From Spirosoma panaciterrae DSM 21099 (GTDB lineage Bacteria; Bacteroidota; Bacteroidia; Cytophagales; Spirosomataceae), in assembly GCF_000374025.1 (NCBI RefSeq), contig NZ_KB893174.1:1-64000 (forward strand): a stretch of DNA of 64,000 nucleotides, given 5' to 3'. This document shows, in pieces, positions 1 to 64,000 of this stretch. The position numbers and the translations under genes are program-made. Position 1 is the stretch's first letter. The number at the start of each line of letters is the position of its first letter. The notes under the pieces are model-generated. The model was not told the origin of the DNA, searched no databases, and saw only the letters and a list, made by a program, of their open reading frames with translations.

Positions 1-211
1 CGGCCTTTTTCCACTGGTCAAAATAATAGTATACGGCTTGCCAGTGCGGAAAGCTAGGCGGCAGGTTTCGCCATTGACAGCCGGTGCGTAACATCCAGAA
101 GATGGCATCCATGACGGCACGTAATTGGTGTTTACGCTTGCGTTGAAGGTTAAAAAAAGGCGAAATTGCTGCCCACTGGTAGTCGGTCAGTGGTTGCCAC
201 TGCTTAGTCAT
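1..211 (-). mobile_element. IS5-type transposase, N-terminal part (cut by window edge)
   Basis: The minus strand reads from ATG at 211 off the left edge of the window, giving about 70 residues. They match the N-terminal domain (DUF4096 type) of IS5-group transposases: an LTDYQW start, a basic stretch, then the typical FWMLRTGCQWRNLP block and a tyrosine-rich run. This domain precedes the DDE catalytic domain, which lies outside the window. The reading frame is intact as far as visible. The start overlaps the 3' end of the neighbouring membrane-protein gene by 8 bp, which suggests the element inserted into that gene. Neither terminal inverted repeat can be fixed because one end is missing. Confidence 0.85.
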
Positions 212-695
212 TACTTTGTTTCTTGGTCGATACAAAGTTGACTCGACTACCAGTCCTTATCAATTCCCCAACAAGCTCTAAGCTTTCTGCATACGCTTTA
301 CCTTTCAGAAAGGTATCGAAGATATCGATGAGGAGGGTCAGACAAAGTACGCCGAAAAACCAGTGGAGTCGGGAAAAATAAAAATCCTTATAGGTTTTGT
401 ATTCCCCAATATCGTCGGGAAAGAGCAGATAGCAGCATAGGTAATAAACCACGATATACAGAATAACCAGCAGATACGTACTGAATACCCAGGTAGTTAA
501 CTGGCTGAGCCGATATTCCCACCACCAGAAGTAAACCAGATTCAGGAATAGATATGCCACCCAAAGCAGATGCACCCAATACGGCTTCTTCTGGGTGGGA
601 TGAACCAGCAGTTTGGCTATCCCCCTGAGCAGTTGAGCCATGCTTAAGCTTACAATAAACCCTATTATAATTCGTATATGGCTAAATTCGTTCAT
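204..695 (-). CDS. Multi-pass membrane protein, probably truncated by IS insertion
   Basis: A 163-residue protein from the ATG at 695; an in-frame ATG at 731 is possible but adds a less typical N-terminus. It has about four hydrophobic segments: near residues 5-22, 45-60, 68-92 (rich in Tyr, Val and Leu) and 115-132. Short charged loops lie between, including a DDIGEYKTYKDF stretch. I do not recognise a characterised family; it resembles small uncharacterised inner-membrane proteins of Cytophagales. The last 15-20 residues are polar and serine/lysine-rich, and the stop lies inside the start region of the transposase. The native C-terminus has therefore probably been replaced by IS-encoded sequence, and the gene may be non-functional. 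Confidence 0.55.
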   Translation of the reverse strand: MNEFSHIRIIIGFIVSLSMAQLLRGIAKLLVHPTQKKPYWVHLLWVAYLFLNLVYFWWWEYRLSQLTTWVFSTYLLVILYIVVYYLCCYLLFPDDIGEYKTYKDFYFSRLHWFFGVLCLTLLIDIFDTFLKGKAYAESLELVGELIRTGSRVNFVSTKKQSND

Positions 696-780
696 GATGA
701 AATCCAGGCAGGCTACCCTGGCGACGAGCATCCACGCAGGGAGTGCGTATAAGAAAAAAGTCTACAGCCTTCATGAGTGT

Positions 781-822
781 GCCGTAGGGCAGCCTCTGTT
801 CACCAGATAGCAGACCTACGGC
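781..822. repeat. Inverted repeat, 8-bp arms
   Basis: GCCGTAGG at 781-788 is the reverse complement of CCTACGGC at 815-822, with a 26-base loop. It lies between the lipase gene, which ends at 900 on the minus strand, and the membrane protein start. No T tract follows, so a terminator role is only possible. Confidence 0.3.
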
Positions 823-899
823 ATGGATAAATTAATGCGCTCATTACGAAGTAATTACTTCACTTGAAATGGCAAGCGGTCAGTCGTTGGATCGAAGCA

Positions 900-2084
900 T
901 CAGCGTTCGTTACTGATCAATAGCGTAATGGCGTCGATAACGGGCTGAGGAAATTGAAACCCGTCTTTAAAGTAAGCCTTCGTGTGCTGGTAGCCTGCTT
1001 CCTTGAAGAATGTACCCGAATTGTCAGGATACGTATTCGGAGTGCCATTGAACACATATTCCCGGTCGGGAGCAATCCGTTTGTACGTCTTCAGGTCAAT
1101 GATCGGTTTTAACGCGTTGAACGCCAGTTTGTCGGAAGGAGGAAGCTCAAATCCACTTTTACCCCCCGGATTGAACGGTGGTGAACTGGAATACAAAGTT
1201 GGTATGGTCGCAAACATATCTTTCTGCCAGCTACAGGGAACCATATCGTAGTTGTTGATAACCGAAAAGTAGTTTTCCCCGAATTTCTGGGCTGCGTAGG
1301 TGGCAAACTGAGCGTCGCCTGGTGTGGGGCCAGCTATGGGGTAAACGCTTACCTTCAGATTCGTATAGCCCATCTGTTCTTTCCATTCAATGCATTTAAG
1401 GGCTACCAGGGGCGATAAAGCCCCTCCCAGACTATGGCCGGTGAAGGCTATTTCTGTGGAGGTAATGTCACTCTGTGCGCCCAGAAACTGAAGAAGTGTT
1501 TTTCCGGTGCCAGGGTCTTTCATGGTGCTCAGGATCGTCAGGCCCAGTTGGCTGCCATCGCTGATTTTTCCACTGTTCGGCATGCCCCAGTCGGCTAGTT
1601 TAAACACATTGAAATCTTCGGACCGCCAGCCTTTGTTGGATACGATATTTGTTCCGGCAACCCCCACCACGTACATCGGTTTTCCGGTGGCGATGCTCGT
1701 TCCCCGCGCCACATACATCGTGTTGTCGGTAACGAAACTATCGGCAACACTCGTATTCGATTTTCTAGGGCTATTCGAAATAACGGGGCCCCACACCACA
1801 CGCCAGTCTGTGCCGACGTACGCTCGGATGGCGGCATTGTTTTTCAACGCATCGTCGATCTTGAGGGTGTTCTGCTGTAAAGCGGCTTCGGACGTGGTTA
1901 CCAGATTGTAATTGACATTGGCAATCATACTTAACACCGCGATGGCTTTGTGGGCATTGGAAGGCGCATTACCTTTGGTCAACGGCGTTGGGGTGACAGG
2001 CGTATCGTCGGTGGCATTCGTGCAGGCCGAGAACGTGGCAAGGCCAAGTAAGGCCATGGCGAAGAGTTGGGTGATTTTTTTCAT
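900..2084 (-). CDS. Secreted lipoprotein lipase/esterase, class 3 (fungal lipase-like)
   Basis: A 394-residue protein started at the ATG at 2084, because this places a lipoprotein signal peptide (MKKITQ, hydrophobic core, FSAC lipobox) at the N-terminus; an ATG at 2096 adds four residues. The nucleophile elbow TGHSLGG carries Ser218. Asp280 sits in a YDMVP motif and His367 in a QHTKAY motif, so the Ser-Asp-His triad of the Lipase_3 (PF01764) family appears complete. The protein is expected to be lipid-anchored in the envelope and to hydrolyse acyl esters; the substrate is unknown. Minus-strand neighbours are an FAD oxidoreductase upstream, 46 bp from its stop, so co-transcription is possible. 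Confidence 0.85.
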   Translation of the reverse strand: MKKITQLFAMALLGLATFSACTNATDDTPVTPTPLTKGNAPSNAHKAIAVLSMIANVNYNLVTTSEAALQQNTLKIDDALKNNAAIRAYVGTDWRVVWGPVISNSPRKSNTSVADSFVTDNTMYVARGTSIATGKPMYVVGVAGTNIVSNKGWRSEDFNVFKLADWGMPNSGKISDGSQLGLTILSTMKDPGTGKTLLQFLGAQSDITSTEIAFTGHSLGGALSPLVALKCIEWKEQMGYTNLKVSVYPIAGPTPGDAQFATYAAQKFGENYFSVINNYDMVPCSWQKDMFATIPTLYSSSPPFNPGGKSGFELPPSDKLAFNALKPIIDLKTYKRIAPDREYVFNGTPNTYPDNSGTFFKEAGYQHTKAYFKDGFQFPQPVIDAITLLISNER

Positions 2085-2130
2085 ACGTATAAGCAAAACA
2101 GGCTACTTAAAAGGCGTAGGATGAAGTGAG

Positions 2131-3657
2131 TTAAACCGGAATCGATTGAGGGTAATTGAACAGGTTTTCCGGATCGTATTTTCGTTTTATGGCCCGAAGC
2201 TGGGGCAGATTCGAACCGTAGTAAGCTTGCAGATACCCATCCTGGCTAGGGTCGATGAAGTTCTGATAACAATAGGGCGACGTATAGGCTTCCATCTGAT
2301 TGTGAAAATCAGATAGCCATTTTTCATTTTTGGCCAACGTGGCGGCATCGTCGGCCGGAGTCCATTCCAGCTCGGTACTCGAAAGCATCGAGTAGCCACG
2401 ATGCACAAACGCCGTATCTGTCGGCGATTGAGCGTCGATCTGTCCACCCAGCAGAAAATACTTCCAGGTTGCGGCTTTGCTGGTTCCGGGCCAGTTTTTT
2501 AATTGGGAAATAATCAGTTGGATCGCTTCGTCGGGGAGCTGTCCGTTTACAAAACGAGAGCGTTCGTGGGCGTATTCGGGTTTGCCTTCTTCCGAGATAG
2601 TCTGTTGGCCATCCCAGTAGGGCAACACCTGAATGGTTTGTTCGGCAGGTTTCTGGACGGCCAGTATCGGAGCGATCAAAGACCGGAAATCGGCTTCGGA
2701 ACCCACAAAATGGCCAAGGATGGTGAGCGATAACACCGATGCGCCTGCCTGTTTCTGAGCCGTAATGCTCACTTTGATCCCAAGTACATTGGGCGCCGAT
2801 TGGGTCATGGATTGAATAGCGGCAAAGGTATCGACAATCCGATCCGTCCAGACCAGATTGAACGTAGTAACTGTGCTTACCGGAAACGTCTCGAACGTAA
2901 ACGAGGTATGAATCCCAAAGTTGCCACCACCCGCTCCCCGGCAGGCCCAGAAGAGATCGGTATTCTCGTTTTCGTTGCAGGTGAGCACGCGGCCATCGGC
3001 CAGTACGATCCGGGTTTCCCGCAGGGCATCGCAGGTAAGTCCATGCAACCGCATATCGAACCCGATTCCACCGCCCAGAACCAGCCCGGCCACACCTACT
3101 TCATAACATCGTCCATGCGGAATGGCCCGATTCAGCGGTTTGCATTCCGTAAAAATGGTTCGGTTCCGGGCACCGCTACCCACCGTCGCAAGGCCCGTAT
3201 TAGGGTCGTACGAAAATGAATTTAAGGCCGACACATTGATCATCAGGCCGGTGGTCAGGGAGTAGCCGCCATAGGAGTGTCCACCACTTCGGGCAACGAG
3301 CGGCATCGCATGGGCTTTGGCCCACTGGATGCAGGTTTGCACATCGGCTTCCGTGCGGCATTGGGCAATCGCCTGGGGAACAGTAGAAGCATATTGTAAA
3401 GCCCAGGGCGTAGATAGATCGACGAATGACGACATACCAGGTCGGAGCAAACTCCCCTGTAGCTTTGCCGCCAATTCATCCCAGGGGGTAATCCGGTGAT
3501 CGGCCAGCTGCGTACACCCGGCCAGCCAATCCAGCGACGAAAGCCCCAGACCAACGCCAAGGGATAGTTTGGCACTAGACCGCAGAAAATCCCGTCGGGA
3601 GGGTTTGGCCGAGGCTGTTTTGAGCGATCTGGAGACGATGGGACTGGATGATTCCAT
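2131..3657 (-). CDS. FAD-linked oxidoreductase, berberine-bridge-enzyme type, Tat-exported
   Basis: A 508-residue flavoprotein. The ATG at 3657 puts a twin-arginine motif (SRRDFL) about 20 residues in, followed by a hydrophobic stretch ending near a Cys, so export by Tat, perhaps as a lipoprotein, is likely. The FAD_binding_4 domain (PF01565) follows, with RSGGHSYGG carrying His127 and GRCYEVG carrying Cys184; these match the His and Cys that bind FAD at two points in berberine bridge enzyme and glucooligosaccharide oxidases. The C-terminus ends in the BBE domain (PF08031) with a YDPENLFNYPQSI motif. Such enzymes oxidise sugars, alcohols or alkaloids with O2; the substrate here is unknown. 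An ATG at 3708 is a less likely start. Confidence 0.88.
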   Translation of the reverse strand: MESSSPIVSRSLKTASAKPSRRDFLRSSAKLSLGVGLGLSSLDWLAGCTQLADHRITPWDELAAKLQGSLLRPGMSSFVDLSTPWALQYASTVPQAIAQCRTEADVQTCIQWAKAHAMPLVARSGGHSYGGYSLTTGLMINVSALNSFSYDPNTGLATVGSGARNRTIFTECKPLNRAIPHGRCYEVGVAGLVLGGGIGFDMRLHGLTCDALRETRIVLADGRVLTCNENENTDLFWACRGAGGGNFGIHTSFTFETFPVSTVTTFNLVWTDRIVDTFAAIQSMTQSAPNVLGIKVSITAQKQAGASVLSLTILGHFVGSEADFRSLIAPILAVQKPAEQTIQVLPYWDGQQTISEEGKPEYAHERSRFVNGQLPDEAIQLIISQLKNWPGTSKAATWKYFLLGGQIDAQSPTDTAFVHRGYSMLSSTELEWTPADDAATLAKNEKWLSDFHNQMEAYTSPYCYQNFIDPSQDGYLQAYYGSNLPQLRAIKRKYDPENLFNYPQSIPV

Positions 3658-3804
3658 GAAAGACGATCCGTTGAGTAGCCTGTAACAGAATAGAAGTAAG
3701 TTCAGCAATGCCTAAGCCCTCATCAACGCACAGGTTTATACGTCGAGCCATGGGGAGAGCCTAACCAGAAGAAACAAGAAAACGGTGGGTATTATGTATG
3801 GAGA

Positions 3805-4242
3805 TTATTTCGAATATTCCGCTATAATCGGAACGAGGGGCGTTTCGCCTGGTACAACGAGATCTGTAGTCGTCATCGTTGACCCGGTCACATCACCGAC
3901 CGTTATGGTTTTATTGATGTCGTATTCCTGTTGAATCGCAAGGGTAGTGCCATTTTGCGAAATTTTGTACGTATACGTGTAATCGATGATGCTGAGCGAC
4001 GACGATGTTTTCCGGATCGTCATGTACTGCCGAATTTTTGCGGTCGACTGGTCAACGGCTGTAACGGTGGCGGAACCTGTTGCCGTTAAGATAGCTCCCC
4101 CGTCTTTTTTGCTTAATTTGGTCAGTGTGTAGGTGCCCGCCATCTGGCTGGTAAGGTCTGGTTCCGGGCTGGAGTCCGGTTTTGAACAGGCTGCTGCAAG
4201 CAGGCACGTAGCCAGAACGAATAAAATGGATTGGGTCTTCAT
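3805..4242 (-). CDS. Lipoprotein, member 3 of a tandem paralogous trio
   Basis: A 145-residue lipoprotein with signal peptide MKTQSILFVLATCLLAAAC and a lipid-attachment Cys at residue 19. The mature part has the pattern AGTYTLTKLSK, then a TGSATVTAVDQSTAKI segment and beta-rich alternating sequence. The same order of motifs appears in the two genes upstream (4324-4770 and 4784-5236), so this is the third copy of a tandem set. The function is unknown. The sequence suggests a small beta-barrel or lipocalin-like fold, similar in style to lipocalin-like domains of Bacteroidota lipoproteins, but no characterised family was recognised. Confidence 0.75.
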   Translation of the reverse strand: MKTQSILFVLATCLLAAACSKPDSSPEPDLTSQMAGTYTLTKLSKKDGGAILTATGSATVTAVDQSTAKIRQYMTIRKTSSSLSIIDYTYTYKISQNGTTLAIQQEYDINKTITVGDVTGSTMTTTDLVVPGETPLVPIIAEYSK

Positions 4243-4323
4243 AGGGATAGACGTTAACGGGTTAATAACCTGGCTGGACTGGGGAAAACAGCCAGCCAGG
4301 TAGGCTTACCATCAAAGGGGCTA

Positions 4324-4770
4324 TTATTTTCTGATGTATTCGATGGTAATATCTTTACTGTCGATGGTTCGGCTGATGATCAGTCGGTTGCCCAGCACGA
4401 TACTCCCGAAAAAGTACATATTACTGGTGTAGGGTTGTGGGTAGCTAAGCCGATACACATCATCCGACAAGCTGACACTGCCTTTCTCGATGTCCTGATC
4501 CAGATTTTTAGTCGAACCCGTTGCGACAAATTTTAGGTCCGTTCGGTACTGGATAGAAACCGTTGTGTCGTTGATGGCTTTGATAACGGCCGAACCCGTT
4601 CCTGTTACCTCGCCTTCCTTGTTGTTGCTCAGAATTTTGTTGATGGAATAGGTACCGGCGATGTTGCTGGCCCAATGCGGACCGGCTGGCTTGGGATCTT
4701 CGTCTGAATCAGAGCAGCCGAACAGAGAAAGGACGATCAGAAAAGTTGTCAGAGTAGTGAGTAATTTCAT
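4324..4770 (-). CDS. Lipoprotein, member 2 of a tandem paralogous trio
   Basis: A 148-residue lipoprotein. The ATG at 4770 was chosen because it directly precedes a good signal peptide ([19 protein letters not shown]); an upstream in-frame ATG at 4809 would bury it. The mature part starts acidic (SDSDEDPK), then has [12 protein letters not shown], a [19 protein letters not shown] segment and four or five further predicted beta strands. It shares motif order and length with the neighbours on both sides. Its upstream neighbour's stop lies 13 bp before this start, so the trio is probably one transcript. Function unknown. Confidence 0.75.
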
Positions 4771-4783
4771 AGAAAGAAAAGGA

Positions 4784-5236
4784 TTATTGTTTCGTATATT
4801 CTGTGTCAAGTGTAATTTCGGCGGTGCTCCCTATCTTATCGATTGTGCTAATCCTGGTACCGCTTATTGTTGCCCATTGAAGTCCATTCGGCGCTTTAAT
4901 GACATAGTTAGTGCCATCTTTCGCCAGTTTATTTACCTCGTCCTGAATACTGGTTAGGGTCGTTTCGCTTTTAGTTGCTGTGTTGGTGAAGCTACGAGTC
5001 TGGGTAATTTTGGCTGTCGTATTGTCGACGGCAATGATGGTAAGCGATCCAACACCCGTAACCGCAGGCGAGCCTGATCGATTGGTTATTTTGGTCAGTT
5101 TATAGATACCGGCCACCGGAGCCGTCAGGTTTTCCTCGACAGGCGTTGGCGTTGGAGCAGGATCGGAGTTTGATTTGGAGCAGGAAAAGCCAGCGAACGA
5201 GGCTAGTGCAATGAGGTAGTTGGGTGTGTACTTCAT
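4784..5236 (-). CDS. Lipoprotein, member 1 of a tandem paralogous trio
   Basis: A 150-residue lipoprotein, start at ATG 5236 in front of a signal peptide ending in FAGFSC; an ATG at 5287 would add 17 polar residues. A Pro/Thr-rich linker follows the lipid-attachment Cys, then [32 protein letters not shown] and beta-rich sequence, as in the two genes downstream. It is the first gene of the set in transcription order. Function unknown; a lipocalin-like or ligand-binding role is only a guess from the beta pattern. Confidence 0.75.
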
Positions 5237-5309
5237 CGGAATAAGCTTATTAAGTTTAACGAGTTGGTTTGTTGAGTAACAGGACAAGTCAGATGGGTAC
5301 GGACTTCGA

Positions 5310-5510
5310 CTAGGTCGTATAAGATTGATTCATTGTCATCTCGAAACAAGGCAGGGGAAATGGATCGTGCTCGAAAGAAGGATACAGCCAGTTTGTGTAG
5401 ACCGCTCGTTTGTAGCGACCAAGTAACTGCTCGAATTCCAGAGCGCTTAACACGGGCGGCATCAGGTCCTTTTCAAAATCACTGGTTTCCATGGAAGTAT
5501 TGCTATTCAT
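5310..5510 (-). CDS. Possible small protein of 66 residues
   Basis: An open frame from ATG at 5510 to a stop at 5310, same strand as the three lipoproteins and just upstream of them. It has no signal peptide or transmembrane segment, is rich in Glu, Leu, Tyr and Pro, and contains an ALEFEQLLGRYKRAVYTNW stretch that could be helical. I recognise no family. It might be a leader or small regulator, or a chance reading frame. Confidence 0.3.
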   Translation of the reverse strand: MNSNTSMETSDFEKDLMPPVLSALEFEQLLGRYKRAVYTNWLYPSFEHDPFPLPCFEMTMNQSYTT

Positions 5511-5660
5511 GCGCCACGTACAGATTGCCCAACAGAGGTGAGGGGTCTACCACACGAGCCGGCCTGTAAGGACAAGTGCTGGCTGCTGATCGACCAACCA
5601 AAAGTATTGGGGCAATTTTGCCCGACCGCTACCCCGATGGGTAGTTTTGGGGCAAAAAAA

Positions 5661-5688
5661 AACAGACTACCCAAACGGGTAGTCTGTT
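5661..5688. terminator. Strong bidirectional hairpin terminator
   Basis: A perfect 12-bp stem (AACAGACTACCC at 5661-5672 with GGGTAGTCTGTT at 5677-5688) and an AAAC loop. On the minus strand it is followed by a run of T (A tract at 5654-5662) and lies 16 bp beyond the stop of the LuxR-type gene at 5704. On the plus strand TTTTTA follows, so it could work both ways. Confidence 0.85.
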
Positions 5689-5703
5689 TTTAGGGCCAGA
5701 CGC

Positions 5704-6957
5704 CTATTTCTTTACCGAAACCAGAAACTCTTTACGGTCTTTTATATCCAGAAGCAGATAGATATTTTTGATATGGTACTTCACCGTATTTTCGGAAATG
5801 CATAATTTGTCGGCTATGGCTTTGTTGGGCATGCCCATAGCCATGTATTCCAATACCTCCTGCTGGCGTTCGGAGAGTACGTTAAGATCTCCCCGCTCCA
5901 GCGAATTTCGGTTCAATACTGCCGTCCTGTTTCGGGCCAGGTACGTTTCAAGCTCAAGTTTCATCCGGAGAAATTCCGCTTCCAGCCGACGCTGTTTTCG
6001 ACGGGAAGTGACCAGCCAACTCAGCAAAGCCAGCGCAATAAGCGCCAGTCCGGCCAGCAAAATAGCCAGGTAATCTTTACTCGTTTTTTCGTTCTGAAGC
6101 TTCTGATTGGCGTAATCAGATACAATGGATTCTTTCTGATTATGCAGTGAAGAGATATTTTGTTCCCGTGCGAAAATAACATTCAGGCTATCCAGTTTTT
6201 TCTGAGTCTGAACGAGGTTGGGCAGGTCATTCTTGGCTTTATAGATTTCGCGTAGTTCTTCGTAGGCATACAAATGGTATTTGATGATCTTGCAGGAATC
6301 GGCGTAGAAACTCGATTTTTTCAGCGCATCGGCCAGCAAATCGGCCCGATTCATGGCATTGTAGAGCTGCATTTTTTTGACATAGATCATCGGCAGATGA
6401 CAGGGCGCCGATGCCTGCATCCAGCCGATGGCCCTATCGTAGGTCTCTTCGGCCTGTTTATACTGTTTTTTGGCAAACAACAGGTAGCCCTGCTGCATGA
6501 TTAGTTTCGACTTATTTTCCAGGTTCACGTACTTAAAACCCGATTTTTCGAGCGTTGCCATCAGCCGGTCGGCTTTCTGATAGTCGTGCGTATCGAAAAG
6601 AATAAAGGCTTCTTCTGACTGAATGTTGGCAATGTAAAGGGCCTTATTGGGCGTCTGTTCGGCAAATTTTTGGGCCGTCTTCAGCAGCTTTAGCGCCGAC
6701 TGATAGTCATAAACCCGTTTATAGGTATACGAAAGCAGGAGAGAGGCCTGGTACTTCTCATCGGCGCTGAATTTATCGTCCTGTAGAATAGGGAGTAATA
6801 GTGCCTGCGATTCGTTGTACTTCAATTGGTTGTTCAGCAAATAGACCTTCTGTTCTAACTGCTGATACGATTCGGGCTGGCTGTATGCAACCGTTGATAG
6901 CCATAAAGTGAAACCCAGGAAAAAAGTGTGAGTAGTAGAGTATTTAGTCATATACAA
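5704..6957 (-). CDS. TPR-containing membrane regulator with LuxR-type HTH
   Basis: A 417-residue protein with an N-terminal signal peptide (residues 1-26, cleavage after AYS) and a tetratricopeptide-like helical region over about residues 28-265. One transmembrane segment follows near 290-312 (AILLAGLALIALALLSWLV), then a basic coiled stretch and a LuxR-type DNA-binding domain near 350-410 (LSERQQEVLEYMAMG, then AIADKLCISENTVKYHIKNI). This architecture is common in Bacteroidota: a periplasmic TPR sensor coupled through the membrane directly to a cytoplasmic HTH, without phosphotransfer. Its targets are unknown. An ATG at 6951 is an alternative start. A terminator lies just downstream. Confidence 0.85.
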   Translation of the reverse strand: MYMTKYSTTHTFFLGFTLWLSTVAYSQPESYQQLEQKVYLLNNQLKYNESQALLLPILQDDKFSADEKYQASLLLSYTYKRVYDYQSALKLLKTAQKFAEQTPNKALYIANIQSEEAFILFDTHDYQKADRLMATLEKSGFKYVNLENKSKLIMQQGYLLFAKKQYKQAEETYDRAIGWMQASAPCHLPMIYVKKMQLYNAMNRADLLADALKKSSFYADSCKIIKYHLYAYEELREIYKAKNDLPNLVQTQKKLDSLNVIFAREQNISSLHNQKESIVSDYANQKLQNEKTSKDYLAILLAGLALIALALLSWLVTSRRKQRRLEAEFLRMKLELETYLARNRTAVLNRNSLERGDLNVLSERQQEVLEYMAMGMPNKAIADKLCISENTVKYHIKNIYLLLDIKDRKEFLVSVKK

Positions 6958-6993
6958 GCTAGTCTTGCTGATCAGAAAAGATTCTCATGTGAG

Positions 6994-7001
6994 CAAAACT
7001 A
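6994..7001 (-). promoter_or_regulatory. Candidate -7 promoter element for the LuxR-type gene
   Basis: On the minus strand this reads TAGTTTTG, matching the Bacteroidota -7 consensus TAnnTTTG, 37 bp before the start codon at 6957. No clear -33 TTTG is seen at normal spacing, so this is a partial match. Confidence 0.35.
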
Positions 7002-7613
7002 GAAATCATTTAATATGCCCTGTCCTTTCTTTATTATTTGGTGGATTGCCTTAGTATGTATTTTATAGATGAATTGTACAAATAGGGGGCAGATAATTAC
7101 TAATTTTTATTCTTATTCCTCTATTTTGTAGGATATTTATAAGTTTTAGTGTTGTGTTTATAGCAGATTTGAAAACTAGTATTTTTATAGTCTTATTTAT
7201 GGGGAAATTGTATTTATCTAATATGGCTTAGGTGCGCGTTTTTTGGTCTGCTGTTGTTTTCTTGTCTCTTTTTCAAGGGTTTACTACCGTTTGGGTTAGA
7301 GAATCGGTTTGCGTTATTTAGTGATCAATTTAGTTGATGTGAAAACTAAGAGTAAACAGAAATGCCTAGTAAGGTTGTAATATAGATTGTAACTTGACGT
7401 ACGGTTAACTGATCTGAAAACTTTACGGGATTTTCAAAAAAGGTGTTCCTTGGAGGAGGTTTCAATAAAACCCTGTACGTATCAATAGCTACACCTGCTA
7501 TTGGGGTAGAGTTCGTAAGTAAATGCCTTCCTTAAGGCATATCATTGAGTAACGTAGGCTTTAATATTCTGAAGCGTATACCTTACTCGACTTAAACCCA
7601 TCCCCTTATATCT
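7002..7613. other. AT-rich intergenic stretch with no gene seen
   Basis: About 610 bp between divergent genes, markedly richer in A and T than the surrounding coding DNA. I find no convincing reading frame and no RNA gene. A small hairpin (ATGCCTT at 7523-7529, AAGGCAT at 7534-7540, loop CCTT) lies about 75 bp before the oxidoreductase start. The length and composition fit a divergent promoter region or degraded sequence. Confidence 0.5.
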
Positions 7614-8591
7614 ATGACTCATTTGAACTGGGGCATTATTGGCTGCGGTGATGTGACCGAAGTAAAAAGCGGTCCTGCCTTTCATAAAGTACCTCACTCG
7701 AGCCTGGTAGCGGTTATGCGCAGAGATGCCGACAAAGCGGCTGATTATGCCCGTCGTCATAACGTACCGAAGTGGTACACAGATGCCGATGCACTCATCA
7801 ATGACCCTGACGTAAATGCAATTTATATAGCGACGCCACCCGACAGTCATGCTGATTATGCCATTCGGGCGATGCGGGCCGGTAAGCCAACGTACGTCGA
7901 AAAGCCAATGGCCTTGAATACGGCCGAATGTGAGGCCATGAACCAGGTAAGTCGGGAAACCGGAGTGCCGTTGTTTGTGGCGTTTTATCGGCGGGCATTA
8001 CCTTACTTTCTGAAGGTGAAAGAACTGGTTGACCAGAAAGCCATCGGCGAGGTTCGGTATGTTCATGTCCAGTTGAACTGGGAACCTGCCGATCGGGAAT
8101 TGGGGAAAGCAGCCGTCCCCAATTGGCGGGTAACTCCGGCAGTTTCGGGGGGAGGGCTTTTGCACGATTTGGCATCGCACCAGTTCGATTTCCTGGAATT
8201 TGTATTTGGGCCCGTGAAAACGGCCAGTGGTATCAGCCGAAACCAGGCGGATCTGTACGATGCTGATGACATTGTAGTTGCCAATTTTGAGTTCGAATCA
8301 GGTGTTTTAGGTTCCGGAAACTGGTGCTGGACGGTAAATAGTGCGCAGCGGCTTGAGCAAACACAGTTGATCGGCTCGAAAGGGAAGCTTACGTTCTCGT
8401 TTTTCGAGAACTTCATAATCAGGCTTGAAACCGAGACCGGCACAGAAGAGATTCGGGTGCCGTTTCCGGAACACGTTCAGCAGCCATTGATCGAATTAAT
8501 TGTACAGGAGCTGCGGGGGGAAGGCAAAAGCCCAAGTACAGGCAAAACGGGTATTCGGTCCAGTCAGATCCTCGACTGGATCACAGCATAG
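7614..8591 (+). CDS. Gfo/Idh/MocA family NAD(P)-dependent oxidoreductase
   Basis: A 325-residue cytoplasmic protein with an N-terminal Rossmann fold (NWGIIGCGDVT for the dinucleotide loop), then ATPPDSHADYAIRAMRAGKPTYVEKP-type sequence carrying the family EKP motif near residue 97, and a C-terminal GFO_IDH_MocA_C-type domain with a GGGLLHDLASHQFDFLEF motif. These enzymes oxidise or reduce sugars, inositols or their derivatives. No signal peptide is present, unlike the second family member at 20376. The gene stands alone; the downstream gene has its own promoter. The substrate cannot be told from sequence. Confidence 0.88.
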   Translation: MTHLNWGIIGCGDVTEVKSGPAFHKVPHSSLVAVMRRDADKAADYARRHNVPKWYTDADALINDPDVNAIYIATPPDSHADYAIRAMRAGKPTYVEKPMALNTAECEAMNQVSRETGVPLFVAFYRRALPYFLKVKELVDQKAIGEVRYVHVQLNWEPADRELGKAAVPNWRVTPAVSGGGLLHDLASHQFDFLEFVFGPVKTASGISRNQADLYDADDIVVANFEFESGVLGSGNWCWTVNSAQRLEQTQLIGSKGKLTFSFFENFIIRLETETGTEEIRVPFPEHVQQPLIELIVQELRGEGKSPSTGKTGIRSSQILDWITA

Positions 8592-8644
8592 CACTCATCG
8601 TTCAATGGTTTCCGTCTGAGGCTTAGGCGATAAACCCCAAAAAT

Positions 8645-8704
8645 ATTTTACATACATATACTGAATTAATAAACTCATTTTACATACATTTGCTGAATAA
8701 ATAA
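8645..8704 (+). promoter_or_regulatory. PadR promoter with two near-identical 28-bp direct repeats
   Basis: Two 28-bp copies, at 8645-8672 and 8677-8704, differ at three positions and are spaced 32 bp start to start, about three helical turns. Each contains TTTTACATACAT then CTGAAT. The second contains TACATTTG (8685-8692), an exact match to the Bacteroidota -7 consensus TAnnTTTG, 33 bp before the PadR start. The ACATACAT core resembles the ATGTAT/ATACAT half-sites bound by PadR proteins, so autoregulation is likely but inferred. Confidence 0.6.
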
Positions 8705-8724
8705 CGCTAATCTGATTCCATTCA

Positions 8725-9060
8725 ATGAAGGGGACTAACCTGGGCGAGTTTGAAGAACTGGTGTTACTAACCATTGCTGCATTGGTCAATGAGGCCTACA
8801 GTGTTGCCATTTGTGATGAGCTGGAAAAACACACAGGGCGGGCAGCTAAACTGGGTGTGGTGCATGCGGTATTGAATCGACTGGAAGAGAAAAGTCTGGT
8901 AAAGAGTCACTTAGGCGATGCCACCAGTGCCCGTGGGGGCAAACGCAAACGCTATTATGAAGTGACCCATGCCGGAAAGGTGGCCCTGGTGAAAGCGAAG
9001 GAAGTTCGCGAGTCGCTCTGGAATATCATACCCGGTTTTAATCTGGAAGGCTCATTATGA
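8725..9060 (+). CDS. PadR-family transcriptional regulator
   Basis: A 111-residue winged-helix protein. It starts with KGTNLGEFEELVLLTIAALV, the typical PadR opening, continues with a HAVLNRLEEKSLVKSHLGD recognition-helix and wing region, and ends with GGKRKRYYEVTHAGKVAL, the conserved PadR beta-hairpin. It belongs to the short PadR subfamily with a single C-terminal helix used for dimerisation. Its stop overlaps the start of the permease by 4 bp (ATGA), so the two are translationally coupled. The likely role is to repress its own operon until a ligand, often a hydrophobic or toxic compound, is bound. Confidence 0.92.
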   Translation: MKGTNLGEFEELVLLTIAALVNEAYSVAICDELEKHTGRAAKLGVVHAVLNRLEEKSLVKSHLGDATSARGGKRKRYYEVTHAGKVALVKAKEVRESLWNIIPGFNLEGSL

Positions 9061-11720
9061 ATCGGATCGATCCATCTGAAAGCCGTACGAATCTGCCCAA
9101 AATGCCGGGGCCTCCCCGCTGGGCACAACGGTTGCTGGAGTGGTACTGCCGTCCCGATTTACTGGAAGACTTGCAGGGCGATCTTAATGAGTATTTCGAC
9201 CGAAATCGAACAACAAAAGGTGATCGGAAAGCCCGCTGGATTTACTGCCTGGATGTGCTGAAATTTTTTCGACCGTATACGATCCGTAAACCTGATTTTA
9301 TTAACCTTCTCATTCACTGGATTATGCTTGGTAGCTACCTCAAAACCTCCCGGCGCAGCCTGGTGCGCAACAAGTTATTCTCGCTTATCAACATCGTTGG
9401 GCTGGCCGTCAGCATGTCGGTGGGCTTGCTGGTTATTTCATTTGTGGCGGATATACTCGCCTACGACGATTTTCATGAGAAAAAAGATCGGATCTTTCGG
9501 GTGATTACAACGTTTAAAACACCCGAACAACCCCAGGTCGATCTGGCGTCAACATCGGTGAAAATCGGGAAGCAACTTCGGCAAACGGTATCGGGGATTG
9601 AGGAGGTAACCATCCTGCGAAATGGCTTTGGGGGCGATGCCCGCGTTGGCGAGGCTACGATTCCCCTGGGCGGGCTATGGGCGGATGCTTCGTTTTTCAG
9701 GGTATTTACATTTCCCCTGCTGGAAGGTAACCCCGCCACGGCCTTGAAGAACCCATACTCGTTGGTATTGACCGAAAAAACGGCTAAAAAATTATTCGGA
9801 GAGGTCGATCCATTGGGTAAAACGGTTCGGCTCGATACGCTGACCTATACGGTGACGGGTTTGCTGAAAGATGTTCCGAAACTATCGCATATACAATTTG
9901 ACGCCCTGGCCTCATTTTCGACAGCCGAATCGCTGTTTGCGAGGCAAGACCCTAATTTTTACGGATGGGATAATATCTGGCAGAATTACGTATACATGGT
10001 TTTGCCCGAATCCACCCGGCCGGAGTCGGTGTTAAGGTCATTGACTGGATTCAATAAAGCGGAAAACAGCAGAATAACGAATCGAACCGTTTCGGTATCT
10101 CTCCAACCGCTCAGGGAAGCCTCGTTGGGGCCTAAGCTCCATAATGCCATTGGTCCTACCATGATACCCCTTGTAGTATGGGTACTGATCGGACTAGCGA
10201 TGGTCATCATCCTCTCAGCCTGTTTTAATTATACCAACCTTTCCATTGCCCGGTCGCTTCGGCGCTCGCGGGAAGTTGGGGTTCGCAAAATTATGGGTGC
10301 TCTGAAAAGCCATGTGCTGGGGCAGTTTCTGGCCGAATCGATTCTGATTGCGTTGCTGGCGCTGGTGGTTTCGTTGGGGCTATTTTTATTCCTGCGCACA
10401 CAATTTCTAGCCCTTGATCCCTTCATCGACAACCTGGTGTCGCTGGAGTTTTCGGGACGGGTTATCGGTTCTTTCATTTTGTTAGCCCTTGTTGTGGGCT
10501 TAATCGCCGGGGTTTTACCTGCCTTATTTTTCTCTCGAATCAAACCTGTACTGGTACTGCGGGATAGCTCGACGCTGAAAATTTTTCGCCGGGTTACGCT
10601 TCGTAAAACCCTGATTATACTTCAGTATACGTTCTCGTTGATTTTTATCACAACGACCCTGATCGGGTATGCGCAATACCGCAGCTTTCTGACCTTCGAT
10701 CTGGGTTTTACGACAGAGAATATTCTGAACATAAACCTCAAAGGGAATAAAGGCACAGTGCTCGCAAACGAGTTGCGTCAGATTCCCGGTGTTGTGGAGG
10801 TCTCAAAATCGCTGTTGGTCACAAGTTTAGGCAGCATAGGAGGGACTACGATGAAGTACAAAAATTCGCAGGATTCCGCACTGGTCTGGCTGAATACGGT
10901 CGACGAACATTATTTGCCAATCCACCGGCATAAGTTACTGGCTGGCACCAATTTTACACGACATCCTAAAACAGCGCAGGAGGAGAGTGAAATTATTGTG
11001 AATGAACAGGTGCTCAAACGGTTTAACATAGCGAAACAGAATCCACAGAAGGCCCTGGGCGAACAGGTGGTTGTTGATAAAAAGAAACTGACGATTGTCG
11101 GCGTATTGAAGGACTTTCATTATGGAACGATGGAGAATAAAATCGAACCGCACATGTTCCGGTACTTTACCGATGAGGCAGGTGGGTATCTGAATGTGAA
11201 AGTGGCTACTACCGACTTACCCGCTACGCTGGCCAGTGTTGAGGAGGCCTGGCGAACGGTGGATAAGGTGCATCCCATGGAGGCCAAGTTTTATGATGAC
11301 CAGATTGAAGAGGCTTATCGGCAATTTTCGATTATGATCAGAATAATTGGCTTTGTGGCAGTCCTGGCTGTGTGCATTGCGTTTCTGGGATTACTGGGTA
11401 TGGTGGTGTTTACGACCGAAACCCGGCTGAAGGAGATCAGTATTCGTAAAGTGCTGGGGGCCAGCGAAGGCGGGCTGGTTTATTTGTTGAGCAGAAATTT
11501 TCTGGGTTTATTGCTGCTGGCTGCTTTCGTGGCCCTACCGGCAACCTACCTGTTTTTCGATCAGGTGGTTCTGGTCAATTTTGCCTATCATCGACCGATT
11601 GGCCTGACCGAATTGATGATTGGGGTACTGATCGTTATGATGCCGGCCTTCCTGATGATTGTTTCGCAGACCCTAAAAGCGGCCCGAAAAAATCCGGCTA
11701 ATGTCTTGAAAAGCGAATAA
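9057..11720 (+). CDS. MacB/FtsX-type ABC transporter permease with N-terminal prefix domain
   Basis: An 887-residue membrane protein. Residues about 10-80 form a soluble prefix (PPRWAQRLLEWYCRPDLLEDLQGDL) seen in PadR-linked permeases of Cytophagales. Then come two MacB_PCD/FtsX repeats: a first TM near 115, a periplasmic domain about 140-360, three TMs near 375-500, a second leading TM near 520, a periplasmic domain and three TMs at 760-880 with the motif RLKEISIRKVLGAS. The REVGVRKIMGA motif in the first half is the coupling element for an ATPase. No ATP-binding subunit is encoded beside it, so it resembles duplicated orphan permeases. It is coupled to the PadR gene. Substrate unknown. Confidence 0.88.
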   Translation: MNRIDPSESRTNLPKMPGPPRWAQRLLEWYCRPDLLEDLQGDLNEYFDRNRTTKGDRKARWIYCLDVLKFFRPYTIRKPDFINLLIHWIMLGSYLKTSRRSLVRNKLFSLINIVGLAVSMSVGLLVISFVADILAYDDFHEKKDRIFRVITTFKTPEQPQVDLASTSVKIGKQLRQTVSGIEEVTILRNGFGGDARVGEATIPLGGLWADASFFRVFTFPLLEGNPATALKNPYSLVLTEKTAKKLFGEVDPLGKTVRLDTLTYTVTGLLKDVPKLSHIQFDALASFSTAESLFARQDPNFYGWDNIWQNYVYMVLPESTRPESVLRSLTGFNKAENSRITNRTVSVSLQPLREASLGPKLHNAIGPTMIPLVVWVLIGLAMVIILSACFNYTNLSIARSLRRSREVGVRKIMGALKSHVLGQFLAESILIALLALVVSLGLFLFLRTQFLALDPFIDNLVSLEFSGRVIGSFILLALVVGLIAGVLPALFFSRIKPVLVLRDSSTLKIFRRVTLRKTLIILQYTFSLIFITTTLIGYAQYRSFLTFDLGFTTENILNINLKGNKGTVLANELRQIPGVVEVSKSLLVTSLGSIGGTTMKYKNSQDSALVWLNTVDEHYLPIHRHKLLAGTNFTRHPKTAQEESEIIVNEQVLKRFNIAKQNPQKALGEQVVVDKKKLTIVGVLKDFHYGTMENKIEPHMFRYFTDEAGGYLNVKVATTDLPATLASVEEAWRTVDKVHPMEAKFYDDQIEEAYRQFSIMIRIIGFVAVLAVCIAFLGLLGMVVFTTETRLKEISIRKVLGASEGGLVYLLSRNFLGLLLLAAFVALPATYLFFDQVVLVNFAYHRPIGLTELMIGVLIVMMPAFLMIVSQTLKAARKNPANVLKSE

Positions 11721-11779
11721 TGGCAGATCGCAACTTTGGGGCATGGTAGATGGCTGACGCCAAAAAAGCTGACGCATAG

Positions 11780-11801
11780 GAGACGCCAGGTATGGCGTCT
11801 C
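11780..11801. terminator. 9-bp hairpin between convergent genes
   Basis: GAGACGCCA (11780-11788) pairs with TGGCGTCTC (11793-11801) around a GGTA loop. It lies between the plus-strand permease and the minus-strand membrane protein, and its right arm overlaps the last base of the latter's stop codon. No T tract follows, so it may be a REP-like element or a weak terminator. Confidence 0.5.
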
Positions 11802-12862
11802 TACAAAGGAAATGCTCTGTACCAAATCCCTACGGCACTCACCCAGCCTATGATCAGCCAGGCGCCCACAGGAACACCAAACATAATCAGGAGTAATCCC
11901 AGTATGAAGCTGGCGAAAATGCCGGATAGCCAGCGTTCGGGAAGGATGTCGCGGCCGTAGGCAAGCGTGTGCATCAGTAGCAGCCAGCCCCAGCCTGTCA
12001 GCCAAAGCCAGATTACGTAGTCGAGCCGGATGGCGTCAGGGCAGTTTCGCAATAGAATTAGCAGTTCAGGAAGCCATATCAGACCATAGGTACAGGTATA
12101 GCGAATCAGGCGTTGCCACCAGGTAAAGGGCAGATTAGGAAGCAGAATCAGGTATTTTTTTTCAAAATCGCTCACCTGGCCACCGACCTGAGCATGGCTA
12201 AGAATCGCCAGCAATAGTCCAATGAGCAACAGCCGCTGGTCATACGCATCGGTAGGGTAGAGTCGGCAAACGCCTGCCAGCAATAAGCCCGAAAAAGCTT
12301 TGGTCAATACCAGCGAAAGTGGTTCGCGCCGGAGCCAGTAGACTGGAAAAAACAACTCATAGGGGAGTCGAACCCGAAAATGGGGGAGCTGTAGGGTATT
12401 GGGGCCTGGGTGCCGAAGACGATAATCGTTTATAGAAACGCCTGCGCCAATGAGGCCGATCTGGTAAATAACGATAGCCGCCAAGGAGTCCCATTTTTGA
12501 TAAACCGTTGCCAGTTGGATCATCCAGCCGCCATAGGCAATTACTGGAGCCAGCAAGGCGATTTCCAGGGCGAGCCAAAGAAGCCAGCGTATCGGATTGG
12601 GTATAAGCCAGAACGTCTGCAGAAACAGATGTTCTGGTGCGGCCAATTCCTGGCGTACAAAGGTGCTGACCTTCACTACATAGAATCCCCACAGGATGAA
12701 TACGATGCCCAGCAAAAACCAGGAGCCCAGACAGGCGGTGATTAGTGCTTTGTGTTCGCGGGCACTCAGAAAGCCAAAAGCCAGCAAAATAACAACCAGA
12801 AATGTACCCGCGTTGCGGGCGTAAAAAGGGCCGACAAAGAGTCGGTTTAAAAACGTCAGCAT
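11801..12862 (-). CDS. Multi-pass membrane protein, likely permease of an ABC exporter
   Basis: A 353-residue protein with roughly eight to ten hydrophobic segments. The ATG at 12862 (MLTFLNRLFVGPFYARNAGTF) lies 8 bp after the stop of the ABC ATPase gene; the upstream in-frame ATG at 12964 would overlap that gene and has a non-hydrophobic start. The spacing and strand make it the membrane partner of the ATPase, like gliding- or Nod-type ABC-2 exporters of Bacteroidota, though I recognise no specific family. Its stop codon sits in the arm of a small hairpin. The substrate is unknown. Confidence 0.65.
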   Translation of the reverse strand: MLTFLNRLFVGPFYARNAGTFLVVILLAFGFLSAREHKALITACLGSWFLLGIVFILWGFYVVKVSTFVRQELAAPEHLFLQTFWLIPNPIRWLLWLALEIALLAPVIAYGGWMIQLATVYQKWDSLAAIVIYQIGLIGAGVSINDYRLRHPGPNTLQLPHFRVRLPYELFFPVYWLRREPLSLVLTKAFSGLLLAGVCRLYPTDAYDQRLLLIGLLLAILSHAQVGGQVSDFEKKYLILLPNLPFTWWQRLIRYTCTYGLIWLPELLILLRNCPDAIRLDYVIWLWLTGWGWLLLMHTLAYGRDILPERWLSGIFASFILGLLLIMFGVPVGAWLIIGWVSAVGIWYRAFPL

Positions 12863-12870
12863 AGGCCAGA

Positions 12871-13506
12871 TCAGGTTGTCGGTATGATGGCCCCATCGCC
12901 TACCTGCCAGGTACCGCTCAGGGTTAACCCCGTCAGACTGACGTCCTGGTGCGAGGTCAGCCAAAATGAAACCCCCTGCTCAGCATGAAGATGACGGATA
13001 TAATCGAAAAGTTTGGCGGCTGTGGCTACGTCGAGGGTAGTGAGGGGTTCGTCCAGCAACACGAGTGTAGGCGATCCCAGCAACGCCAGCAGGAGCGATA
13101 ATTTCTTCAGCATCCCACTCGAAAAGGTGCCCGTTGGCTGTGTCCAGAAGGTATCGACGCCCAAAATACGGGCAATATGATCGACCTGGCCGGCTGGGGT
13201 CTGTTTCGCCTTTCCAACAAAGCCGGTCAGGTCGCGGGGAGTCAGAAAGCTTGGGTAAAGTGGTTCGGCTTCAGCATAGTTGACTCGCAGACGATAGTCG
13301 ACTGGATTACGATTGATTTCATACTGATCGGCCAGCCAGATTTGGCCCGAAAAGGGGAGGAGACCGGCAACCGTACGGAAAAATGTGGTTTTGCCAGAGC
13401 CATTACCACCCCGGAAATAATGAATGCCTGACGAGAACGCCAGCATGGGTATAGCTAGAACCGTTCGTCCGTTGTAGGCTTTCGTAAAGTTGGATACCGA
13501 AATCAA
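12871..13506 (-). CDS. ABC transporter ATP-binding protein
   Basis: A 211-residue cytoplasmic ATPase. Walker A is GGNGSGKTT at residues 33-41, the signature is FSSGMLKKLSLLLALL (a variant of LSGGQ), Walker B is LVLLDEP, and the switch His is in WLTSHQD. Its length is that of single-domain exporter ATPases. It is followed 8 bp later by a membrane protein that probably forms the permease, and preceded at about 100 bp by a TonB-dependent receptor on the same strand, so the three may form one envelope transport unit. Confidence 0.9.
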   Translation of the reverse strand: MISVSNFTKAYNGRTVLAIPMLAFSSGIHYFRGGNGSGKTTFFRTVAGLLPFSGQIWLADQYEINRNPVDYRLRVNYAEAEPLYPSFLTPRDLTGFVGKAKQTPAGQVDHIARILGVDTFWTQPTGTFSSGMLKKLSLLLALLGSPTLVLLDEPLTTLDVATAAKLFDYIRHLHAEQGVSFWLTSHQDVSLTGLTLSGTWQVGDGAIIPTT

Positions 13507-13609
13507 AGGCCTGTCGATTGATAAGCGCCAAAAATAAGGATCGATTCAGGCAAACGTTCCTCCTTCTGTCCTTGTGGATGACCACTCCTCACGAGTCCGA
13601 TACCTGAAA

Positions 13610-15709
13610 CTACCATTTCACACTTAGGCGAACACCGGCCAGTCCGTTACGGCCAGGAGCGGCATTGTAGTATCGATTACCGACCGCATTCAGGTCATAC
13701 CCCAGGGAGTAAGCCCGATCCAGCAGATTGTCGCCACTGGCATATACATCCAGCATCCAGTGCTGACCCAGGTTACGCCGAAAACCCAGTGTACCCTGAA
13801 GCAGTTGAGTTGGGTTCGACAAGGCCGTGTTGGCGTCGTTCAACTGAAACTCCAGCAAAAACAGATAGGTCAGGTGCGCGTAGAAGCCCAGCCGCGTTTC
13901 GACATCGATACCCGTTGTGTTGGCGGTTGGGGCAACACCCGGAATCTGGTTATTCGACAGATCGACGCTGCCCTGCTGGTAGTCTCGGTATCGATAGTTG
14001 GTCAGGGTCAGATTATTCCAAAGGCGGAGAAAGGTAAGGGCCTGGGTCGTATTGGGCAGCACAAAATCGTAGCTTATCTGGGTTTCCAGACCCGGTTGGT
14101 CTGTTCGTCCGGCATTGATAAAATAATCGGCACCTGCCGCATCGGATCGGCGAACAATGGTTTCTCGGAGTTGCAGTTTGTAATAAGAAATGTCAAATCG
14201 CAGTCGACTGTTGAAAGCGGAACCCCGCACCCCCACTTCGTAACTAATGCCCCGTTCGGGATTTAGTGATGTGCTAAAGCCACCTGCCGACGGATGCACT
14301 TCCTGACTCGATGGTGCCGAATAGCCCGTACTGATGCTGGCAAAGGCGGATACATTAGGGCCAAATGTCCGTAGCAGGGCTACTCTGGGTAGCCAAACAG
14401 GGGTAAAATTTCGGGTGATCAGGGCCGTTGGAAGGCCATTGGCTCGAATCTTATACCGGGTGAAATCGTAGCGAACGTCGTTGCGGCTCAAACCTGCCGT
14501 AAGGCGAAAGTGGGCGGGCAGCTCACTTTCTATCTGGGCAAACAGCGTGGTTTGTCGTGCAATGAGTTCTTCGTCGGTTTGGATAGTGTCAGGTGTACCG
14601 GCCCGGTTGCCGAAGTTCCGATCAACCGTGAAGTTGCGGAGTAGTTCGGCTCCGACGGTAACGACTGTGGGCAGAGGGGCGTTGGGGAATCGGAATTGGG
14701 TAACGGTACGGCCACCAATGCCCAGATCGGTCCGTTTTTCATAATTGGTGATGAACGGATTGGCAAAGTCGGTTGTAGAGCCGTAAAGAACGGTGGTGTT
14801 CTGAATGCGTTCGTTCCAGCGGTACTCATGCGAAAGCCCAAAATAACCCAGCTTCTGATAAATACCAGCCTGTTGAGCAGCACTGCTGGGTAAGGTAGCT
14901 GTGGCAGGACGGGAAGCCCGTGGATTGGCCAGAAACTGAGCTTCCGTTAGCCCTCCGGGGGTTTGGTAGTGCAGGTCGGAGTACAGAGTCAGCAGCGATA
15001 CCGTCCGTTTGGGGCTTACATTGAAGGAGCCGATGAAGCTCAGATTGTCGCGTACAACTGCACTTTGGTCGCGGTATCCGTCCGATTGTAAGTGGTTGTA
15101 GCTTAAAGAAATAGCTGAATTGGCTTTGCCCGTTTGCAGAGAAATGCCATTTCCATACAAGCCATAGGAGCCACCCAATGCCGAAAGTTCTACACTGCTC
15201 TTATTGGCCGGCACTGCCAGGCCACTAAAGAGGATGGTACCACCAGTGCCTGCTCCGTATAAACTACCGGATGGTCCCTTGATCACTTCGATCCGGCCTA
15301 GTGCCCGCACATCGAGTGCGTTGAGGGGGGTATTGCCGCCTGCATCGGTCAGGGGGAGTTCATTCCAGTAGGTTTTTATGTTTCGTACACCAAAGGGTGA
15401 GCGAATCGCGCTTCCACGAATGGCCAGCCGGTAGCTTCCCGGCGATCGTTCGTCGGCTCGTACTCCCGGTATTGAATTTAATGACGGAACGATGGTGGGT
15501 ATACCAAAGCGTTGATTTAAGTCCCGGCGCGTCAGTACACTTACGGCTGCCGGAGTTTCCAGCAGCCGTCGGTTCGTTGCATAACCTCGTACAACAACCT
15601 CATTCAATTGCAGGGTATCCTCCAGAGATGGAGCCGGGGTTTGGGCAAGGAGAAGATCGGGACTGACGATACAGATAAGTACGCCTAAGAAGAAGTATTG
15701 CTTTATCAT
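13610..15709 (-). CDS. TonB-dependent outer membrane receptor
   Basis: A 699-residue protein with signal peptide (cleavage near LLLAQ), a short TonB-box-like LNEVVVRGYATNRR segment, then a plug domain (about 40-160, with PGVRADERSPGSYRLAIRG and GRIEVIKGPSGSLYGAGTGG) and a 22-strand-type beta-barrel ending in LAGVRLSVKW, with a terminal aromatic residue. It lacks the CarboxypepD_reg domain and SusD partner of nutrient SusC systems, and is closer to the FecA/siderophore type. It probably takes up a metal chelate or similar small ligand. The ABC ATPase follows on the same strand. Confidence 0.9.
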   Translation of the reverse strand: MIKQYFFLGVLICIVSPDLLLAQTPAPSLEDTLQLNEVVVRGYATNRRLLETPAAVSVLTRRDLNQRFGIPTIVPSLNSIPGVRADERSPGSYRLAIRGSAIRSPFGVRNIKTYWNELPLTDAGGNTPLNALDVRALGRIEVIKGPSGSLYGAGTGGTILFSGLAVPANKSSVELSALGGSYGLYGNGISLQTGKANSAISLSYNHLQSDGYRDQSAVVRDNLSFIGSFNVSPKRTVSLLTLYSDLHYQTPGGLTEAQFLANPRASRPATATLPSSAAQQAGIYQKLGYFGLSHEYRWNERIQNTTVLYGSTTDFANPFITNYEKRTDLGIGGRTVTQFRFPNAPLPTVVTVGAELLRNFTVDRNFGNRAGTPDTIQTDEELIARQTTLFAQIESELPAHFRLTAGLSRNDVRYDFTRYKIRANGLPTALITRNFTPVWLPRVALLRTFGPNVSAFASISTGYSAPSSQEVHPSAGGFSTSLNPERGISYEVGVRGSAFNSRLRFDISYYKLQLRETIVRRSDAAGADYFINAGRTDQPGLETQISYDFVLPNTTQALTFLRLWNNLTLTNYRYRDYQQGSVDLSNNQIPGVAPTANTTGIDVETRLGFYAHLTYLFLLEFQLNDANTALSNPTQLLQGTLGFRRNLGQHWMLDVYASGDNLLDRAYSLGYDLNAVGNRYYNAAPGRNGLAGVRLSVKW

Positions 15710-15926
15710 AAGTTGACAACTATGCCTTGTAAAAGTACATCGAATAAACGGGAAACAGGGTTTCTGGGGCAGGTAAAATCGGGTTAGTCGTTAGGGTATC
15801 AAACCACCTGTGCAAAAAAACAATCATAACAGTTAAGAAGCTACCCATGTCATAAGTGACTTAATGGGTATATGTGGACCTATTTTATACTCCTTTTCTG
15901 GCATCATATTTGACAAGCGTAGTCGT

Positions 15927-16349
15927 ATGCAAGCTTTATCTTTACAAGAGAAGAGCCTGATAATACGGCTCTTACATACCCTTCAATGGGTACTTCAACT
16001 GGCAGGGGGCAGTGTACTACTCGGGGCACTGCTGGCAGGATCACTGCTTTGGCAGCCGTATGCCGATCAAAGCGAACTCGAACGGGAACTAGCCAATCAG
16101 ACTTACCTCCGGGTGGTGTCGGAATTGCACCGTTCAACCTGTGTATACAACCCGGGACGCTGGTTGCCGTTTCTGGACTGCAAATCAGTTGACAATAAGC
16201 AATTTACGTTGGCATACGAAGTGCTCGTTTATGAGGGTAATCCATTTTATTACAGCCCTTTCTATGCTATACAGACCAATAGTATTTTTAAAGCGTTCAG
16301 CGATAGGTCGTTACCCGACGATGCCGTAGACCTCCGAAACAAGCCTTAA
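15927..16349 (+). CDS. Small membrane-anchored protein of unknown function
   Basis: A 140-residue protein from the ATG at 15927 (MQALSLQEKS); an in-frame ATG at 15864 would add 21 residues with a weak hydrophobic stretch. One transmembrane segment lies near residues 14-40 (LLHTLQWVLQLAGGSVLLGALLAGSLLW with interruptions). The rest is a soluble domain containing two Cys (STCVYN and FLDCK) that could form a disulfide if periplasmic. I recognise no family. It converges with the yellow-like gene, with 6 bp between the stops. Confidence 0.6.
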   Translation: MQALSLQEKSLIIRLLHTLQWVLQLAGGSVLLGALLAGSLLWQPYADQSELERELANQTYLRVVSELHRSTCVYNPGRWLPFLDCKSVDNKQFTLAYEVLVYEGNPFYYSPFYAIQTNSIFKAFSDRSLPDDAVDLRNKP

Positions 16350-16355
16350 GTGGGT

Positions 16356-17453
16356 TTAGTCCGGCAATTTTACCCGGTACAAACCAAACGGGTAATCCAC
16401 TTTGTCTTCTCCGTTATTATAGCGACGGGTGCGGTGTATCTGGGCGGCCGTTATGTACAAATACCCGTCGGTTCCAATCCCGAAACTGTCGGGCCATAGT
16501 AAACGATTATCTTGAACCAGAACGCGCAAACGTCGGTTAGGTTCAGAGACGCCAGGAATAAAATACCGAATGGCTTTGTCTGGAGAGTCGGTCAGGTAAA
16601 TGCGCCCCTCTTTGTCGGCAATCATTCCGTGCGATATCCCTGTTTCACCCATTGATTCAACATGGGTCGACAGCTCAGCAGGGGATAAACGTTCATTCAC
16701 CAAATCGTCTACGTTAATCCGGTAGAGTTTCGTTTGGGTGATCGGGCGAAAATAAAGATACTTGAAGTCATGGGTGAGCGCAATGCCGTTGACATGGCTA
16801 CGAAACGGATTGCCCTGTCTATCCCGAACCTGTTTCCCATCGATCGTCAGCACAAAATCAGGATCGGCTTTGGTCGATGGAGCCGTCTCCAGTACCGTCC
16901 GGCTTTTCCCCGAAATCAAATCCAGCACAACAATGGCCCCCCGGCCAGGATCGGAAAGATAGGCCTTTTGCCGACGTGTATCGATCTGTACGTCGTTTAG
17001 GGCAGTACGATCGCGGGCTAAATCCTCGAATCGGTAAATCGTTTCTATCCGGTTGGTCTTTAGGTTGATCTTCAGGAGCTTAATGCCTTCGGGTATCGCT
17101 TTTTGGCCCGATGGACTAGCCGGGTCGAGTACCCATAGGGCGTTGGCCTGATCGACAAACAGAGCCTGAACGTTGATAAAGCGTTGTTGAGGGTTCAGCG
17201 AATCCCACTGATTCCATTCGGCATTGGGGTAAGGGATACGCTTCCCATTCACAATCTCAGCCAGCCCATAGTCATAGTTCGCAGGATTTTTCGGGAACGT
17301 AACAAAGACGCGGTTCTCCTGCGAAACGCCAAGACCAATGGGTTGGTACTTTCCAAACTGAGCAACGGTTTCCAGTTTAGCCGAAGAATTCGACTGGGCC
17401 AGAGAATTCAACGGGCTTAGCAAACAGAAAAGAGTAACGATGTGTGTTTTCAT
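16356..17453 (-). CDS. Yellow/major royal jelly protein-like secreted protein
   Basis: A 365-residue protein with signal peptide (MKTHIVTLF to SLAQ) from ATG at 17453. The mature protein matches the MRJP/yellow family (PF03022) six-bladed propeller: GRVF-like VFVTFPK, ALWVLDPAS, LNDVQIDTRRQKAYLSDPGRGAIVVLDL, HVNGIALTHDFKYLYFRPIT and MIADKEGRIYLTDSPDKAI. Bacterial members are often gluconolactonase- or SMP30-like, but activity is unproven. It is followed on the same strand, in transcription order preceded by, an enolase-superfamily gene 35 bp upstream, so both probably act in one sugar-acid pathway. Confidence 0.85.
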   Translation of the reverse strand: MKTHIVTLFCLLSPLNSLAQSNSSAKLETVAQFGKYQPIGLGVSQENRVFVTFPKNPANYDYGLAEIVNGKRIPYPNAEWNQWDSLNPQQRFINVQALFVDQANALWVLDPASPSGQKAIPEGIKLLKINLKTNRIETIYRFEDLARDRTALNDVQIDTRRQKAYLSDPGRGAIVVLDLISGKSRTVLETAPSTKADPDFVLTIDGKQVRDRQGNPFRSHVNGIALTHDFKYLYFRPITQTKLYRINVDDLVNERLSPAELSTHVESMGETGISHGMIADKEGRIYLTDSPDKAIRYFIPGVSEPNRRLRVLVQDNRLLWPDSFGIGTDGYLYITAAQIHRTRRYNNGEDKVDYPFGLYRVKLPD

Positions 17454-17488
17454 AGACGCATAACCCACGAAAATGGATTCTGTTGCTG

Positions 17489-18721
17489 TCAGACAATACG
17501 CTCGGCGGTTTTCCAGATTGTTTCGTCATAAGTAATCCCCAGACCGGGTTGATTCGGAATTTGAATCGCTCCGTTTTTTACCTGAATGGCAGGTGTGTAC
17601 CAATTAGCTGGTTGGCTGGACAGGTCGAAAACGGTTTCCTGTAGCCCGTAAAGGTTCGGGCAAACTGCCGCCAGATGCCAGAATGGAGCAATCAATGGAT
17701 CGGCCTTGGGCGTATGAGGTGCAATGGATTTGTTGTATTTCCGGGCAATTTCGGCCACCTGTAATGCCCGAAGAATACCTCCGTTATAGTATAAGTCGGG
17801 TTGCAGCAAATCGTAAACATCAGTGCGGGCCAGTCGGTCAAAGCGGTAAAGACTCGTATCCTGCTCACCCCCCGCCAGCCGGATTTTAGTTAGGGCCCGG
17901 TTTACAATGCGAAGACCTTCTTCGTCTTCAAAATTGCAGGGCTCCTCAAAAATGACGACCCCATGATCTTCCAGCATGTGCCCAATGGCAACCCCTTCCT
18001 GGGCTGTATACGAGCCATTGGCATCAGCGTAAATAGTGATTGAATCGCCCAACTTTTTTCGTACCAGCGGGACAAAGGCTCGTGTCCGTCGTTCATCGTC
18101 GGGTGTGTTCTGCATTCGACCCCCGACTTTAATTTTCACGCCCTTTGCTCCCGTAAGAGCCAGTTTTTGGGCGAGCTGATCAACAACCGCATCAGGGGTT
18201 AGCGTGCCCCGGTCGAAATCGGAGATATAGACATCATAGTGGGTGCGTAGCGGTTTGCCTAGAAAGTGATAAACGGGTTTATTGACCAGCCGACCCAGCA
18301 AATCCCAGACCGCGATCTCAACCGAGCCAATGCAGTTCCAAAGAGGCATACCGGCATATTTATAATTTGAATTGAGCCGATACGCATTGTCCACTAAGTG
18401 TGGCAGATCACGGGCATCTTTTCCAATAAAATGCGGAATAACCAGCCCTTTCAGCAACGACGACAGATTCGGCATTCGGTCGTTGCATTGAGTAATTCCC
18501 CGCGTACCATCCTGAGCCGTAACGACCATCATATATTGGCCCTGCGTTTTCAACAACTCGACTGAGCGAATCAGAACCGGGCTGGATACGGCTTTATGGA
18601 TGTCGGGAAGGGGCCAGGCAGGTAAGCCATCATCGACAGCCAGCCACGAACCTACTGAATTGGTACTGGCAAACAAACCACTACTTAAAATAGCTGAATG
18701 GAGAAACTGTCGGCGGTGCAT
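17489..18721 (-). CDS. Enolase-superfamily enzyme (mandelate racemase/muconate lactonising type), Tat-exported
   Basis: A 410-residue protein. The ATG at 18721 gives a Tat-like leader (MHRRQFLHSAILSSGLFAS); an in-frame ATG at 18811 lies 90 bp upstream. The capping domain precedes a TIM-barrel with catalytic Lys196-x-Lys198 in KGVKIKVGG, metal ligands in YADANGSY, IFEEPCNF and LAGGEQD, and His336 in APHTPKAD. This set fits acid-sugar dehydratases or racemases of the MR/MLE group. Export of such an enzyme is typical for Bacteroidota growing on plant sugars. It is followed 35 bp later by the yellow-like protein. The substrate is unknown. Confidence 0.87.
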   Translation of the reverse strand: MHRRQFLHSAILSSGLFASTNSVGSWLAVDDGLPAWPLPDIHKAVSSPVLIRSVELLKTQGQYMMVVTAQDGTRGITQCNDRMPNLSSLLKGLVIPHFIGKDARDLPHLVDNAYRLNSNYKYAGMPLWNCIGSVEIAVWDLLGRLVNKPVYHFLGKPLRTHYDVYISDFDRGTLTPDAVVDQLAQKLALTGAKGVKIKVGGRMQNTPDDERRTRAFVPLVRKKLGDSITIYADANGSYTAQEGVAIGHMLEDHGVVIFEEPCNFEDEEGLRIVNRALTKIRLAGGEQDTSLYRFDRLARTDVYDLLQPDLYYNGGILRALQVAEIARKYNKSIAPHTPKADPLIAPFWHLAAVCPNLYGLQETVFDLSSQPANWYTPAIQVKNGAIQIPNQPGLGITYDETIWKTAERIV

Positions 18722-18796
18722 GGCTTTGGGGAGGAATATTCTTTCAGGAAAGGACGCCTTACAAGGAGAATACTGGATAAACTTCGATTTTTTCGA

Positions 18797-18804
18797 TATA
18801 TTTG
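18797..18804 (+). promoter_or_regulatory. Candidate -7 promoter element for the DEAD-box helicase
   Basis: TATATTTG matches the Bacteroidota consensus TAnnTTTG exactly. It lies 69 bp before the TTG start of the helicase and inside the divergent region between it and the enolase-type gene. No clear -33 TTTG is seen at standard spacing. Confidence 0.45.
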
Positions 18805-18872
18805 TTTCCAATCAAGCAGAAGCTGGCCGGGAAGTCAAGGTCAGTTAGTTTTCACCTTCACGAAGCTGTATC

Positions 18873-20366
18873 TTGACGTTTCAAGAATTTAATCTCCACG
18901 ACGACCTGTTGGCCGGTGTGGATGCCATGAACTACCTTAAGGCCACGCCGATTCAGGAACTGGCAATTCCTAAAATTCTCGAAGGGCGCGACCTCATCGC
19001 CAGTGCCCAGACCGGGACCGGTAAAACGGCGGCTTACCTGATTCCGCTACTCGATCGAATTTCTCACGCCAACCACGACCATACCAGTACGCTCGTGCTG
19101 GTACCCACGCGTGAGCTTGCCAAGCAAATTGATGAACAGGTGGAAGGCTTTGGCTATTTTGTGCAGGCTCGAAGTATTGCCATTTATGGAGGAGGCAAAG
19201 GCGACGATTGGGACAAGCAGCGTAAAGCACTTGAAACGGGAGCCGATATTATTGTGGCTACGCCTGGCCGACTCATAGCACACATGCAGTTGGGCTATGT
19301 CAACTTCGACAAAATCGACTATCTGGTTCTGGATGAAGCCGATAAAATGCTCGATATGGGCTTTTCGGACGACATACTGAATATCGTGGCCAAACTGCCT
19401 GCCAAACGGCAAACACTGCTGTTTTCGGCCACGATGCCGCCAAAGATCCGGGAGTTCTCGAAACGGATTCTGACCGAGCCCGAAGAAATTCGACTGGCCG
19501 TTTCCAAACCCGCAGCCGGGATCGATCAGCAGTTTTATCTGGCCTACGATGCCCAAAAGCTGCCGTTGTTAGTGCATCTGATTCAAAATAGCCGTACCCC
19601 TGTGCAAAGCATGGTGCTGTTTACCTCCAAAAAGGCAGAAGTGAACAGCATCGTTCGGGCATTGGGTAAACTAGGGTACGAAGCGCGGGGGATTAGCTCC
19701 GATCTGGAACAGGACGATCGGGAGGTTGTACTTCGGGATTTTAAGAACAAAGCTTTCCCGATCCTGGTCGCTACGGATGTGCTCTCGCGTGGGATCGACA
19801 TCGATAATCTGACCCACGTTGTTAATTACGATATTCCCCGCGATGCCGAAGATTACGTCCATCGGATAGGTCGGACGGCACGGGCGGCTACCACGGGTAC
19901 TGCGATCACGTTCATCAGCGATCAGGACCAGAACCGGATTGTTAATATTGAACGACTCATCGAACGGGAGGTTGACAAGCAGTCCATCACCGAAGAGTTG
20001 GGTATGGGCAAATCGCCCGTATTCGATCCGCGTCGATTTAGTGGCTTACGTAACAAAAACGGACGAGGCTCGGGGCGGGGTCGGGATAAGCGACGGAACG
20101 ACGAACGACGGAAGCAGGAGCCTGGGGCAACCAGTACCTCCCAGCAGGCTAATCGTCGGGAGCGGAGCGAAAAAACAGGGCAGAAACCTCGTCCTGATGC
20201 AACGGTAGAGGGTGAAAAACCGTCTGTTCCGGTAAATGCCGAAGGGCAGCCAGTTGGTAAACCAAAACGCCGGAAAAAACGTCGGCGTGGACCAAAAAGT
20301 GATGAACCCGGTAATGGGGCTGCCCAAACGGTTTCATCCGCCAATCCTGAAGCTACCGGCGAATAG
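18873..20366 (+). CDS. DEAD-box ATP-dependent RNA helicase
   Basis: A 497-residue helicase with Q motif FQEFNLHDDLL, Walker A AQTGTGKT (about 45-52), VPTRELAKQ, TPGRL, DEAD near residue 149, SAT, then in the second domain VATDVLSRGIDIDN and HRIGRTARA. A tail of about 100 residues is rich in Arg, Lys, Gly and Ser (GRGSGRGRDKRRND) and probably binds RNA non-specifically, as in RhlE-type helicases of cold adaptation and ribosome assembly. The start is TTG at 18873 (TTG ACG TTT); no ATG is available before the Q motif. The pseudogene at 20376 starts 9 bp after its stop. Confidence 0.93.
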   Translation: MTFQEFNLHDDLLAGVDAMNYLKATPIQELAIPKILEGRDLIASAQTGTGKTAAYLIPLLDRISHANHDHTSTLVLVPTRELAKQIDEQVEGFGYFVQARSIAIYGGGKGDDWDKQRKALETGADIIVATPGRLIAHMQLGYVNFDKIDYLVLDEADKMLDMGFSDDILNIVAKLPAKRQTLLFSATMPPKIREFSKRILTEPEEIRLAVSKPAAGIDQQFYLAYDAQKLPLLVHLIQNSRTPVQSMVLFTSKKAEVNSIVRALGKLGYEARGISSDLEQDDREVVLRDFKNKAFPILVATDVLSRGIDIDNLTHVVNYDIPRDAEDYVHRIGRTARAATTGTAITFISDQDQNRIVNIERLIEREVDKQSITEELGMGKSPVFDPRRFSGLRNKNGRGSGRGRDKRRNDERRKQEPGATSTSQQANRRERSEKTGQKPRPDATVEGEKPSVPVNAEGQPVGKPKRRKKRRRGPKSDEPGNGAAQTVSSANPEATGE

Positions 20367-20375
20367 CGGTTGCCA

Positions 20376-21487
20376 ATGACTACACCCATTTCACGACGAA
20401 CGTCCCTGCAAACCCTTTCCTTAGCGGTTGGCAGTATCTTGACTCAGCCGATCAACGGGCTGGGGGCAAGCGAGCCTGCTCCTAAAAAATTAGGGATAGC
20501 TCTGGTTGGCCTGGGCAATTATGCAACCAATCAGCTGGCCCCGGCTCTTCAGGAAACCCAGAACTGTTACCTCGCTGGTATTGTAACCGGCTCGCCCGAA
20601 AAGGCCAAAGTCTGGTCTTCGAAATATGCCATTCCAGCGAAGAACATCTACAATTATCAGACCTTCGATCAGATTCGGAACAACCCCGATATTGATATTA
20701 TCTACGTGGTGTTGCCGAATTTTCTGCATGCCGAGTACACCATACGGGCAGCGCAGGCAGGTAAACACGTGATCTGTGAGAAACCCATGGCGATGAATGC
20801 CAATGAGGCCCGACAGATGATTACAGCTTGTGAGAAAGCCGGGGTTCAGTTGTCGGTAGGGTATCGGCTGTACTTCGAGCCGCACCATCTGGAAATGCGT
20901 CGACTGGTGGCCGAAAAGGCATTTGGACAGGTGAAAGTGATTGAGTCGGCCTTGGGGTTTACGGTGCCAGGCCCTGACTCATGGCGACTGGATAAAAAGA
21001 TCGGCGGGGGAGGAGCGATTATGGATTTGGGTATTTATGCCAACAGGGCGCACGGCGAACGCTCAATCTGGACCCGATCAGTGTAACTGCGCAGGCGTTT
21101 ACCTACGATAAAGCGCATTTCAAAGACGTTCATGAGATGGTATTCTGGCAGTTTGAGTTTCCGGGTGGAACCATTGCGGATTGCCGAACGACGTACTCGT
21201 CCTATGTTGACCGGCTTTACGTGACCTGCGAACGCTGGGGCTGGTACAAGCTCGAACCTGCGTATAATGCAACGGGGGCTCAGGGCGTAACCAGCAAAGG
21301 CCCTATGCTTATGACTGCCCCGAATTATCAGCAAGTAGCGCAGATGGACGCCTTTGCGCAATCGATCTGGAACAAAACCACTCCCGAGGCTTCGGGCGAA
21401 GAAGGCTGGAAAGATATGAAGCTTATTGGCGCTATTCTACAGGCAGCCGATACAGGGCGGAAAATTATGATCGACCTGAAAAGCTAG
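20376..21487 (+). pseudogene. Gfo/Idh/MocA oxidoreductase, Tat-exported, frameshifted
   Basis: Starts at ATG 20376 with a Tat leader (SRRTSLQTLSLAVGS), then a Rossmann fold (LGIALVGLGNYATNQLA) and the EKP motif (ICEKPMAMNANEA). The frame runs to a stop at 21086, but from about 21041 the meaningful protein continues in another frame: NLDPISVTAQAFTYDK, then a full C-terminal domain to 21487. Adding one C after GCC at 21039-21041 restores a continuous 370-codon frame reading AQQGARRTLNLDP, as in glucose-fructose oxidoreductase relatives. So one base is missing, through real mutation or sequencing error. Intact, it would be a periplasmic sugar oxidoreductase. Confidence 0.85.
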
Positions 21488-22728
21488 AACACTTCCCCCA
21501 GGTTGAAGAATAAGCCGTGGGAACCATCCATGCCGAAGCCGTAGTCGATGGAGAGATTGGTACGGGAGATCTTGTTCATTTTTATACGTAATCCTCCGCC
21601 AACAGCAGGAACTACCTTTTCAAATTGTCGAGTCGCCTGTTCGGTAACCGTTTGGGCATTGGCGAAAATAACCCCCCCAAGCAGGCGATCGTCCGTGATG
21701 TGAAAGCGGTATTCGGCTTCGGCATAAAGCAGGTTTTTTCCCCGAAAGCGCCCCTGAATAAACCCTCGCCCCAGATTACCATTGCTATCCCAGCCCGTAC
21801 TGGGCAAATCGAGAAAAGGGGGATTGCCGTTGAGGGTGAATGCGTTGTATGACCATAGGGCCAGAACATTGCCCGATCGTAGTGAAACTGGAATATACTT
21901 CCTTACCTCCAGTAGCAAGGATTGATACGTCTCATCACTCCCCAGAAATTCCATATTGCTGCGTAACACAGCATTGGCATATAAGCCTCCGGTTGGATTG
22001 ATGGAATTCTGACGGTTATCATACAATACATGGAGCGTAGGCCCAGACGAAACCGAACGACCCTGAACACCGTATGGGTAGCCCGAAATCCGTGTAAACT
22101 CCCGGAAATCGTTATAACTCTCAATGTTCCAGTGCAGGTCCAGATGGTAGCCGATACCCGCATAAAAATTGGGGGCTAATTGACGCAATAGGCTCTGGTA
22201 CATACGCAGATACGCATAATCCATATCCACCACCCGTCGGTCGGTCGAGGTGTACATACCCAGTCCATAGGTAGCTTGTGGGTAATGCATCAGCCGCCAG
22301 TCGTTTGTCCACAGGAAGCGATTATTGCGACTCCATATCTGCGAAAGGGCCGTAAGAAAGGCCTGATTATTCTGCGTATAGGTAAGTTGCGTGCTAATCG
22401 TCGACATGTTGGCACCTGGCCGTCGAAAGGGCGTATTTACTAGAACGGCGGCCAGTAACTGCGTCTGTAAGGTATAGCCAACCTGAGGAATGACAATCAG
22501 AAATCGTTTGCCTTCATGCAGACTTGCCGAGTCGTGTGGGACAATGTGTAAGCGAGGAAACCAGCGGCTAAATAAATCAGCTACATCATGAGCGGGCGTA
22601 ACCGACTGATTAAAGGGTAGATTGGATGGGGATGAGGTCGTGTCCGAAAGCGGCATTTGAGCCAGAGCGATGGCATTCGATCCGATCAGCAATAGTAAAC
22701 CCACAAACGAACGATAGAAGAGCTTCAT
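21484..22728 (-). CDS. Outer membrane protein of BamA/TamA-like surface-antigen type
   Basis: A 414-residue protein with signal peptide (cleavage near IALAQ) followed by about 60 linker residues and a beta-barrel domain matching Bac_surface_Ag (PF01103). Evidence is alternating aromatic strands, the SGPTLHVLYDNRQNSINPTGG turn, GRGFIQGRFRGKNLLYAEAEYRF near residue 320 (the L6 R-G-x-F-type loop), and a C-terminal strand ending in LGEVF. POTRA domains are absent, so it is not the essential BamA. The function is unknown. Its stop overlaps the end of the convergent pseudogene by 4 bp. Confidence 0.8.
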   Translation of the reverse strand: MKLFYRSFVGLLLLIGSNAIALAQMPLSDTTSSPSNLPFNQSVTPAHDVADLFSRWFPRLHIVPHDSASLHEGKRFLIVIPQVGYTLQTQLLAAVLVNTPFRRPGANMSTISTQLTYTQNNQAFLTALSQIWSRNNRFLWTNDWRLMHYPQATYGLGMYTSTDRRVVDMDYAYLRMYQSLLRQLAPNFYAGIGYHLDLHWNIESYNDFREFTRISGYPYGVQGRSVSSGPTLHVLYDNRQNSINPTGGLYANAVLRSNMEFLGSDETYQSLLLEVRKYIPVSLRSGNVLALWSYNAFTLNGNPPFLDLPSTGWDSNGNLGRGFIQGRFRGKNLLYAEAEYRFHITDDRLLGGVIFANAQTVTEQATRQFEKVVPAVGGGLRIKMNKISRTNLSIDYGFGMDGSHGLFFNLGEVF

Positions 22729-22855
22729 AAGTGGGTTAGAACGATTGCATGGGGCCTTAAAAATGCTTTATCAACAGGTACTGCCACAGAATTACAGCTA
22801 CTAAAACGCTGTAAAGCACCAGAACGTTGCAAAACTGTGGGGTTTTACAACACAA

Positions 22856-22894
22856 CGCTGGTTCAATAGGTGAAAACAAACCATAGAACCAGCG
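22856..22894. terminator. Inverted repeat with 9-bp arms after the secreted-protein gene
   Basis: CGCTGGTTC (22856-22864) pairs with GAACCAGCG (22886-22894) around a 21-base loop, 18 bp beyond the stop of the minus-strand gene at 22912. The minus strand shows T-rich sequence after it (GTTTTG region at 22830-22850 complement is only partly T-rich), so termination is plausible but not sure. Confidence 0.4.
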
Positions 22895-22911
22895 GTAACA
22901 GTACGACAAAG

Positions 22912-23658
22912 TTATAGCTTATTGTAATAGGCAAACACGGTCATCAGGCCCGAACGGGATTTTAGGTCTGGTTTCTGAGTCTTCAAAAACGCTTCAATCT
23001 GTTCTTTTTTGTCACCCATCAACTCTAGTATAGATTTTTTACCCGGCGAAAATTTTAGGGCTTTCTTATCGCGGGCAACGTACCAGTCCATTTTCTTCAT
23101 GTATTCATCATCCTTGGTTCCCGTATTCATAGCCATATTATAATTGGCTTTGCGGATGTAGACCGTAGGATATTGCAGTAAATCCAGTTTGCCGCCGTTA
23201 ACCAATTGCTCGAAAAAACCATTCAGCGATTCGGCTTCGCCCTGGTATTCATGCACGTTGATGAATCGACTGACAGACCCAAACAGGTTGTTCCGGTCAA
23301 CATAGCGTACGGCCGAGGCTTTGACGGCTTTGACACTCCTGGCTCCGGCTTTGATTTCCACTTCATTTGTCGACAGATCCAGCCGTACGGGGACACCAGC
23401 CAGCGAATCGTTCGTTAACGAAACCCCTACCTTATTATAGAATTTTACATTACCCGCCTGCCAGGTAGTATCCAGATACGGATCGCCAAGGAGTTTGCCC
23501 GGCTCTCCTTTAATGGTAAAGAGTGTGGAGTTGTTAGAAACGTTCAGATTCGTAAAATTGATACGGTCGCGCGTTGTTTGGGCCATGTATTCGGTTTGTG
23601 CCTGAGAGAACGCTGGGATCGATCCGACCAGGCAAAGGGCGAAAAGAAAAAAACGCAT
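22912..23658 (-). CDS. Secreted protein of unknown function
   Basis: A 248-residue protein with a signal peptide (MRFFLFALCLVGSIPAFSQAQ). The mature part has a beta-rich half (GKLLGDPYLDTTWQAGNVKFYNK, then VPVRLDLSTNEVEIKAG) and a helical, Lys-rich C-terminal quarter (SPGKKSILELMGDKKEQIEAFLKTQ). It resembles conserved hypothetical secreted proteins of Cytophagales; I know no function. It is divergent from the amidohydrolase operon. Confidence 0.75.
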   Translation of the reverse strand: MRFFLFALCLVGSIPAFSQAQTEYMAQTTRDRINFTNLNVSNNSTLFTIKGEPGKLLGDPYLDTTWQAGNVKFYNKVGVSLTNDSLAGVPVRLDLSTNEVEIKAGARSVKAVKASAVRYVDRNNLFGSVSRFINVHEYQGEAESLNGFFEQLVNGGKLDLLQYPTVYIRKANYNMAMNTGTKDDEYMKKMDWYVARDKKALKFSPGKKSILELMGDKKEQIEAFLKTQKPDLKSRSGLMTVFAYYNKL

Positions 23659-23785
23659 AGGAAAATAAATAGAATGGTTATCAAGTAATAAAGAAACAAA
23701 TTATCATTGAAAATAAATAATGTAAGGCTGCCTTAATTCGCAAAATCTTCTTTGGCTCTGATGCCCAAAGGCGCTTTTATTTCTG

Positions 23786-23793
23786 TATTTTTG
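23786..23793 (+). promoter_or_regulatory. Candidate -7 promoter element for the amidohydrolase operon
   Basis: TATTTTTG matches TAnnTTTG, 31 bp before the ATG at 23824. A TTTG at 23751-23754 is too far upstream (31 bp) for the usual -33 spacing, so only the -7 part is supported. Confidence 0.4.
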
Positions 23794-23823
23794 GCAGTTA
23801 ACCCAATCAACAACTAGTCTTTC

Positions 23824-26800
23824 ATGATAAAACATTTCCTGACAGGACTGCTTACAGTCAGTCTGGCCTATGGGTCTTTGGCTCAGACAACCTTCCCCCA
23901 AAATGGTGTTTACGACGAGCGACCAGGGCTGTACGCCTTCACCAACGCCACCATCGTTGTAGACCCGCAAACTACACTTCAAAACGCGACACTGCTCATC
24001 CGTAACGGGCGTATCGAAGCCGTTGGAACCAACGTTTCCGTTCCGGCCGGAACGGTCATTGCTGACCTCAAAGGCAAACGTATTTACCCAGCCCTGATCG
24101 ACATCGACTCAGACTATGGTATGCCTGAGGTTACGCGTGGACCGGGTGGCGGTGGCCGTGGAGCTGGCGCTCCGCAGTACGAATCGAACAAGAAAGGACC
24201 GTATTACTGGAACCAGGCCATTCAGCCTGAAAATGAGGCTGGCATCATCTTTAAAGCGAATGCGGCCAAGGCCGACGAGTTACGTAAACTGGGCTTTGGG
24301 GCTGTGCTCGTTCACCCACACGATGGGATTGCCCGGGGTACGGGTGCACTGGTAACGCTGGCCGATGATCGGGAAAATACACTGGTATTGAAACCGAATG
24401 CAACCGCCCATTTTTCGTTCAGCAAAGGAACGTCTACCCAGCAATATCCCAACTCCATGATGGGGGTGGTAGCTTTGCTGCGGCAGGCTATGTATGATGC
24501 CGACTGGTATAAGCGGGCAGGCAGCAAAGAACAGGCTAATATGTCGCTCGACGCTCTGAACCGGATTCGCAGCCTGCCAACCATTTTTGAGGCCAATGAC
24601 AAACTGGGTATCATGCGGGCCGATAAGATCGGGGATGAGTTTGGGGTTCAGTATATTGTGCGTAGTACGGGCGATGAATACCAGATGATCGATGAGGTCA
24701 GGAAAACGGGGGCTTCGCTGATTGTGCCCCTGAACTTTCCACAACCGTATGATGTCGAAGACCCCTGGGATGCCGATAATGTGTCGCTGGCCGAGCTTAA
24801 ACATTGGGAAATGGCCCCTTCAAATGCGGGCCGATTGGCCGCTGCCAATATTCCGTTTGCCTTCACGACCGCCGGCTTACGCAACAAGACTGATTTCTGG
24901 CCGAATTTGCGAAAAGCCATTGAAAATGGCCTGCCAGAGCAAAAAGCCCTCGAAGCGCTGACCACCATTCCAGCCAAACTGATCCACGCTGAAGATATGC
25001 TCGGTTCCTTGCAGAAAGGACGGGTGGCTAATTTTATTATCACATCCGGCAATCTGTTCAGTGCTGATAACGTGATCTATGAAAGCTGGACACAGGGCAA
25101 ACAGTACATCGTAACGACCAAAGCTCCGGTTGATCTGCGGGGTAGCTGGGCACTGACAATCGGCGATCGGAGCAACCTGAAACTGAACATTACCGGAAAA
25201 ACACCGGATAAACTGGACTACCAGATCGTTGCTGATACGGCCCGGATTACCCCTAAAGTAGCGGCAAGTGGGGAGTTGATTTCGATGCAGGTTCAACTGA
25301 ACCGTCGGCAGCCGGGAACGACTCGCCTGACCGGTTACCGGACGTCTCCTACGGAGTTCAAAGGTGATGGGGAAATGCCGAATGGACAAATCGTTCAATG
25401 GTCGGCCGTTCGGACGGGAGATGCCCCGGCTTCGACCACGGCCACCTCAACTACGGCCACTAGCAGTACATCGGCCATGGCGTCGACTACGGCTACAACG
25501 CCTGCCAGTAGCACGGCCACATTGCTTTATCCGTTTGTCGGTATGGGTAATGCACAGAAGCCCAAAGCTGAATCTGTACTCATCCGGAACGCCACCGTCT
25601 GGACGAACGAAAAGGATGGTGTCTTGAGCGGTGCCGATGTGCTGGTTACGGATGGGAAAATTTCGAAAGTAGGGAAGGGGCTAACGGCTCCGGCGGGTGT
25701 AAAGGAAGTGGATGGAACGGGTAAGCACCTGACCAACGGCATTATCGACGAACACTCACACATCGCGCTGTTGTCCATCAACGAAGGCGGGCAGTCAAGT
25801 TCAGCCGAAGTACGGATGTCGGATGTCATCAATCCCGAAGACATTAATATCTATCGGCAACTGGCCGGTGGGGTAACCGCGTCTCAACTGCTTCATGGTT
25901 CGGCCAACTCCATCGGAGGGCAATCAGCCCTGGTGAAACTGAAATGGGGTGAATCGCCCGAGGGTATGCTGATCAAAGGGGCAGATGGCTTTATCAAGTT
26001 TGCACTCGGTGAAAACGTGAAGCAGTCCAACTACCCGAACCCGAACGTACTGACCCGATTCCCCCAATCGCGGATGGGCGTTGAGCAGGTGTACATGGAT
26101 CATTTCACCCGCGCGAAAGAATACGCGAAAGGCTGGGAGGTTTACAATAAACTATCTGCCAAAGAAAAAGCAACGGCAATGCCTCCCCGTCGGGATATTG
26201 AACTCGATGCCCTGGCTGAAATTCTGGCTGCCAAACGGTTTATTACCTGCCACTCCTACGTGCAGTCGGAAATCAATATGCTGCTCAAAGTAGCGGATTC
26301 GCTGGGCTTTAAAGTCAACACGTTCACGCACATTCTGGAAGGCTATAAGCTGGCCGATAAAATGGCGAAACACGGTGTCGGGGGCTCGTCGTTTGCCGAC
26401 TGGTGGGCCTATAAAATGGAAGTACACGATGCCATTCCGTACAATGCTGCGCTGATGCACCGTCAGGGGGTGGTTGTGTCCATCAACTCCGACGACGCCG
26501 AAATGGCCCGCCGATTGAATCAGGAAGCGGCTAAAACGGTTGAGTATGGTGGCGTAAGTGAAGAAGATGCCTGGAAAATGGTAACCCTTAACCCCGCGAA
26601 ACTCCTGCACCTGGATACCCGCCTGGGTAGTATCCGGCCTGGTAAAGATGCCGACCTGGTATTGTGGAATGCGCACCCGCTTTCCATTTATGCCCGTCCC
26701 GAAATCACCATGATCGAAGGCGCTACGTACTTCAGCCTTAAAGATGAAGACGCCAAACGCGATGCCTTGCATGCAGAACGTTCGCGGATCATCCAGAAAA

Positions 26801-26928
26801 TGCTGGCAGCGAAAGCGAGTGGCGCGTCGACGGTCCGTCCAACGTTCCGTCGGGCACGTATGTGGCATTGTGAAGACATTGAAGGGGTGATGGCCGAAGG
26901 GGAAGAAGAAAAAGCAGAGAGTAAATAA
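23824..26928 (+). CDS. Secreted protein with two amidohydrolase domains
   Basis: A 1034-residue protein with signal peptide (to SLAQ). Residues about 35-440 form an amidohydrolase-like domain whose normal HxH position reads YPALIDIDSDYG, so it lacks these metal ligands. A middle beta domain with a Ser/Thr/Ala-rich linker (about residues 535-568) leads to a second domain (about 585-1000) with intact motifs: NGIIDEHSHI, TCHSY, FTHILEG and INSDDAEM. Together these suggest a binuclear or mononuclear metal hydrolase acting on cyclic amides or peptides in the periplasm. The next gene starts 8 bp downstream, encodes a further amidohydrolase-like protein, and is surely co-transcribed. Confidence 0.87.
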   Translation: MIKHFLTGLLTVSLAYGSLAQTTFPQNGVYDERPGLYAFTNATIVVDPQTTLQNATLLIRNGRIEAVGTNVSVPAGTVIADLKGKRIYPALIDIDSDYGMPEVTRGPGGGGRGAGAPQYESNKKGPYYWNQAIQPENEAGIIFKANAAKADELRKLGFGAVLVHPHDGIARGTGALVTLADDRENTLVLKPNATAHFSFSKGTSTQQYPNSMMGVVALLRQAMYDADWYKRAGSKEQANMSLDALNRIRSLPTIFEANDKLGIMRADKIGDEFGVQYIVRSTGDEYQMIDEVRKTGASLIVPLNFPQPYDVEDPWDADNVSLAELKHWEMAPSNAGRLAAANIPFAFTTAGLRNKTDFWPNLRKAIENGLPEQKALEALTTIPAKLIHAEDMLGSLQKGRVANFIITSGNLFSADNVIYESWTQGKQYIVTTKAPVDLRGSWALTIGDRSNLKLNITGKTPDKLDYQIVADTARITPKVAASGELISMQVQLNRRQPGTTRLTGYRTSPTEFKGDGEMPNGQIVQWSAVRTGDAPASTTATSTTATSSTSAMASTTATTPASSTATLLYPFVGMGNAQKPKAESVLIRNATVWTNEKDGVLSGADVLVTDGKISKVGKGLTAPAGVKEVDGTGKHLTNGIIDEHSHIALLSINEGGQSSSAEVRMSDVINPEDINIYRQLAGGVTASQLLHGSANSIGGQSALVKLKWGESPEGMLIKGADGFIKFALGENVKQSNYPNPNVLTRFPQSRMGVEQVYMDHFTRAKEYAKGWEVYNKLSAKEKATAMPPRRDIELDALAEILAAKRFITCHSYVQSEINMLLKVADSLGFKVNTFTHILEGYKLADKMAKHGVGGSSFADWWAYKMEVHDAIPYNAALMHRQGVVVSINSDDAEMARRLNQEAAKTVEYGGVSEEDAWKMVTLNPAKLLHLDTRLGSIRPGKDADLVLWNAHPLSIYARPEITMIEGATYFSLKDEDAKRDALHAERSRIIQKMLAAKASGASTVRPTFRRARMWHCEDIEGVMAEGEEEKAESK

Positions 26929-26935
26929 TCGAACG

Positions 26936-28237
26936 ATGAAAAAAACACTGTCAATACTATTTTCACTGGCTGCGCTTACGAGCTTTGGTCAGAATCCGGC
27001 TCCGGCCAAACCCCAGACGAAAGCCATTGCTTTGATGGGTGGGGTTGTACACATTGGTAATGGCCAGGTGATTCCTAATGGTGTAGTCCTGTTCGATAAG
27101 GGCGTCATTACCAACGTGGTCGATGGAACAACCGTTCGGCTGAATCTGAATGACGTAGAGGTTATCGATGTATCGGGTAAGCACGTGTATCCCGGCTTTA
27201 TTTCACCCGTTTCCACGGTTGGCTTGCAGGAAACCGGAGCCGTTCGGGCTACCGTCGATAAGCAGGAGGTCGGCAATCTGAATCCACACATCCGCGCCTT
27301 GATCGCGTACAATACGGATTCGGAAATTATTCCGACCATTCGAAATAATGGGGTTCTGTTTTCGCAGGCTACCCCGCAGGGAGGGACGATTTCGGGGAGT
27401 TCAAGCGTCATGATGTCGGATGGCTGGAACTGGGAGGATGCTGTTCTGAAAAAAGACGATGGGCTCTGGCTGAACTGGCCCGCTTATTTTTCGCGTGATT
27501 TCAATCTGGAAGACTTTTCGACCATTGTTCGAAAAAACGAGCGCCGGGAAGCGGCTATTGCTGCTCTGCAGGCCACTTTTGCCGATGCACGTGCGTATGC
27601 GGCCCTGACCAATCCGACCCCGATGAATTTGAAACTGGAAGCGATGAAGGGGTTGTTTTCTGGAAAACAGAATCTGTACATCCGGGCCAATAATGGCAAA
27701 GACATCATCGAGTCGGTGCGCTTTGCCAAAGGAGCTGGCGTGCAGAAAGTAGTGATTGTAGGTGGCGAAGATGCCCATCGGGCTATCACCTTCCTGAAAG
27801 AGAACAATGTGCCGGTTATCCTCAGCGAAATGCATCGGTTACCTGCTCGGGAGGACGAAGATGTGGATTTGCCGTATCGGCTGCCGGGCCTTCTGCAAAA
27901 GGCGGGTATTCTGGTTGGGCTAAGCTATGCAGATGAGTGGTGGCGCACCCGTAATTTGCCCTTCCAGGCTGGAACAGCCTCGGGTTTTGGGGTGGCTGAC
28001 CGCGAAGAAGCGCTCAAACTGGTTACGTCAAATACGGCTAAAATTCTGGGAATCGATAACCTGGTCGGTACGCTGGAAAAGGGCAAACAGGCGACACTTT
28101 TTGTATCGGCTGGGGATGCCCTCGATATGCGGACCAACGTAATCGAAAAGGTATTTATTCAGGGGCGGAAAGTAGATCTGGATGATCGCCATAAGCGCCT
28201 ATACCGAACCTATAAGGATAAATACGAGCAGAAGTGA
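26936..28237 (+). CDS. Amidohydrolase-like secreted protein lacking the HxH motif
   Basis: A 433-residue protein with signal peptide (MKKTLSILFSLAALTSFGQ). It has the amidohydrolase entry strand (KAIALMGGVVHIGNGQVIPNG) and closing part (LVTSNTAKILGIDNLVGTLEKGKQATLFVSAGD), but where active enzymes have HxH it reads YPGFISPVSTVG. It thus looks like the catalytically altered partner of the protein encoded 8 bp upstream, whose first domain has the same loss. It might be a structural subunit or use other ligands. A strong terminator follows at 28276. Confidence 0.85.
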   Translation: MKKTLSILFSLAALTSFGQNPAPAKPQTKAIALMGGVVHIGNGQVIPNGVVLFDKGVITNVVDGTTVRLNLNDVEVIDVSGKHVYPGFISPVSTVGLQETGAVRATVDKQEVGNLNPHIRALIAYNTDSEIIPTIRNNGVLFSQATPQGGTISGSSSVMMSDGWNWEDAVLKKDDGLWLNWPAYFSRDFNLEDFSTIVRKNERREAAIAALQATFADARAYAALTNPTPMNLKLEAMKGLFSGKQNLYIRANNGKDIIESVRFAKGAGVQKVVIVGGEDAHRAITFLKENNVPVILSEMHRLPAREDEDVDLPYRLPGLLQKAGILVGLSYADEWWRTRNLPFQAGTASGFGVADREEALKLVTSNTAKILGIDNLVGTLEKGKQATLFVSAGDALDMRTNVIEKVFIQGRKVDLDDRHKRLYRTYKDKYEQK

Positions 28238-28275
28238 TTTGCGGAGGAGATTCCGCATCAGACGATAGGGTACGG

Positions 28276-28307
28276 TGGGGTAGGTTTTTAAACCTACCCC
28301 ATTTTTT
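28276..28307 (+). terminator. Rho-independent terminator after the amidohydrolase operon
   Basis: An 11-bp stem (TGGGGTAGGTT at 28276-28286 with AACCTACCCCA at 28291-28301), a TTTA loop and a run of six T (28302-28307), 38 bp past the stop at 28237. Confidence 0.9.
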
Positions 28308-28355
28308 GTTGCCCTGGAGAACGGCACCGATGGGACCTGATGAGTTGTGGGGCGC

Positions 28356-28904
28356 TTAATTCGCCGGAGACGGTTGGTAATTCATCAACTGTTCGAATAA
28401 GATTCGAAACCAGACGGTAAAGTTGGAAGGGTGGTGGGCTATTTCTTCGGCCAGTTCGGCCGAACTAACCCAGCGATAAGCCGCTACTTCCTGCGGATTA
28501 AAGGGAATTGGGCCATCATATAGCCCGGTGAATACATGGTCGATCTCATTTTCGATCAGGCCACCTCCCACATCCGCCTGGTAGTGGAACGTAAAAACGG
28601 GTTGCAGGGTGGTTTGAAACCCCATTTCTTCCTCCAGCCGCCGTGTGGCATCCCCAAGGGTATCGGAGGGCTGCAACGGGTGGCCACAGCAGCTATTAGA
28701 CCATAAACCTCCCGAATGGTATTTTTCAAGTGCCCGTTGCTGTAATAGAAAATCGCCCTGCTGATTAAAAATCTGGACTGAGAAAGCGCGATGAAGCCAT
28801 CCTTCTGCATGAGCCTGCCATTTTTCGGCGGTATTCAGTACCTGATCGTGCTTGTCAACGACTAGAACCATATTTACTTGTTTCGATTTGGTTGTATAGT
28901 CCAT
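28356..28904 (-). CDS. idi: Isopentenyl-diphosphate delta-isomerase, type 1
   Basis: A 182-residue Nudix-fold enzyme that interconverts isopentenyl and dimethylallyl diphosphate, the starting step for terpenoids, carotenoids and quinones. Family motifs are clear: HRAFSVQIFN, LLQQRALEKYHSGGLWSNSCCGHP with the catalytic Cys, ATRRLEEEMGF (Nudix helix), and ENEIDHVF with the catalytic Glu. Length is normal for bacterial type-1 enzymes (about 175-185). Start ATG 28904; an internal Met near residue 12 (MVLVVD) is possible. No other isoprenoid gene is nearby. Confidence 0.95.
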   Translation of the reverse strand: MDYTTKSKQVNMVLVVDKHDQVLNTAEKWQAHAEGWLHRAFSVQIFNQQGDFLLQQRALEKYHSGGLWSNSCCGHPLQPSDTLGDATRRLEEEMGFQTTLQPVFTFHYQADVGGGLIENEIDHVFTGLYDGPIPFNPQEVAAYRWVSSAELAEEIAHHPSNFTVWFRILFEQLMNYQPSPAN

Positions 28905-29428
28905 TTGTTAAAGAATATTGTTTTAAGAAAACGTGAATGGTACCGAGTCTACGCATCCATAACGTAGAAAACGGGTTTCAAGCGTTTGACTCGTCGAAAA
29001 TGATTGATGTCAGGAACGTCATCAGGCGGGCAGGATTGTTGCCTAATTTAAGTGCCTGATTCGTATCATCCAACCCGTTTCTAGCGCTTTGTGAATCAGA
29101 ACCCTTTTAGAAAGGCCTGAGTATTCGCTTATTATTGGATAAAGGTGGTTTCATTCAATCTGATCTGCTTACATCATGGAGGACCATCCATTTTTTTCTG
29201 GATAACTATAGATACCAAAGGCCGCTCGGACTATCCTGTCCATCACCTGTCTACGTTTTCGCCGGGCTGGCTGGTGGCCCAAATTAGGTGCTGGCAACAT
29301 AAAAACAAGTTCGTGGTTGACGTTATTTAGTATAATTCGTAGAAATTTTAAAAAATAATCGCACTTAAACCAAGGGTTACCCCGGCCTAAAATACTCTTA
29401 TAGATAAACCCCTCTGATCGACTTCTGC
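28905..29428. other. Intergenic stretch between divergent idi and the PUL sigma factor
   Basis: About 520 bp. No convincing gene: a 61-codon frame at 29145-29330 lacks coding features. The last 100 bp, from about 29330, are AT-rich (TATTTAGTATAATTCG region) and probably hold the promoter of the ECF sigma operon, but no exact TAnnTTTG element was found. Confidence 0.4.
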
Positions 29429-30166
29429 ATGAATCGCCAGCCTTTTAGCGAACGTACCAATTTGCCCGAACAGCCCGGCTGGACGTCATCCGATGCCTCA
29501 GAGTCGGATGCGTCGGTGCCTGTTTATATCGATTCGGAACGATTCATCCGACAGATGTTTGAGCAGGACCCACGGAAAGGCTACGAGCTGCTCTTCAAGC
29601 GGTATTATCAGCCCCTATGCAACCACGCCATTCGGTTTGTGTACTCCCGCGATCTGGCCGAGGATTTAGTGATCGAGCTATTCAGTCAGTTCTGGCAAAA
29701 GCAACTACACAAGGTAGTCACTACGTCGTATCGGGCTTATTTGTTCACCTCAGTCCGTCATGCGGCTTTTGCCCATCTGCGTAAAGAGCTTGGCCGTGAG
29801 GTCCCACTAGCTGATTTGTCGGACATCATAACCGAATCGACCCCCACGACACCCCAGCAGGAGTTGCAATTCAATGAACTTTATCTCAACATCGAAAAAA
29901 TTGTTCGGGCCCTACCTCCGCAGAGTCAGAAAGTATTCATGATGAGCTGGTTCGAAGGCAAGCGAAATGCAGCCATTGCCGACGAGTTGCAGATGTCGGT
30001 CAAAACCGTTGAGGGCCATATGACCAAAGTATTGGCCATTTTACGAAAATCGCTTCAGGATTACGGCCTGATAACGCTGTTGTTCGGATTCGGTAACTGG
30101 TCGTTTGAACAGGTACTAAAACAGGTGGGTGGCATCCCGCTGGGCGCCCTCTTCCTTAACTTTTAA
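29429..30166 (+). CDS. ECF-type RNA polymerase sigma factor
   Basis: A 245-residue sigma-70 family protein. Region 2 spans about 45-115 (GYELLFKRYYQPLCNHAIRFVYSRDLAEDLVIELFSQFWQ) and region 4 about 150-210 (LPPQSQKVFMMSWFEGKRNAAIADELQMSVKTVEGHMTKVL). It carries an N-terminal polar extension of about 40 residues and a hydrophobic C-terminal tail (LITLLFGFGNWSF) not found in minimal ECF factors. It is followed 13 bp later by an FecR-type anti-sigma gene, so it should be held inactive until the SusC receptor binds its glycan, and then drive the polysaccharide locus. Confidence 0.92.
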   Translation: MNRQPFSERTNLPEQPGWTSSDASESDASVPVYIDSERFIRQMFEQDPRKGYELLFKRYYQPLCNHAIRFVYSRDLAEDLVIELFSQFWQKQLHKVVTTSYRAYLFTSVRHAAFAHLRKELGREVPLADLSDIITESTPTTPQQELQFNELYLNIEKIVRALPPQSQKVFMMSWFEGKRNAAIADELQMSVKTVEGHMTKVLAILRKSLQDYGLITLLFGFGNWSFEQVLKQVGGIPLGALFLNF

Positions 30167-30179
30167 CCCTGCTCGACCT

Positions 30180-31232
30180 ATGAAACCGACACTATCCCAA
30201 CAAATCATCTGGAATTTTTTTGAAGGCAAAACCACCCCAATGCAGAACACGCTGATTCAGGAGTGGCTTGCTGACCCCGACAGCCAGGAGCTTTATTTCC
30301 AATGGCTCGAAGAGTGGGAGCGCAACAATCCACAGTTTACGCCCAACGTAGAACTGGCCTACGCTCGTTCGCTCCATCTTGTGCAGGGAAGCGAACCGCC
30401 GATCGACCATACGCCTTCACTTGCCGAACCTGTTGTCCGCTCGTTTAGTAGCCGGTTTCAGTTTGTTCAATGGGTCGCTGCCGCCTGCGTTGTGCTGGTG
30501 GCGGGGGCCTATCTGCTACGTAACGAATGGTATTACAAACGCTACGAAACGGGGTACGGTGAGGTCAGAACCATTCGCCTACCCGACAATAGCCGCGTGA
30601 GCCTGAATGCGCATTCGGTTCTGACAGTGCCTCGTTTCGGATTCGGTAGCGGACAACGCGAAGTTCAGTTAACGGGCGAAGCCGAATTTGCCATCCAGCA
30701 TATGCCTGATCATCAGCGGTTCATCGTTCGTACACCCGACCAGCTCGAAGTGCAGGTGCTGGGTACTGAGTTTATTGTTTACAGCCGGGAACGGGGCTCG
30801 AAAGTGGTTCTGAGTCAGGGGAAAGTGCAGCTACGTCAGCTAAAAGACCTGACCGCGAAGCCCGTCATTATGTTGCCCGGCGATATTGCTACGCTGAGTC
30901 AGGAGGGCCATTTTTCGCTACGTCATCAGCAGCAACTACCTACCCATCAGGCCTGGAAGCATCGCCGGTTTATGTTCGAAAACACATCGGTAGCCGAAAT
31001 AGCCTACCAGATCAGCGAGTACTTTGGCGTGAACGTAGTGGTTTCTGACCCGGCCTTATCCCGACGAACGATAGGCGGTACGTTTCAGGCCGATTCGCCG
31101 ATGAGTGTGCTACAGATACTGGCCGATATTTTGAATGTACAGATTTCCCAAACCAAAAAGCCCGATCAAACTGTGGACCGGGATTCGGTCCCAACCTATG
31201 TGTTAACCCCCATATCCAAGTCAATCCCTTAA
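30180..31232 (+). CDS. FecR-type anti-sigma factor
   Basis: A 350-residue single-pass membrane protein from ATG 30180 (MKPTLSQQ); an earlier frame start inside the sigma gene is unlikely. Cytoplasmic part about 1-95, one transmembrane segment near 100-118 (VQWVAAACVVLVAGAYLL), then the periplasmic FecR domain (GYGEVRTIRLPDNSRVSLNAHS) and a C-terminal DUF4974 domain (RFMFENTSVAEIAYQISEYFGVNVVV). It binds the sigma factor encoded just before it and receives a signal from the N-terminal STN domain of the SusC protein encoded 13 bp downstream. Confidence 0.92.
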   Translation: MKPTLSQQIIWNFFEGKTTPMQNTLIQEWLADPDSQELYFQWLEEWERNNPQFTPNVELAYARSLHLVQGSEPPIDHTPSLAEPVVRSFSSRFQFVQWVAAACVVLVAGAYLLRNEWYYKRYETGYGEVRTIRLPDNSRVSLNAHSVLTVPRFGFGSGQREVQLTGEAEFAIQHMPDHQRFIVRTPDQLEVQVLGTEFIVYSRERGSKVVLSQGKVQLRQLKDLTAKPVIMLPGDIATLSQEGHFSLRHQQQLPTHQAWKHRRFMFENTSVAEIAYQISEYFGVNVVVSDPALSRRTIGGTFQADSPMSVLQILADILNVQISQTKKPDQTVDRDSVPTYVLTPISKSIP

Positions 31233-31245
31233 CTTCCTTTTTCTT

Positions 31246-34200
31246 ATGACCCAATTCATACGAATTCTCGTAACCATAGCGGGAATAACGGGGTATCTAT
31301 TGAATATTCCGCCCCTAAAAGCCCAGCTATTAGCACAAAATCGCATCAAAAACGCCGAAAAGCCCGGTTCGTATTCAGCTCCAGGTATGCTTACGCTACG
31401 GGATGCCCTGATGCAGGTAAAAAAACAGTTTAACATCGATCTTCTTTTCGAAGAAAAAATACTGGAAGGAATCTCGGTATCATCTGGCCAGATTCAGTCG
31501 GGCAAATCGCTGGAGCGCAACCTGTCGAATCTGCTGCAACCCGTTGGGCTTCGTTTTAAGAAAGTCAATAAGGCTACGTATGTAATCCTGACCATTCGCA
31601 CCGAGTCGAAACTGAATGAGAAAGACCCTGTGGAAACGCTGAGTTCAACCCTGCCAACCCAACCCTCCACCATCAATTTCGTACAATCGCTACCCGCACA
31701 GATGCCCGGCACAGCGCAGGTGGCAGACCGCACTATAAGCGGGGTGGTTACAGGCGAGTCGGGCGAGGTGCTACCCGGTGTAAGTGTGGTCATCAAAAGT
31801 ACAACACGCGGCACAACCACCGACGCCGACGGGCGTTATCGGCTCAATGTCCCGGACGGAAATACTACGCTGGTATTTTCCTTTGTTGGCTACCAGAATA
31901 AAGAAGTGATCGTTGGCAACCGATCATCAATCGATATGCAGTTGCTGCCCGATCAGAAAACGCTGAACGAAGTGGTCGTTGTGGGGTATGGCACCCAAAA
32001 GCGCGAACAGATTACGAGTGCCATTGCCAGCGTCAAAGCCGAAGATTTCGTAAAAGGCCCCGTCCAGGATGCCGCCCAGTTGATCCGTGGTAAAGTGGCG
32101 GGACTAAGCGTAATCACACCCGACGGTAACCCCACCTCAACGGCCCAGATCTCGCTGCGTGGCAACGCAACCATCAACGCCAGTTCGGCCCCGCTGATTC
32201 TGATCGATGGCGTACCGGGCACGTTGAATACCGTGGCCCCTGAAGATATTGAATCTATCGACGTATTGAAGGACGGATCGGCGGCCGCAATCTACGGAAC
32301 CCGTGGTACCAACGGGGTTATTCTGATCACGACCCGAAAAGTGAAAGGCGAAACACCCCCATCCATCGAAATCAATTCGTACGTAACTACTCAGCGTATG
32401 ACCCGCCAGCTAGATTTTATGAATGCCGACCAGTATCGGCAGTTGGTGGCGCAGAAAAAACCGGGGGCTATCGACTACGGTAACAATACCAACTGGCTCG
32501 ATCAGGTCACGCAAAAACCCCTCTCGCAGGTGCATAACATCAGTTTGCGGGGCGGTTCCCGAACCACCAACTACATTATGAGTCTGGAGTATCGGGGCCT
32601 GAACGGGATCATGAAGAAGTCAGACAACATGACCCTGTTTCCACGGCTTGAGGTCAACCACAGTATGTTCAACGGCATTCTGAAAATCAACGCGAACCTG
32701 AGTGGCTATCAGCAGAAGTATTTTTCGATCGACGGGGGGACGTATTCAGGCTTTGTTTACCGGAATGCCCTGACCTTTAACCCCACAGAAGCCATAAAAG
32801 ACGCCAATGGGAACTGGACCGAACGGACCGACAAAACCGATTACATGAACCCGCTGGCCCTCATCGAAGAGTCGCGGGGCGAAAACCGGAACAACAACTT
32901 CCGAACCTATGGCACCATTTCGCTGGCCCCAATTGACGGACTGGAAATCAAAGCGCTGTTTGCCCGCGATATGTTCAATAGCACTCGTGGGTATTACGAA
33001 ACCAAACGCCATTACTCAACGGCCCGGAGCGGCCGTAACGGATTTGCCTCGCGCGGTACCACCCGCACACAGGACGATTTGTTTGAGTTGACCGCCAATT
33101 ACAACAAGACCCTGAAAGACCACAATATCACTTTGCTGGCTGGACATACCTGGCGCCGGTACAATGCCGAAGAGTACTGGATGCAGAACTGGGATTTCCC
33201 GACCGACAATTTCTCGTATAACAACATCGGAGCCGGACTGGCTCTCAAACGGGGTCAGGCCCCTGAAAGCTCGTTTCAGGAAGAGAATAAACTGATCAGT
33301 TATTTCTTTCGGGTCAACTACAGCTTCATGAACAAATACCTGCTCATGGCCAGTATTCGGCACGAGGGATCGTCACGATTTGGAGCCAATCACAAGTGGG
33401 GTAGCTTTCCGGCCTTTTCGGTGGGCTGGAATTTGCAGCGCGAATCGTTTCTGCAAAACATCAGAGCCCTATCGAACCTCAAACTACGGGCGGGTTATGG
33501 CGTAACCGGCACCGAACCCGGCAGCTCGTATCTGTCGCCAAACAAAATCAATTTCAACACCTATGTGCTGGTAAACGGGCAATGGATTCAGGCGATCAAC
33601 CCATCGAACAACGCCAACCCGGACCTGCGCTGGGAACGTAAAGAAGAAATTAACCTGGGGGTCGACTATGGGTTTCTGAACGACCGGATTTCGGGTTCGA
33701 TAGACCTCTACCAACGCACCACCCGCGATCTGATTGCTAATTTTCCGGTTCCTACCCCCCCTTACCTCTACAACACCATCACGGCCAATGCCGCTTCGAT
33801 GCAGAACAAAGGTCTGGAGGTTCAGGTGAATATCGTTCCGATCCAGAAACCGTCGTTCCAATGGTCAACGTCAGTCAATTTCTCGACCAACGCCAACAAA
33901 ATCCTTTCGTTATCGAATGACCGATTTGCACTCGCCAGCGGCTACTTCGACACGGGCAATACCGGCGAACCGATTCAGCAGACTACGCACCGCGTGCAGG
34001 TTGGACAACCCATTGGTAATTTCTGGGGCTTCAAAACCATCGACATCGACGAAGCAGGGCGCTGGATTATCGAAGGTAAAGACGGTAAGCCCAAACCCAT
34101 TGCGCAGCAGCAGGCCGACGACAAACAGATTATTGGCAACGGCCTGCCGAAGCGGTATCTGAACTGGAATAACACCCTTACGTATAAAAACTTCGATCTG

Positions 34201-34611
34201 AACGTAACGATGCGGGGCGCGTTTGGCTTCCAGATTCTGAACATGACCGAAATGTTCTGGAGTGCACCCGTTATGCTGACCCGTGGCAACCTGCGTACCA
34301 ATGCCTACGACCCAATTTACGGCAAACGCCCACTGGCCGACGATCAGTCCCTGAACTACGTGAGTTATTACCTCGAAAATGGTAATTACTGGAAAATCGA
34401 CAACGTAACGCTGGGCTATAAGCTGAATCTGAAAAGCAAGTACATAAAGCGCGGACGAGTTTATCTGTCGACGGCCAATTTATATACCCTCACTGGCTAT
34501 AAAGGGATTGACCCCGAGGTAAGCATTGGCGGACTGGCTCCGGGCATCGACGATAAAAACCGCTATCCGGCTACAACCAGTTACACCGCAGGAGCCATGT
34601 TCACGTTCTAA
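31246..34611 (+). CDS. SusC/RagA-type TonB-dependent glycan receptor with STN signalling domain
   Basis: A 1121-residue outer membrane protein. After the signal peptide comes a secretin/TonB short N-terminal (STN) domain (about 50-120, LTLRDALMQVKKQFNIDLLFEEKIL), a CarboxypepD_reg domain (about 165-245, GVVTGESGEVLPGVSVVIK), the plug (LNEVVVVGYGTQKREQITSAI, then IDVLKDGSAAAIYGTRGTNGVILITTR) and a beta-barrel to the C-terminus. The STN domain marks it as a transducer for the FecR/sigma pair just upstream. With the SusD lipoprotein downstream it imports an oligosaccharide in a TonB-dependent way. Confidence 0.95.
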   Translation: MTQFIRILVTIAGITGYLLNIPPLKAQLLAQNRIKNAEKPGSYSAPGMLTLRDALMQVKKQFNIDLLFEEKILEGISVSSGQIQSGKSLERNLSNLLQPVGLRFKKVNKATYVILTIRTESKLNEKDPVETLSSTLPTQPSTINFVQSLPAQMPGTAQVADRTISGVVTGESGEVLPGVSVVIKSTTRGTTTDADGRYRLNVPDGNTTLVFSFVGYQNKEVIVGNRSSIDMQLLPDQKTLNEVVVVGYGTQKREQITSAIASVKAEDFVKGPVQDAAQLIRGKVAGLSVITPDGNPTSTAQISLRGNATINASSAPLILIDGVPGTLNTVAPEDIESIDVLKDGSAAAIYGTRGTNGVILITTRKVKGETPPSIEINSYVTTQRMTRQLDFMNADQYRQLVAQKKPGAIDYGNNTNWLDQVTQKPLSQVHNISLRGGSRTTNYIMSLEYRGLNGIMKKSDNMTLFPRLEVNHSMFNGILKINANLSGYQQKYFSIDGGTYSGFVYRNALTFNPTEAIKDANGNWTERTDKTDYMNPLALIEESRGENRNNNFRTYGTISLAPIDGLEIKALFARDMFNSTRGYYETKRHYSTARSGRNGFASRGTTRTQDDLFELTANYNKTLKDHNITLLAGHTWRRYNAEEYWMQNWDFPTDNFSYNNIGAGLALKRGQAPESSFQEENKLISYFFRVNYSFMNKYLLMASIRHEGSSRFGANHKWGSFPAFSVGWNLQRESFLQNIRALSNLKLRAGYGVTGTEPGSSYLSPNKINFNTYVLVNGQWIQAINPSNNANPDLRWERKEEINLGVDYGFLNDRISGSIDLYQRTTRDLIANFPVPTPPYLYNTITANAASMQNKGLEVQVNIVPIQKPSFQWSTSVNFSTNANKILSLSNDRFALASGYFDTGNTGEPIQQTTHRVQVGQPIGNFWGFKTIDIDEAGRWIIEGKDGKPKPIAQQQADDKQIIGNGLPKRYLNWNNTLTYKNFDLNVTMRGAFGFQILNMTEMFWSAPVMLTRGNLRTNAYDPIYGKRPLADDQSLNYVSYYLENGNYWKIDNVTLGYKLNLKSKYIKRGRVYLSTANLYTLTGYKGIDPEVSIGGLAPGIDDKNRYPATTSYTAGAMFTF

Positions 34612-34663
34612 CGAACAAACCAGAATACGACCTATTTCCACGTATTTCCTAACATCCGAACTT

Positions 34664-36277
34664 ATGACATCCCTTAAATCATACCTCTTCACGATTACAC
34701 TTCTGGGGCTTACCATGAGCGCCTGTAATAATGATCTCGAAGAAAAAATCTATTCTGAAGTAACGGAGGAATCGTATGCCTATACCGATGCCTACAAAGC
34801 CATCAGCATTGTTTATGCCAACATGCGTGGGCTTATTTCGCACACAAATTACTACATGGCGCAGGAGTCGACTGCCGATGGCATTGTGATGCCCGCCAAC
34901 GCGTCGGGCTGGGACGATGGCGGTATTTACAAGCGCATGCACCTGCATACCTGGAACTCCGAAAATCCGCAGATGAGCAGCATGTGGAATAGTTTTTTTG
35001 CCGGGGTTATTAACGCGAATCGGATCATTGACCAGCTCAACAGCAACAAAATCACGATACCAACGGGCGTTACCAAAGAAGGGCTTGTGTCGGAAGTGCG
35101 GGTAGCCCGAGCCTTCTTCTATTGGCTCCTGTGCGATAATTTTGGTGATGTACCCCTCATTGCCGACCGCTCCGACGAGTTGAAAGGCAAAACGGCCCGT
35201 AAAGACATTTACCTGTTCATCGTAAAAGAACTGACTGAGGCCATCCCGAATCTGAGCGAAGAGCGTAGCCAGTTGACCTACGGCCGTTTCAACAAATGGG
35301 CGGCCAAAACCCTGCTGGCCAACGTGTATCTGAACGCCGAAGTATACACGGGTGAAGCCAAATGGCAGGAATGCCTGACCCAATGCCAGGAAATCATTGC
35401 CTCCGGAAAGTATCAGCTCGAATCGTCGCTCAAAGCCCCGTTTGTTACCAGCAATCAGAACTCACCGGAAATCGTTTTTGCCATTCCATTCGATGAAAAC
35501 CTGGCGGGTGGCTTCAACGTAGAGATGTTCTCGTGGCATGCCTCACTGAAAAACAAGTTCAATATGCTCGATACGCCCTGGGGCGCTGGTTCGGCCAAAG
35601 GCATTCCGCAATTTATCAATACCTACGACCCCGCCGACGGACGACTGGCCGCTACCTGGATGATGGGCCCGCAGTTTGCTGCCGATGGCGTAACGACCCT
35701 GAAAGGCTCTTACGATCAGGCAGGTAAAGACATTATATTGACCAAGGAAATTCCTGACGGGCTGTATACAGGCGAAGCTGAAGGATATCGCATGAACAAA
35801 TTTGAGGTAAAAAATGGCGCACTGGCCAGCCTCAGCACCGACTTCCCATTCTTCCGGTATTCGCAGGTGTTGATGATGCAGGCGGAGTGCCTGCTTCGGA
35901 CGGGCAAAGCTGCCGATGCCGCTGCGATTGTCAGCCAGATTCGTACCCGCGCGTTCGTATCGGCTCCAGCCAAAGCCACCGTTTCGGGTGCCGATCTGGA
36001 GAAAAACAGCAGCTACCAATACGGCTACGTCGAGAACTACAAAGTGGTTGATGCTGGCGATCAGGCTGCCGTTAAATACGGGCGTATGCTCGATGAACTG
36101 GGATGGGAATTTGCCTGGGAAGGCTTCCGGCGTCGCGATATGATTCGTTTCGGCATTTATACCACCAAAAGCTGGCTGTCGCACAAGCCGAATGGGGCGC
36201 ATCGGGCAGTTTTTCCACTTCCGCAGATTGCAATCAACTCTAACCCCAAACTGGAACAAAATCCCGCTTATAAATAG
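34664..36277 (+). CDS. SusD/RagB-type nutrient-binding lipoprotein
   Basis: A 537-residue lipoprotein from ATG 34664 with signal peptide ending in TMSAC. TPR-like helices (ARAFFYWLLCDNFGDVPLI, the KDIYLFIVKELTEAIPNL segment, YGRFNKWAAKTLLANVYLNA) and a C-terminal RagB/SusD domain (ELGWEFAWEGFRRRDMIRFGIY, AVFPLPQIAINSNPKLEQNP) are typical. It caps the SusC barrel at the cell surface and binds the glycan. It lies 52 bp after SusC. A 22-bp inverted repeat separates it from the glycosidase genes. Confidence 0.95.
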   Translation: MTSLKSYLFTITLLGLTMSACNNDLEEKIYSEVTEESYAYTDAYKAISIVYANMRGLISHTNYYMAQESTADGIVMPANASGWDDGGIYKRMHLHTWNSENPQMSSMWNSFFAGVINANRIIDQLNSNKITIPTGVTKEGLVSEVRVARAFFYWLLCDNFGDVPLIADRSDELKGKTARKDIYLFIVKELTEAIPNLSEERSQLTYGRFNKWAAKTLLANVYLNAEVYTGEAKWQECLTQCQEIIASGKYQLESSLKAPFVTSNQNSPEIVFAIPFDENLAGGFNVEMFSWHASLKNKFNMLDTPWGAGSAKGIPQFINTYDPADGRLAATWMMGPQFAADGVTTLKGSYDQAGKDIILTKEIPDGLYTGEAEGYRMNKFEVKNGALASLSTDFPFFRYSQVLMMQAECLLRTGKAADAAAIVSQIRTRAFVSAPAKATVSGADLEKNSSYQYGYVENYKVVDAGDQAAVKYGRMLDELGWEFAWEGFRRRDMIRFGIYTTKSWLSHKPNGAHRAVFPLPQIAINSNPKLEQNPAYK

Positions 36278-36291
36278 ATTTCTTTACGTAA

Positions 36292-36361
36292 ATAGAACGC
36301 AGATTTTTATGATCGTTATGATAGATTAAGATCATAGTAATCATAAAAATCTGCGTTCTAT
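36292..36361. repeat. Long intergenic inverted repeat, 22-bp perfect arms
   Basis: The left arm at 36292-36313 (begins ATAGAACGCAG) is the exact reverse complement of the right arm at 36340-36361. The 26-base centre also contains TATGAT and ATCATA. It fills the gap between the SusD stop (36277) and the next start (36375). No T tract follows, so it is more like a dispersed palindromic repeat of Bacteroidota than a terminator; as RNA it could shield or slow the upstream mRNA. Confidence 0.8.
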
Positions 36362-36374
36362 CAATAGCTCCCGT

Positions 36375-37436
36375 ATGATACGCCTGATTACCAGTGTATT
36401 TCTCCTGCTTACTGGCCTCGTTACGTTCGCGCAATCGGTGCAGAAAGAAGTGATGCAGCAAATATTTGACGAGGTAAAAACGCCCTACAAATACGGCATC
36501 GTACTGCCCCAGCCCGACCAGGGACGCCTGGTCGATAGTCCCACCATTTTCCGGCAGAATACGAGCTGGTACATGACCTATATTATTTTCGATGGAAAAG
36601 GCTACGAAACCTGGCTTGCCCAAAGCAATGATCTCCTGCACTGGACTACCCTGGGCAAACTCATGTCCTTTACCAGCAATACGTGGGATGCGACGCAGAA
36701 AGCGGGCTACGTAGCACTGGTCGATACTGACTGGGGCAGCACCTACGAGGCTGAAAAATATCAGAACACGTATTGGCTGTCGTACCTGGGCGGTTCTGAA
36801 AAAGGCTACGAAGCCGGGCGGCTGGGCATTGGCATGGCAATGGCCGACGATCTGACCAAGCCTAACGAGGTGCAACGGTTGCCCAGGCCTGTTTTGTCGG
36901 CCGTCGATCGTGACGCCCGCTGGTACGACGACAAAACGATCTACAAAAGTTTGGTTATCCGCGATAAAGCCCAAAAAACGGGCTACCCGTTCGTGATGTA
37001 TTACAACGCCAAGGGCACAAAACCCGATGAGAAAGGCAACGGGTTCGAAAACATTGCCATGGCCGTTTCGAGCGATATGAGGCATTGGAAACGCTACGGT
37101 CAGGAACCGCTGATTACCCGAAAAACCGGCATTTGTGGCGATGCACAGATCACAAAAATCGGTGACCTCTACGTTATGTTTTACTTCGGGGCGTTCTGGA
37201 AGCCGGGTGCTTTTGAACGGTTCGCCTGCTCGTATGACCTCGTGAACTGGACCGATTGGGATGGAGATGATTTAATTGCCCCATCGGAGCCGTACGACAA
37301 AACCTTCGCCCATAAGCCCTGGGTCGTGAAATGGAACGGTGTGGTATATCATTTCTACAATGCCGTTGGCGATAAAGGCCGCGTGATTGCCGTTGCTACG
37401 TCCAAAGATATGGGCAAGAGCTTAGTCGGTAACTGA
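36375..37436 (+). CDS. Secreted five-bladed beta-propeller glycosidase (GH43/GH130-like)
   Basis: A 353-residue protein with signal peptide (to VTFAQ). Repeated blade motifs are present: GRLVDSPTIFRQNTSWYMTYIIFDGKGYETWLAQSNDLLHW, then MAVSSDMRHWKRYGQEPLI, ICGDAQITKIGDLYVMFYFGAFW and ACSYDLVNWTDW. The Asp in VDSPTIF and the Asp in GDAQI are candidates for catalytic or transition-state residues. The fold belongs to the GH43/GH32/GH130 type, but the family cannot be fixed from reading. As part of the PUL with beta-L-arabinofuranosidase-like enzymes, an alpha-L-arabinofuranosidase role is attractive but unproven. Confidence 0.7.
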   Translation: MIRLITSVFLLLTGLVTFAQSVQKEVMQQIFDEVKTPYKYGIVLPQPDQGRLVDSPTIFRQNTSWYMTYIIFDGKGYETWLAQSNDLLHWTTLGKLMSFTSNTWDATQKAGYVALVDTDWGSTYEAEKYQNTYWLSYLGGSEKGYEAGRLGIGMAMADDLTKPNEVQRLPRPVLSAVDRDARWYDDKTIYKSLVIRDKAQKTGYPFVMYYNAKGTKPDEKGNGFENIAMAVSSDMRHWKRYGQEPLITRKTGICGDAQITKIGDLYVMFYFGAFWKPGAFERFACSYDLVNWTDWDGDDLIAPSEPYDKTFAHKPWVVKWNGVVYHFYNAVGDKGRVIAVATSKDMGKSLVGN

Positions 37437-37472
37437 CAGTATTTACCACAGTCGAAATCAAACCACCCGTCG

Positions 37473-39074
37473 ATGAAAAAACGAGTATGTTTCTGGTGTT
37501 TATTGCTGGCTATCCAGTGCGTTTGGAAACCGATCTGGGCACAGAATTTCGCACTGAACGCCGAATCCTTCAAACCCTACATAACAGCTTTCAACAAATC
37601 GGACGACGAGCTGTATAAACAGTTGATTCCGAACGAAAACACCTGGGCGTTTTTGTCGCAGAACATTCCCCTGTTCGAATGCCCGGATAAGCAGTTGGAA
37701 CAAATGTATTACTTCCGCTGGTGGACGTATCGGAAGCATCTCAAACAAACGCCGGCGGGGTACATCATTACCGAGTTTTTACCCGATGTGAACTGGGCCG
37801 GAAAATACAACTCCATCAACTGCCCGGCCGGGCATCATTTTTACGAAGGCCGCTGGCTCCACGACACCACGTATCTGAAACAATACGCCCGATTCTGGTT
37901 TCGGGGCGGGGCCAGTCCGCGTTCGTATAGTTCGTGGGCCGCCGATGCCATCAGTGCGTTTGCCAGGGTCCATCCCGATACTACGTTCCTGACCGATCTG
38001 CTTCCTGATTTACGCAATGATTTCCACGAATGGGAAAAGATGCGGCTCGACTCAACCGGTTTATTCTGGCAAACCGACAACCGCGATGGCATGGAAATTT
38101 CCATAGCGGGCCTGATCGGGCAGAAAAATCAGGGGTATCGGGCCACCATCAACAGTTACATGTATGGCAATGCAAAGGCAATAGCGACCATTGCGCAGAT
38201 GGCCAATAATCAGGCGGTTGTGGCTGAATACACCCAAAGGGCGGCTGTGATCCGCAGGCAGATTCTGACTAAACTCTGGGACGACAAAGCTAAGTTTTTC
38301 AAGGTGATCCCGCGAGGCACCGGCACGTTGACCCGCGCTGATGTGCGTGAACTGCACGGCTTTACACCCTGGTATTTTTCAATTCCCGACGAAAAACAGG
38401 CCATTGCCTGGGCGCAGCTTACCGATGAACAGGGTTTCTGGGCGCCTTACGGTCCCACTACAGCCGAGCAACGGCATCCTGGCTTTCGGGTAGCTTACGA
38501 AGGGCACGAATGCCAGTGGAATGGCCCAAGCTGGCCTTTCTCAACCGCCATTACCCTAACCTCGCTGGCCAATCTGCTCAACGACTACAAGCAGAACATA
38601 ATGACCAAACGTGACTACTGGAACTTACTGACAACCTACAGCCGTTCGCAGCAACGCATTCTGCCAGATGGCGAGCGTGTTCCCTGGATCGACGAAAACC
38701 TGAACCCCTATACGGGCGACTGGATTTCCCGAACGCGCCTGTCGACCATGGAAAATGGAAGCTGGTCGACCAAAAAAGGGGGTCGGGAACGGGGTAAAGA
38801 TTATAACCATTCGTCGTTCTGTGATCACATTATTTCGGGGCTGGTCGGCATTCGCCCGCAGCACGGCCATCAACTGGTTATCAACCCCCTTCTCCCCGAC
38901 AATACATGGGATTATTTCTGTCTGGACAACGTCGCCTATCACGGCAAAACCATTACGGTTCTGTACGATAAAACCGGGAAGAAGTACGGAAAAGGCAGTG
39001 GCTTACGCGTTTTTGTGAATGGAGTAGAAAAAGCTTTCGCGCCCGCTTTACAACGAGTGTCTTTTTCGATTTAA
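37473..39074 (+). CDS. Secreted (alpha/alpha)6-barrel glycosidase (MGH1-like)
   Basis: A 533-residue protein with signal peptide (to PIWAQ). Its helical repeats and motifs WTYRKHLKQTPAGYIITEFLP, QTDNRDGMEISIAG, TINSYMYGNAKAIATIAQ, FTPWYFSIPDE, GHECQWNGPSWPFSTAITLTSLANLL and HSSFCDHIISGLVGIRP resemble MGH1-like/GH63-type glycosidases, with a small C-terminal beta domain (VAYHGKTITVLYDK). The acidic residues of DGMEIS and the EC-WNGPSWP region are likely catalytic. It lies 36 bp after the propeller enzyme and 33 bp before the first DUF1680 enzyme, so it is in the same operon. Substrate unknown. Confidence 0.75.
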   Translation: MKKRVCFWCLLLAIQCVWKPIWAQNFALNAESFKPYITAFNKSDDELYKQLIPNENTWAFLSQNIPLFECPDKQLEQMYYFRWWTYRKHLKQTPAGYIITEFLPDVNWAGKYNSINCPAGHHFYEGRWLHDTTYLKQYARFWFRGGASPRSYSSWAADAISAFARVHPDTTFLTDLLPDLRNDFHEWEKMRLDSTGLFWQTDNRDGMEISIAGLIGQKNQGYRATINSYMYGNAKAIATIAQMANNQAVVAEYTQRAAVIRRQILTKLWDDKAKFFKVIPRGTGTLTRADVRELHGFTPWYFSIPDEKQAIAWAQLTDEQGFWAPYGPTTAEQRHPGFRVAYEGHECQWNGPSWPFSTAITLTSLANLLNDYKQNIMTKRDYWNLLTTYSRSQQRILPDGERVPWIDENLNPYTGDWISRTRLSTMENGSWSTKKGGRERGKDYNHSSFCDHIISGLVGIRPQHGHQLVINPLLPDNTWDYFCLDNVAYHGKTITVLYDKTGKKYGKGSGLRVFVNGVEKAFAPALQRVSFSI

Positions 39075-39107
39075 TCAATCAGCAATCAACCTACTTAGTA
39101 CGTCTGC

Positions 39108-41141
39108 ATGAAAATTAGACTTGCGTTTCACCTGCTTTTATCCAGTATCGCTTTAACGGTGATGGGGCAGGTAAACACCCGTAAAATGCAACCCGTTGCT
39201 TATACAGGCAGCCGGGCTCCTTTGCGTCAGAACCCCTACATTGAACTTCCCCTGGGTGCTATCAAACCGCAGGGCTGGCTCAAAGAAATGCTGATACGTC
39301 AGAAAAACGGCGCTACGGGAAAGCTCGATGAATTGTATCCACTGGTGATGAATCAACGGAATGGCTGGCTAGGTGGCGATGGCGACCAATGGGAACGCGG
39401 CCCATACTGGATTGATGGGCTATTGCCATTGGCGTATATTCTGGACGATCAGGCCTTGATTGCTAAAACCAAACCCTGGGTCGAATGGGCGTTGAACAGT
39501 CAGCAACCCGACGGGTATTTCGGTCCGTCGAAAGATTACGGGCCAGAACGTGGTATTCAACGCGACAACAGCCGCGACTGGTGGCCTAAAATGGTGATGC
39601 TGAAAATATTGAAGCAGTACTATTCGGCTACGGGCGATCAGCGGGTCATTGCGTTGATGACCAATTATTTCAAATACCAACTCAAGGAATTGCCGAAAAA
39701 ACCGCTCGATCACTGGACATTCTGGGCTCGCTATCGGGGTGGCGACAATCTGGCGGTGATTTACTGGCTTTATAACATTACGGGCGACAAATTCCTGCTC
39801 GATCTGGGCGATCTGGTGCATAAGCAGACCTTCGACTATACCGATGGATTTCTGAATACGGATATGCTCAGCAAGCCAGGTAGCATTCACTGCGTGAATC
39901 TGGCGCAGGGGATTAAGGAGCCGATTGTTTATTTCCAGCATCATCCCAACAAAAAATACCTCGACGCCACCAAAAAAGGCTTTGCCGACATTCGAAAATA
40001 CAACGGTATGGCGCATGGGCTGTACGGTGGCGACGAAGCCTTGCATGGCAACAACCCAACGCAAGGATCCGAACTGTGTTCGGCGGTTGAAATGATGTTT
40101 TCCCTGGAAAGTATTCTCGAAATTACGGGCGACGTTGCCTATGCCGATCAGCTCGAAAAAGTGGCGTTTAATGCATTGCCCACGCAGGCATCCGACGATT
40201 ACATGACCCGCCAGTATTTCCAGCAGGCCAATCAGGTGATGGCAACCCGGCATATTCGCAACTTCGATGTAAATCACGGCGGCACCGACCTTTGCTTTGG
40301 ACTGCTGTCGGGCTATCCCTGCTGTACATCGAATATGCACCAGGGCTGGCCCAAATTCGTCCAAAACCTTTTCTACGCTACGGCCGACAAAGGCATTGCC
40401 GCTTTGGTGTATTCGCCCAGCGAAGTGACGATGACGGTTGGCAACAATACAACCGTTTCGGTAAAAGAAGAGACGGTTTATCCATTCGAAGAAACCATAA
40501 AGTTCACCATCAACCTCGACAAGAGTGGTAAATCCGCTACGTTCCCGTTTCATCTTCGCGTACCGGCATGGTGTAAAAAAGGAACGGTAAAAGTAAATGG
40601 AAAGGTAGTGAAAGAGTCGGAAGGGAATCAACTGGTGAAAGTTGACCGTGAATGGAAATCGGGCGACGTCGTGGAGCTGGAACTACCGATGCATATTTTC
40701 AAAAATACCTGGTATGAAAACTCGATGTCAGTTGAACGCGGCCCCATCACGTATGCGCTGAAAATTGGCGACGAAGTGAAGACTGTGAAAAATGACAAAG
40801 ACCCCATTGAATACGGTGCAACATACAACGAACTTCGGCCAACAACGCCCTGGAATTATGCACTGGTTCAGGTGCCGGAAAACAAACTGGCAGATCAGTA
40901 TACGGTCAAAAAAGTAAAGCCAGTTTCTGACTATCCGTGGAACCCGGAAAATGCGCCATTGCAGATCAAAACCAAAGGTCGCCGGATTCCGTCGTGGAGT
41001 ATTTACAACGAAATGGCGGGCCCTATACCATACAGTCTGACCTATCAATTGGAGACGGCTAAAGACCTGGAAGACATTACGTTGATTCCATACGGCTGTA
41101 CGAATCTGCGCATTTCACAATTTCCGGTGGTTCGAAAATAA
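39108..41141 (+). CDS. DUF1680 family glycosidase (GH127-like), first copy
   Basis: A 677-residue secreted protein (signal peptide to VMGQ) with an (alpha/alpha)6 barrel and C-terminal beta domains. The residues that hold zinc and act as nucleophile in GH127 beta-L-arabinofuranosidase HypBA1 (Glu338, Cys340, Cys417, Cys418) have counterparts Glu322 and Cys324 in SELCSAVE, and Cys405-Cys406 in YPCCTSNMHQGWPKF. It is clearly divergent from the second copy (41234), so the two probably act on different linkages; relation to other DUF1680-type families such as GH146 cannot be excluded. It is co-directional with the whole PUL. Confidence 0.85.
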   Translation: MKIRLAFHLLLSSIALTVMGQVNTRKMQPVAYTGSRAPLRQNPYIELPLGAIKPQGWLKEMLIRQKNGATGKLDELYPLVMNQRNGWLGGDGDQWERGPYWIDGLLPLAYILDDQALIAKTKPWVEWALNSQQPDGYFGPSKDYGPERGIQRDNSRDWWPKMVMLKILKQYYSATGDQRVIALMTNYFKYQLKELPKKPLDHWTFWARYRGGDNLAVIYWLYNITGDKFLLDLGDLVHKQTFDYTDGFLNTDMLSKPGSIHCVNLAQGIKEPIVYFQHHPNKKYLDATKKGFADIRKYNGMAHGLYGGDEALHGNNPTQGSELCSAVEMMFSLESILEITGDVAYADQLEKVAFNALPTQASDDYMTRQYFQQANQVMATRHIRNFDVNHGGTDLCFGLLSGYPCCTSNMHQGWPKFVQNLFYATADKGIAALVYSPSEVTMTVGNNTTVSVKEETVYPFEETIKFTINLDKSGKSATFPFHLRVPAWCKKGTVKVNGKVVKESEGNQLVKVDREWKSGDVVELELPMHIFKNTWYENSMSVERGPITYALKIGDEVKTVKNDKDPIEYGATYNELRPTTPWNYALVQVPENKLADQYTVKKVKPVSDYPWNPENAPLQIKTKGRRIPSWSIYNEMAGPIPYSLTYQLETAKDLEDITLIPYGCTNLRISQFPVVRK

Positions 41142-41233
41142 GTGGTAAACCAGAAACCAGATCAGAATGATTAACCAGGACTTGAAAGACCTTAACTAAT
41201 CTTAATGATCTGTATTACAAAGCGATAACTGAA
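41142..41233. repeat. Imperfect inverted repeat between the two DUF1680 genes
   Basis: The 92-bp gap holds CAGATCA near 41158 and TGATCTG near 41207, and AT-rich words such as ATGATTAACCAGGA that resemble palindromic intergenic repeats of Cytophagales. The match is partial. Confidence 0.3.
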
Positions 41234-43207
41234 ATGAAAATGTTAAACAAAGTTACCTGTACTTTAGCCGTACTCGCTTTCGCTCCAGTATCAGCAAAAG
41301 CGCAATTGATGGTTCAGCGATTTGAGCCGGTTGGTTTTTCGCAGGTTACGATTACCGACAATTTCTGGAAACCCAAATTGGATAAAGTGGCTACGGCTAC
41401 GCTTCAGGCCTGTATTGTGCAGACCGAGCAGAAAACCGGACGTATCCGCAATTTCGAGAAAGTGGCCCGCAAACAGGGTGAAAAACACGAGGGCATCTAC
41501 TATGACGACAGCGACGTATACAAAGCCATTGAAGCGATGGCCTACTCGCTCAAAAACCATCCCGATGCTGCTGTTCAGCAGAAAGCCGACGAATGGATCG
41601 ACAAGATTGCAGCCGCTCAGCAACCGGATGGCTACCTCAATACGTATTACACGCTGACGGGCCTCGACAAACGCTGGACGGATATGGAACGGCACGAAGA
41701 TTACTGTGCAGGCCACCTGATCGAAGCCGCCGTTGCCTATTACAACACCACAGGCAAACGGAAACTGCTGGATGTAGCCATTCGCTTCGCCGACCATATC
41801 GACGAGACGTTTCGGATCAAAAATCGGCCGTGGGTGAGCGGTCACCAGGAAATTGAACTGGCACTCATGCGTCTATATCACCTCACCAAACAGGAACGCT
41901 ACCTGAAACTGGCCGACTGGTTTCTGGATCAACGCGGGCGTGGCTACGGCAAAGGAAAAATCTGGGATGAATGGAAAAATCCGAAATACTGCCAGGACGA
42001 CGTACCCGTTAAGCAGCAGAAGGAAATCACGGGCCATGCCGTTCGGGCGATGTACCAGTACACTGGTGCCGCCGACGTAGCATCGGTAACCAACGACCCC
42101 GGCTATATGAACGCCATGACCGCCGTTTGGGAAGACGTGGTTCACCGGAACATGTATCTGACGGGCGGCATCGGTTCATCGGGGCACAACGAAGGATTTA
42201 CCGACGACTTTGACTTGCCGAACGGTTCGGCCTATTGCGAAACCTGCGCGTCGGTTGGTATGGTATTCTGGAACCAGCGCATGAACCTGCTCACTGGCGA
42301 AAGTAAATACATCGACGTATTGGAACGTAGTCTATACAACGGCGCGCTGGATGGACTGAGCCTGAGTGGAGATCGGTTCTTCTACGGAAATCCATTGTCG
42401 TCGGTGGGTAATTACGGGCGTAGCGAATGGTTTGGAACGGCCTGCTGCCCCTCCAACATTGCCCGGCTTGTAGCCTCGCTGGGCGATTATATCTATGGCC
42501 GTTCGGAGAATGGAATCTGGGTAAATCTGTTTGTGGCCAGTAACACGACGTTCAAGTTTGGCAAAACTGACGTACCGCTTCAGCTTGACACCAATTATCC
42601 GTGGGATGGCAACGTAAAAATCACGGTCAACCCGGCTAAAAAAGTAGCGTATGCCCTGCACGTCAGAATTCCCGGCTGGGCTACAAATGTGCCAGTTCCG
42701 GGCAAGCTGTATGAATTCACAAACACCAGTGATGCCAAAGCTGAGGTGCTGATAAATGGGAAACCCGCTACGTATCGTGTCGAAAAAGGCTATGCCGTTA
42801 TTGACCGGACCTGGCAGAAAGGCGACGTAGTGGAGGTGAAATTGCCGATGGATGTACGGCAGGTAGCGGCACGCAGTGAAGTAAAAGCCGATCAGGACCG
42901 GATTGCTCTGCAACGCGGCCCTTTGGTTTACTGCGTCGAGGGCGTCGATAATTCGGATAAAGTCTGGAATTTACTGGTTCCGGCTCAACCTACTTTCGAA
43001 ACCAAACCACATCAGGTACTTGACGAACCCGTTGTGGCCATTCAGGCTCATTTATCGGTTGTGGAAGCCGCTCCCGATGGGCTGAGCATTCAGACAAAAC
43101 CCCAAACCATTACGGCTATTCCCTACTATACCTGGGCCAATCGCGGGAAAAGTACCATGCAGGTCTGGTTGCCGAGCCGGATCAGAGCGATAAAAATTTC
43201 GGAGTAA
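41234..43207 (+). CDS. GH127 beta-L-arabinofuranosidase-type glycosidase, second copy
   Basis: A 657-residue secreted protein (signal peptide to VSAKAQ) close to HypBA1-type GH127 in motif content: DSDVYKAIEAMAYSL, NTYYTLTGLDKRWTDME, GHLIEAAVAYYNTTGKR, HNEGFTDDFDLPNGSAYCETCASV and WFGTACCPSNIARLVASLGDYIYG. The Glu336 and Cys338 of CETC and Cys404-Cys405 form the expected zinc/nucleophile site. Such enzymes remove beta-L-arabinofuranose from hydroxyproline-linked arabinans or from arabinan-containing pectin side chains. It is the last gene of the PUL. Confidence 0.9.
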   Translation: MKMLNKVTCTLAVLAFAPVSAKAQLMVQRFEPVGFSQVTITDNFWKPKLDKVATATLQACIVQTEQKTGRIRNFEKVARKQGEKHEGIYYDDSDVYKAIEAMAYSLKNHPDAAVQQKADEWIDKIAAAQQPDGYLNTYYTLTGLDKRWTDMERHEDYCAGHLIEAAVAYYNTTGKRKLLDVAIRFADHIDETFRIKNRPWVSGHQEIELALMRLYHLTKQERYLKLADWFLDQRGRGYGKGKIWDEWKNPKYCQDDVPVKQQKEITGHAVRAMYQYTGAADVASVTNDPGYMNAMTAVWEDVVHRNMYLTGGIGSSGHNEGFTDDFDLPNGSAYCETCASVGMVFWNQRMNLLTGESKYIDVLERSLYNGALDGLSLSGDRFFYGNPLSSVGNYGRSEWFGTACCPSNIARLVASLGDYIYGRSENGIWVNLFVASNTTFKFGKTDVPLQLDTNYPWDGNVKITVNPAKKVAYALHVRIPGWATNVPVPGKLYEFTNTSDAKAEVLINGKPATYRVEKGYAVIDRTWQKGDVVEVKLPMDVRQVAARSEVKADQDRIALQRGPLVYCVEGVDNSDKVWNLLVPAQPTFETKPHQVLDEPVVAIQAHLSVVEAAPDGLSIQTKPQTITAIPYYTWANRGKSTMQVWLPSRIRAIKISE

Positions 43208-43311
43208 TCGTAAGCCAGTTTTAGTTTAAACGTATCTGACGATCAGGTTCCCTAGCCAGTACATTACTAACGACAAGCCGAGCTGAATCCCTTACTATTG
43301 CTACATAGACT

Positions 43312-43348
43312 CTCGGCAATCTACCTCACAAGGTGGTGGATTGCCGAG
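43312..43348. terminator. Long hairpin downstream of the PUL
   Basis: CTCGGCAATC (43312-43321) pairs with GATTGCCGAG (43339-43348), and the stem extends inward by four more pairs including one G-T. It lies 105 bp past the stop of the last PUL gene. Only TTCCATTT follows, so it may end or protect the PUL transcript. Confidence 0.5.
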
Positions 43349-43468
43349 TTCCATTTAGAATAAAAAGGGAGGGGCAAGTCTATTTTAACACACCGAATGC
43401 TCGCTATATTGTCGAGCGAATCGCCCGAGTAAGTACTTAACGAGTACGCACTTAACTAAAGGTGTCAA

Positions 43469-43672
43469 TTGTTTGAGAGGACGTCGATTGACATGGCTAA
43501 ATACCGATTCTTAAATGTCCATTTCTTAAATTTTATATGTAATTTTTATCGTTTTGAGGTGCCAAGCCTGCAGATAGGCCAACTAGATAATTTACCAAAG
43601 ATATATGCAACGAAAGGCAACTGGATTGCGTATAAACGGATAGGTATAGTTTTGAGGAAAACCAACCTATAG
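43469..43672 (+). CDS. Possible small protein followed by a terminator
   Basis: A 67-codon AT-rich frame with the start as ATG or the in-frame internal ATG at 43493 (MAKYRFLNVHFLNFICNFYRF). It is Phe/Asn/Tyr-rich and has no recognised family. A strong terminator begins within 10 bp of its stop, which argues that a transcript ends here, as mRNA or as a non-coding RNA. Confidence 0.2.
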   Translation: MFERTSIDMAKYRFLNVHFLNFICNFYRFEVPSLQIGQLDNLPKIYATKGNWIAYKRIGIVLRKTNL

Positions 43673-43673
43673 A

Positions 43674-43708
43674 AAAAAAGCCCCGAACTTTTGAAGTTGG
43701 GGCTTTTT
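43674..43708 (+). terminator. Rho-independent terminator
   Basis: AAAAAGCCCC then a bulged G, AACTT, a TTG loop, AAGTT, GGGGCTTTTT: the stem spans about 43675-43690 and 43694-43708 and ends in five T. The A tract on the left allows termination in both directions. Confidence 0.85.
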
Positions 43709-44019
43709 AATGTACGTGCTCGTTAGGCCAGACACAACAGGCAAATCACTTTCTTCATGATACAATCCAGTCTGGTTGACTGGATGTAATGTGCCCATAT
43801 CCTATGTATATAAATAAAGCTCTTTCAAGTAGAGAAAATCGGGAGGGGCGGTTTATGCCAATTGGCAGAATAGCTGACTGGAATGTACAGCTTACTACCT
43901 AAATACGTCGAAGGCGAGAAGGCTGACGAAATAATTAATTTTTCAAGCTAAGCACCTTGGGCTTCTCCAGGCATTACCCCAATTATTGGAAGGCTTATGT
44001 ATCAGTAAATTGTAAATTT
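43709..44019. other. Intergenic stretch with no gene seen
   Basis: About 310 bp after the terminator, increasingly AT-rich toward 44019. No frame or RNA structure stands out. It probably serves as the upstream control region of the orphan LytTR gene. Confidence 0.4.
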
Positions 44020-44027
44020 TATATTTG
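44020..44027 (+). promoter_or_regulatory. Candidate -7 promoter element for the orphan LytTR gene
   Basis: TATATTTG matches TAnnTTTG exactly, 106 bp before the ATG at 44133, inside a very AT-rich leader. No -33 element at usual spacing is clear. Confidence 0.45.
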
Positions 44028-44132
44028 CAATATGGTGTTATAGGTAATTATATAGTTTATTTTAATTTCAATTTGGTAACTAATAATTATTTTTATAGCT
44101 TGCCTTATAAACTCCATCCCTATCGGCAACCT

Positions 44133-44513
44133 ATGAAACGGTCATCTGCTGCTCAGATTCAGCATAAGTTTGAACCGAACCAGATTCTTTACCTCATCGG
44201 AGATGTAAACTATAGTTCGGTTTATTTATGTGACGGAACGGTCATCCTGTCTAGTAGAACCTTGAAATGGTATCATACCAAGTGGCCACATTTTATTCGT
44301 ATTCATAAGGCTACCTTGATTAATCCGCTGTATATCCAAAGTTGCAGTGTACTTTCCTGCATACTGGCGCAGATTACCATGCAAAACGGCGTCACAATGA
44401 CCATCAGCCGTCGGCGTATTCATGACGTACTCGATCATTTGCAACTGCCCTATATGCGTTCTGAAATAGCGCAATGGAATGATTATGCTATACCCGAGAT
44501 AAAACTTGCCTAA
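44133..44513 (+). CDS. Orphan LytTR DNA-binding protein A
   Basis: A 126-residue protein from ATG 44133; in-frame upstream sequence is AT-rich and non-protein-like. Almost the whole protein is one LytTR-type domain: LYLIGDVNYSSVYL, ILSSRTLKWYH, WPHFIRIHKATLINPLYI, and TMTISRRRIHDVLDHL. It has no receiver domain and no membrane segment. A close relative is encoded at 53332, sharing the SSRTLKWYH and WPHFIRIHK blocks. It precedes a LytS-type kinase gene by 160 bp, so it may be an accessory transcription factor of that system. LytTR domains normally bind tandem DNA repeats. Confidence 0.75.
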   Translation: MKRSSAAQIQHKFEPNQILYLIGDVNYSSVYLCDGTVILSSRTLKWYHTKWPHFIRIHKATLINPLYIQSCSVLSCILAQITMQNGVTMTISRRRIHDVLDHLQLPYMRSEIAQWNDYAIPEIKLA

Positions 44514-44673
44514 ACCACATCTGGTACCGATCTGTGGTTTGGAACCAACTGACTGGGTTGATTTTCCGGGCCGCCGGAGTACCAGGCGCTTCAAATAGTA
44601 AGCCCAGGAGCTACCTTACTTTATTGAGAAATCAATACCTTAGAGGGGTTCAATACTGCCAGTTACGTAACTT

Positions 44674-47600
44674 ATGGGCCTTCGTACAATTCTGCTGCTC
44701 GGAATACTGGTTGCTGCTGTAAGCATCTGTGCAGGGCAGGCACACGAGGGGATTCACTTTTCGCATTTATCGGCTGATCAGGGACTGTCTCAGAATGCTG
44801 TACTCTGTATCTGGCAGGATAAGGAAGGGTTTCTTTGGCTGGGTACCCGCGATGGGCTTAATAAGTATGATGGGTATTCGTTCACAGTCTATAAGCCAGA
44901 CCCTTCAGACCCTGCGAATACGTTTTCACATAATGTGATCACCGATATTTGTGAGGATCGGGCCGGGCGGATGTGGGTGTCTACGTTAGGAGGTGGATTA
45001 CATCTGTTCGATCGGCGGACTGGTAAGGCAACGGCCTACCGTATTATCAACCCGGAACGCATTTCCCTGCGGAATGTGATGTATGCTATCGAAGAGGACC
45101 ACGAGGGAATGTTGTGGATAGCATCGCGGGAAGGCCTGACCCGATTCGACCCAAACTCCAGAACCTTTACCTTATACGATAGTTTCAATGCAGCCAGGCC
45201 TGATGTGTACACCATACAGGAAGATAAACGGGGGCAACTATGGGTGGGGACACAGGACGGCTTATATCGGTTCGATCCAGTTTCAAAAACGTCCCAGAAT
45301 GTGGCGCTGCCTGTAACCAGTGCCGATACCAATCGATCCATTTCGACACTATTGGCTGAGCCCAGCGGGACAATATGGGTGGAATCCTTTGCGGGGCAAT
45401 TATACCGAATAGGGGCAGAAGGAAAGCCTGTACGTTGCTCATTACCTCAGCCCGAACAGGCACCGCAACGGGTTACTTCGCTCACGGGAGCGCTTTTGAA
45501 GGATCGGGCCGGGCAGATATGGACTGCCCCTCCTGGCCTCAACCGGCTAATTCGATTTAATCCAGCTACTCATCAATGGGTTCAGTTTCAGGCAGATCAG
45601 TTGCGGCCTGGGAGTCTGAGTAGCCATTCCATCTATGCATTATTTCAGGATCGGGAAGGGATCGTATGGGTAGGTACCAACAATGGGGTAGATAAATTAA
45701 GCCCAACGCCTGATAAATTTCGGTCTTATCAAATCATACCAAACACGAGTCATGTGCGATTGCCACAGAATAGTATTCGGGCGATTGCTCAGGATCATTC
45801 TGGGCGAATCTGGCTGGCCAATGAGTCGGATGGTTTAGTGTCTTTTCAGCCATCGACGGGTCTGTACCGTGTTTACCCGGCCAATCCAGCGGTTGCCAAT
45901 CAATTGTACAGCCAAACCGTCAATGCCCTCTGGTGCGACCATACTGGACGTGTATGGATAGGAGCAGGTTCGTATCTTCACCTTTACGACCCAAAGACCG
46001 ATCGTTTTGTGCGGTACCCCTGTGCCATTAGTGTCAGGAGCATTCGGGAGGGAGTAGGTGGTGAACTCTGGATTGCCGGAACCGGATTGGCTCGTTTTGA
46101 TACACAGACACATCGGTTTACCTACTATCATCATGATCCCAAAAATCCGGCCAGTTTGGGCGATGAGGGATTGATTTTGGCGTTACCTACTCAGGATGGA
46201 ACAGTCTGGGCTGCCTCGACCCGGCGGGGAATCAGTCGGCTGACGATCAAAACAGGCCGTTTTGAGCAGTATCAACCCGATTATCGACGGTCTACCAATT
46301 CCCTGAATGATAAGGATATACGCTGTATCTATCAGGACCGGAGCAGCCGTATCTGGATAGGGACCAACCAGGGTGGGCTAAATCTGTACAACCCTGTCAC
46401 CAACACCTTCAGGGCATTTACGACGCATGATGGATTGCCAGGTAATCATATTGCAGGTATTCTCGATGATGAAGCGGGTAATTTGTGGTTAGCGACGAAT
46501 CAGGGCATCTGTCGTTTCAATCCACAGACCGGGCTTTGTCAGAACTATGACAAAAGCGATGGCCTGCAGGGGAATGAATTTTTCGAAGCGTATGCGCAGG
46601 GTATCCATCATGAGTTACTGATGGGGGGCGCCAACGGATTCAGTATATTTTCGCCCCGCAGTGTTCAGACAAATACTCGTATACCACCCGTCTACATTAC
46701 TAAAGTACAGATTGGGTCCAGAACGGAATCGCTCCCCCAACGTTCATTGGTTCTGTCGCACAACGACAACTACCTGTCGTTCGATTTTCTGGCTCTCAAT
46801 TATATTCATCCTGAAAAAAATAAATACGCTTACCAACTGGTCGGTGTCGATAAGAATTGGATTTTCTGTGGTACCCGTCGATTTGTAAGTTATGCAAACC
46901 TGCCACCGGGTACGTATCAGTTTCGGGTGAAAGCCTCCAACAACGATGGGGTATGGAATCAGGCCGGAACTTCGCTGGGCATTACCATCAATCCTCCCTT
47001 TTGGCAGACAAATTGGTTTGTATTGCTGCTCTGCGGTGGGGTGGCTGGAGCGTTGTATCTGGGCTTTCGGTACCGGGTACGACAGATTAAACGCGAAGAA
47101 AGTCAAAAGACCGAGGTAAATAAAAAGATGGCCGAAATGGAAATGCAGGCATTGCGCGCTCAGATGAATCCCCATTTTATTTTTAACAGCCTGAATTCCA
47201 TTAACCGATTTATCATGAAAAACGAATCGGAATCGGCATCGGCTTATCTGTCAAAATTTTCGAAGCTGATCCGGTTGATTCTAAACCGATCCACAGCTGA
47301 ATTGGTTACCCTTGAGAGTGAGCTGGATACGCTTTCGTTGTATCTGGAACTGGAATCGCTCCGGTTTTCGGGGCGATTTACGTTTGCTATCCAGGTTGAT
47401 CCAGCGATTGAGTCGGCTTATACCGAGATTCCCCCGATGCTCATTCAGCCCTACGTAGAAAACGCCATTTGGCATGGATTAATGCAGAAAGAAGCAGGTG
47501 GGCATATTTTGATCAGGATTCAGCAACAGGGAAAGCAGTTGGTTTGTACTGTAGAAGATAACGGGGTGGGTCGGCAGAGAGCGGCCGAGTTGAAAAGCAA

Positions 47601-47766
47601 GTCGGCTACCCATACCAAGTCGAGGGGTATGCAAATTACCGCCGACCGATTGAAGCTCAGTCAAACTTTGTATGGCCAGCAGCCTACGGTTACGATTCAT
47701 GATCTGGTGGATGCACTGGGTGAGCCTGCCGGAACGCGTGTTGTATTGACCATTCCCCTCCTATAG
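44674..47766 (+). CDS. Reg_prop/Y_Y_Y sensor with LytS-type histidine kinase
   Basis: A 1030-residue membrane kinase. After the signal peptide (to SICAG) come two seven-bladed propellers of reg_prop repeats (about 30-680: GLSQNAVLCIWQDKEGFLWLGTRDGLNKYDG and similar), then a Y_Y_Y domain (about 690-785), one transmembrane segment near 788-808 and a His_kinase (PF06580) domain with phospho-acceptor His834 in QMNPHFIFNSLNSI, followed by an HATPase domain with VENAIWHGL and VEDNGVG. Unlike the usual hybrid PUL regulators it lacks a fused receiver and AraC domain; its partner is the LytTR response regulator encoded 17 bp later. The ligand may be a glycan of the PUL upstream. Confidence 0.92.
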   Translation: MGLRTILLLGILVAAVSICAGQAHEGIHFSHLSADQGLSQNAVLCIWQDKEGFLWLGTRDGLNKYDGYSFTVYKPDPSDPANTFSHNVITDICEDRAGRMWVSTLGGGLHLFDRRTGKATAYRIINPERISLRNVMYAIEEDHEGMLWIASREGLTRFDPNSRTFTLYDSFNAARPDVYTIQEDKRGQLWVGTQDGLYRFDPVSKTSQNVALPVTSADTNRSISTLLAEPSGTIWVESFAGQLYRIGAEGKPVRCSLPQPEQAPQRVTSLTGALLKDRAGQIWTAPPGLNRLIRFNPATHQWVQFQADQLRPGSLSSHSIYALFQDREGIVWVGTNNGVDKLSPTPDKFRSYQIIPNTSHVRLPQNSIRAIAQDHSGRIWLANESDGLVSFQPSTGLYRVYPANPAVANQLYSQTVNALWCDHTGRVWIGAGSYLHLYDPKTDRFVRYPCAISVRSIREGVGGELWIAGTGLARFDTQTHRFTYYHHDPKNPASLGDEGLILALPTQDGTVWAASTRRGISRLTIKTGRFEQYQPDYRRSTNSLNDKDIRCIYQDRSSRIWIGTNQGGLNLYNPVTNTFRAFTTHDGLPGNHIAGILDDEAGNLWLATNQGICRFNPQTGLCQNYDKSDGLQGNEFFEAYAQGIHHELLMGGANGFSIFSPRSVQTNTRIPPVYITKVQIGSRTESLPQRSLVLSHNDNYLSFDFLALNYIHPEKNKYAYQLVGVDKNWIFCGTRRFVSYANLPPGTYQFRVKASNNDGVWNQAGTSLGITINPPFWQTNWFVLLLCGGVAGALYLGFRYRVRQIKREESQKTEVNKKMAEMEMQALRAQMNPHFIFNSLNSINRFIMKNESESASAYLSKFSKLIRLILNRSTAELVTLESELDTLSLYLELESLRFSGRFTFAIQVDPAIESAYTEIPPMLIQPYVENAIWHGLMQKEAGGHILIRIQQQGKQLVCTVEDNGVGRQRAAELKSKSATHTKSRGMQITADRLKLSQTLYGQQPTVTIHDLVDALGEPAGTRVVLTIPLL

Positions 47767-47783
47767 CTCCTGCCTTTATAGCC

Positions 47784-48524
47784 ATGATGATTAAAGCAGT
47801 TATTATTGATGATGAAGAGCACTGCCGGGAAACACTTTCCATGCAATTGGAAAAGTACTGCCCAGACGTAACTGTTGTGGCCACGTTTGCGTCAGCAATG
47901 GCGGGGTTACCGTATCTTCAGCAAACACCGCCCGATTTGTTGTTTCTGGATATTGAAATGCCTCTGCTAAATGGGTTTGAACTATTGGAAAAGCTACCAG
48001 CCGTGCCTTTTGCCATTATTTTCACGACTGGCTACGATATGTATGCCATAAAAGCCATTCGATTTAGTGCACTGGATTATCTGCTCAAACCCATTGATCG
48101 GGACGATTTGCAGAAAGCAGTGGGAAAATTTCAGCGAAAGTCGATCGCTCAGATGGCGCAGCAGATCGAAATATTGGTTGAAAAATTGGGCGCTAAAAAA
48201 GTTCGGCAGAAAATTGCCCTGCCAACCGCTCATGGGTTTGATGTGATACCGACCGATACTATTGTCCGTTGTGAAGCCGATGACAATTATACCCATGTTG
48301 TTTTAAAAACCGGCAAATCGTTGTTGGTCTCCCGAACGCTCAAAGAAATCGAAGAACTGTTGGCTGGAGAGGGATTTCTGCGAATTCACCAGTCGCACCT
48401 GATCAATCTGGATGAACTGCAACGCTATATACGGGGTGAAGGAGGGTATGTGGTTATGAGTGATAACTCGTCCGTTCCCGTTTCAAGGAGTCGTAAGGAA
48501 GTGCTGCTAAATCGATTCGCCTAG
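47784..48524 (+). CDS. LytTR-family response regulator
   Basis: A 246-residue protein with receiver domain (about 1-120; acidic pocket Asp9/Asp10, phospho-acceptor Asp56 in FLDIEMPLLNG, Lys in LKPID) and LytTR DNA-binding domain (about 140-246; VIPTDTIVRCEADDNYTHV, FLRIHQSHLINLDEL, VPVSRSRKEVLLNRF). It starts 17 bp after the LytS-type kinase and forms a two-component system with it. ATG at 47787 is equally possible. The gene ends the pair; no T-rich terminator immediately follows. Confidence 0.93.
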   Translation: MMIKAVIIDDEEHCRETLSMQLEKYCPDVTVVATFASAMAGLPYLQQTPPDLLFLDIEMPLLNGFELLEKLPAVPFAIIFTTGYDMYAIKAIRFSALDYLLKPIDRDDLQKAVGKFQRKSIAQMAQQIEILVEKLGAKKVRQKIALPTAHGFDVIPTDTIVRCEADDNYTHVVLKTGKSLLVSRTLKEIEELLAGEGFLRIHQSHLINLDELQRYIRGEGGYVVMSDNSSVPVSRSRKEVLLNRFA

Positions 48525-48561
48525 GGCTGTTACTACTCATTCATTCTTACCAATTACTCGC

Positions 48562-48780
48562 TCAATACCGCCAACCACTCAATTCGGATTGAATTGATAC
48601 CCGTCCTTTCGTAGCATTAGCCATCCATGAAGCGATCGCTTTGATGGCCTGTGTCTCTAAAACCAATGGAGTAGCCTGCAACGGATACACATGTTCTGTC
48701 GTAAAGCCCTTAGAAACGGATGCAAAATCGAAATCAGGAAGCAGTTCGAGTTTACAGACCGGGGCCAGACAAACCCGATT
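48562..48780 (-). pseudogene. Possible remnant of a gene (about 70 codons, no start)
   Basis: On the minus strand a frame runs from a stop at 48781-48783 to the stop at 48562-48564 without a usable start codon but with coding-like composition (LELLPDFDFASVSKGF and AIKAIASWMANATKGRV). It looks like the C-terminal part of a lost protein; I do not recognise it. It could also be chance. Confidence 0.3.
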
Positions 48781-48810
48781 TTATATAGGATTCAAGTAAG
48801 AAGAGTGTTG

Positions 48811-48841
48811 AAGGGTTTGTCTGGTTAGATAAACCCTTTTT
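48811..48841 (+). terminator. Hairpin with T tract just before the small HTH gene
   Basis: A 12-pair stem including one G-T (48811-48822 with 48827-48838, loop GGTT) followed by TTTTTG. It lies 48 bp before the start at 48889 and 287 bp after the response regulator, so it is either the terminator of that unit or a leader attenuator of the HTH gene. Confidence 0.65.
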
Positions 48842-48888
48842 GTCGATAAACGCTTTCCAGATTTGCTGGAGTAAACCAATGAAAGTGC

Positions 48889-49212
48889 ATGAATAAAGGA
48901 CGAAAGCCAGCGATCAACGGCAAATGGCTGGAAGAGGCACTGGAAGCCCAGGGGTATAATATCCATGCGGCTGCCAGGCTGATCGGCGTTGAAAGCCGGA
49001 TATTGTACGCACACAAGGCAGGTCAGACTACAATCTCGACGGGGGTGCTCTTTGCTTTATGTTCAGCTTTACCCACCCTGTCGGAACGCTATGTGCTGAC
49101 AGGACGAGGGCCTAAAGTAGTGCCTTCGGCAGAAACGGACGAAAATCTTTTGCTGGAGTCGTTTCAAATCAAGAAGTCCATCGAGCGAATTCTCAATGCG
49201 CTGACTTCGTAG
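48889..49212 (+). CDS. Small HTH (XRE-like) protein
   Basis: A 107-residue protein. The segment NGKWLEEALEAQGYNIHAAARLIGVESRILYAHKAGQ has the spacing of an XRE-like helix-turn-helix (about residues 12-45), followed by a helical part (GVLFALCSALPTLSERYVLTGRG) that resembles the end of phage-type repressor domains and an acidic C-terminus with a short helix (SFQIKKSIERILNAL). Probably a DNA-binding regulator. It is followed after 150 bp by the first small paralogous protein. Target unknown. Confidence 0.65.
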   Translation: MNKGRKPAINGKWLEEALEAQGYNIHAAARLIGVESRILYAHKAGQTTISTGVLFALCSALPTLSERYVLTGRGPKVVPSAETDENLLLESFQIKKSIERILNALTS

Positions 49213-49365
49213 TAAGCTTGGCGCATGTGCAAGTAGGGGAGGTTATATCCATACGTCAGGCCATGGTGGGAGTACTCCGTTTTTTCGTAACGAAAATGCT
49301 ATAAACAGCTCAAATTCGTTAACTCAAAGGCGGAAATGGTGTTTTAGAGGAAATAACCTGAACGA

Positions 49366-49596
49366 ATGGAAATAACGCACGATTTACTTGTTGGCTTAGG
49401 CTTTCGGTGGATACCGGGGCATCCACTGAAATACATCTACAAAGACTTTTCGGGCCAATTGGAGCCAGAAAGCGGCATTTTTTTCTTTGACGATTTTACA
49501 CTTCCCATTATCCAGTTCACCGATTTACTCTACCTGTTAAAATTGATCAACTTTCCTGCGCAACCGGAGCAATTGCCCATGGTAAATCCGAATTAA
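49366..49596 (+). CDS. Small protein of unrecognised family, copy A (76 aa)
   Basis: A 76-residue protein (MEITHDLLVGLGFRW). A second copy of 77 residues is encoded at 53749; I count 29 identities in the first 61 aligned residues without gaps. Shared positions are M-x-ITH, LGF, the Pro/Tyr/Tyr-Lys pattern, Gly and Pro pairs, DF, PI, F-x-DL, LL and LI. There is no signal peptide, no membrane segment and no known motif. It may be a small beta/alpha partner protein. The hybrid kinase gene begins 314 bp downstream. Conservation of two diverged copies argues it is real. Confidence 0.7.
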   Translation: MEITHDLLVGLGFRWIPGHPLKYIYKDFSGQLEPESGIFFFDDFTLPIIQFTDLLYLLKLINFPAQPEQLPMVNPN

Positions 49597-49644
49597 ATCG
49601 GAAGATGCATAGGATTTTATGTGTAAAAAATGACAAACATATGT

Positions 49645-49652
49645 TATTTTTG
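49645..49652 (+). promoter_or_regulatory. Candidate -7 promoter element
   Basis: TATTTTTG matches TAnnTTTG. It lies 49 bp past the small protein gene and 32 bp before a strong hairpin, and 259 bp before the hybrid kinase start. A transcript from it would be very short unless the hairpin is read through. Confidence 0.35.
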
Positions 49653-49683
49653 TAATAAATTCATTTAGTGAATGGTGGGAGTT

Positions 49684-49716
49684 AATCAGGCCGTATTTTT
49701 TAGATACGGCCTGATT
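49684..49716. terminator. 13-bp hairpin between small protein gene and hybrid kinase
   Basis: AATCAGGCCGTAT (49684-49696) pairs exactly with ATACGGCCTGATT (49704-49716) around a TTTTTAG loop, then TTTG. It probably ends the small protein transcript; the rest of the gap to 49911 shows no gene. Confidence 0.7.
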
Positions 49717-49910
49717 TGTACTATGTATTTACCAACAGACTGTACAGTCAACACCCAACGCAGTATTCCGTTGCGGTTTATATTGTGATAGCGGACAAAG
49801 CCACCTGAACATCGACACGCAGCTTCAGTTCAGAGTCAGCATATACCCTCTGGTAAATTTCTGTACTAGCTGTATGATGATAATACATAGATGATCGATT
49901 TTTACATACT

Positions 49911-52814
49911 ATGTGGTTCTGTATCCGGCATTGGCTTGACCAACTTTCCTTCCGACGTCCTACTCTCCGGCAAGCCGAAAAGAATTATATAGGGTTTTGG
50001 TTGTTGATCGGATGTCTGGCTACACTGTTGTTAAGTGTCGATGCGGAAGCCCAACGGGTAGTAAACCAGTTCCCTGCCCCAAATTCGCCAACACCTGTCG
50101 ACGTTCAGTTTGAGTATTTTGTCGATACGACTGATCGGCTGACTGTTGACCAACTGGCCGATCCACAGCTTCATTGGCGACTTGCCCCGGGCACGGGTCT
50201 TATTCTGGGGTTCACACCGCATCCGGTTTGGTGTCGTTTCACCATGCAGCAACCGAAAAACGAGCCTTCCCGGTATGCGCTTGAGTTGACAAATTTTTAT
50301 GTCGACAGCCTTACGCTTTATCAGCCCGATCAGCGTAGTGGCTGGCATATTCAGTATTCGGGCGATCTGATTCCATTGGCCCGGCGAACGCCCGCAACAC
50401 GTTACCCAACGGTATATATACAGGTGCAGGGAACAAACCCCCAAACCATCTATGCACGTATTCAGTCATCGCAGCATCATAGCTATCAATGGCGCGTCTG
50501 GGATCAGGCCGCATTTAATACATTTCGATTACCCGACATTGATCGCTACATCACGTTTTCGCTGGCCATTTTGTTGGCGCTTTTTCAGACTGCCCTGTTG
50601 CTGTTTATGTATCAGTATGGGGTACTGCGCGCTTACGCCTTTTTTGCGTTGGCGGTCGTATTGAGTGTGCTGTTTGCTTCGGGCTATTCGAGTATTTTCT
50701 TCCCTTTTTCGACCTATTGGGCGCATGTCAGTCATTATGTTACGGTGGGGTTGTTATTACCGACCTTGGCATACTACGTCGTTCAGTCGTATCAGCTAAC
50801 AAGGCAGATGCCCCGGCTGGTCTGGGTATATATGGGCTTTGGCGGCATAGGCATAGTCTATGCTATACTCAGTTTTTTTGTCCGTCATCCGTATATAACC
50901 TGGGCGCTTATTGCCACACTGGCGATCATGATGGGTTTTACGCTGCTCCTTCTGATCGGGTTATACTGGCGAGGAGTACGACCGGCTATCTGGAATGTGC
51001 TGGCGCTCCTGATGACATTGCCGGTATATACCTATTTTTATGGCCGGAATGCGGGCTTTTTTACCGGGTCGCTGCGGGAAGAAACCCTACGATTCCTGAT
51101 GTTTATCTGTTTTGCCAGCGAACCGTTTTTTGTTGTGTTAATGCTTTGGCAGGCTACCCGCGAACGGATCCGTACGGCCGAGAGCCTGACCCATGAACAG
51201 GCACGACGCGAAACCATTCAGGAACTTGACCGACTTAAAACTGACTTTTTTACCAATGTGTCGCATGAGCTTCGTACGCCACTTACACTGCTGATCGGAC
51301 CACTTCAGGCGTTGTATACGCGTTATCCTGATCATGAGCTATACGGACTTATGTATCGGAATGCTAGTCGGCTTCAAACGCTCATTAATCAATTGCTTGA
51401 CCTGGCTAAACTGGATGCCCATCAGATGAAAGATTCACCGTCGTTGGGTGATCTGGTAACGGATATCCAGACCTGGGTAGCTGGATTCAGTACGCTGGCA
51501 CAAGACCGATCGATACGGGTCACATTACGGCAAAATCAAACGCACTGGCCCGCTTTGTACGATGCCGATAAAATCGAAAAAGTTCTGTCAAATCTGCTGA
51601 GCAACGCCCTTAAATATACGTCGGCTGGAGGGGCCGTTACGATTGACGTTACGTATTTGCCAACGGATGTACGCATTGAGGTGTGCGACACGGGTGCAGG
51701 CATGTCGGAAGAGGTAGTTTCGAGGGTATTTGACCGATTTTATCGGGGCAATGACACCAACCGACTGGAAATGGGAACCGGGATTGGGCTTTCGCTAACC
51801 TATGAACTGGTTCGGCTGATGGGGGGCGATATCTCAGTGCATAGTCGGCCTGGTGAGGGAACAACGTTTCACGTTTCGATACCCGTTCGGGAGGCCAGGG
51901 AACAGATCCTGGCAAACGAAGGCGATCCGTCGGCAAGTCTACCGGAACTGATCGGCTATGCTGTAGAGGAACCGGGGCTGGAGACAAAAAAGCAGGAAAA
52001 CAGGGAGGGTGAATTGGGTGACCCGTCAGAAAAGCCACTTCTTTTACTGGTGGAGGATAATGATGACCTGCGTATGTATCTGCGGATTATACTGGATACT
52101 ACTTACGCAATAGTCGAAGCGACGGACGGTCGGCAGGCATTGGACAGGGCCATTGAGAGGTTGCCGGATGTTATTGTCACCGATCTGATGCTGCCCCGGC
52201 TTGATGGTTTGGAACTGTGTGCGGCTATACGGTCCGACCCACGTACAGATCACATACCTCTGGTGATGCTTACCGCTAAAGCGAGTGTAGCGAATCGGCT
52301 GAAAGGGTTTGAAACCGGGGCGGATGATTACCTGACCAAACCCTTTATACCCGCTGAGTTGCTGGTGCGGTTAACAAACCTCCGCCGTCGGCAGGTGGCT
52401 CAACAGCTTCATTGGCAACGAACGTTGGCGAGGGGTATGGCTGAATCGGCAGTACCGAAACCGGGAAATCCCGACTATTCAGAGCCACTTCGTTCGGACA
52501 GCTCGCGGTTTCTAAACCAGTTATACGCTATTCTGGAGCAGCACCTCGATCAGCCGGATTTTGATGTTGAGCAGTTGGCCGATGCCCTGGCTATGAGCAG
52601 CCGCACCCTCAATCGAAAACTAAAGGGAGTCCTTGGCCTCAACACACGTGAAACAATCCGTACGTATCGGCTCCGGCGTGGTAACGAGATGCTGGAACAG
52701 GGTATCCAGCCCACACAGGCTGCGTATGCAGTTGGATTTGGGAGCCTTTCTTCGTTTGGCAGGGCGTATAAAGATCAGTATGGATACGCACCATCAGCTC
52801 ACAAAAACAATTAG
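49911..52814 (+). CDS. Hybrid sensor kinase: 7TM-DISM, HisKA, receiver and AraC domains
   Basis: A 967-residue one-protein signalling system. Order: signal or first TM (about 25-47), periplasmic 7TMR-DISM extracellular domain (about 55-200), seven transmembrane segments (about 215-410), HisKA with His452 in FFTNVSHELRTPLTLL, HATPase with NLLSNALKYTS and GTGIGLSLTYELV, a receiver with Asp758 in VTDLMLPRLDG, and an AraC-type HTH at about 860-960 (LADALAMSSRTLNRKLKGVLG, then VGFGSLSSFGRAYKDQYG). Such proteins respond to small ligands in the periplasm and bind DNA directly. A terminator hairpin follows at 52925. Confidence 0.92.
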   Translation: MWFCIRHWLDQLSFRRPTLRQAEKNYIGFWLLIGCLATLLLSVDAEAQRVVNQFPAPNSPTPVDVQFEYFVDTTDRLTVDQLADPQLHWRLAPGTGLILGFTPHPVWCRFTMQQPKNEPSRYALELTNFYVDSLTLYQPDQRSGWHIQYSGDLIPLARRTPATRYPTVYIQVQGTNPQTIYARIQSSQHHSYQWRVWDQAAFNTFRLPDIDRYITFSLAILLALFQTALLLFMYQYGVLRAYAFFALAVVLSVLFASGYSSIFFPFSTYWAHVSHYVTVGLLLPTLAYYVVQSYQLTRQMPRLVWVYMGFGGIGIVYAILSFFVRHPYITWALIATLAIMMGFTLLLLIGLYWRGVRPAIWNVLALLMTLPVYTYFYGRNAGFFTGSLREETLRFLMFICFASEPFFVVLMLWQATRERIRTAESLTHEQARRETIQELDRLKTDFFTNVSHELRTPLTLLIGPLQALYTRYPDHELYGLMYRNASRLQTLINQLLDLAKLDAHQMKDSPSLGDLVTDIQTWVAGFSTLAQDRSIRVTLRQNQTHWPALYDADKIEKVLSNLLSNALKYTSAGGAVTIDVTYLPTDVRIEVCDTGAGMSEEVVSRVFDRFYRGNDTNRLEMGTGIGLSLTYELVRLMGGDISVHSRPGEGTTFHVSIPVREAREQILANEGDPSASLPELIGYAVEEPGLETKKQENREGELGDPSEKPLLLLVEDNDDLRMYLRIILDTTYAIVEATDGRQALDRAIERLPDVIVTDLMLPRLDGLELCAAIRSDPRTDHIPLVMLTAKASVANRLKGFETGADDYLTKPFIPAELLVRLTNLRRRQVAQQLHWQRTLARGMAESAVPKPGNPDYSEPLRSDSSRFLNQLYAILEQHLDQPDFDVEQLADALAMSSRTLNRKLKGVLGLNTRETIRTYRLRRGNEMLEQGIQPTQAAYAVGFGSLSSFGRAYKDQYGYAPSAHKNN

Positions 52815-52924
52815 GTGTCCGATTCCACAGAATTTATCCGCAAACGGTACTGGATCGGTTTGAATAAAAAGTGGGCGTAGGCCAAGCGGAGTCGCTTTGG
52901 GTAAGTCACTCATATGGCTTTATG

Positions 52925-52955
52925 ATCTCAAAGAACGATAGTTCTTTGAGATTTT
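52925..52955 (+). terminator. Rho-independent terminator after the hybrid kinase
   Basis: ATCTCAAAGAAC (52925-52936) pairs exactly with GTTCTTTGAGAT (52941-52952), loop GATA, followed by TTTA. It lies 110 bp beyond the stop of the kinase gene. Confidence 0.75.
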
Positions 52956-52995
52956 AGAAAGAAAAAGTTGTCGAACGGTTAATTGGGTAGAGTTT

Positions 52996-53238
52996 TTGTC
53001 GGGTTCGGTAGAGCCTTCTGGCCGTTCTGAGAAGAAATTTACAGCGAACTGGTTGCTAAGCCTTAGCCAGCAGTTTATGCAGCAAAGCGCGAGCGACCTG
53101 ATCATTGTGCAAAGCGGTGATCTGATTTTAGCAAAAACCGATTCTCCTGTTTGTTCTAACCAGTATGTCAACCTCTACCTGTTTGATCCTGGCTTTCCGT
53201 TTCAGAACGCCCCCCTCGTCTTCCACCTCCAATCGTAA
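52996..53238 (+). CDS. Possible small protein with no clear start
   Basis: An open frame of 80 codons with no good start: TTG at 52996 or ATG at 53076 (MQQSASDLIIVQ, giving 53 residues). The C-terminal part (LILAKTDSPVCSNQYVNLYLFDPGF) reads like a folded domain, but no family is recognised. It is followed by about 90 bp without features before the second orphan LytTR gene. Confidence 0.25.
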   Translation: MSGSVEPSGRSEKKFTANWLLSLSQQFMQQSASDLIIVQSGDLILAKTDSPVCSNQYVNLYLFDPGFPFQNAPLVFHLQS

Positions 53239-53331
53239 ACGTACGCCATCAGCGAAATCGATTGGTCTTTTTCTGCCAGCACCGATCGGGCAGTCGCAAC
53301 ATGTTCTTCTGGCTATTCACATCGGATCATT
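53239..53331. other. Remainder of the gap between kinase terminator and LytTR gene
   Basis: The whole stretch 52815-53331 (517 bp) holds the terminator at 52925 and one doubtful frame. The final part shows no promoter match to TAnnTTTG. Confidence 0.4.
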
Positions 53332-53664
53332 ATGCCAGCAATAGCCGTTCAGACCCCGCCTGCCTTCGATCCATCCCAGGTGATGTACTTAACAGGAGAC
53401 GTCAATTATTGCTTTATTCACCTGAAGGGAGGGGAACAGATTTTATCCAGTCGTACCTTAAAATGGTATCACCAACGGTGGCCCCACTTCATTCGCATAC
53501 ACAAAGGGTATCTGGTCAACCCACAGTATGTGCATCGTTGGGTAGTAATATCGCCTGTGATTGCCTATACGATAATGAGCAATGGGGAGTCGTTATCGAT
53601 TGGCCGTCGGCGGATCGCTTCCCTTTCGAATCAATTCATGAGTCCTGCTGCCCGAGTCACCTGA
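53332..53664 (+). CDS. Orphan LytTR DNA-binding protein B
   Basis: A 110-residue protein related to the one at 44133. Shared blocks are YL-x-GDVNY, ILSSRTLKWYH, WPHFIRIHK, L-x-NP-x-Y and a C-terminal GRRRI or SRRRI motif. It is a single LytTR domain without receiver. The identical block order and spacing show a duplication of the gene, with this copy truncated after the domain. The 77-residue protein copy B starts 84 bp downstream, so the LytTR and small protein genes form a two-gene cassette. Target and signal are unknown. Confidence 0.75.
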   Translation: MPAIAVQTPPAFDPSQVMYLTGDVNYCFIHLKGGEQILSSRTLKWYHQRWPHFIRIHKGYLVNPQYVHRWVVISPVIAYTIMSNGESLSIGRRRIASLSNQFMSPAARVT

Positions 53665-53748
53665 CCCAGGCAAGCATTCAATGCGAGGGGCTGTTTACAA
53701 CTTGTACATAAGGCTTACCATTGTCGATTCATTTTTATCGTAACATTT

Positions 53749-53982
53749 ATGCATATAACCCACCACATTTTACTATCGCTCGGTTTTAAACAGTTAACAG
53801 ATCAGCCTGATTATTATGTATACAAGCACATTCATGGCCGTCTGCTGCCACAAACGGGAGGTTTCCTTTTTCGGGATTTCAGCGTGCCGATCGTTCATTT
53901 TGATGATCTGGTTTTTTTACTCGATTTGATCGATCATCAGGACGAATCGAAACTGATGAAATATCCACTACATTATAATTAA
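53749..53982 (+). CDS. Small protein of unrecognised family, copy B (77 aa)
   Basis: A 77-residue relative of the protein at 49366 (29 identities in 61 ungapped positions): MHITHHILLSLGF, YYVYKHIHGRLLPQTGGF, FRDFSVPIVHFDDL, LLDLIDHQDE. Its C-terminus is different from that of copy A, ending in a His/Asn-rich tail. No signal peptide or membrane segment is present. It follows an orphan LytTR gene by 84 bp and precedes the OmpR/EnvZ pair. The role may be to bind or tune a regulator; this is inference from position only. Confidence 0.7.
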   Translation: MHITHHILLSLGFKQLTDQPDYYVYKHIHGRLLPQTGGFLFRDFSVPIVHFDDLVFLLDLIDHQDESKLMKYPLHYN

Positions 53983-54234
53983 TGGGCCTGATCGATAGGC
54001 GATACGCTAAGCACCCCATGAGCCGCTACTTAGGTTGAGTAGAACTTTATAGCGGTACGCCAAATAGGTGCCAGATGCATGACTCTCTGGATTGAGTAAG
54101 GGCAAATTGGGCCATTTACTAATCATAATACCAAAAGGGCGCGTTTTTCGTCAGTTGTGGCCCGGTTGTTGTTTTGGTACCCACGATTGCAGATTGGTGA
54201 AAGCCATTCTGTGAGCTCTTATGGGTTAGGTTTT
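53983..54234. other. Intergenic stretch, possible small-RNA source
   Basis: About 250 bp with no convincing gene. It ends at a strong terminator (54235-54267) that is far from the preceding stop, so an untranslated RNA or long 3' UTR could end there. No -7 element was identified. Confidence 0.3.
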
Positions 54235-54267
54235 AAACGCTGGTGCCTTTGGTGCCAGCGTTTTTTT
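54235..54267 (+). terminator. Strong rho-independent terminator
   Basis: A 13-pair stem (54235-54247 with 54251-54263, two G-T pairs, loop TTT) with a run of seven T at 54261-54267. It is about 250 bp after the small protein gene and 299 bp before the response regulator. Confidence 0.85.
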
Positions 54268-54565
54268 GTGGATGGTGCCGAAGCTCTACTCAGCTACCAG
54301 GAAGAACGGGTCTGGACGAACCCAACAGACGGATTGGGAGTTGCCTGCTGTCGGGTTCCCCTGTAGGGGAAGATGAGGACTTCGGAGTAAGGCTTGAAAC
54401 GCAAAAAAATCGGGCGGGTAGAGAAGAATATCGTAAAATTGTTCTTTAGATTTTGTCAATCCCCTTTTCAGATAGAGGCTTATTCTCGTCGTCGGAGTTA
54501 GGGGCAGTCTGTAATTGGAGAACCGGGAACGAATAGGGGGTCTGTAACCGCATCATTATCTTTTC
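54268..54565. other. Upstream region of the OmpR-type regulator
   Basis: About 300 bp with no convincing gene; a frame at 54157-54366 crosses the terminator and is rejected. It contains TTTAGATTTTG near 54445, one base off the -7 consensus. Confidence 0.35.
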
Positions 54566-55237
54566 ATGAAAGTCCTTTTAGTTGAAGACGAAGAGCGGTT
54601 AGCATCGTTTATCCGCAAAGGCATATCGGCTGAGGGGTATGAAGTCGATGTGGCGTATGATGGTCGTGCGGGGCTATCGTTTTTTCGCAGAGATATTTAT
54701 GATATCATCATTCTGGATGTAAACATACCCCTGCTGAATGGGTTTGATTTATGCCAGTTGATTCGTTCGGAAAATGAGATCGTACCCGTATTGATGCTGA
54801 CTGCGCTCGACAGCCTGTCTGATAAAGCCGACGGTTTCAACGCCGGAGCCGACGATTACCTGGCCAAACCATTTGAATTTCAGGAGTTGCTTTTACGGCT
54901 TCGGGCACTAACCCGCCGGAATGGCCCCAAACAGAAACAACGGCTCCAGTTGGCCGATCTGGAGTTGAATCTGGACACGAAGACCGTGGCCCGGGCGGGA
55001 AAACGCATTGATCTGACCACGCGTGAGTACGCGCTGCTGGAGTATCTGATGCTTAACAAAGGCAAGATTATTTCGCGGGTCGATATCAGTGAGCGGGTCT
55101 GGAGCCTCAATCTCGATAGTAGCACCAATGTGATCGACGTATACATCAGCTACTTGCGCAAAAAAATTGATAAAGACTTTTCGCCCAAACTGCTGCATAC
55201 CATCGTCGGCATGGGGTATGTTCTTCGGGAAGAGTAA
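54566..55237 (+). CDS. OmpR/PhoB-family response regulator
   Basis: A 223-residue protein. The receiver (about 1-115) carries acidic pocket residues in VEDEERL, phospho-acceptor Asp51 in IILDVNIPLLNG, and Lys in AKPFEFQELL. The winged-helix Trans_reg_C domain (about 125-223) has LTTREYALLEYLMLNKGKIISRVDISERVW and TNVIDVYISYLRKKIDKDF, close to CusR/heavy-metal type regulators. The sensor kinase follows at 77 bp. The RND efflux operon downstream is the likely target. Confidence 0.94.
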   Translation: MKVLLVEDEERLASFIRKGISAEGYEVDVAYDGRAGLSFFRRDIYDIIILDVNIPLLNGFDLCQLIRSENEIVPVLMLTALDSLSDKADGFNAGADDYLAKPFEFQELLLRLRALTRRNGPKQKQRLQLADLELNLDTKTVARAGKRIDLTTREYALLEYLMLNKGKIISRVDISERVWSLNLDSSTNVIDVYISYLRKKIDKDFSPKLLHTIVGMGYVLREE

Positions 55238-55314
55238 ACGGGTTTGGAGCGAAGTGCGTGGGGAATAAGGAGAGTTGCCCATGCCCTTCGCCCATCGCTA
55301 ACTAACACACACGC

Positions 55315-56673
55315 ATGCTCATTCGCAATCGGCTGACGATCATTTTTACGCTCCTGGCGATGGCTATTCAGGTCACGCTATGCTTGCTGGTCTGGTATTT
55401 TTATTCCCTATACCGCCAGGAAGAGTTTTACAGCCGCCTGGAAGGAAAAGCTCGTGTAGCAGGGCGCGTACTAATTTCCCGGAGGCATCTGCACGATGAT
55501 TTTTTTAAGAACATGGTGCGGACTGATTTGTTGACCATTGTTGAGGAGCAGATCAGTATTTTCGACCAACGGCATAATCTGGTATTTACCAATCGAACCT
55601 TAAAAGAATCGGATTATTATAAAGAAAAGATACCTCTGCTGGCAACCAACTCCCTGTTTGAGTTTAAAAACGGCCACTTAGAATCCATCGTAATTCCGTA
55701 CCAGGATCGGGGACAAACGTTTTACATCTTTGCTTCCGGCTATGACCGCATCGGGTTTGCCAAACTGGGTGCTTTGCAGGAAATTCTGCTGCTGGCTAAC
55801 CTTCTGGGTTTTGCCCTCATCGTACTGGCAGGCTGGTATTTTTCAGGCCGGGTATTGAAGCCGATTTCCCGGATTGTTGATGAAGTGGAGCAAATTACCG
55901 CTACGCATCTGCACAAACGGGTCAATGAAGGCAATCAGCGCGACGAAATCGCCCAACTAGCCATGACCTTCAACCAGATGCTCTTTCGGCTGGAAGATGC
56001 CTTTGTTTCCCAGCGTAGTTTCGTGTCCCATGCCTCTCACGAATTGAGAACCCCCTTAACCAATACGCTGGGTACGCTGGAAACTTCATTGCGGTACGAC
56101 CAGAACCCGGCCGACTGGCGGGAGAGTATGGAAGTGGCTATTGAAGAACTTAAAAAAGTGATTGCCCTGACCAATGGTTTACTCGGTTTAGCCAAAGTAA
56201 CCGATGGCCCCGTTCCCCTGACGACCGTTCAGGTTGATGATTGCCTGCTTACGGCGATCGGTCAGGTCCAGGTAAAGTATCCGGGGCGGAATATCCCACT
56301 TCAGTTTAAGGCAGGAGAGGAAGATGGGGTGTTTACGGTCAAAGGCAATACCATGCTCCTCACCACCGTGTTTCTGAATGTGCTGGATAATGCCTGTAAG
56401 TATTCCGATGGGGCAGTGGCTGTTGAATTACAAGCGAAGGAAGGCCAAATCAGTATACGCGTATCCGATCGGGGACGAGGGATTTCCGAAAGCGATATCA
56501 CACACATTTTTGATCCGCTGTATCGCGGTAAAAATGTAGAAGGCGTACCGGGCTACGGAATTGGTCTGGCTGTAACCCAAAAAATCATTGAACTCCACCA
56601 GGGGTACCTCCGAATAGAATCCGTTATGAATCAGGGAACTTCGGTCTTGATTCAATTGCCGAGTCCGATTTAA
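55315..56673 (+). CDS. EnvZ-type sensor histidine kinase with HAMP domain
   Basis: A 452-residue kinase: transmembrane segment about 8-30, periplasmic domain about 31-160, second transmembrane segment near 162-182, HAMP (about 182-235), HisKA with His242 in FVSHASHELRTPLTNTL, and HATPase with NVLDNACKYSDG, VSDRGRGISESD and GYGIGLAVTQKII. It partners the response regulator encoded just upstream. Its extracytoplasmic domain is the size of metal or drug sensors, fitting control of the RND pump downstream. ATG 55315 gives a normal length. Confidence 0.93.
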   Translation: MLIRNRLTIIFTLLAMAIQVTLCLLVWYFYSLYRQEEFYSRLEGKARVAGRVLISRRHLHDDFFKNMVRTDLLTIVEEQISIFDQRHNLVFTNRTLKESDYYKEKIPLLATNSLFEFKNGHLESIVIPYQDRGQTFYIFASGYDRIGFAKLGALQEILLLANLLGFALIVLAGWYFSGRVLKPISRIVDEVEQITATHLHKRVNEGNQRDEIAQLAMTFNQMLFRLEDAFVSQRSFVSHASHELRTPLTNTLGTLETSLRYDQNPADWRESMEVAIEELKKVIALTNGLLGLAKVTDGPVPLTTVQVDDCLLTAIGQVQVKYPGRNIPLQFKAGEEDGVFTVKGNTMLLTTVFLNVLDNACKYSDGAVAVELQAKEGQISIRVSDRGRGISESDITHIFDPLYRGKNVEGVPGYGIGLAVTQKIIELHQGYLRIESVMNQGTSVLIQLPSPI

Positions 56674-56713
56674 TTGGCCTGATCGTTACGCATGAACAGA
56701 CTATGGCTGTGCG

Positions 56714-56743
56714 TTCGACCGGTATATCGCTATAGCGGTCGAA
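56714..56743. repeat. Palindromic hairpin downstream of the two-component pair
   Basis: TTCGACCG (56714-56721) pairs with CGGTCGAA (56736-56743), with TATA/TATA pairing inside around TCGC. It follows the kinase stop by 41 bp. An A tract follows instead of T, so termination is uncertain. Confidence 0.4.
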
Positions 56744-56802
56744 AAATGCAGGCTTTTTGAGCACCATACCCTTAAATTTCTGTATGGGAAAGATCAATCT
56801 TC

Positions 56803-56820
56803 TTTAATCCTGTTTTAATC
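56803..56820 (+). promoter_or_regulatory. Two TTTAATC heptamers spaced 11 bp: candidate regulator site
   Basis: TTTAATC occurs at 56803-56809 and again at 56814-56820, one helical turn apart, in a stretch of AT-rich DNA. Tandem repeats with this period are typical of OmpR-type regulator boxes. They lie 199 bp upstream of the small gene at 57019, between the kinase gene and the efflux operon. Confidence 0.35.
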
Positions 56821-57018
56821 TAATTAAAGGCAATCGCTAAACTTTCTTCATTAAGTTGGCTCATTAAAATATTAAATTGTATTTATTGGGTATAAAAGTT
56901 TATTTTCGGCCAAAAAATGAGGTTGAGATTATAATCTTTCCAATAGTTTTTAATTTCCCTCTCATACCGTTTTAATGTCGGGTCGCTTCATTTGTGTAGC
57001 TCAACGCATAAATAAGCT

Positions 57019-57309
57019 ATGCAACGCCGATATTTTCCTTCCATTTTGCTCTACGGACTTGGCCTGGCACTGGCTCTTTCGCTGGTGTATAATGGGGTTC
57101 TGCTGTATGAGCAAAATCACTTGCGGAATGCATATGAATATGGATTGACCAACTCCATTCATCCGCTGGACCGTGTCGATTGGCAGCAGCAGCTTTTAGA
57201 ATGCAAGCGCGCTAACCAGCAGAAAGACAGTCTGATTCGCCAGCTCGAGCAGGCTCCCAACGCCCCACCGAATAAGGTTACTACTTTCCGTCATGCCTTA
57301 TCGAAGTAG
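57019..57309 (+). CDS. Small single-pass membrane protein with coiled-coil-like tail
   Basis: A 96-residue protein with one transmembrane segment near 6-28 (SILLYGLGLALALSLVYNGVL), a short polar part, then a helical Gln/Leu-rich segment (WQQQLLECKRANQQKDSLIRQLEQ) that could be a coiled coil. It contains one Cys. I recognise no family. It lies between the two-component pair and the RND adaptor gene and is on the same strand; a 142-bp gap separates it from the adaptor. It may be an accessory protein of the pump or an independent small membrane protein. Confidence 0.65.
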   Translation: MQRRYFPSILLYGLGLALALSLVYNGVLLYEQNHLRNAYEYGLTNSIHPLDRVDWQQQLLECKRANQQKDSLIRQLEQAPNAPPNKVTTFRHALSK

Positions 57310-57451
57310 ACGGGTGCGTCAATAAACACCCCCTAACGCAGACTACAGACCGACCGTAATTCAGAAACCAAGCGGTCTTTCAAGAATCCAGTCAATCAGC
57401 GAGATCGATACCCACCTTAAAAAAACTGTCATTTACGTATTCAGAAAGATT

Positions 57452-58543
57452 ATGAAGAATAGAATGTTCGTGCTCACCCTGATGAGCGTATGTGTATTGC
57501 TGGTTAACGCAAGCTGTTCACACAAAGAGGAAGAAAAAGAAGAAGAAACCAAGTTCTCGGTTACCAGCCCATTGCAGAGAGACACCACAATTACCAATCA
57601 ATACGTGTGTCAGATTCGATCGATCCAGCACATCGAATTACGGGCTCTGGAAAAAGGATATCTCCAGAAAATCTTTGTCGATGAAGGGCAGTATGTGAAG
57701 AAAGGACAGCTAATGTTCCAGATTCTGCCCATTCAATACCAGGCTGAACTACAAAAAGCCGAAGCAGAAGCCAATTTCGTTGGGGTTGAATTTAAAAATA
57801 CAAAGGCGCTGGCCGACAGTAACATCGTTTCGAAAAACGAATTGGCACTGGCGAAAGCGAAACTAGACAAGGCAAACGCCGAAGTATCCTTAGCTAAAGT
57901 ACACCTGGGCTTTACGGAAGTACGAGCGCCTTTCGATGGCATTATGGACCACTTTCAGGTGCGGCTGGGGAGTCTGGTCGATGAAGGGGATCTGCTGACG
58001 ACCCTATCCGACAACAGCCAGATGTGGGTGTATTTCAATGTGCCGGAAGCTGAGTATCTGAATTATAAAACCCATGCCCAGCAGGAAAACCTGAACCATG
58101 TGAATCTGCTCATGGCCAACAATCAGGTGTTCAACCATCCGGGTGTGGTGCAGACCATCGAGGCCGACTTCAACAACGAAACGGGTAATATCGCCTTCCG
58201 GGCTACCTTCCCCAATCCCAACAGTCTGTTGCGGCATGGCGAAACAGGGAATATTCAGATGACCTTGCCCCTTCGCAATGCACTGATTATTCCCCAGAAG
58301 TCGACCTTCGAAGTGCTTGAAAAGAAATACGTCTATGTGATCGATAAGGAGAACAAAGTTCGCTCACGGGAAATTGAAATAGCCGCCGAACTACCCCACA
58401 TTTTCGTGGTTAAATCGGGATTGAAAAAAGATGACAAGATTCTTCTGGAAGGCTTACGCCAGGTTCGGGAAAATCAAAAGATAGCATACAAATTCGTTCA
58501 GCCTGAGGCCGTTATTTCTCATCTGGAATTATATGCCGAATAA
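57452..58543 (+). CDS. RND efflux periplasmic adaptor (membrane fusion lipoprotein)
   Basis: A 363-residue lipoprotein: signal peptide to NASC, then a Lys/Glu-rich stretch (HKEEEKEEETK), biotinyl-lipoyl-like hairpin domains around EKGYLQKIFVDEGQYVKKGQLMFQI, a coiled-coil segment (about 90-150), beta-barrel and membrane-proximal domains (VYFNVPEAEYL and ALIIPQKSTFEVLEKKYVYVI). It bridges the inner membrane RND pump and the outer membrane factor encoded in the next two genes. It is 25 bp from the pump gene. Confidence 0.93.
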   Translation: MKNRMFVLTLMSVCVLLVNASCSHKEEEKEEETKFSVTSPLQRDTTITNQYVCQIRSIQHIELRALEKGYLQKIFVDEGQYVKKGQLMFQILPIQYQAELQKAEAEANFVGVEFKNTKALADSNIVSKNELALAKAKLDKANAEVSLAKVHLGFTEVRAPFDGIMDHFQVRLGSLVDEGDLLTTLSDNSQMWVYFNVPEAEYLNYKTHAQQENLNHVNLLMANNQVFNHPGVVQTIEADFNNETGNIAFRATFPNPNSLLRHGETGNIQMTLPLRNALIIPQKSTFEVLEKKYVYVIDKENKVRSREIEIAAELPHIFVVKSGLKKDDKILLEGLRQVRENQKIAYKFVQPEAVISHLELYAE

Positions 58544-58568
58544 CCAGCAACACTAAAAACCAGAAGAC

Positions 58569-61500
58569 ATGTTTAGTAAATTCATACGAAGACCCGTATT
58601 CGCTATTGTAATATCGGTAATGATCGTCTTCATAGGTGTATTGGCTATTAAGAAATTACCGATTTCTCAGTTTCCGGATATTGCGCCTACCACTGTAAAT
58701 ATATTCATTGCCTACCCTGGGTCTAGTGCCGATGTATTGGTGAAGTCCACGCTGATTACGCTGGAACAGGCCATCAACGGGGTTCAGGACATGCGCTACA
58801 TCGCAACCGATGCGACCAGCGCCGGTGAAGCTACCCTACGGATCATTTTTGAACCCGGCACCGACCCCAACGACGCCGTTATCCGGGTAAAAACCCGGGT
58901 TGACCAGGTCATGCCGCTGCTGCCTGAACTGGTGCAGCGGGAGGGGGTTATCATTACCCCGATCCAGCCGAGTATGTTGATGTACGTCAATCTCTATTCC
59001 AAGGAAAAGAGCATGGACGAAAAATTCCTGTTCAACTACGCGACCGTTAAAATGATCCCTGAAATTCAGCGGACCAGAGGGGTGGCTCGGGCGCAGATAT
59101 TGGGAAGCCGTCGGTATGCCATGCGGGTCTGGTTGAATCCAGAGCGTATGCGGGCTTACAGCATCTCCGTTGAAGAAGTGATGAAGGCCATTGGGGAGCA
59201 AAGTATCATTGGGCGACCGGGCCGGATTGGTCAAAGCTCGGGTATTGCCGCTCAGTCGCTGGAATATGTACTTACGTATAAAGGCCGCTATAACAAGCCG
59301 GAAGAGTACGAAGGAATTATTATCCGGGCCAACGCACAAGGTGAAAGTATCCACTTACGGGATATTGCCAAGGTGGAGCTGGGTAGTGAATTCTTCGATA
59401 TTTATTCGAATCTGGATGGCAAGGCCTCTGCCGCTATCGTGTTGCGGCAAAACTACGGTAGTAATGCCAGCGACGTAATTGAAGAGGTGAAGAAGAAACT
59501 GGAGATCATGAAAACGTCGTTCCCTCCGGGTATGGATTACCAGATCAGTTACGACGTATCGAACTTCCTGGATGCCTCGATTGAGCAGGTAATTGACACC
59601 CTGCGCGATGCGTTTATTCTGGTGGCGCTGGTGGTGTTCATCTTCCTGGGCGACTGGCGTTCTACCCTGATTCCGATTCTGGCGGTTCCCGTATCCCTTG
59701 TCGGGGCCTTCTTTGTGATCCAGGCGTTTGGGCTTTCCATTAACCTGATTACGCTCTTCGCACTGGTACTGGCTATCGGTATTGTGGTCGATGATGCCAT
59801 TGTGGTGGTGGAAGCGGTACACGCCAAGATGGAGGAAAAGCCGCATTTAACTCCCTTTGGGGCCGTCAGGCAAGTATTGGGTGAGATCAGCGGGGCTATT
59901 ATCGCGATTACGCTGGTGATGGTGTCGGTATTCCTGCCGATCTCCTTCATGTCGGGTCCGGTGGGTACCTTCTACCGACAGTTCTCAATTACGATGGCGA
60001 GTTCCATTGTGATTTCGGCCCTGATCGCTCTGACGCTGACGCCCGTGTTGTGCGCCATGCTCCTGAAAAATCATCATGGCCACGCCAAAAAGAAAAACCT
60101 GTTTACCCGGGCACTCGACAGCTTCAACAACGGGTTTGAAAAAATGACGGGGCGCTACGTGGGCCTGTTGAAATTGATCGTCAACCGTCGGATCGTTACG
60201 TTCCTGGTTCTGGCCGTTTTCTGTTTAGGAATTGCCTACGAAAACCAGATTCTGCCAGCGGGCTTTATTCCAAATGAAGACCAAAGCACGATTTACGGGA
60301 TCATCCAAACCCCTCCGGGTTCTACTCTGGAAAAAACCAATGAGGTTTCCCGACGACTTCAGAAAATCTGTGAAGAGGTGCCGGGCATCGAATCCGTTTC
60401 CTCACTGGCCGGGTATGAGATCATGACCGAAGGGCGGGGTTCCAACGCGGGTACCTGTCTGATCAACCTGAAACCCTGGGGCGATCGCGATAAGAACGTG
60501 AAGGAAATCATGGAGGAGCTGGAAGCAAAATCGAAAGGTCTTGGCGCAACCGTCGAGTTCTTTGAACCACCAGCCATTCCAGGTTTCGGTACATCGGGTG
60601 GTTTCTCGATGCGTTTGCTGGACAAAAACACCGATACCGACTATCACCTGTTTGATAAAATCCAGAAAGAGTTCATGGATAACCTGGCCAAACGGAAAGA
60701 GCTGACCGCTTTGTTTTCCTTCTTTGCCGCCAACTATCCCCAATACGAACTGGAAATCGATAACAACCTGGCTATGCAAAAAGGGGTGTCGATCGGAAAG
60801 GCGATGGACAACCTCAACATTATGATCGGTAGTACCTACGAACAGGGCTTTATCAAGTTCAACCAGTTCTTTAAAGTGTACGTACAGGCCGATCCAAGTT
60901 TCCGCCGGTTGCCCTCCGATATTTTGAAACTGTTTGTGAAAAACGAAGCAGGCGAAATGGTACCTTACTCGTCGTTCATGACCTTGAAAAAAGGACAGGG
61001 GCCCAACGAAATCACCCGGTTCAACCTGTATAATTCGGCGGCTATTCAGGGGCAACCCGCTAAAGGCTATACAACGGCCGAAGCGATTGCGGCCATTCGG
61101 GAAGTAGCAGCCAAAACGTTGCCCAAAGGGTATGACATTGCGTTTGAAGGTCTTTCGTACGACGAGTCGATTCGGGGTAACGAAACGCTGTATGTATTCC
61201 TGATCGTGGTTGCCTTCGTATATCTGGTACTGGCCGCTCAGTATGAGAGCTTCATCATTCCGCTGGCTGTACTGACCTCATTGCCGGTTGGGATATTTGG
61301 ATCGTTCTTCCTGCTGAAAGCGATGGGGCTGGAAAACAACATCTATGCCCAGATCGGTCTGATCATGCTTGTGGGTCTGTTGGGTAAAAACGCCGTACTG
61401 ATTGTGGAGTTTGCCGTTCAGAAACGCCAGCAGGGCGAAACCATCCTGAATGCCGCCATTGAAGGAGCCAAGGTTCGTTTCCGACCAATCCTGATGACCT

Positions 61501-61772
61501 CCTTCGCCTTTGTGGCTGGTCTGATCCCGCTGATTCTTGCCAAAGGGGCAGGGGCTATTGGTAACCGTACTATTGGTGCATCGGCTATGGGTGGCATGGT
61601 ATTCGGAACCATTTTCGGGGTTATCATCATCCCTGGGTTGTACTACATCTTTGGTAATCTGGCCGATGGCCGCAAGATGATTAAGGACGAAGAAGACGAT
61701 TCGTTAACCGAAAATCTGGTTCATTCAGTCGATAAGTTTCCCCAACCTGAAGAAAGCGAAGTCAATGAGTAA
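58569..61772 (+). CDS. RND efflux pump, hydrophobe/amphiphile type (HAE-1)
   Basis: A 1067-residue inner membrane pump with 12 transmembrane segments and two large periplasmic loops, the usual AcrB size. It starts FSKFIRRPVFAIVISVMIV and has the GIVVDDAIVVVEAV motif carrying Asp408-Asp409 of the proton relay, PVGTFYRQFSIT near TM6 and GLLGKNAVLIVEFA in the second half. It is expected to export hydrophobic drugs, detergents or metabolites. It overlaps the next gene by 8 bp and follows the adaptor gene by 25 bp. Confidence 0.95.
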   Translation: MFSKFIRRPVFAIVISVMIVFIGVLAIKKLPISQFPDIAPTTVNIFIAYPGSSADVLVKSTLITLEQAINGVQDMRYIATDATSAGEATLRIIFEPGTDPNDAVIRVKTRVDQVMPLLPELVQREGVIITPIQPSMLMYVNLYSKEKSMDEKFLFNYATVKMIPEIQRTRGVARAQILGSRRYAMRVWLNPERMRAYSISVEEVMKAIGEQSIIGRPGRIGQSSGIAAQSLEYVLTYKGRYNKPEEYEGIIIRANAQGESIHLRDIAKVELGSEFFDIYSNLDGKASAAIVLRQNYGSNASDVIEEVKKKLEIMKTSFPPGMDYQISYDVSNFLDASIEQVIDTLRDAFILVALVVFIFLGDWRSTLIPILAVPVSLVGAFFVIQAFGLSINLITLFALVLAIGIVVDDAIVVVEAVHAKMEEKPHLTPFGAVRQVLGEISGAIIAITLVMVSVFLPISFMSGPVGTFYRQFSITMASSIVISALIALTLTPVLCAMLLKNHHGHAKKKNLFTRALDSFNNGFEKMTGRYVGLLKLIVNRRIVTFLVLAVFCLGIAYENQILPAGFIPNEDQSTIYGIIQTPPGSTLEKTNEVSRRLQKICEEVPGIESVSSLAGYEIMTEGRGSNAGTCLINLKPWGDRDKNVKEIMEELEAKSKGLGATVEFFEPPAIPGFGTSGGFSMRLLDKNTDTDYHLFDKIQKEFMDNLAKRKELTALFSFFAANYPQYELEIDNNLAMQKGVSIGKAMDNLNIMIGSTYEQGFIKFNQFFKVYVQADPSFRRLPSDILKLFVKNEAGEMVPYSSFMTLKKGQGPNEITRFNLYNSAAIQGQPAKGYTTAEAIAAIREVAAKTLPKGYDIAFEGLSYDESIRGNETLYVFLIVVAFVYLVLAAQYESFIIPLAVLTSLPVGIFGSFFLLKAMGLENNIYAQIGLIMLVGLLGKNAVLIVEFAVQKRQQGETILNAAIEGAKVRFRPILMTSFAFVAGLIPLILAKGAGAIGNRTIGASAMGGMVFGTIFGVIIIPGLYYIFGNLADGRKMIKDEEDDSLTENLVHSVDKFPQPEESEVNE

Positions 61773-63198
61773 TAAGCGAATATGGAGTTACGGCGGGATA
61801 CTACTCTCTATCCTGATCCAGTCGGCCTGTACGGTCCCCCACCTGGTTACGAAAACAGAAAACAAAGCAGTACCTGCGAGCTACAACGGCTCGCAGGATT
61901 CCACCAACACGGGCAAGAAACCCTGGAAGGAGTATTTTAGTGATCCGTATTTAACGGCCCTGATCGATTCAGCGCTGTATAACAACCAGGAGCTGAACAT
62001 CACCTTACAGGAAATTCAGATTGCCAACAATGAAGTACTGGCCCGGGCGGGGGCTTATCGGCCCTTCGTCAGTCTGGGGGGCGGTGCCGGCGCTGACAAA
62101 GTGTCCCGCTATACGAGTCAGGGGGCGGCCGATGAGGTTTCGGAGATAAAGCCGGGTGTACCCACGCCAGCCGTTCTGCCAAATTTCTATTTTGGTGCTA
62201 CGGCCAGTTGGGAAATCGACATCTGGCATAAACTACGGAATGCTAAAAAAGCAGCCGTATCCAATTACCTGGCATCCATCGAAGGGAAGAACTTCCAGGT
62301 TACCAACCTGGTGTCTGAAATTGCCAACTCGTATTACGAACTGCTGGCCCTGGATAATCAGCTCGACATCATTCAGCGAAACATCGTTATTCTAAACAAT
62401 GCGTTGGGCATCACCAAACAGGAAAAAGAAGCGGCTAAGGTGACCGAACTGGCTGTCCGCCGATTTGAGGCTGAGGTAGCCAAAACGGTGAGCCTCCAGT
62501 ACGAGATTCAGCAGCGGATTGTAGAGACCGAAAACCGGATCAATTTCCTGGTAGGCCGATTCCCTCAACACGTTCAACGAGATCCGCAAACATTCGTCAA
62601 TCTGACTCCTTCTATAGTGCAGGCTGGGTTGCCTTCGCAGTTGCTAGCCAATCGGCCCGATATTAAGCAGGCGGAATGGAATCTGGAAGCGAATAAACTG
62701 AGTGTTGCGGTAGCCAAGGCGAACTTCTATCCATCGCTGACACTTCGGGGTTTTCTGGGGATTATGGCGTATAACCCTCTGTATCTGGTCTATACACCTG
62801 AAGCCTTGGTTGCCTCGCTGGTAGGGGATATGGTTGGGCCCATCGTAAATAAGAACGAGATCACAGCCACCTACCGAAGCGCCAATGCCAAGCAGATTCA
62901 GTCGGTGTATAACTATGAGAAAACCGTCCTAAATGCCTACATTGAGGTGGTGAATCAGTTGTCGAATATCGATAACCTGCAAAAAAAGTACGACTCGAAG
63001 AACAATCAGGTGCAGGCGCTCACGCAGTCGACCAATATCTCGCTCAAACTGTTTACGTCGGCCCGGGCCGATTATATGGAAGTTTTGCTAACGCAACGGG
63101 ATGTGCTGGAAGCTCGAATGGAGTTGATCGAAACCCGAAAACAGCAGATGAATGCTCAGATCAATGCTTACCGGGCACTGGGTGGTGGCTGGAGATAA
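61765..63198 (+). CDS. Outer membrane factor of the RND efflux system (TolC/NodT-like)
   Basis: A 477-residue lipoprotein: signal peptide to IQSAC, then two OEP domains with YFSDPYLTALIDSALYNNQELNITLQEIQIA, FGATASWEIDIWHKLRNAKKAA and LLANRPDIKQAEWNLEAN, and C-terminal TNISLKLFTSARADYMEVLLTQRDVLEARMELIETRKQQMNAQI, typical of NodT-type trimers. It completes the adaptor-pump-channel set of one operon. It starts 8 bp before the pump gene ends. A perfect hairpin terminator follows. Confidence 0.94.
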   Translation: MSNKRIWSYGGILLSILIQSACTVPHLVTKTENKAVPASYNGSQDSTNTGKKPWKEYFSDPYLTALIDSALYNNQELNITLQEIQIANNEVLARAGAYRPFVSLGGGAGADKVSRYTSQGAADEVSEIKPGVPTPAVLPNFYFGATASWEIDIWHKLRNAKKAAVSNYLASIEGKNFQVTNLVSEIANSYYELLALDNQLDIIQRNIVILNNALGITKQEKEAAKVTELAVRRFEAEVAKTVSLQYEIQQRIVETENRINFLVGRFPQHVQRDPQTFVNLTPSIVQAGLPSQLLANRPDIKQAEWNLEANKLSVAVAKANFYPSLTLRGFLGIMAYNPLYLVYTPEALVASLVGDMVGPIVNKNEITATYRSANAKQIQSVYNYEKTVLNAYIEVVNQLSNIDNLQKKYDSKNNQVQALTQSTNISLKLFTSARADYMEVLLTQRDVLEARMELIETRKQQMNAQINAYRALGGGWR

Positions 63199-63220
63199 AA
63201 ACCTTAGTCAAGAAAACTAG

Positions 63221-63267
63221 AAGCTAAAAAAGCCAGTCGACCGAACGTCGACTGGCTTTTTTAGCTT
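63221..63267. terminator. Perfect 21-bp hairpin, bidirectional terminator
   Basis: 63221-63241 pairs without a mismatch with 63247-63267 around a CGAAC loop; the stem contains AAAAAA on one side and TTTTTT on the other. It lies 22 bp after the outer membrane factor and 40 bp before the stop of the opposite-strand sulfatase, so it can stop both transcripts. Confidence 0.92.
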
Positions 63268-63306
63268 GGTGCCAATCCAAACAGATCCATTGTCAAAAAC
63301 TTCAGC

Positions 63307-64000
63307 TTAATGGCTCGTAAGTCTCGTTTTGCTCTGTTTAATGGCCGTCAGCAATTCGGTCAGTTCCCTGACTTTCTCAGGATGCTGCTGGTAAAGATTC
63401 GTTGTTTCGAGCTGATCGGTGGCCAGGTTGTAGAGCTGCCCAATGGGTTCGCCGGGTTTAGGCTTAACATCTCTAGGTTCAGTGAAACCGCCGGAGCCTA
63501 GCCCTTCGATCAGCTTCCAGTCTCCTTTGCGAATAGCGTAATAACCAATGGATGAGCTATGTACCACGGCGGGCTGGTTGCGAACCTGCTTGGCCTTACC
63601 CTGCAAAACAGGTAGTATGCTGTAACTATCTTCAGGCGCAAATTTTGTGTCGGAGCTACCGAGTATATCGGTGCAGGTAGCCATCAGATTGGCGAGTGTT
63701 GTGGTGGCTGCACTGACAGTTCCGGGCTTCACTTTGCCGGGCCAACGCACAATAAACGGAATTCGGTGCCCACCCTCGAAAGCGTCGCCCTTCATGCCCC
63801 GAAACTCTCCGGCTGCTTTGTGGTTAAACTGCTTCACGAAGTTTTCGCGCCAGTAGGGGCCGTTATCGCTGGCAAAAATGACAATGGTATTGTCGGCCAA
63901 TCCTGAGGATTCCAATGTGCGTAATACCTCGCCAACAGCCGCATCGACTTGCTGTACGAAAGCACCATACTCGCCCGCTTTCGATTTTCCGGTATATTCC
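63307..64000 (-). CDS. Sulfatase (arylsulfatase type), C-terminal part, cut by window edge
   Basis: A frame open to the right edge of the window, about 231 codons, ending at 63307. It carries the family (PF00884) C-terminal motifs: VQQVDAAVGEVLRTLE, TIVIFASDNGPYW, GMKGDAFEGGHRIPFIVRWPG and LYNLATDQLETTNLY. The catalytic Cys/Ser region that becomes formylglycine is outside the window. The Asp-Asn of SDNGP is the calcium ligand pair. Sulfatases of this kind hydrolyse sulfate esters of glycans; the substrate cannot be told. The protein starts beyond position 64000; an in-frame TTG at 63915 is not a start. Confidence 0.92.
   Translation of the reverse strand, partial: EYTGKSKAGEYGAFVQQVDAAVGEVLRTLESSGLADNTIVIFASDNGPYWRENFVKQFNHKAAGEFRGMKGDAFEGGHRIPFIVRWPGKVKPGTVSAATTTLANLMATCTDILGSSDTKFAPEDSYSILPVLQGKAKQVRNQPAVVHSSSIGYYAIRKGDWKLIEGLGSGGFTEPRDVKPKPGEPIGQLYNLATDQLETTNLYQQHPEKVRELTELLTAIKQSKTRLTSH

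Follow-up and report, generated by a model that had tools for sequence, protein, structure and literature searches.

Small proteins of a mobile, nearly Spirosoma-restricted family beside stand-alone LytTR and sensor kinase genes

LytTR Regulatory Systems, among which HdrRM and BrsRM of Streptococcus mutans are named, combine a transmembrane inhibitor with direct repeats placed before the promoter, at least in the outline given in PMC6193735. The locus analysed here, part of a 64,000-nucleotide stretch of a Spirosoma genome (hereafter the window), resembles HdrRM and BrsRM as outlined there in that a receiver-less LytTR gene is followed by a small gene: LytTR2, for a stand-alone LytTR protein of 110 aa (53332..53664, + strand, PF04397 at 5e-12), lies 84 bp before B77, for a protein of 77 aa (53749..53982), on the same strand. 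Unlike the membrane inhibitor of that outline, B77 has no membrane helix, its maximal 19-residue hydropathy being 1.35 versus 2.53 for the hybrid kinase nearby, and it is modelled as an alpha/beta protein. The LytS/LytR and hybrid two-component systems of the window have the standard domain make-up of known systems; compared with these, only the adjoining small genes and the orphan LytTR genes are unusual.

The first-pass annotation had reported two orphan LytTR genes, two small genes, an HTH gene, a LytS/LytR pair and a hybrid kinase, and every one of these open reading frames sits where it had been placed. All the genes listed in this paragraph are on the + strand. The cluster begins with LytTR1 (44133..44513; 126 aa from its ATG, PF04397 at 5e-12), followed by a LytS-type sensor kinase (44674..47766) with Reg_prop propeller repeats, Y_Y_Y, His_kinase and HATPase domains, relatives of which precede LytR in G001, G021, G022, G008, G032 and G003, and by a LytR-type response regulator with receiver and LytTR domains (47784..48524), which has relatives throughout the genus. 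The HTH protein of 107 aa (48889..49212) matches HTH_8 weakly, with 21.4 bits slightly below the Pfam cut-off of 22, and its relative L114 likewise comes after LytR in G003. Then come the small soluble protein A76 (76 aa, 49366..49596), a conserved non-coding element immediately 3' of it (49626..49724) that is a candidate small RNA, and the hybrid sensor of 967 aa (49911..52814), composed of 7TMR-DISM, HisKA, HATPase, receiver and AraC-type HTH domains and matched in six further genomes. Beyond LytTR2 and B77 lie an OmpR-type response regulator (54566..55237), which adjoins the cluster in G001 and G021 as well, and a HAMP/HisKA/HATPase sensor kinase (55315..56673). In comparisons with close genomes (dS 0.5-1.5), all the genes of the original list are under purifying selection, with dN/dS of 0.04-0.07 for the HTH gene, 0.07-0.15 for the LytTR genes, 0.06-0.08 for A76 and 0.13 for B77, the last from two genomes only.

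A76 and B77 share 43-46% identity and are sister genes in the tree, with modest support (0.82). Both are small and soluble with a net negative charge. Searched singly, they match nothing in Pfam or PHROG at E<=1, and a set of 14 members of their family gives nothing reliable against these collections (best values 0.084 and 0.16). The AlphaFold2 model of B77 (pLDDT 85.5, pTM 0.70) predicts a helix, four strands and a helix, and a fold search of the PDB produced no match at E<0.001; the small proteins have a predicted α/β fold and belong to no known family, and a putative function is proposed below. Among viral proteins, the best structural match of B77 is to PHROG 32273/10066 (Cellulophaga phage phi17:2 gp176), families of Bacteroidota phages (Foldseek probability 0.96, E 0.16, TM 0.54), with which it has one short motif in common. 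On this likeness homology would be no more than tentative; profile comparison by hhalign gave a non-significant probability of 2.9%, and the sequence search against PHROG did not match that family.

The small-protein family is nearly confined to Spirosoma, where it occurs in 15 of 36 genomes (13 strong and two weak partial matches); outside the genus it was found in 2 of 186 other genomes of the taxonomic family. An order-wide draw contained it in 9 of 390 genomes and 2 of 129 genera. The small gene was located in 24 places, five of which are the window cluster or its orthologues, and 18 of the 19 others were examined, two of them close to contig ends; the one left out is a fragment (G016:C17). 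Six weak or partial places (in G148, G002, G035 and G106) lie outside this set, and the 3-kb locus of G148 has no LytTR gene. Most stops reported in the copies fall past the conserved core, two copies of G016 having a stop inside the core and the G016 fragment likewise containing stops; the notion that the copies are mostly decayed was therefore rejected.

Recurrence in unrelated places together with mobile genes, as befits an accessory gene of mobile elements, was found at 10 of the 18 loci, which have phage genes (portal, head, endolysin) or integrase, resolvase or transposase genes nearby, the other eight being partly annotated. One integrase of these ten loci adjoins tRNA-Ser, and one of the ten is on a plasmid. 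With identical sets of integrase and resolvase queries, matches were obtained at 5/18 small-gene loci, 1/40 control stretches and 2/35 stand-alone LytTR loci. A predicted viral contig carries an identical copy of the small protein used as first query; three further small-protein queries matched no predicted viral contig. Moreover, 4 of the 18 loci have umuD together with umuC upstream of the small gene and in its orientation, while umuD is present in none of 75 other stretches (umuC alone occurs in one control and one LytTR locus), a count that was made post hoc and includes loci that are not independent, since three share DNA and two are in one genome. The same umuDC, integrase and resolvase queries have no match in the window itself, and arrival by mobile DNA is for this reason deduced from the relatives.

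How did two genes of such a family come to lie among sensors and regulators? The explanation that we favour, and consider somewhat more probable than all others together, is that small proteins of mobile elements were duplicated, selected and fixed beside older regulatory genes, and that they are not general partners of LytTR proteins or kinases. The older chromosomal units of Spirosoma would be LytTR1 with LytS/LytR and HTH, the hybrid kinase with LytTR2, and the OmpR/kinase pair. A member of the small-protein family would have entered this cluster, an order of arrival that we infer, and then duplicated to give A76 and B77, both presumably retained by selection. On mobile elements the protein may work as a small soluble accessory that binds some factor of the host or of the element; in the window it has probably kept this binding job, and may now be expressed from its regulatory neighbourhood. 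The small protein is thus probably a settled passenger and not a standard sensor partner. The cargo that prophages and integrated elements carry in Bacteroidota gains a small-protein family that is under selection, nameless in databases and of predicted fold.

The first-pass annotation had instead proposed a repeated signalling module, in which A76 and B77 would act as connectors, modulating signalling by binding to the regulator or kinase encoded next to them. Their small size, solubility, negative charge and confident fold suit such a role, as do their purifying selection and their maintenance in place in G000 and G001; the absence of B77, LytTR2 and the hybrid kinase as a single block in G021 is also consistent with B77 being functionally tied to the other two and, like a LytTR gene about 290 bp upstream of the small gene in G034, tells against the explanation favoured above. 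Against this, a two-component gene lies within 5 kb at 3 of the 18 small-gene loci outside the cluster and at 7 of 40 controls (p=1.0), controls which were hand-picked from five genomes (nine from G008, 11 from G022, ten from G032, seven from G001 and three from G003) and include none from G004, G005 and G016, the genomes holding half of the 18 copies. A LytTR gene is nearby at 2/18 loci (one with stops in front) versus 0/40 controls. The regulators also occur without the small gene: G003 has orthologues of LytS, LytR and HTH without it, and all five hybrid-kinase loci outside the clade of the window likewise lack it in stretches of 9 kb. Because the other copies show no excess of two-component genes, the module idea fails for the small proteins by the annotation's own yardstick of co-occurrence, and we regard the connector role as unlikely. 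Local duplication of one regulator-plus-small-gene module was rejected as well, since LytTR1 and LytTR2 are not sisters in the tree and the regulator preceding A76 is an HTH protein, unrelated to the LytTR protein preceding B77. This settles a claim of co-occurrence that was convincing by eye, and indicates that two neighbouring examples are insufficient as proof.

A rather improbable alternative is that the small protein and a small RNA at its 3' end form an RNA-binding or addiction-like pair on mobile DNA. The element at 49626..49724 consists of TATTTTTG, which we take to be promoter-like from the general consensus, a short hairpin, a GGTGGGAG linker and a strong terminator-like hairpin; it is 97% identical in G000, G001 and G021, folds with z of -4.2 to -5.2, and has no further full-length match among the 36 genomes, so that it is found only with A76. 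Near four small genes of G004 and G005 a different structured element ends within about 40 nt of the 3' end, on the opposite strand (one of the four being a weak model match, E 6e-4), and the small gene of G034 has a structured element upstream. Strong matches to the model of this element were obtained at 5/18 small-gene loci versus 0/40 controls, which is not an independent test because the element was discovered at small-gene loci and one row of the model is the L043 copy; the controls, besides, were drawn from other genomes. What speaks against the pair is that the two elements are distinct and on opposite strands, that the model matches neither at A76 nor at B77, and that the modelled element recurs across 35 of 36 genomes, usually unaccompanied by the small gene. 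Classical type I toxins, furthermore, are small hydrophobic membrane proteins, and A76 and B77 lack such a hydrophobic stretch. We would give only a slim chance to the narrower proposal that the family and a short structured 3'-end RNA, represented in the window by A76 and 49626-49724, constitute an undescribed mobile candidate pair settled by sensor genes; should the RNA link be true, the pair would amount to a small mobile unit of a new type. An integron-like cassette bounded by flanking repeats was also considered and dropped, the repeat having turned out to be terminator-like and spread throughout the genus, where its core is invariant. Rfam searches of the window stretch and the repeat-bearing loci returned only sub-threshold matches besides tRNAs.

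Returning to the arrangement described at the outset, LytTR2 could be an autoregulator with B77 as its inhibitor, in the manner of a LytTR Regulatory System, as their close succession on one strand suggests; in G034, too, LytTR and small gene keep this order, and a clear direct repeat with 20-bp spacing lies about 175 bp upstream of the LytTR gene. Yet this reading is very unlikely, given that B77 has no membrane helix, that neither LytTR1 nor LytTR2 has, within 200 bp, direct repeats of about 9 bp spaced by about 20 bp, even with one mismatch allowed, and that a LytTR gene follows the hybrid kinase without B77 in G008 and G002. Finally, the possibility that the small genes, short and without a database family, are chance ORFs is refuted almost beyond doubt by dN/dS of 0.03-0.13 in three places, together with the conserved core and the confident fold.

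The stand-alone LytTR proteins present a different picture. LytTR1 and LytTR2, which share 49% identity, each match PF04397 with 46.3 bits, above the cut-off of 22.6; they are receiver-less members of this family, but of a subfamily expanded in Spirosoma, for which no account was found in searches of open-licence PMC papers. LytTR1, with orthologues in G001 and G021, belongs to the expanded group starting MKR..AAQ.QHKF, and proteins with at least 50% identity to LytTR2 occur in 8 of 36 genomes, with many copies in G003, G008 and G022. Since the genome has a total of 63 LytTR matches, 18 of which lie in open frames of at most 180 aa (one a 67-aa fragment), finding two orphans within 10 kb is not as remarkable as it first seems. 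The co-occurrence with kinases that had been proposed for LytTR and small genes alike holds better for the former: a two-component gene is nearby at 20 of 35 stand-alone LytTR loci versus 7 of the 40 controls (p=6e-4). These loci, several of them mutually related, were taken from the top of the LytTR2-like list, skipping orthologues of the window cluster as well as G021:C5:2513 and G032:C2:28199, the latter with an internal stop. When related loci are collapsed, the values become 9/13 clusters versus 7/39 if any member counts (p=0.001) and 6/13 versus 7/39 if all members are required (p=0.06). The link of stand-alone LytTR genes to kinases is thus supported, and brings to notice a large set of receiver-less LytTR proteins situated near two-component genes, most likely DNA-binding regulators of these or of nearby target genes. 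The pair of hybrid kinase and LytTR2 itself recurs in four of the seven genomes with this kinase, a LytTR gene following it also in G001, G008 and G002.

The cluster consists of real genes and constitutes a normal signalling cluster. Every gene named in the first-pass annotation is found at its coordinates, and the domain guesses made there agree with our domain calls: the stand-alone LytTR proteins LytTR1 (44133-44513) and LytTR2 (53332-53664), the LytS/LytR pair (44674-47766 and 47784-48524), the 107-residue HTH protein at 48889, the hybrid kinase (49911-52814) and the small proteins A76 (49366-49596, 76 residues) and B77 (53749-53982, 77 residues), which are 43-46% identical to each other. 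Purifying selection is clear from dN/dS, which for pairs among the window genome (G000) and the Spirosoma genomes G001 and G021 is 0.060-0.077 for A76, 0.037-0.071 for the HTH protein and 0.073-0.142 for LytTR1, and between G000 and G001 is 0.133 for B77, 0.149 for LytTR2 and 0.136 for the hybrid kinase. Upstream of the cluster (39108-43207), two adjacent ORFs of 677 and 657 aa resemble, from their reading, putative related secreted sugar-active enzymes.

How did such small genes come to lie among regulators? A76 and B77 are best read as settled cargo of mobile elements. A two-row profile of the family gives 24 matches in 13 of the 36 Spirosoma genomes, and a 14-row profile reaches 15 of them (G002 and G035 by weak partial matches only). 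Of the 186 other genomes of the bacterial family, the latter profile matches two, G148 (E 8e-14) and G106 (E 0.009); in an order-wide draw the small-protein family appears in 9/390 genomes and 2/129 genera. We looked at 18 of the 19 two-row-profile places outside the cluster, excluding one 39-position fragment; their positions are scattered, and mobile-element genes were found at 10 of the 18, the remaining eight being annotated in part. In G022 and G015 they are portal or head genes of phages, accompanied by umuDC; G014 has an endolysin and a Holliday junction resolvase, G005 an integrase, a plasmid of G018 a resolvase, and G016 and G034 transposases. Three loci of G004 carry, respectively, a head maturation protease, an integrase adjoining tRNA-Ser with umuDC and resolvase, and umuDC plus a resolvase that share a 12-kb stretch with tmRNA. 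When the integrase and resolvase queries are kept the same throughout, they match 5/18 small-gene loci versus 1/40 hand-chosen control stretches and 2/35 LytTR loci, and a predicted viral contig carries an identical copy of one small gene. In prophage-like or integrated regions at four of the 18 loci (L033, L034, L037, L044), umuD and umuC precede the small gene on its own strand, at most about 2 kb away, a tally made post hoc, once the pattern was noticed, over non-independent loci; umuD is found at 0/40 controls and 0/35 LytTR loci, and umuC alone at one of each. In the prophage-like region of G015, a gene for a TIR-domain protein lies directly 3' of the small gene (L034:4916-5761). The window genome has a third copy on contig C31 (L039:6956-7189), which faces a 135-aa gene; it is kept in G000, G001 and G021 under strong selection (dN/dS 0.028-0.040), and no LytTR gene lies near it.

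An AlphaFold2 model of B77 with four relatives (pLDDT 85.5, pTM 0.70) predicts a helix, four strands and a helix. It has no significant match in the PDB, and its best viral structure match is an uncharacterised protein of Cellulophaga phage phi17:2, taken by length and motif as gp176 (PHROG 32273). Because comparison of the B77 family with the PHROG 32273 profile is not significant, this resemblance is only a lead.

The first-pass annotation had proposed that the small protein belongs to an accessory signalling module. This claim fails, since two-component genes lie within 5 kb at 3/18 small-gene loci versus 7/40 controls (p=1.0), and LytTR genes nearby at 2/18 (one preceded by stops) versus 0/40. 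It is the stand-alone LytTR family that is associated with two-component genes, present at 20/35 of its loci versus 7/40 controls (p=6e-4); when loci are collapsed by shared DNA, the figures are 9/13 clusters versus 7/39 counting any member (p=0.001) and 6/13 versus 7/39 requiring all members (p=0.06). That the two layouts are copies of one regulator and small-gene unit is ruled out, since A76 and B77 cluster in the tree (support 0.82) whereas LytTR1 and LytTR2 stand apart, the latter with the LytTR adjoining the hybrid kinase of G008.

At E<=1e-8, all 36 of the 36 genomes contain LytTR2 matches (up to 33 per genome), the weaker of which include long, receiver-size frames; relatives of at least 50% identity occur in 8/36. 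LytTR2 is 79% identical to the G001 copy, up to 67% to others and 49% to LytTR1. Unlike the LytTR Regulatory System, which has upstream direct repeats, LytTR1 and LytTR2 have none of this type upstream. A LytTR gene of G034 that precedes a small gene has a clear 20-bp-spaced direct repeat about 175 bp upstream (L046:4990-5030), and other scanned LytTR genes (L129, L127, L121, L116, L125) show one to five one-mismatch matches each. Four genomes, G021, G035, G008 and G032 (L116, L117, L123, L125), have a second kind of stand-alone LytTR gene, MKRLPGKRGEHHYDPQ-like, on the same strand as a gene of the MKR..AAQ type (the expanded subfamily including LytTR1) and no more than about 2 kb away from it.

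The whole cluster is present in G001. G021 keeps LytTR1, LytS, LytR, HTH, A76 and the OmpR/kinase genes (54566-56673 in the window), and the block of hybrid kinase, LytTR2 and B77 is absent from it; loss in G021 would be the simpler reading, because LytS is 91% identical between G001 and G021 and 86% between either and the window. The small gene is absent at the LytS/LytR orthologues of G022, G008, G032 and G003, the last having the HTH gene 3' of LytR. The hybrid kinase has matches at E<=1e-180 in 7/36 genomes, the window counted; a LytTR gene follows it in the window, G001, G008 and G002, and none does in G016, G014 and the more distant G035. Among these seven genomes, a small gene is present at this place in the window and G001 alone.

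Directly 3' of A76 lies a non-coding element (49626-49724), a candidate small RNA, whose identity across three species-level genomes (G000, G001 and G021) is about 97%, while dS of neighbouring genes is 0.5-1.5. It contains a promoter box, which we take to be Bacteroidota-like, and two hairpins, one short and the other a strong terminator; its fold beats 200/200 shuffles in each genome (z -4.2 to -5.2, owing in part to the plain terminator hairpin). In G021, where the hybrid kinase is absent, the element remains beside A76.

Another element, repeated across the genus (L205-L234; L043:5500-5581; L036:5780-5858; L044:4341-4420), combines a variable upstream part, by eye a putative hairpin in many copies, an invariant ATGGTGTGGATAGAAG core and a co-varying terminator. 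At four small genes of G004 and G005 it is found no more than about 40 nt from the 3' end (one of the four being a weak match), and a small gene of G034 has it upstream; the element's model has no such match at A76 or B77. Its presence at 5/18 small-gene loci versus 0/40 controls (best match partial, E 1e-4) is not an independent test, since it was discovered at these loci. In 19 chosen copies, 5/10 pairs of the terminator stem are changed on both sides (reached by 7/500 shuffles), and covariation is 0.354 versus 0.160 (reached by 0/500 shuffles). The loci searched against Rfam show no family at the element, and the terminator is absent after the exact core in 4 of the 30 loci inspected (L205-L234). 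The 16-base core has an exact match in 35/36 Spirosoma genomes, and a 19-base core occurs in 45/222 genomes of the bacterial family versus 0 for the reversed control.
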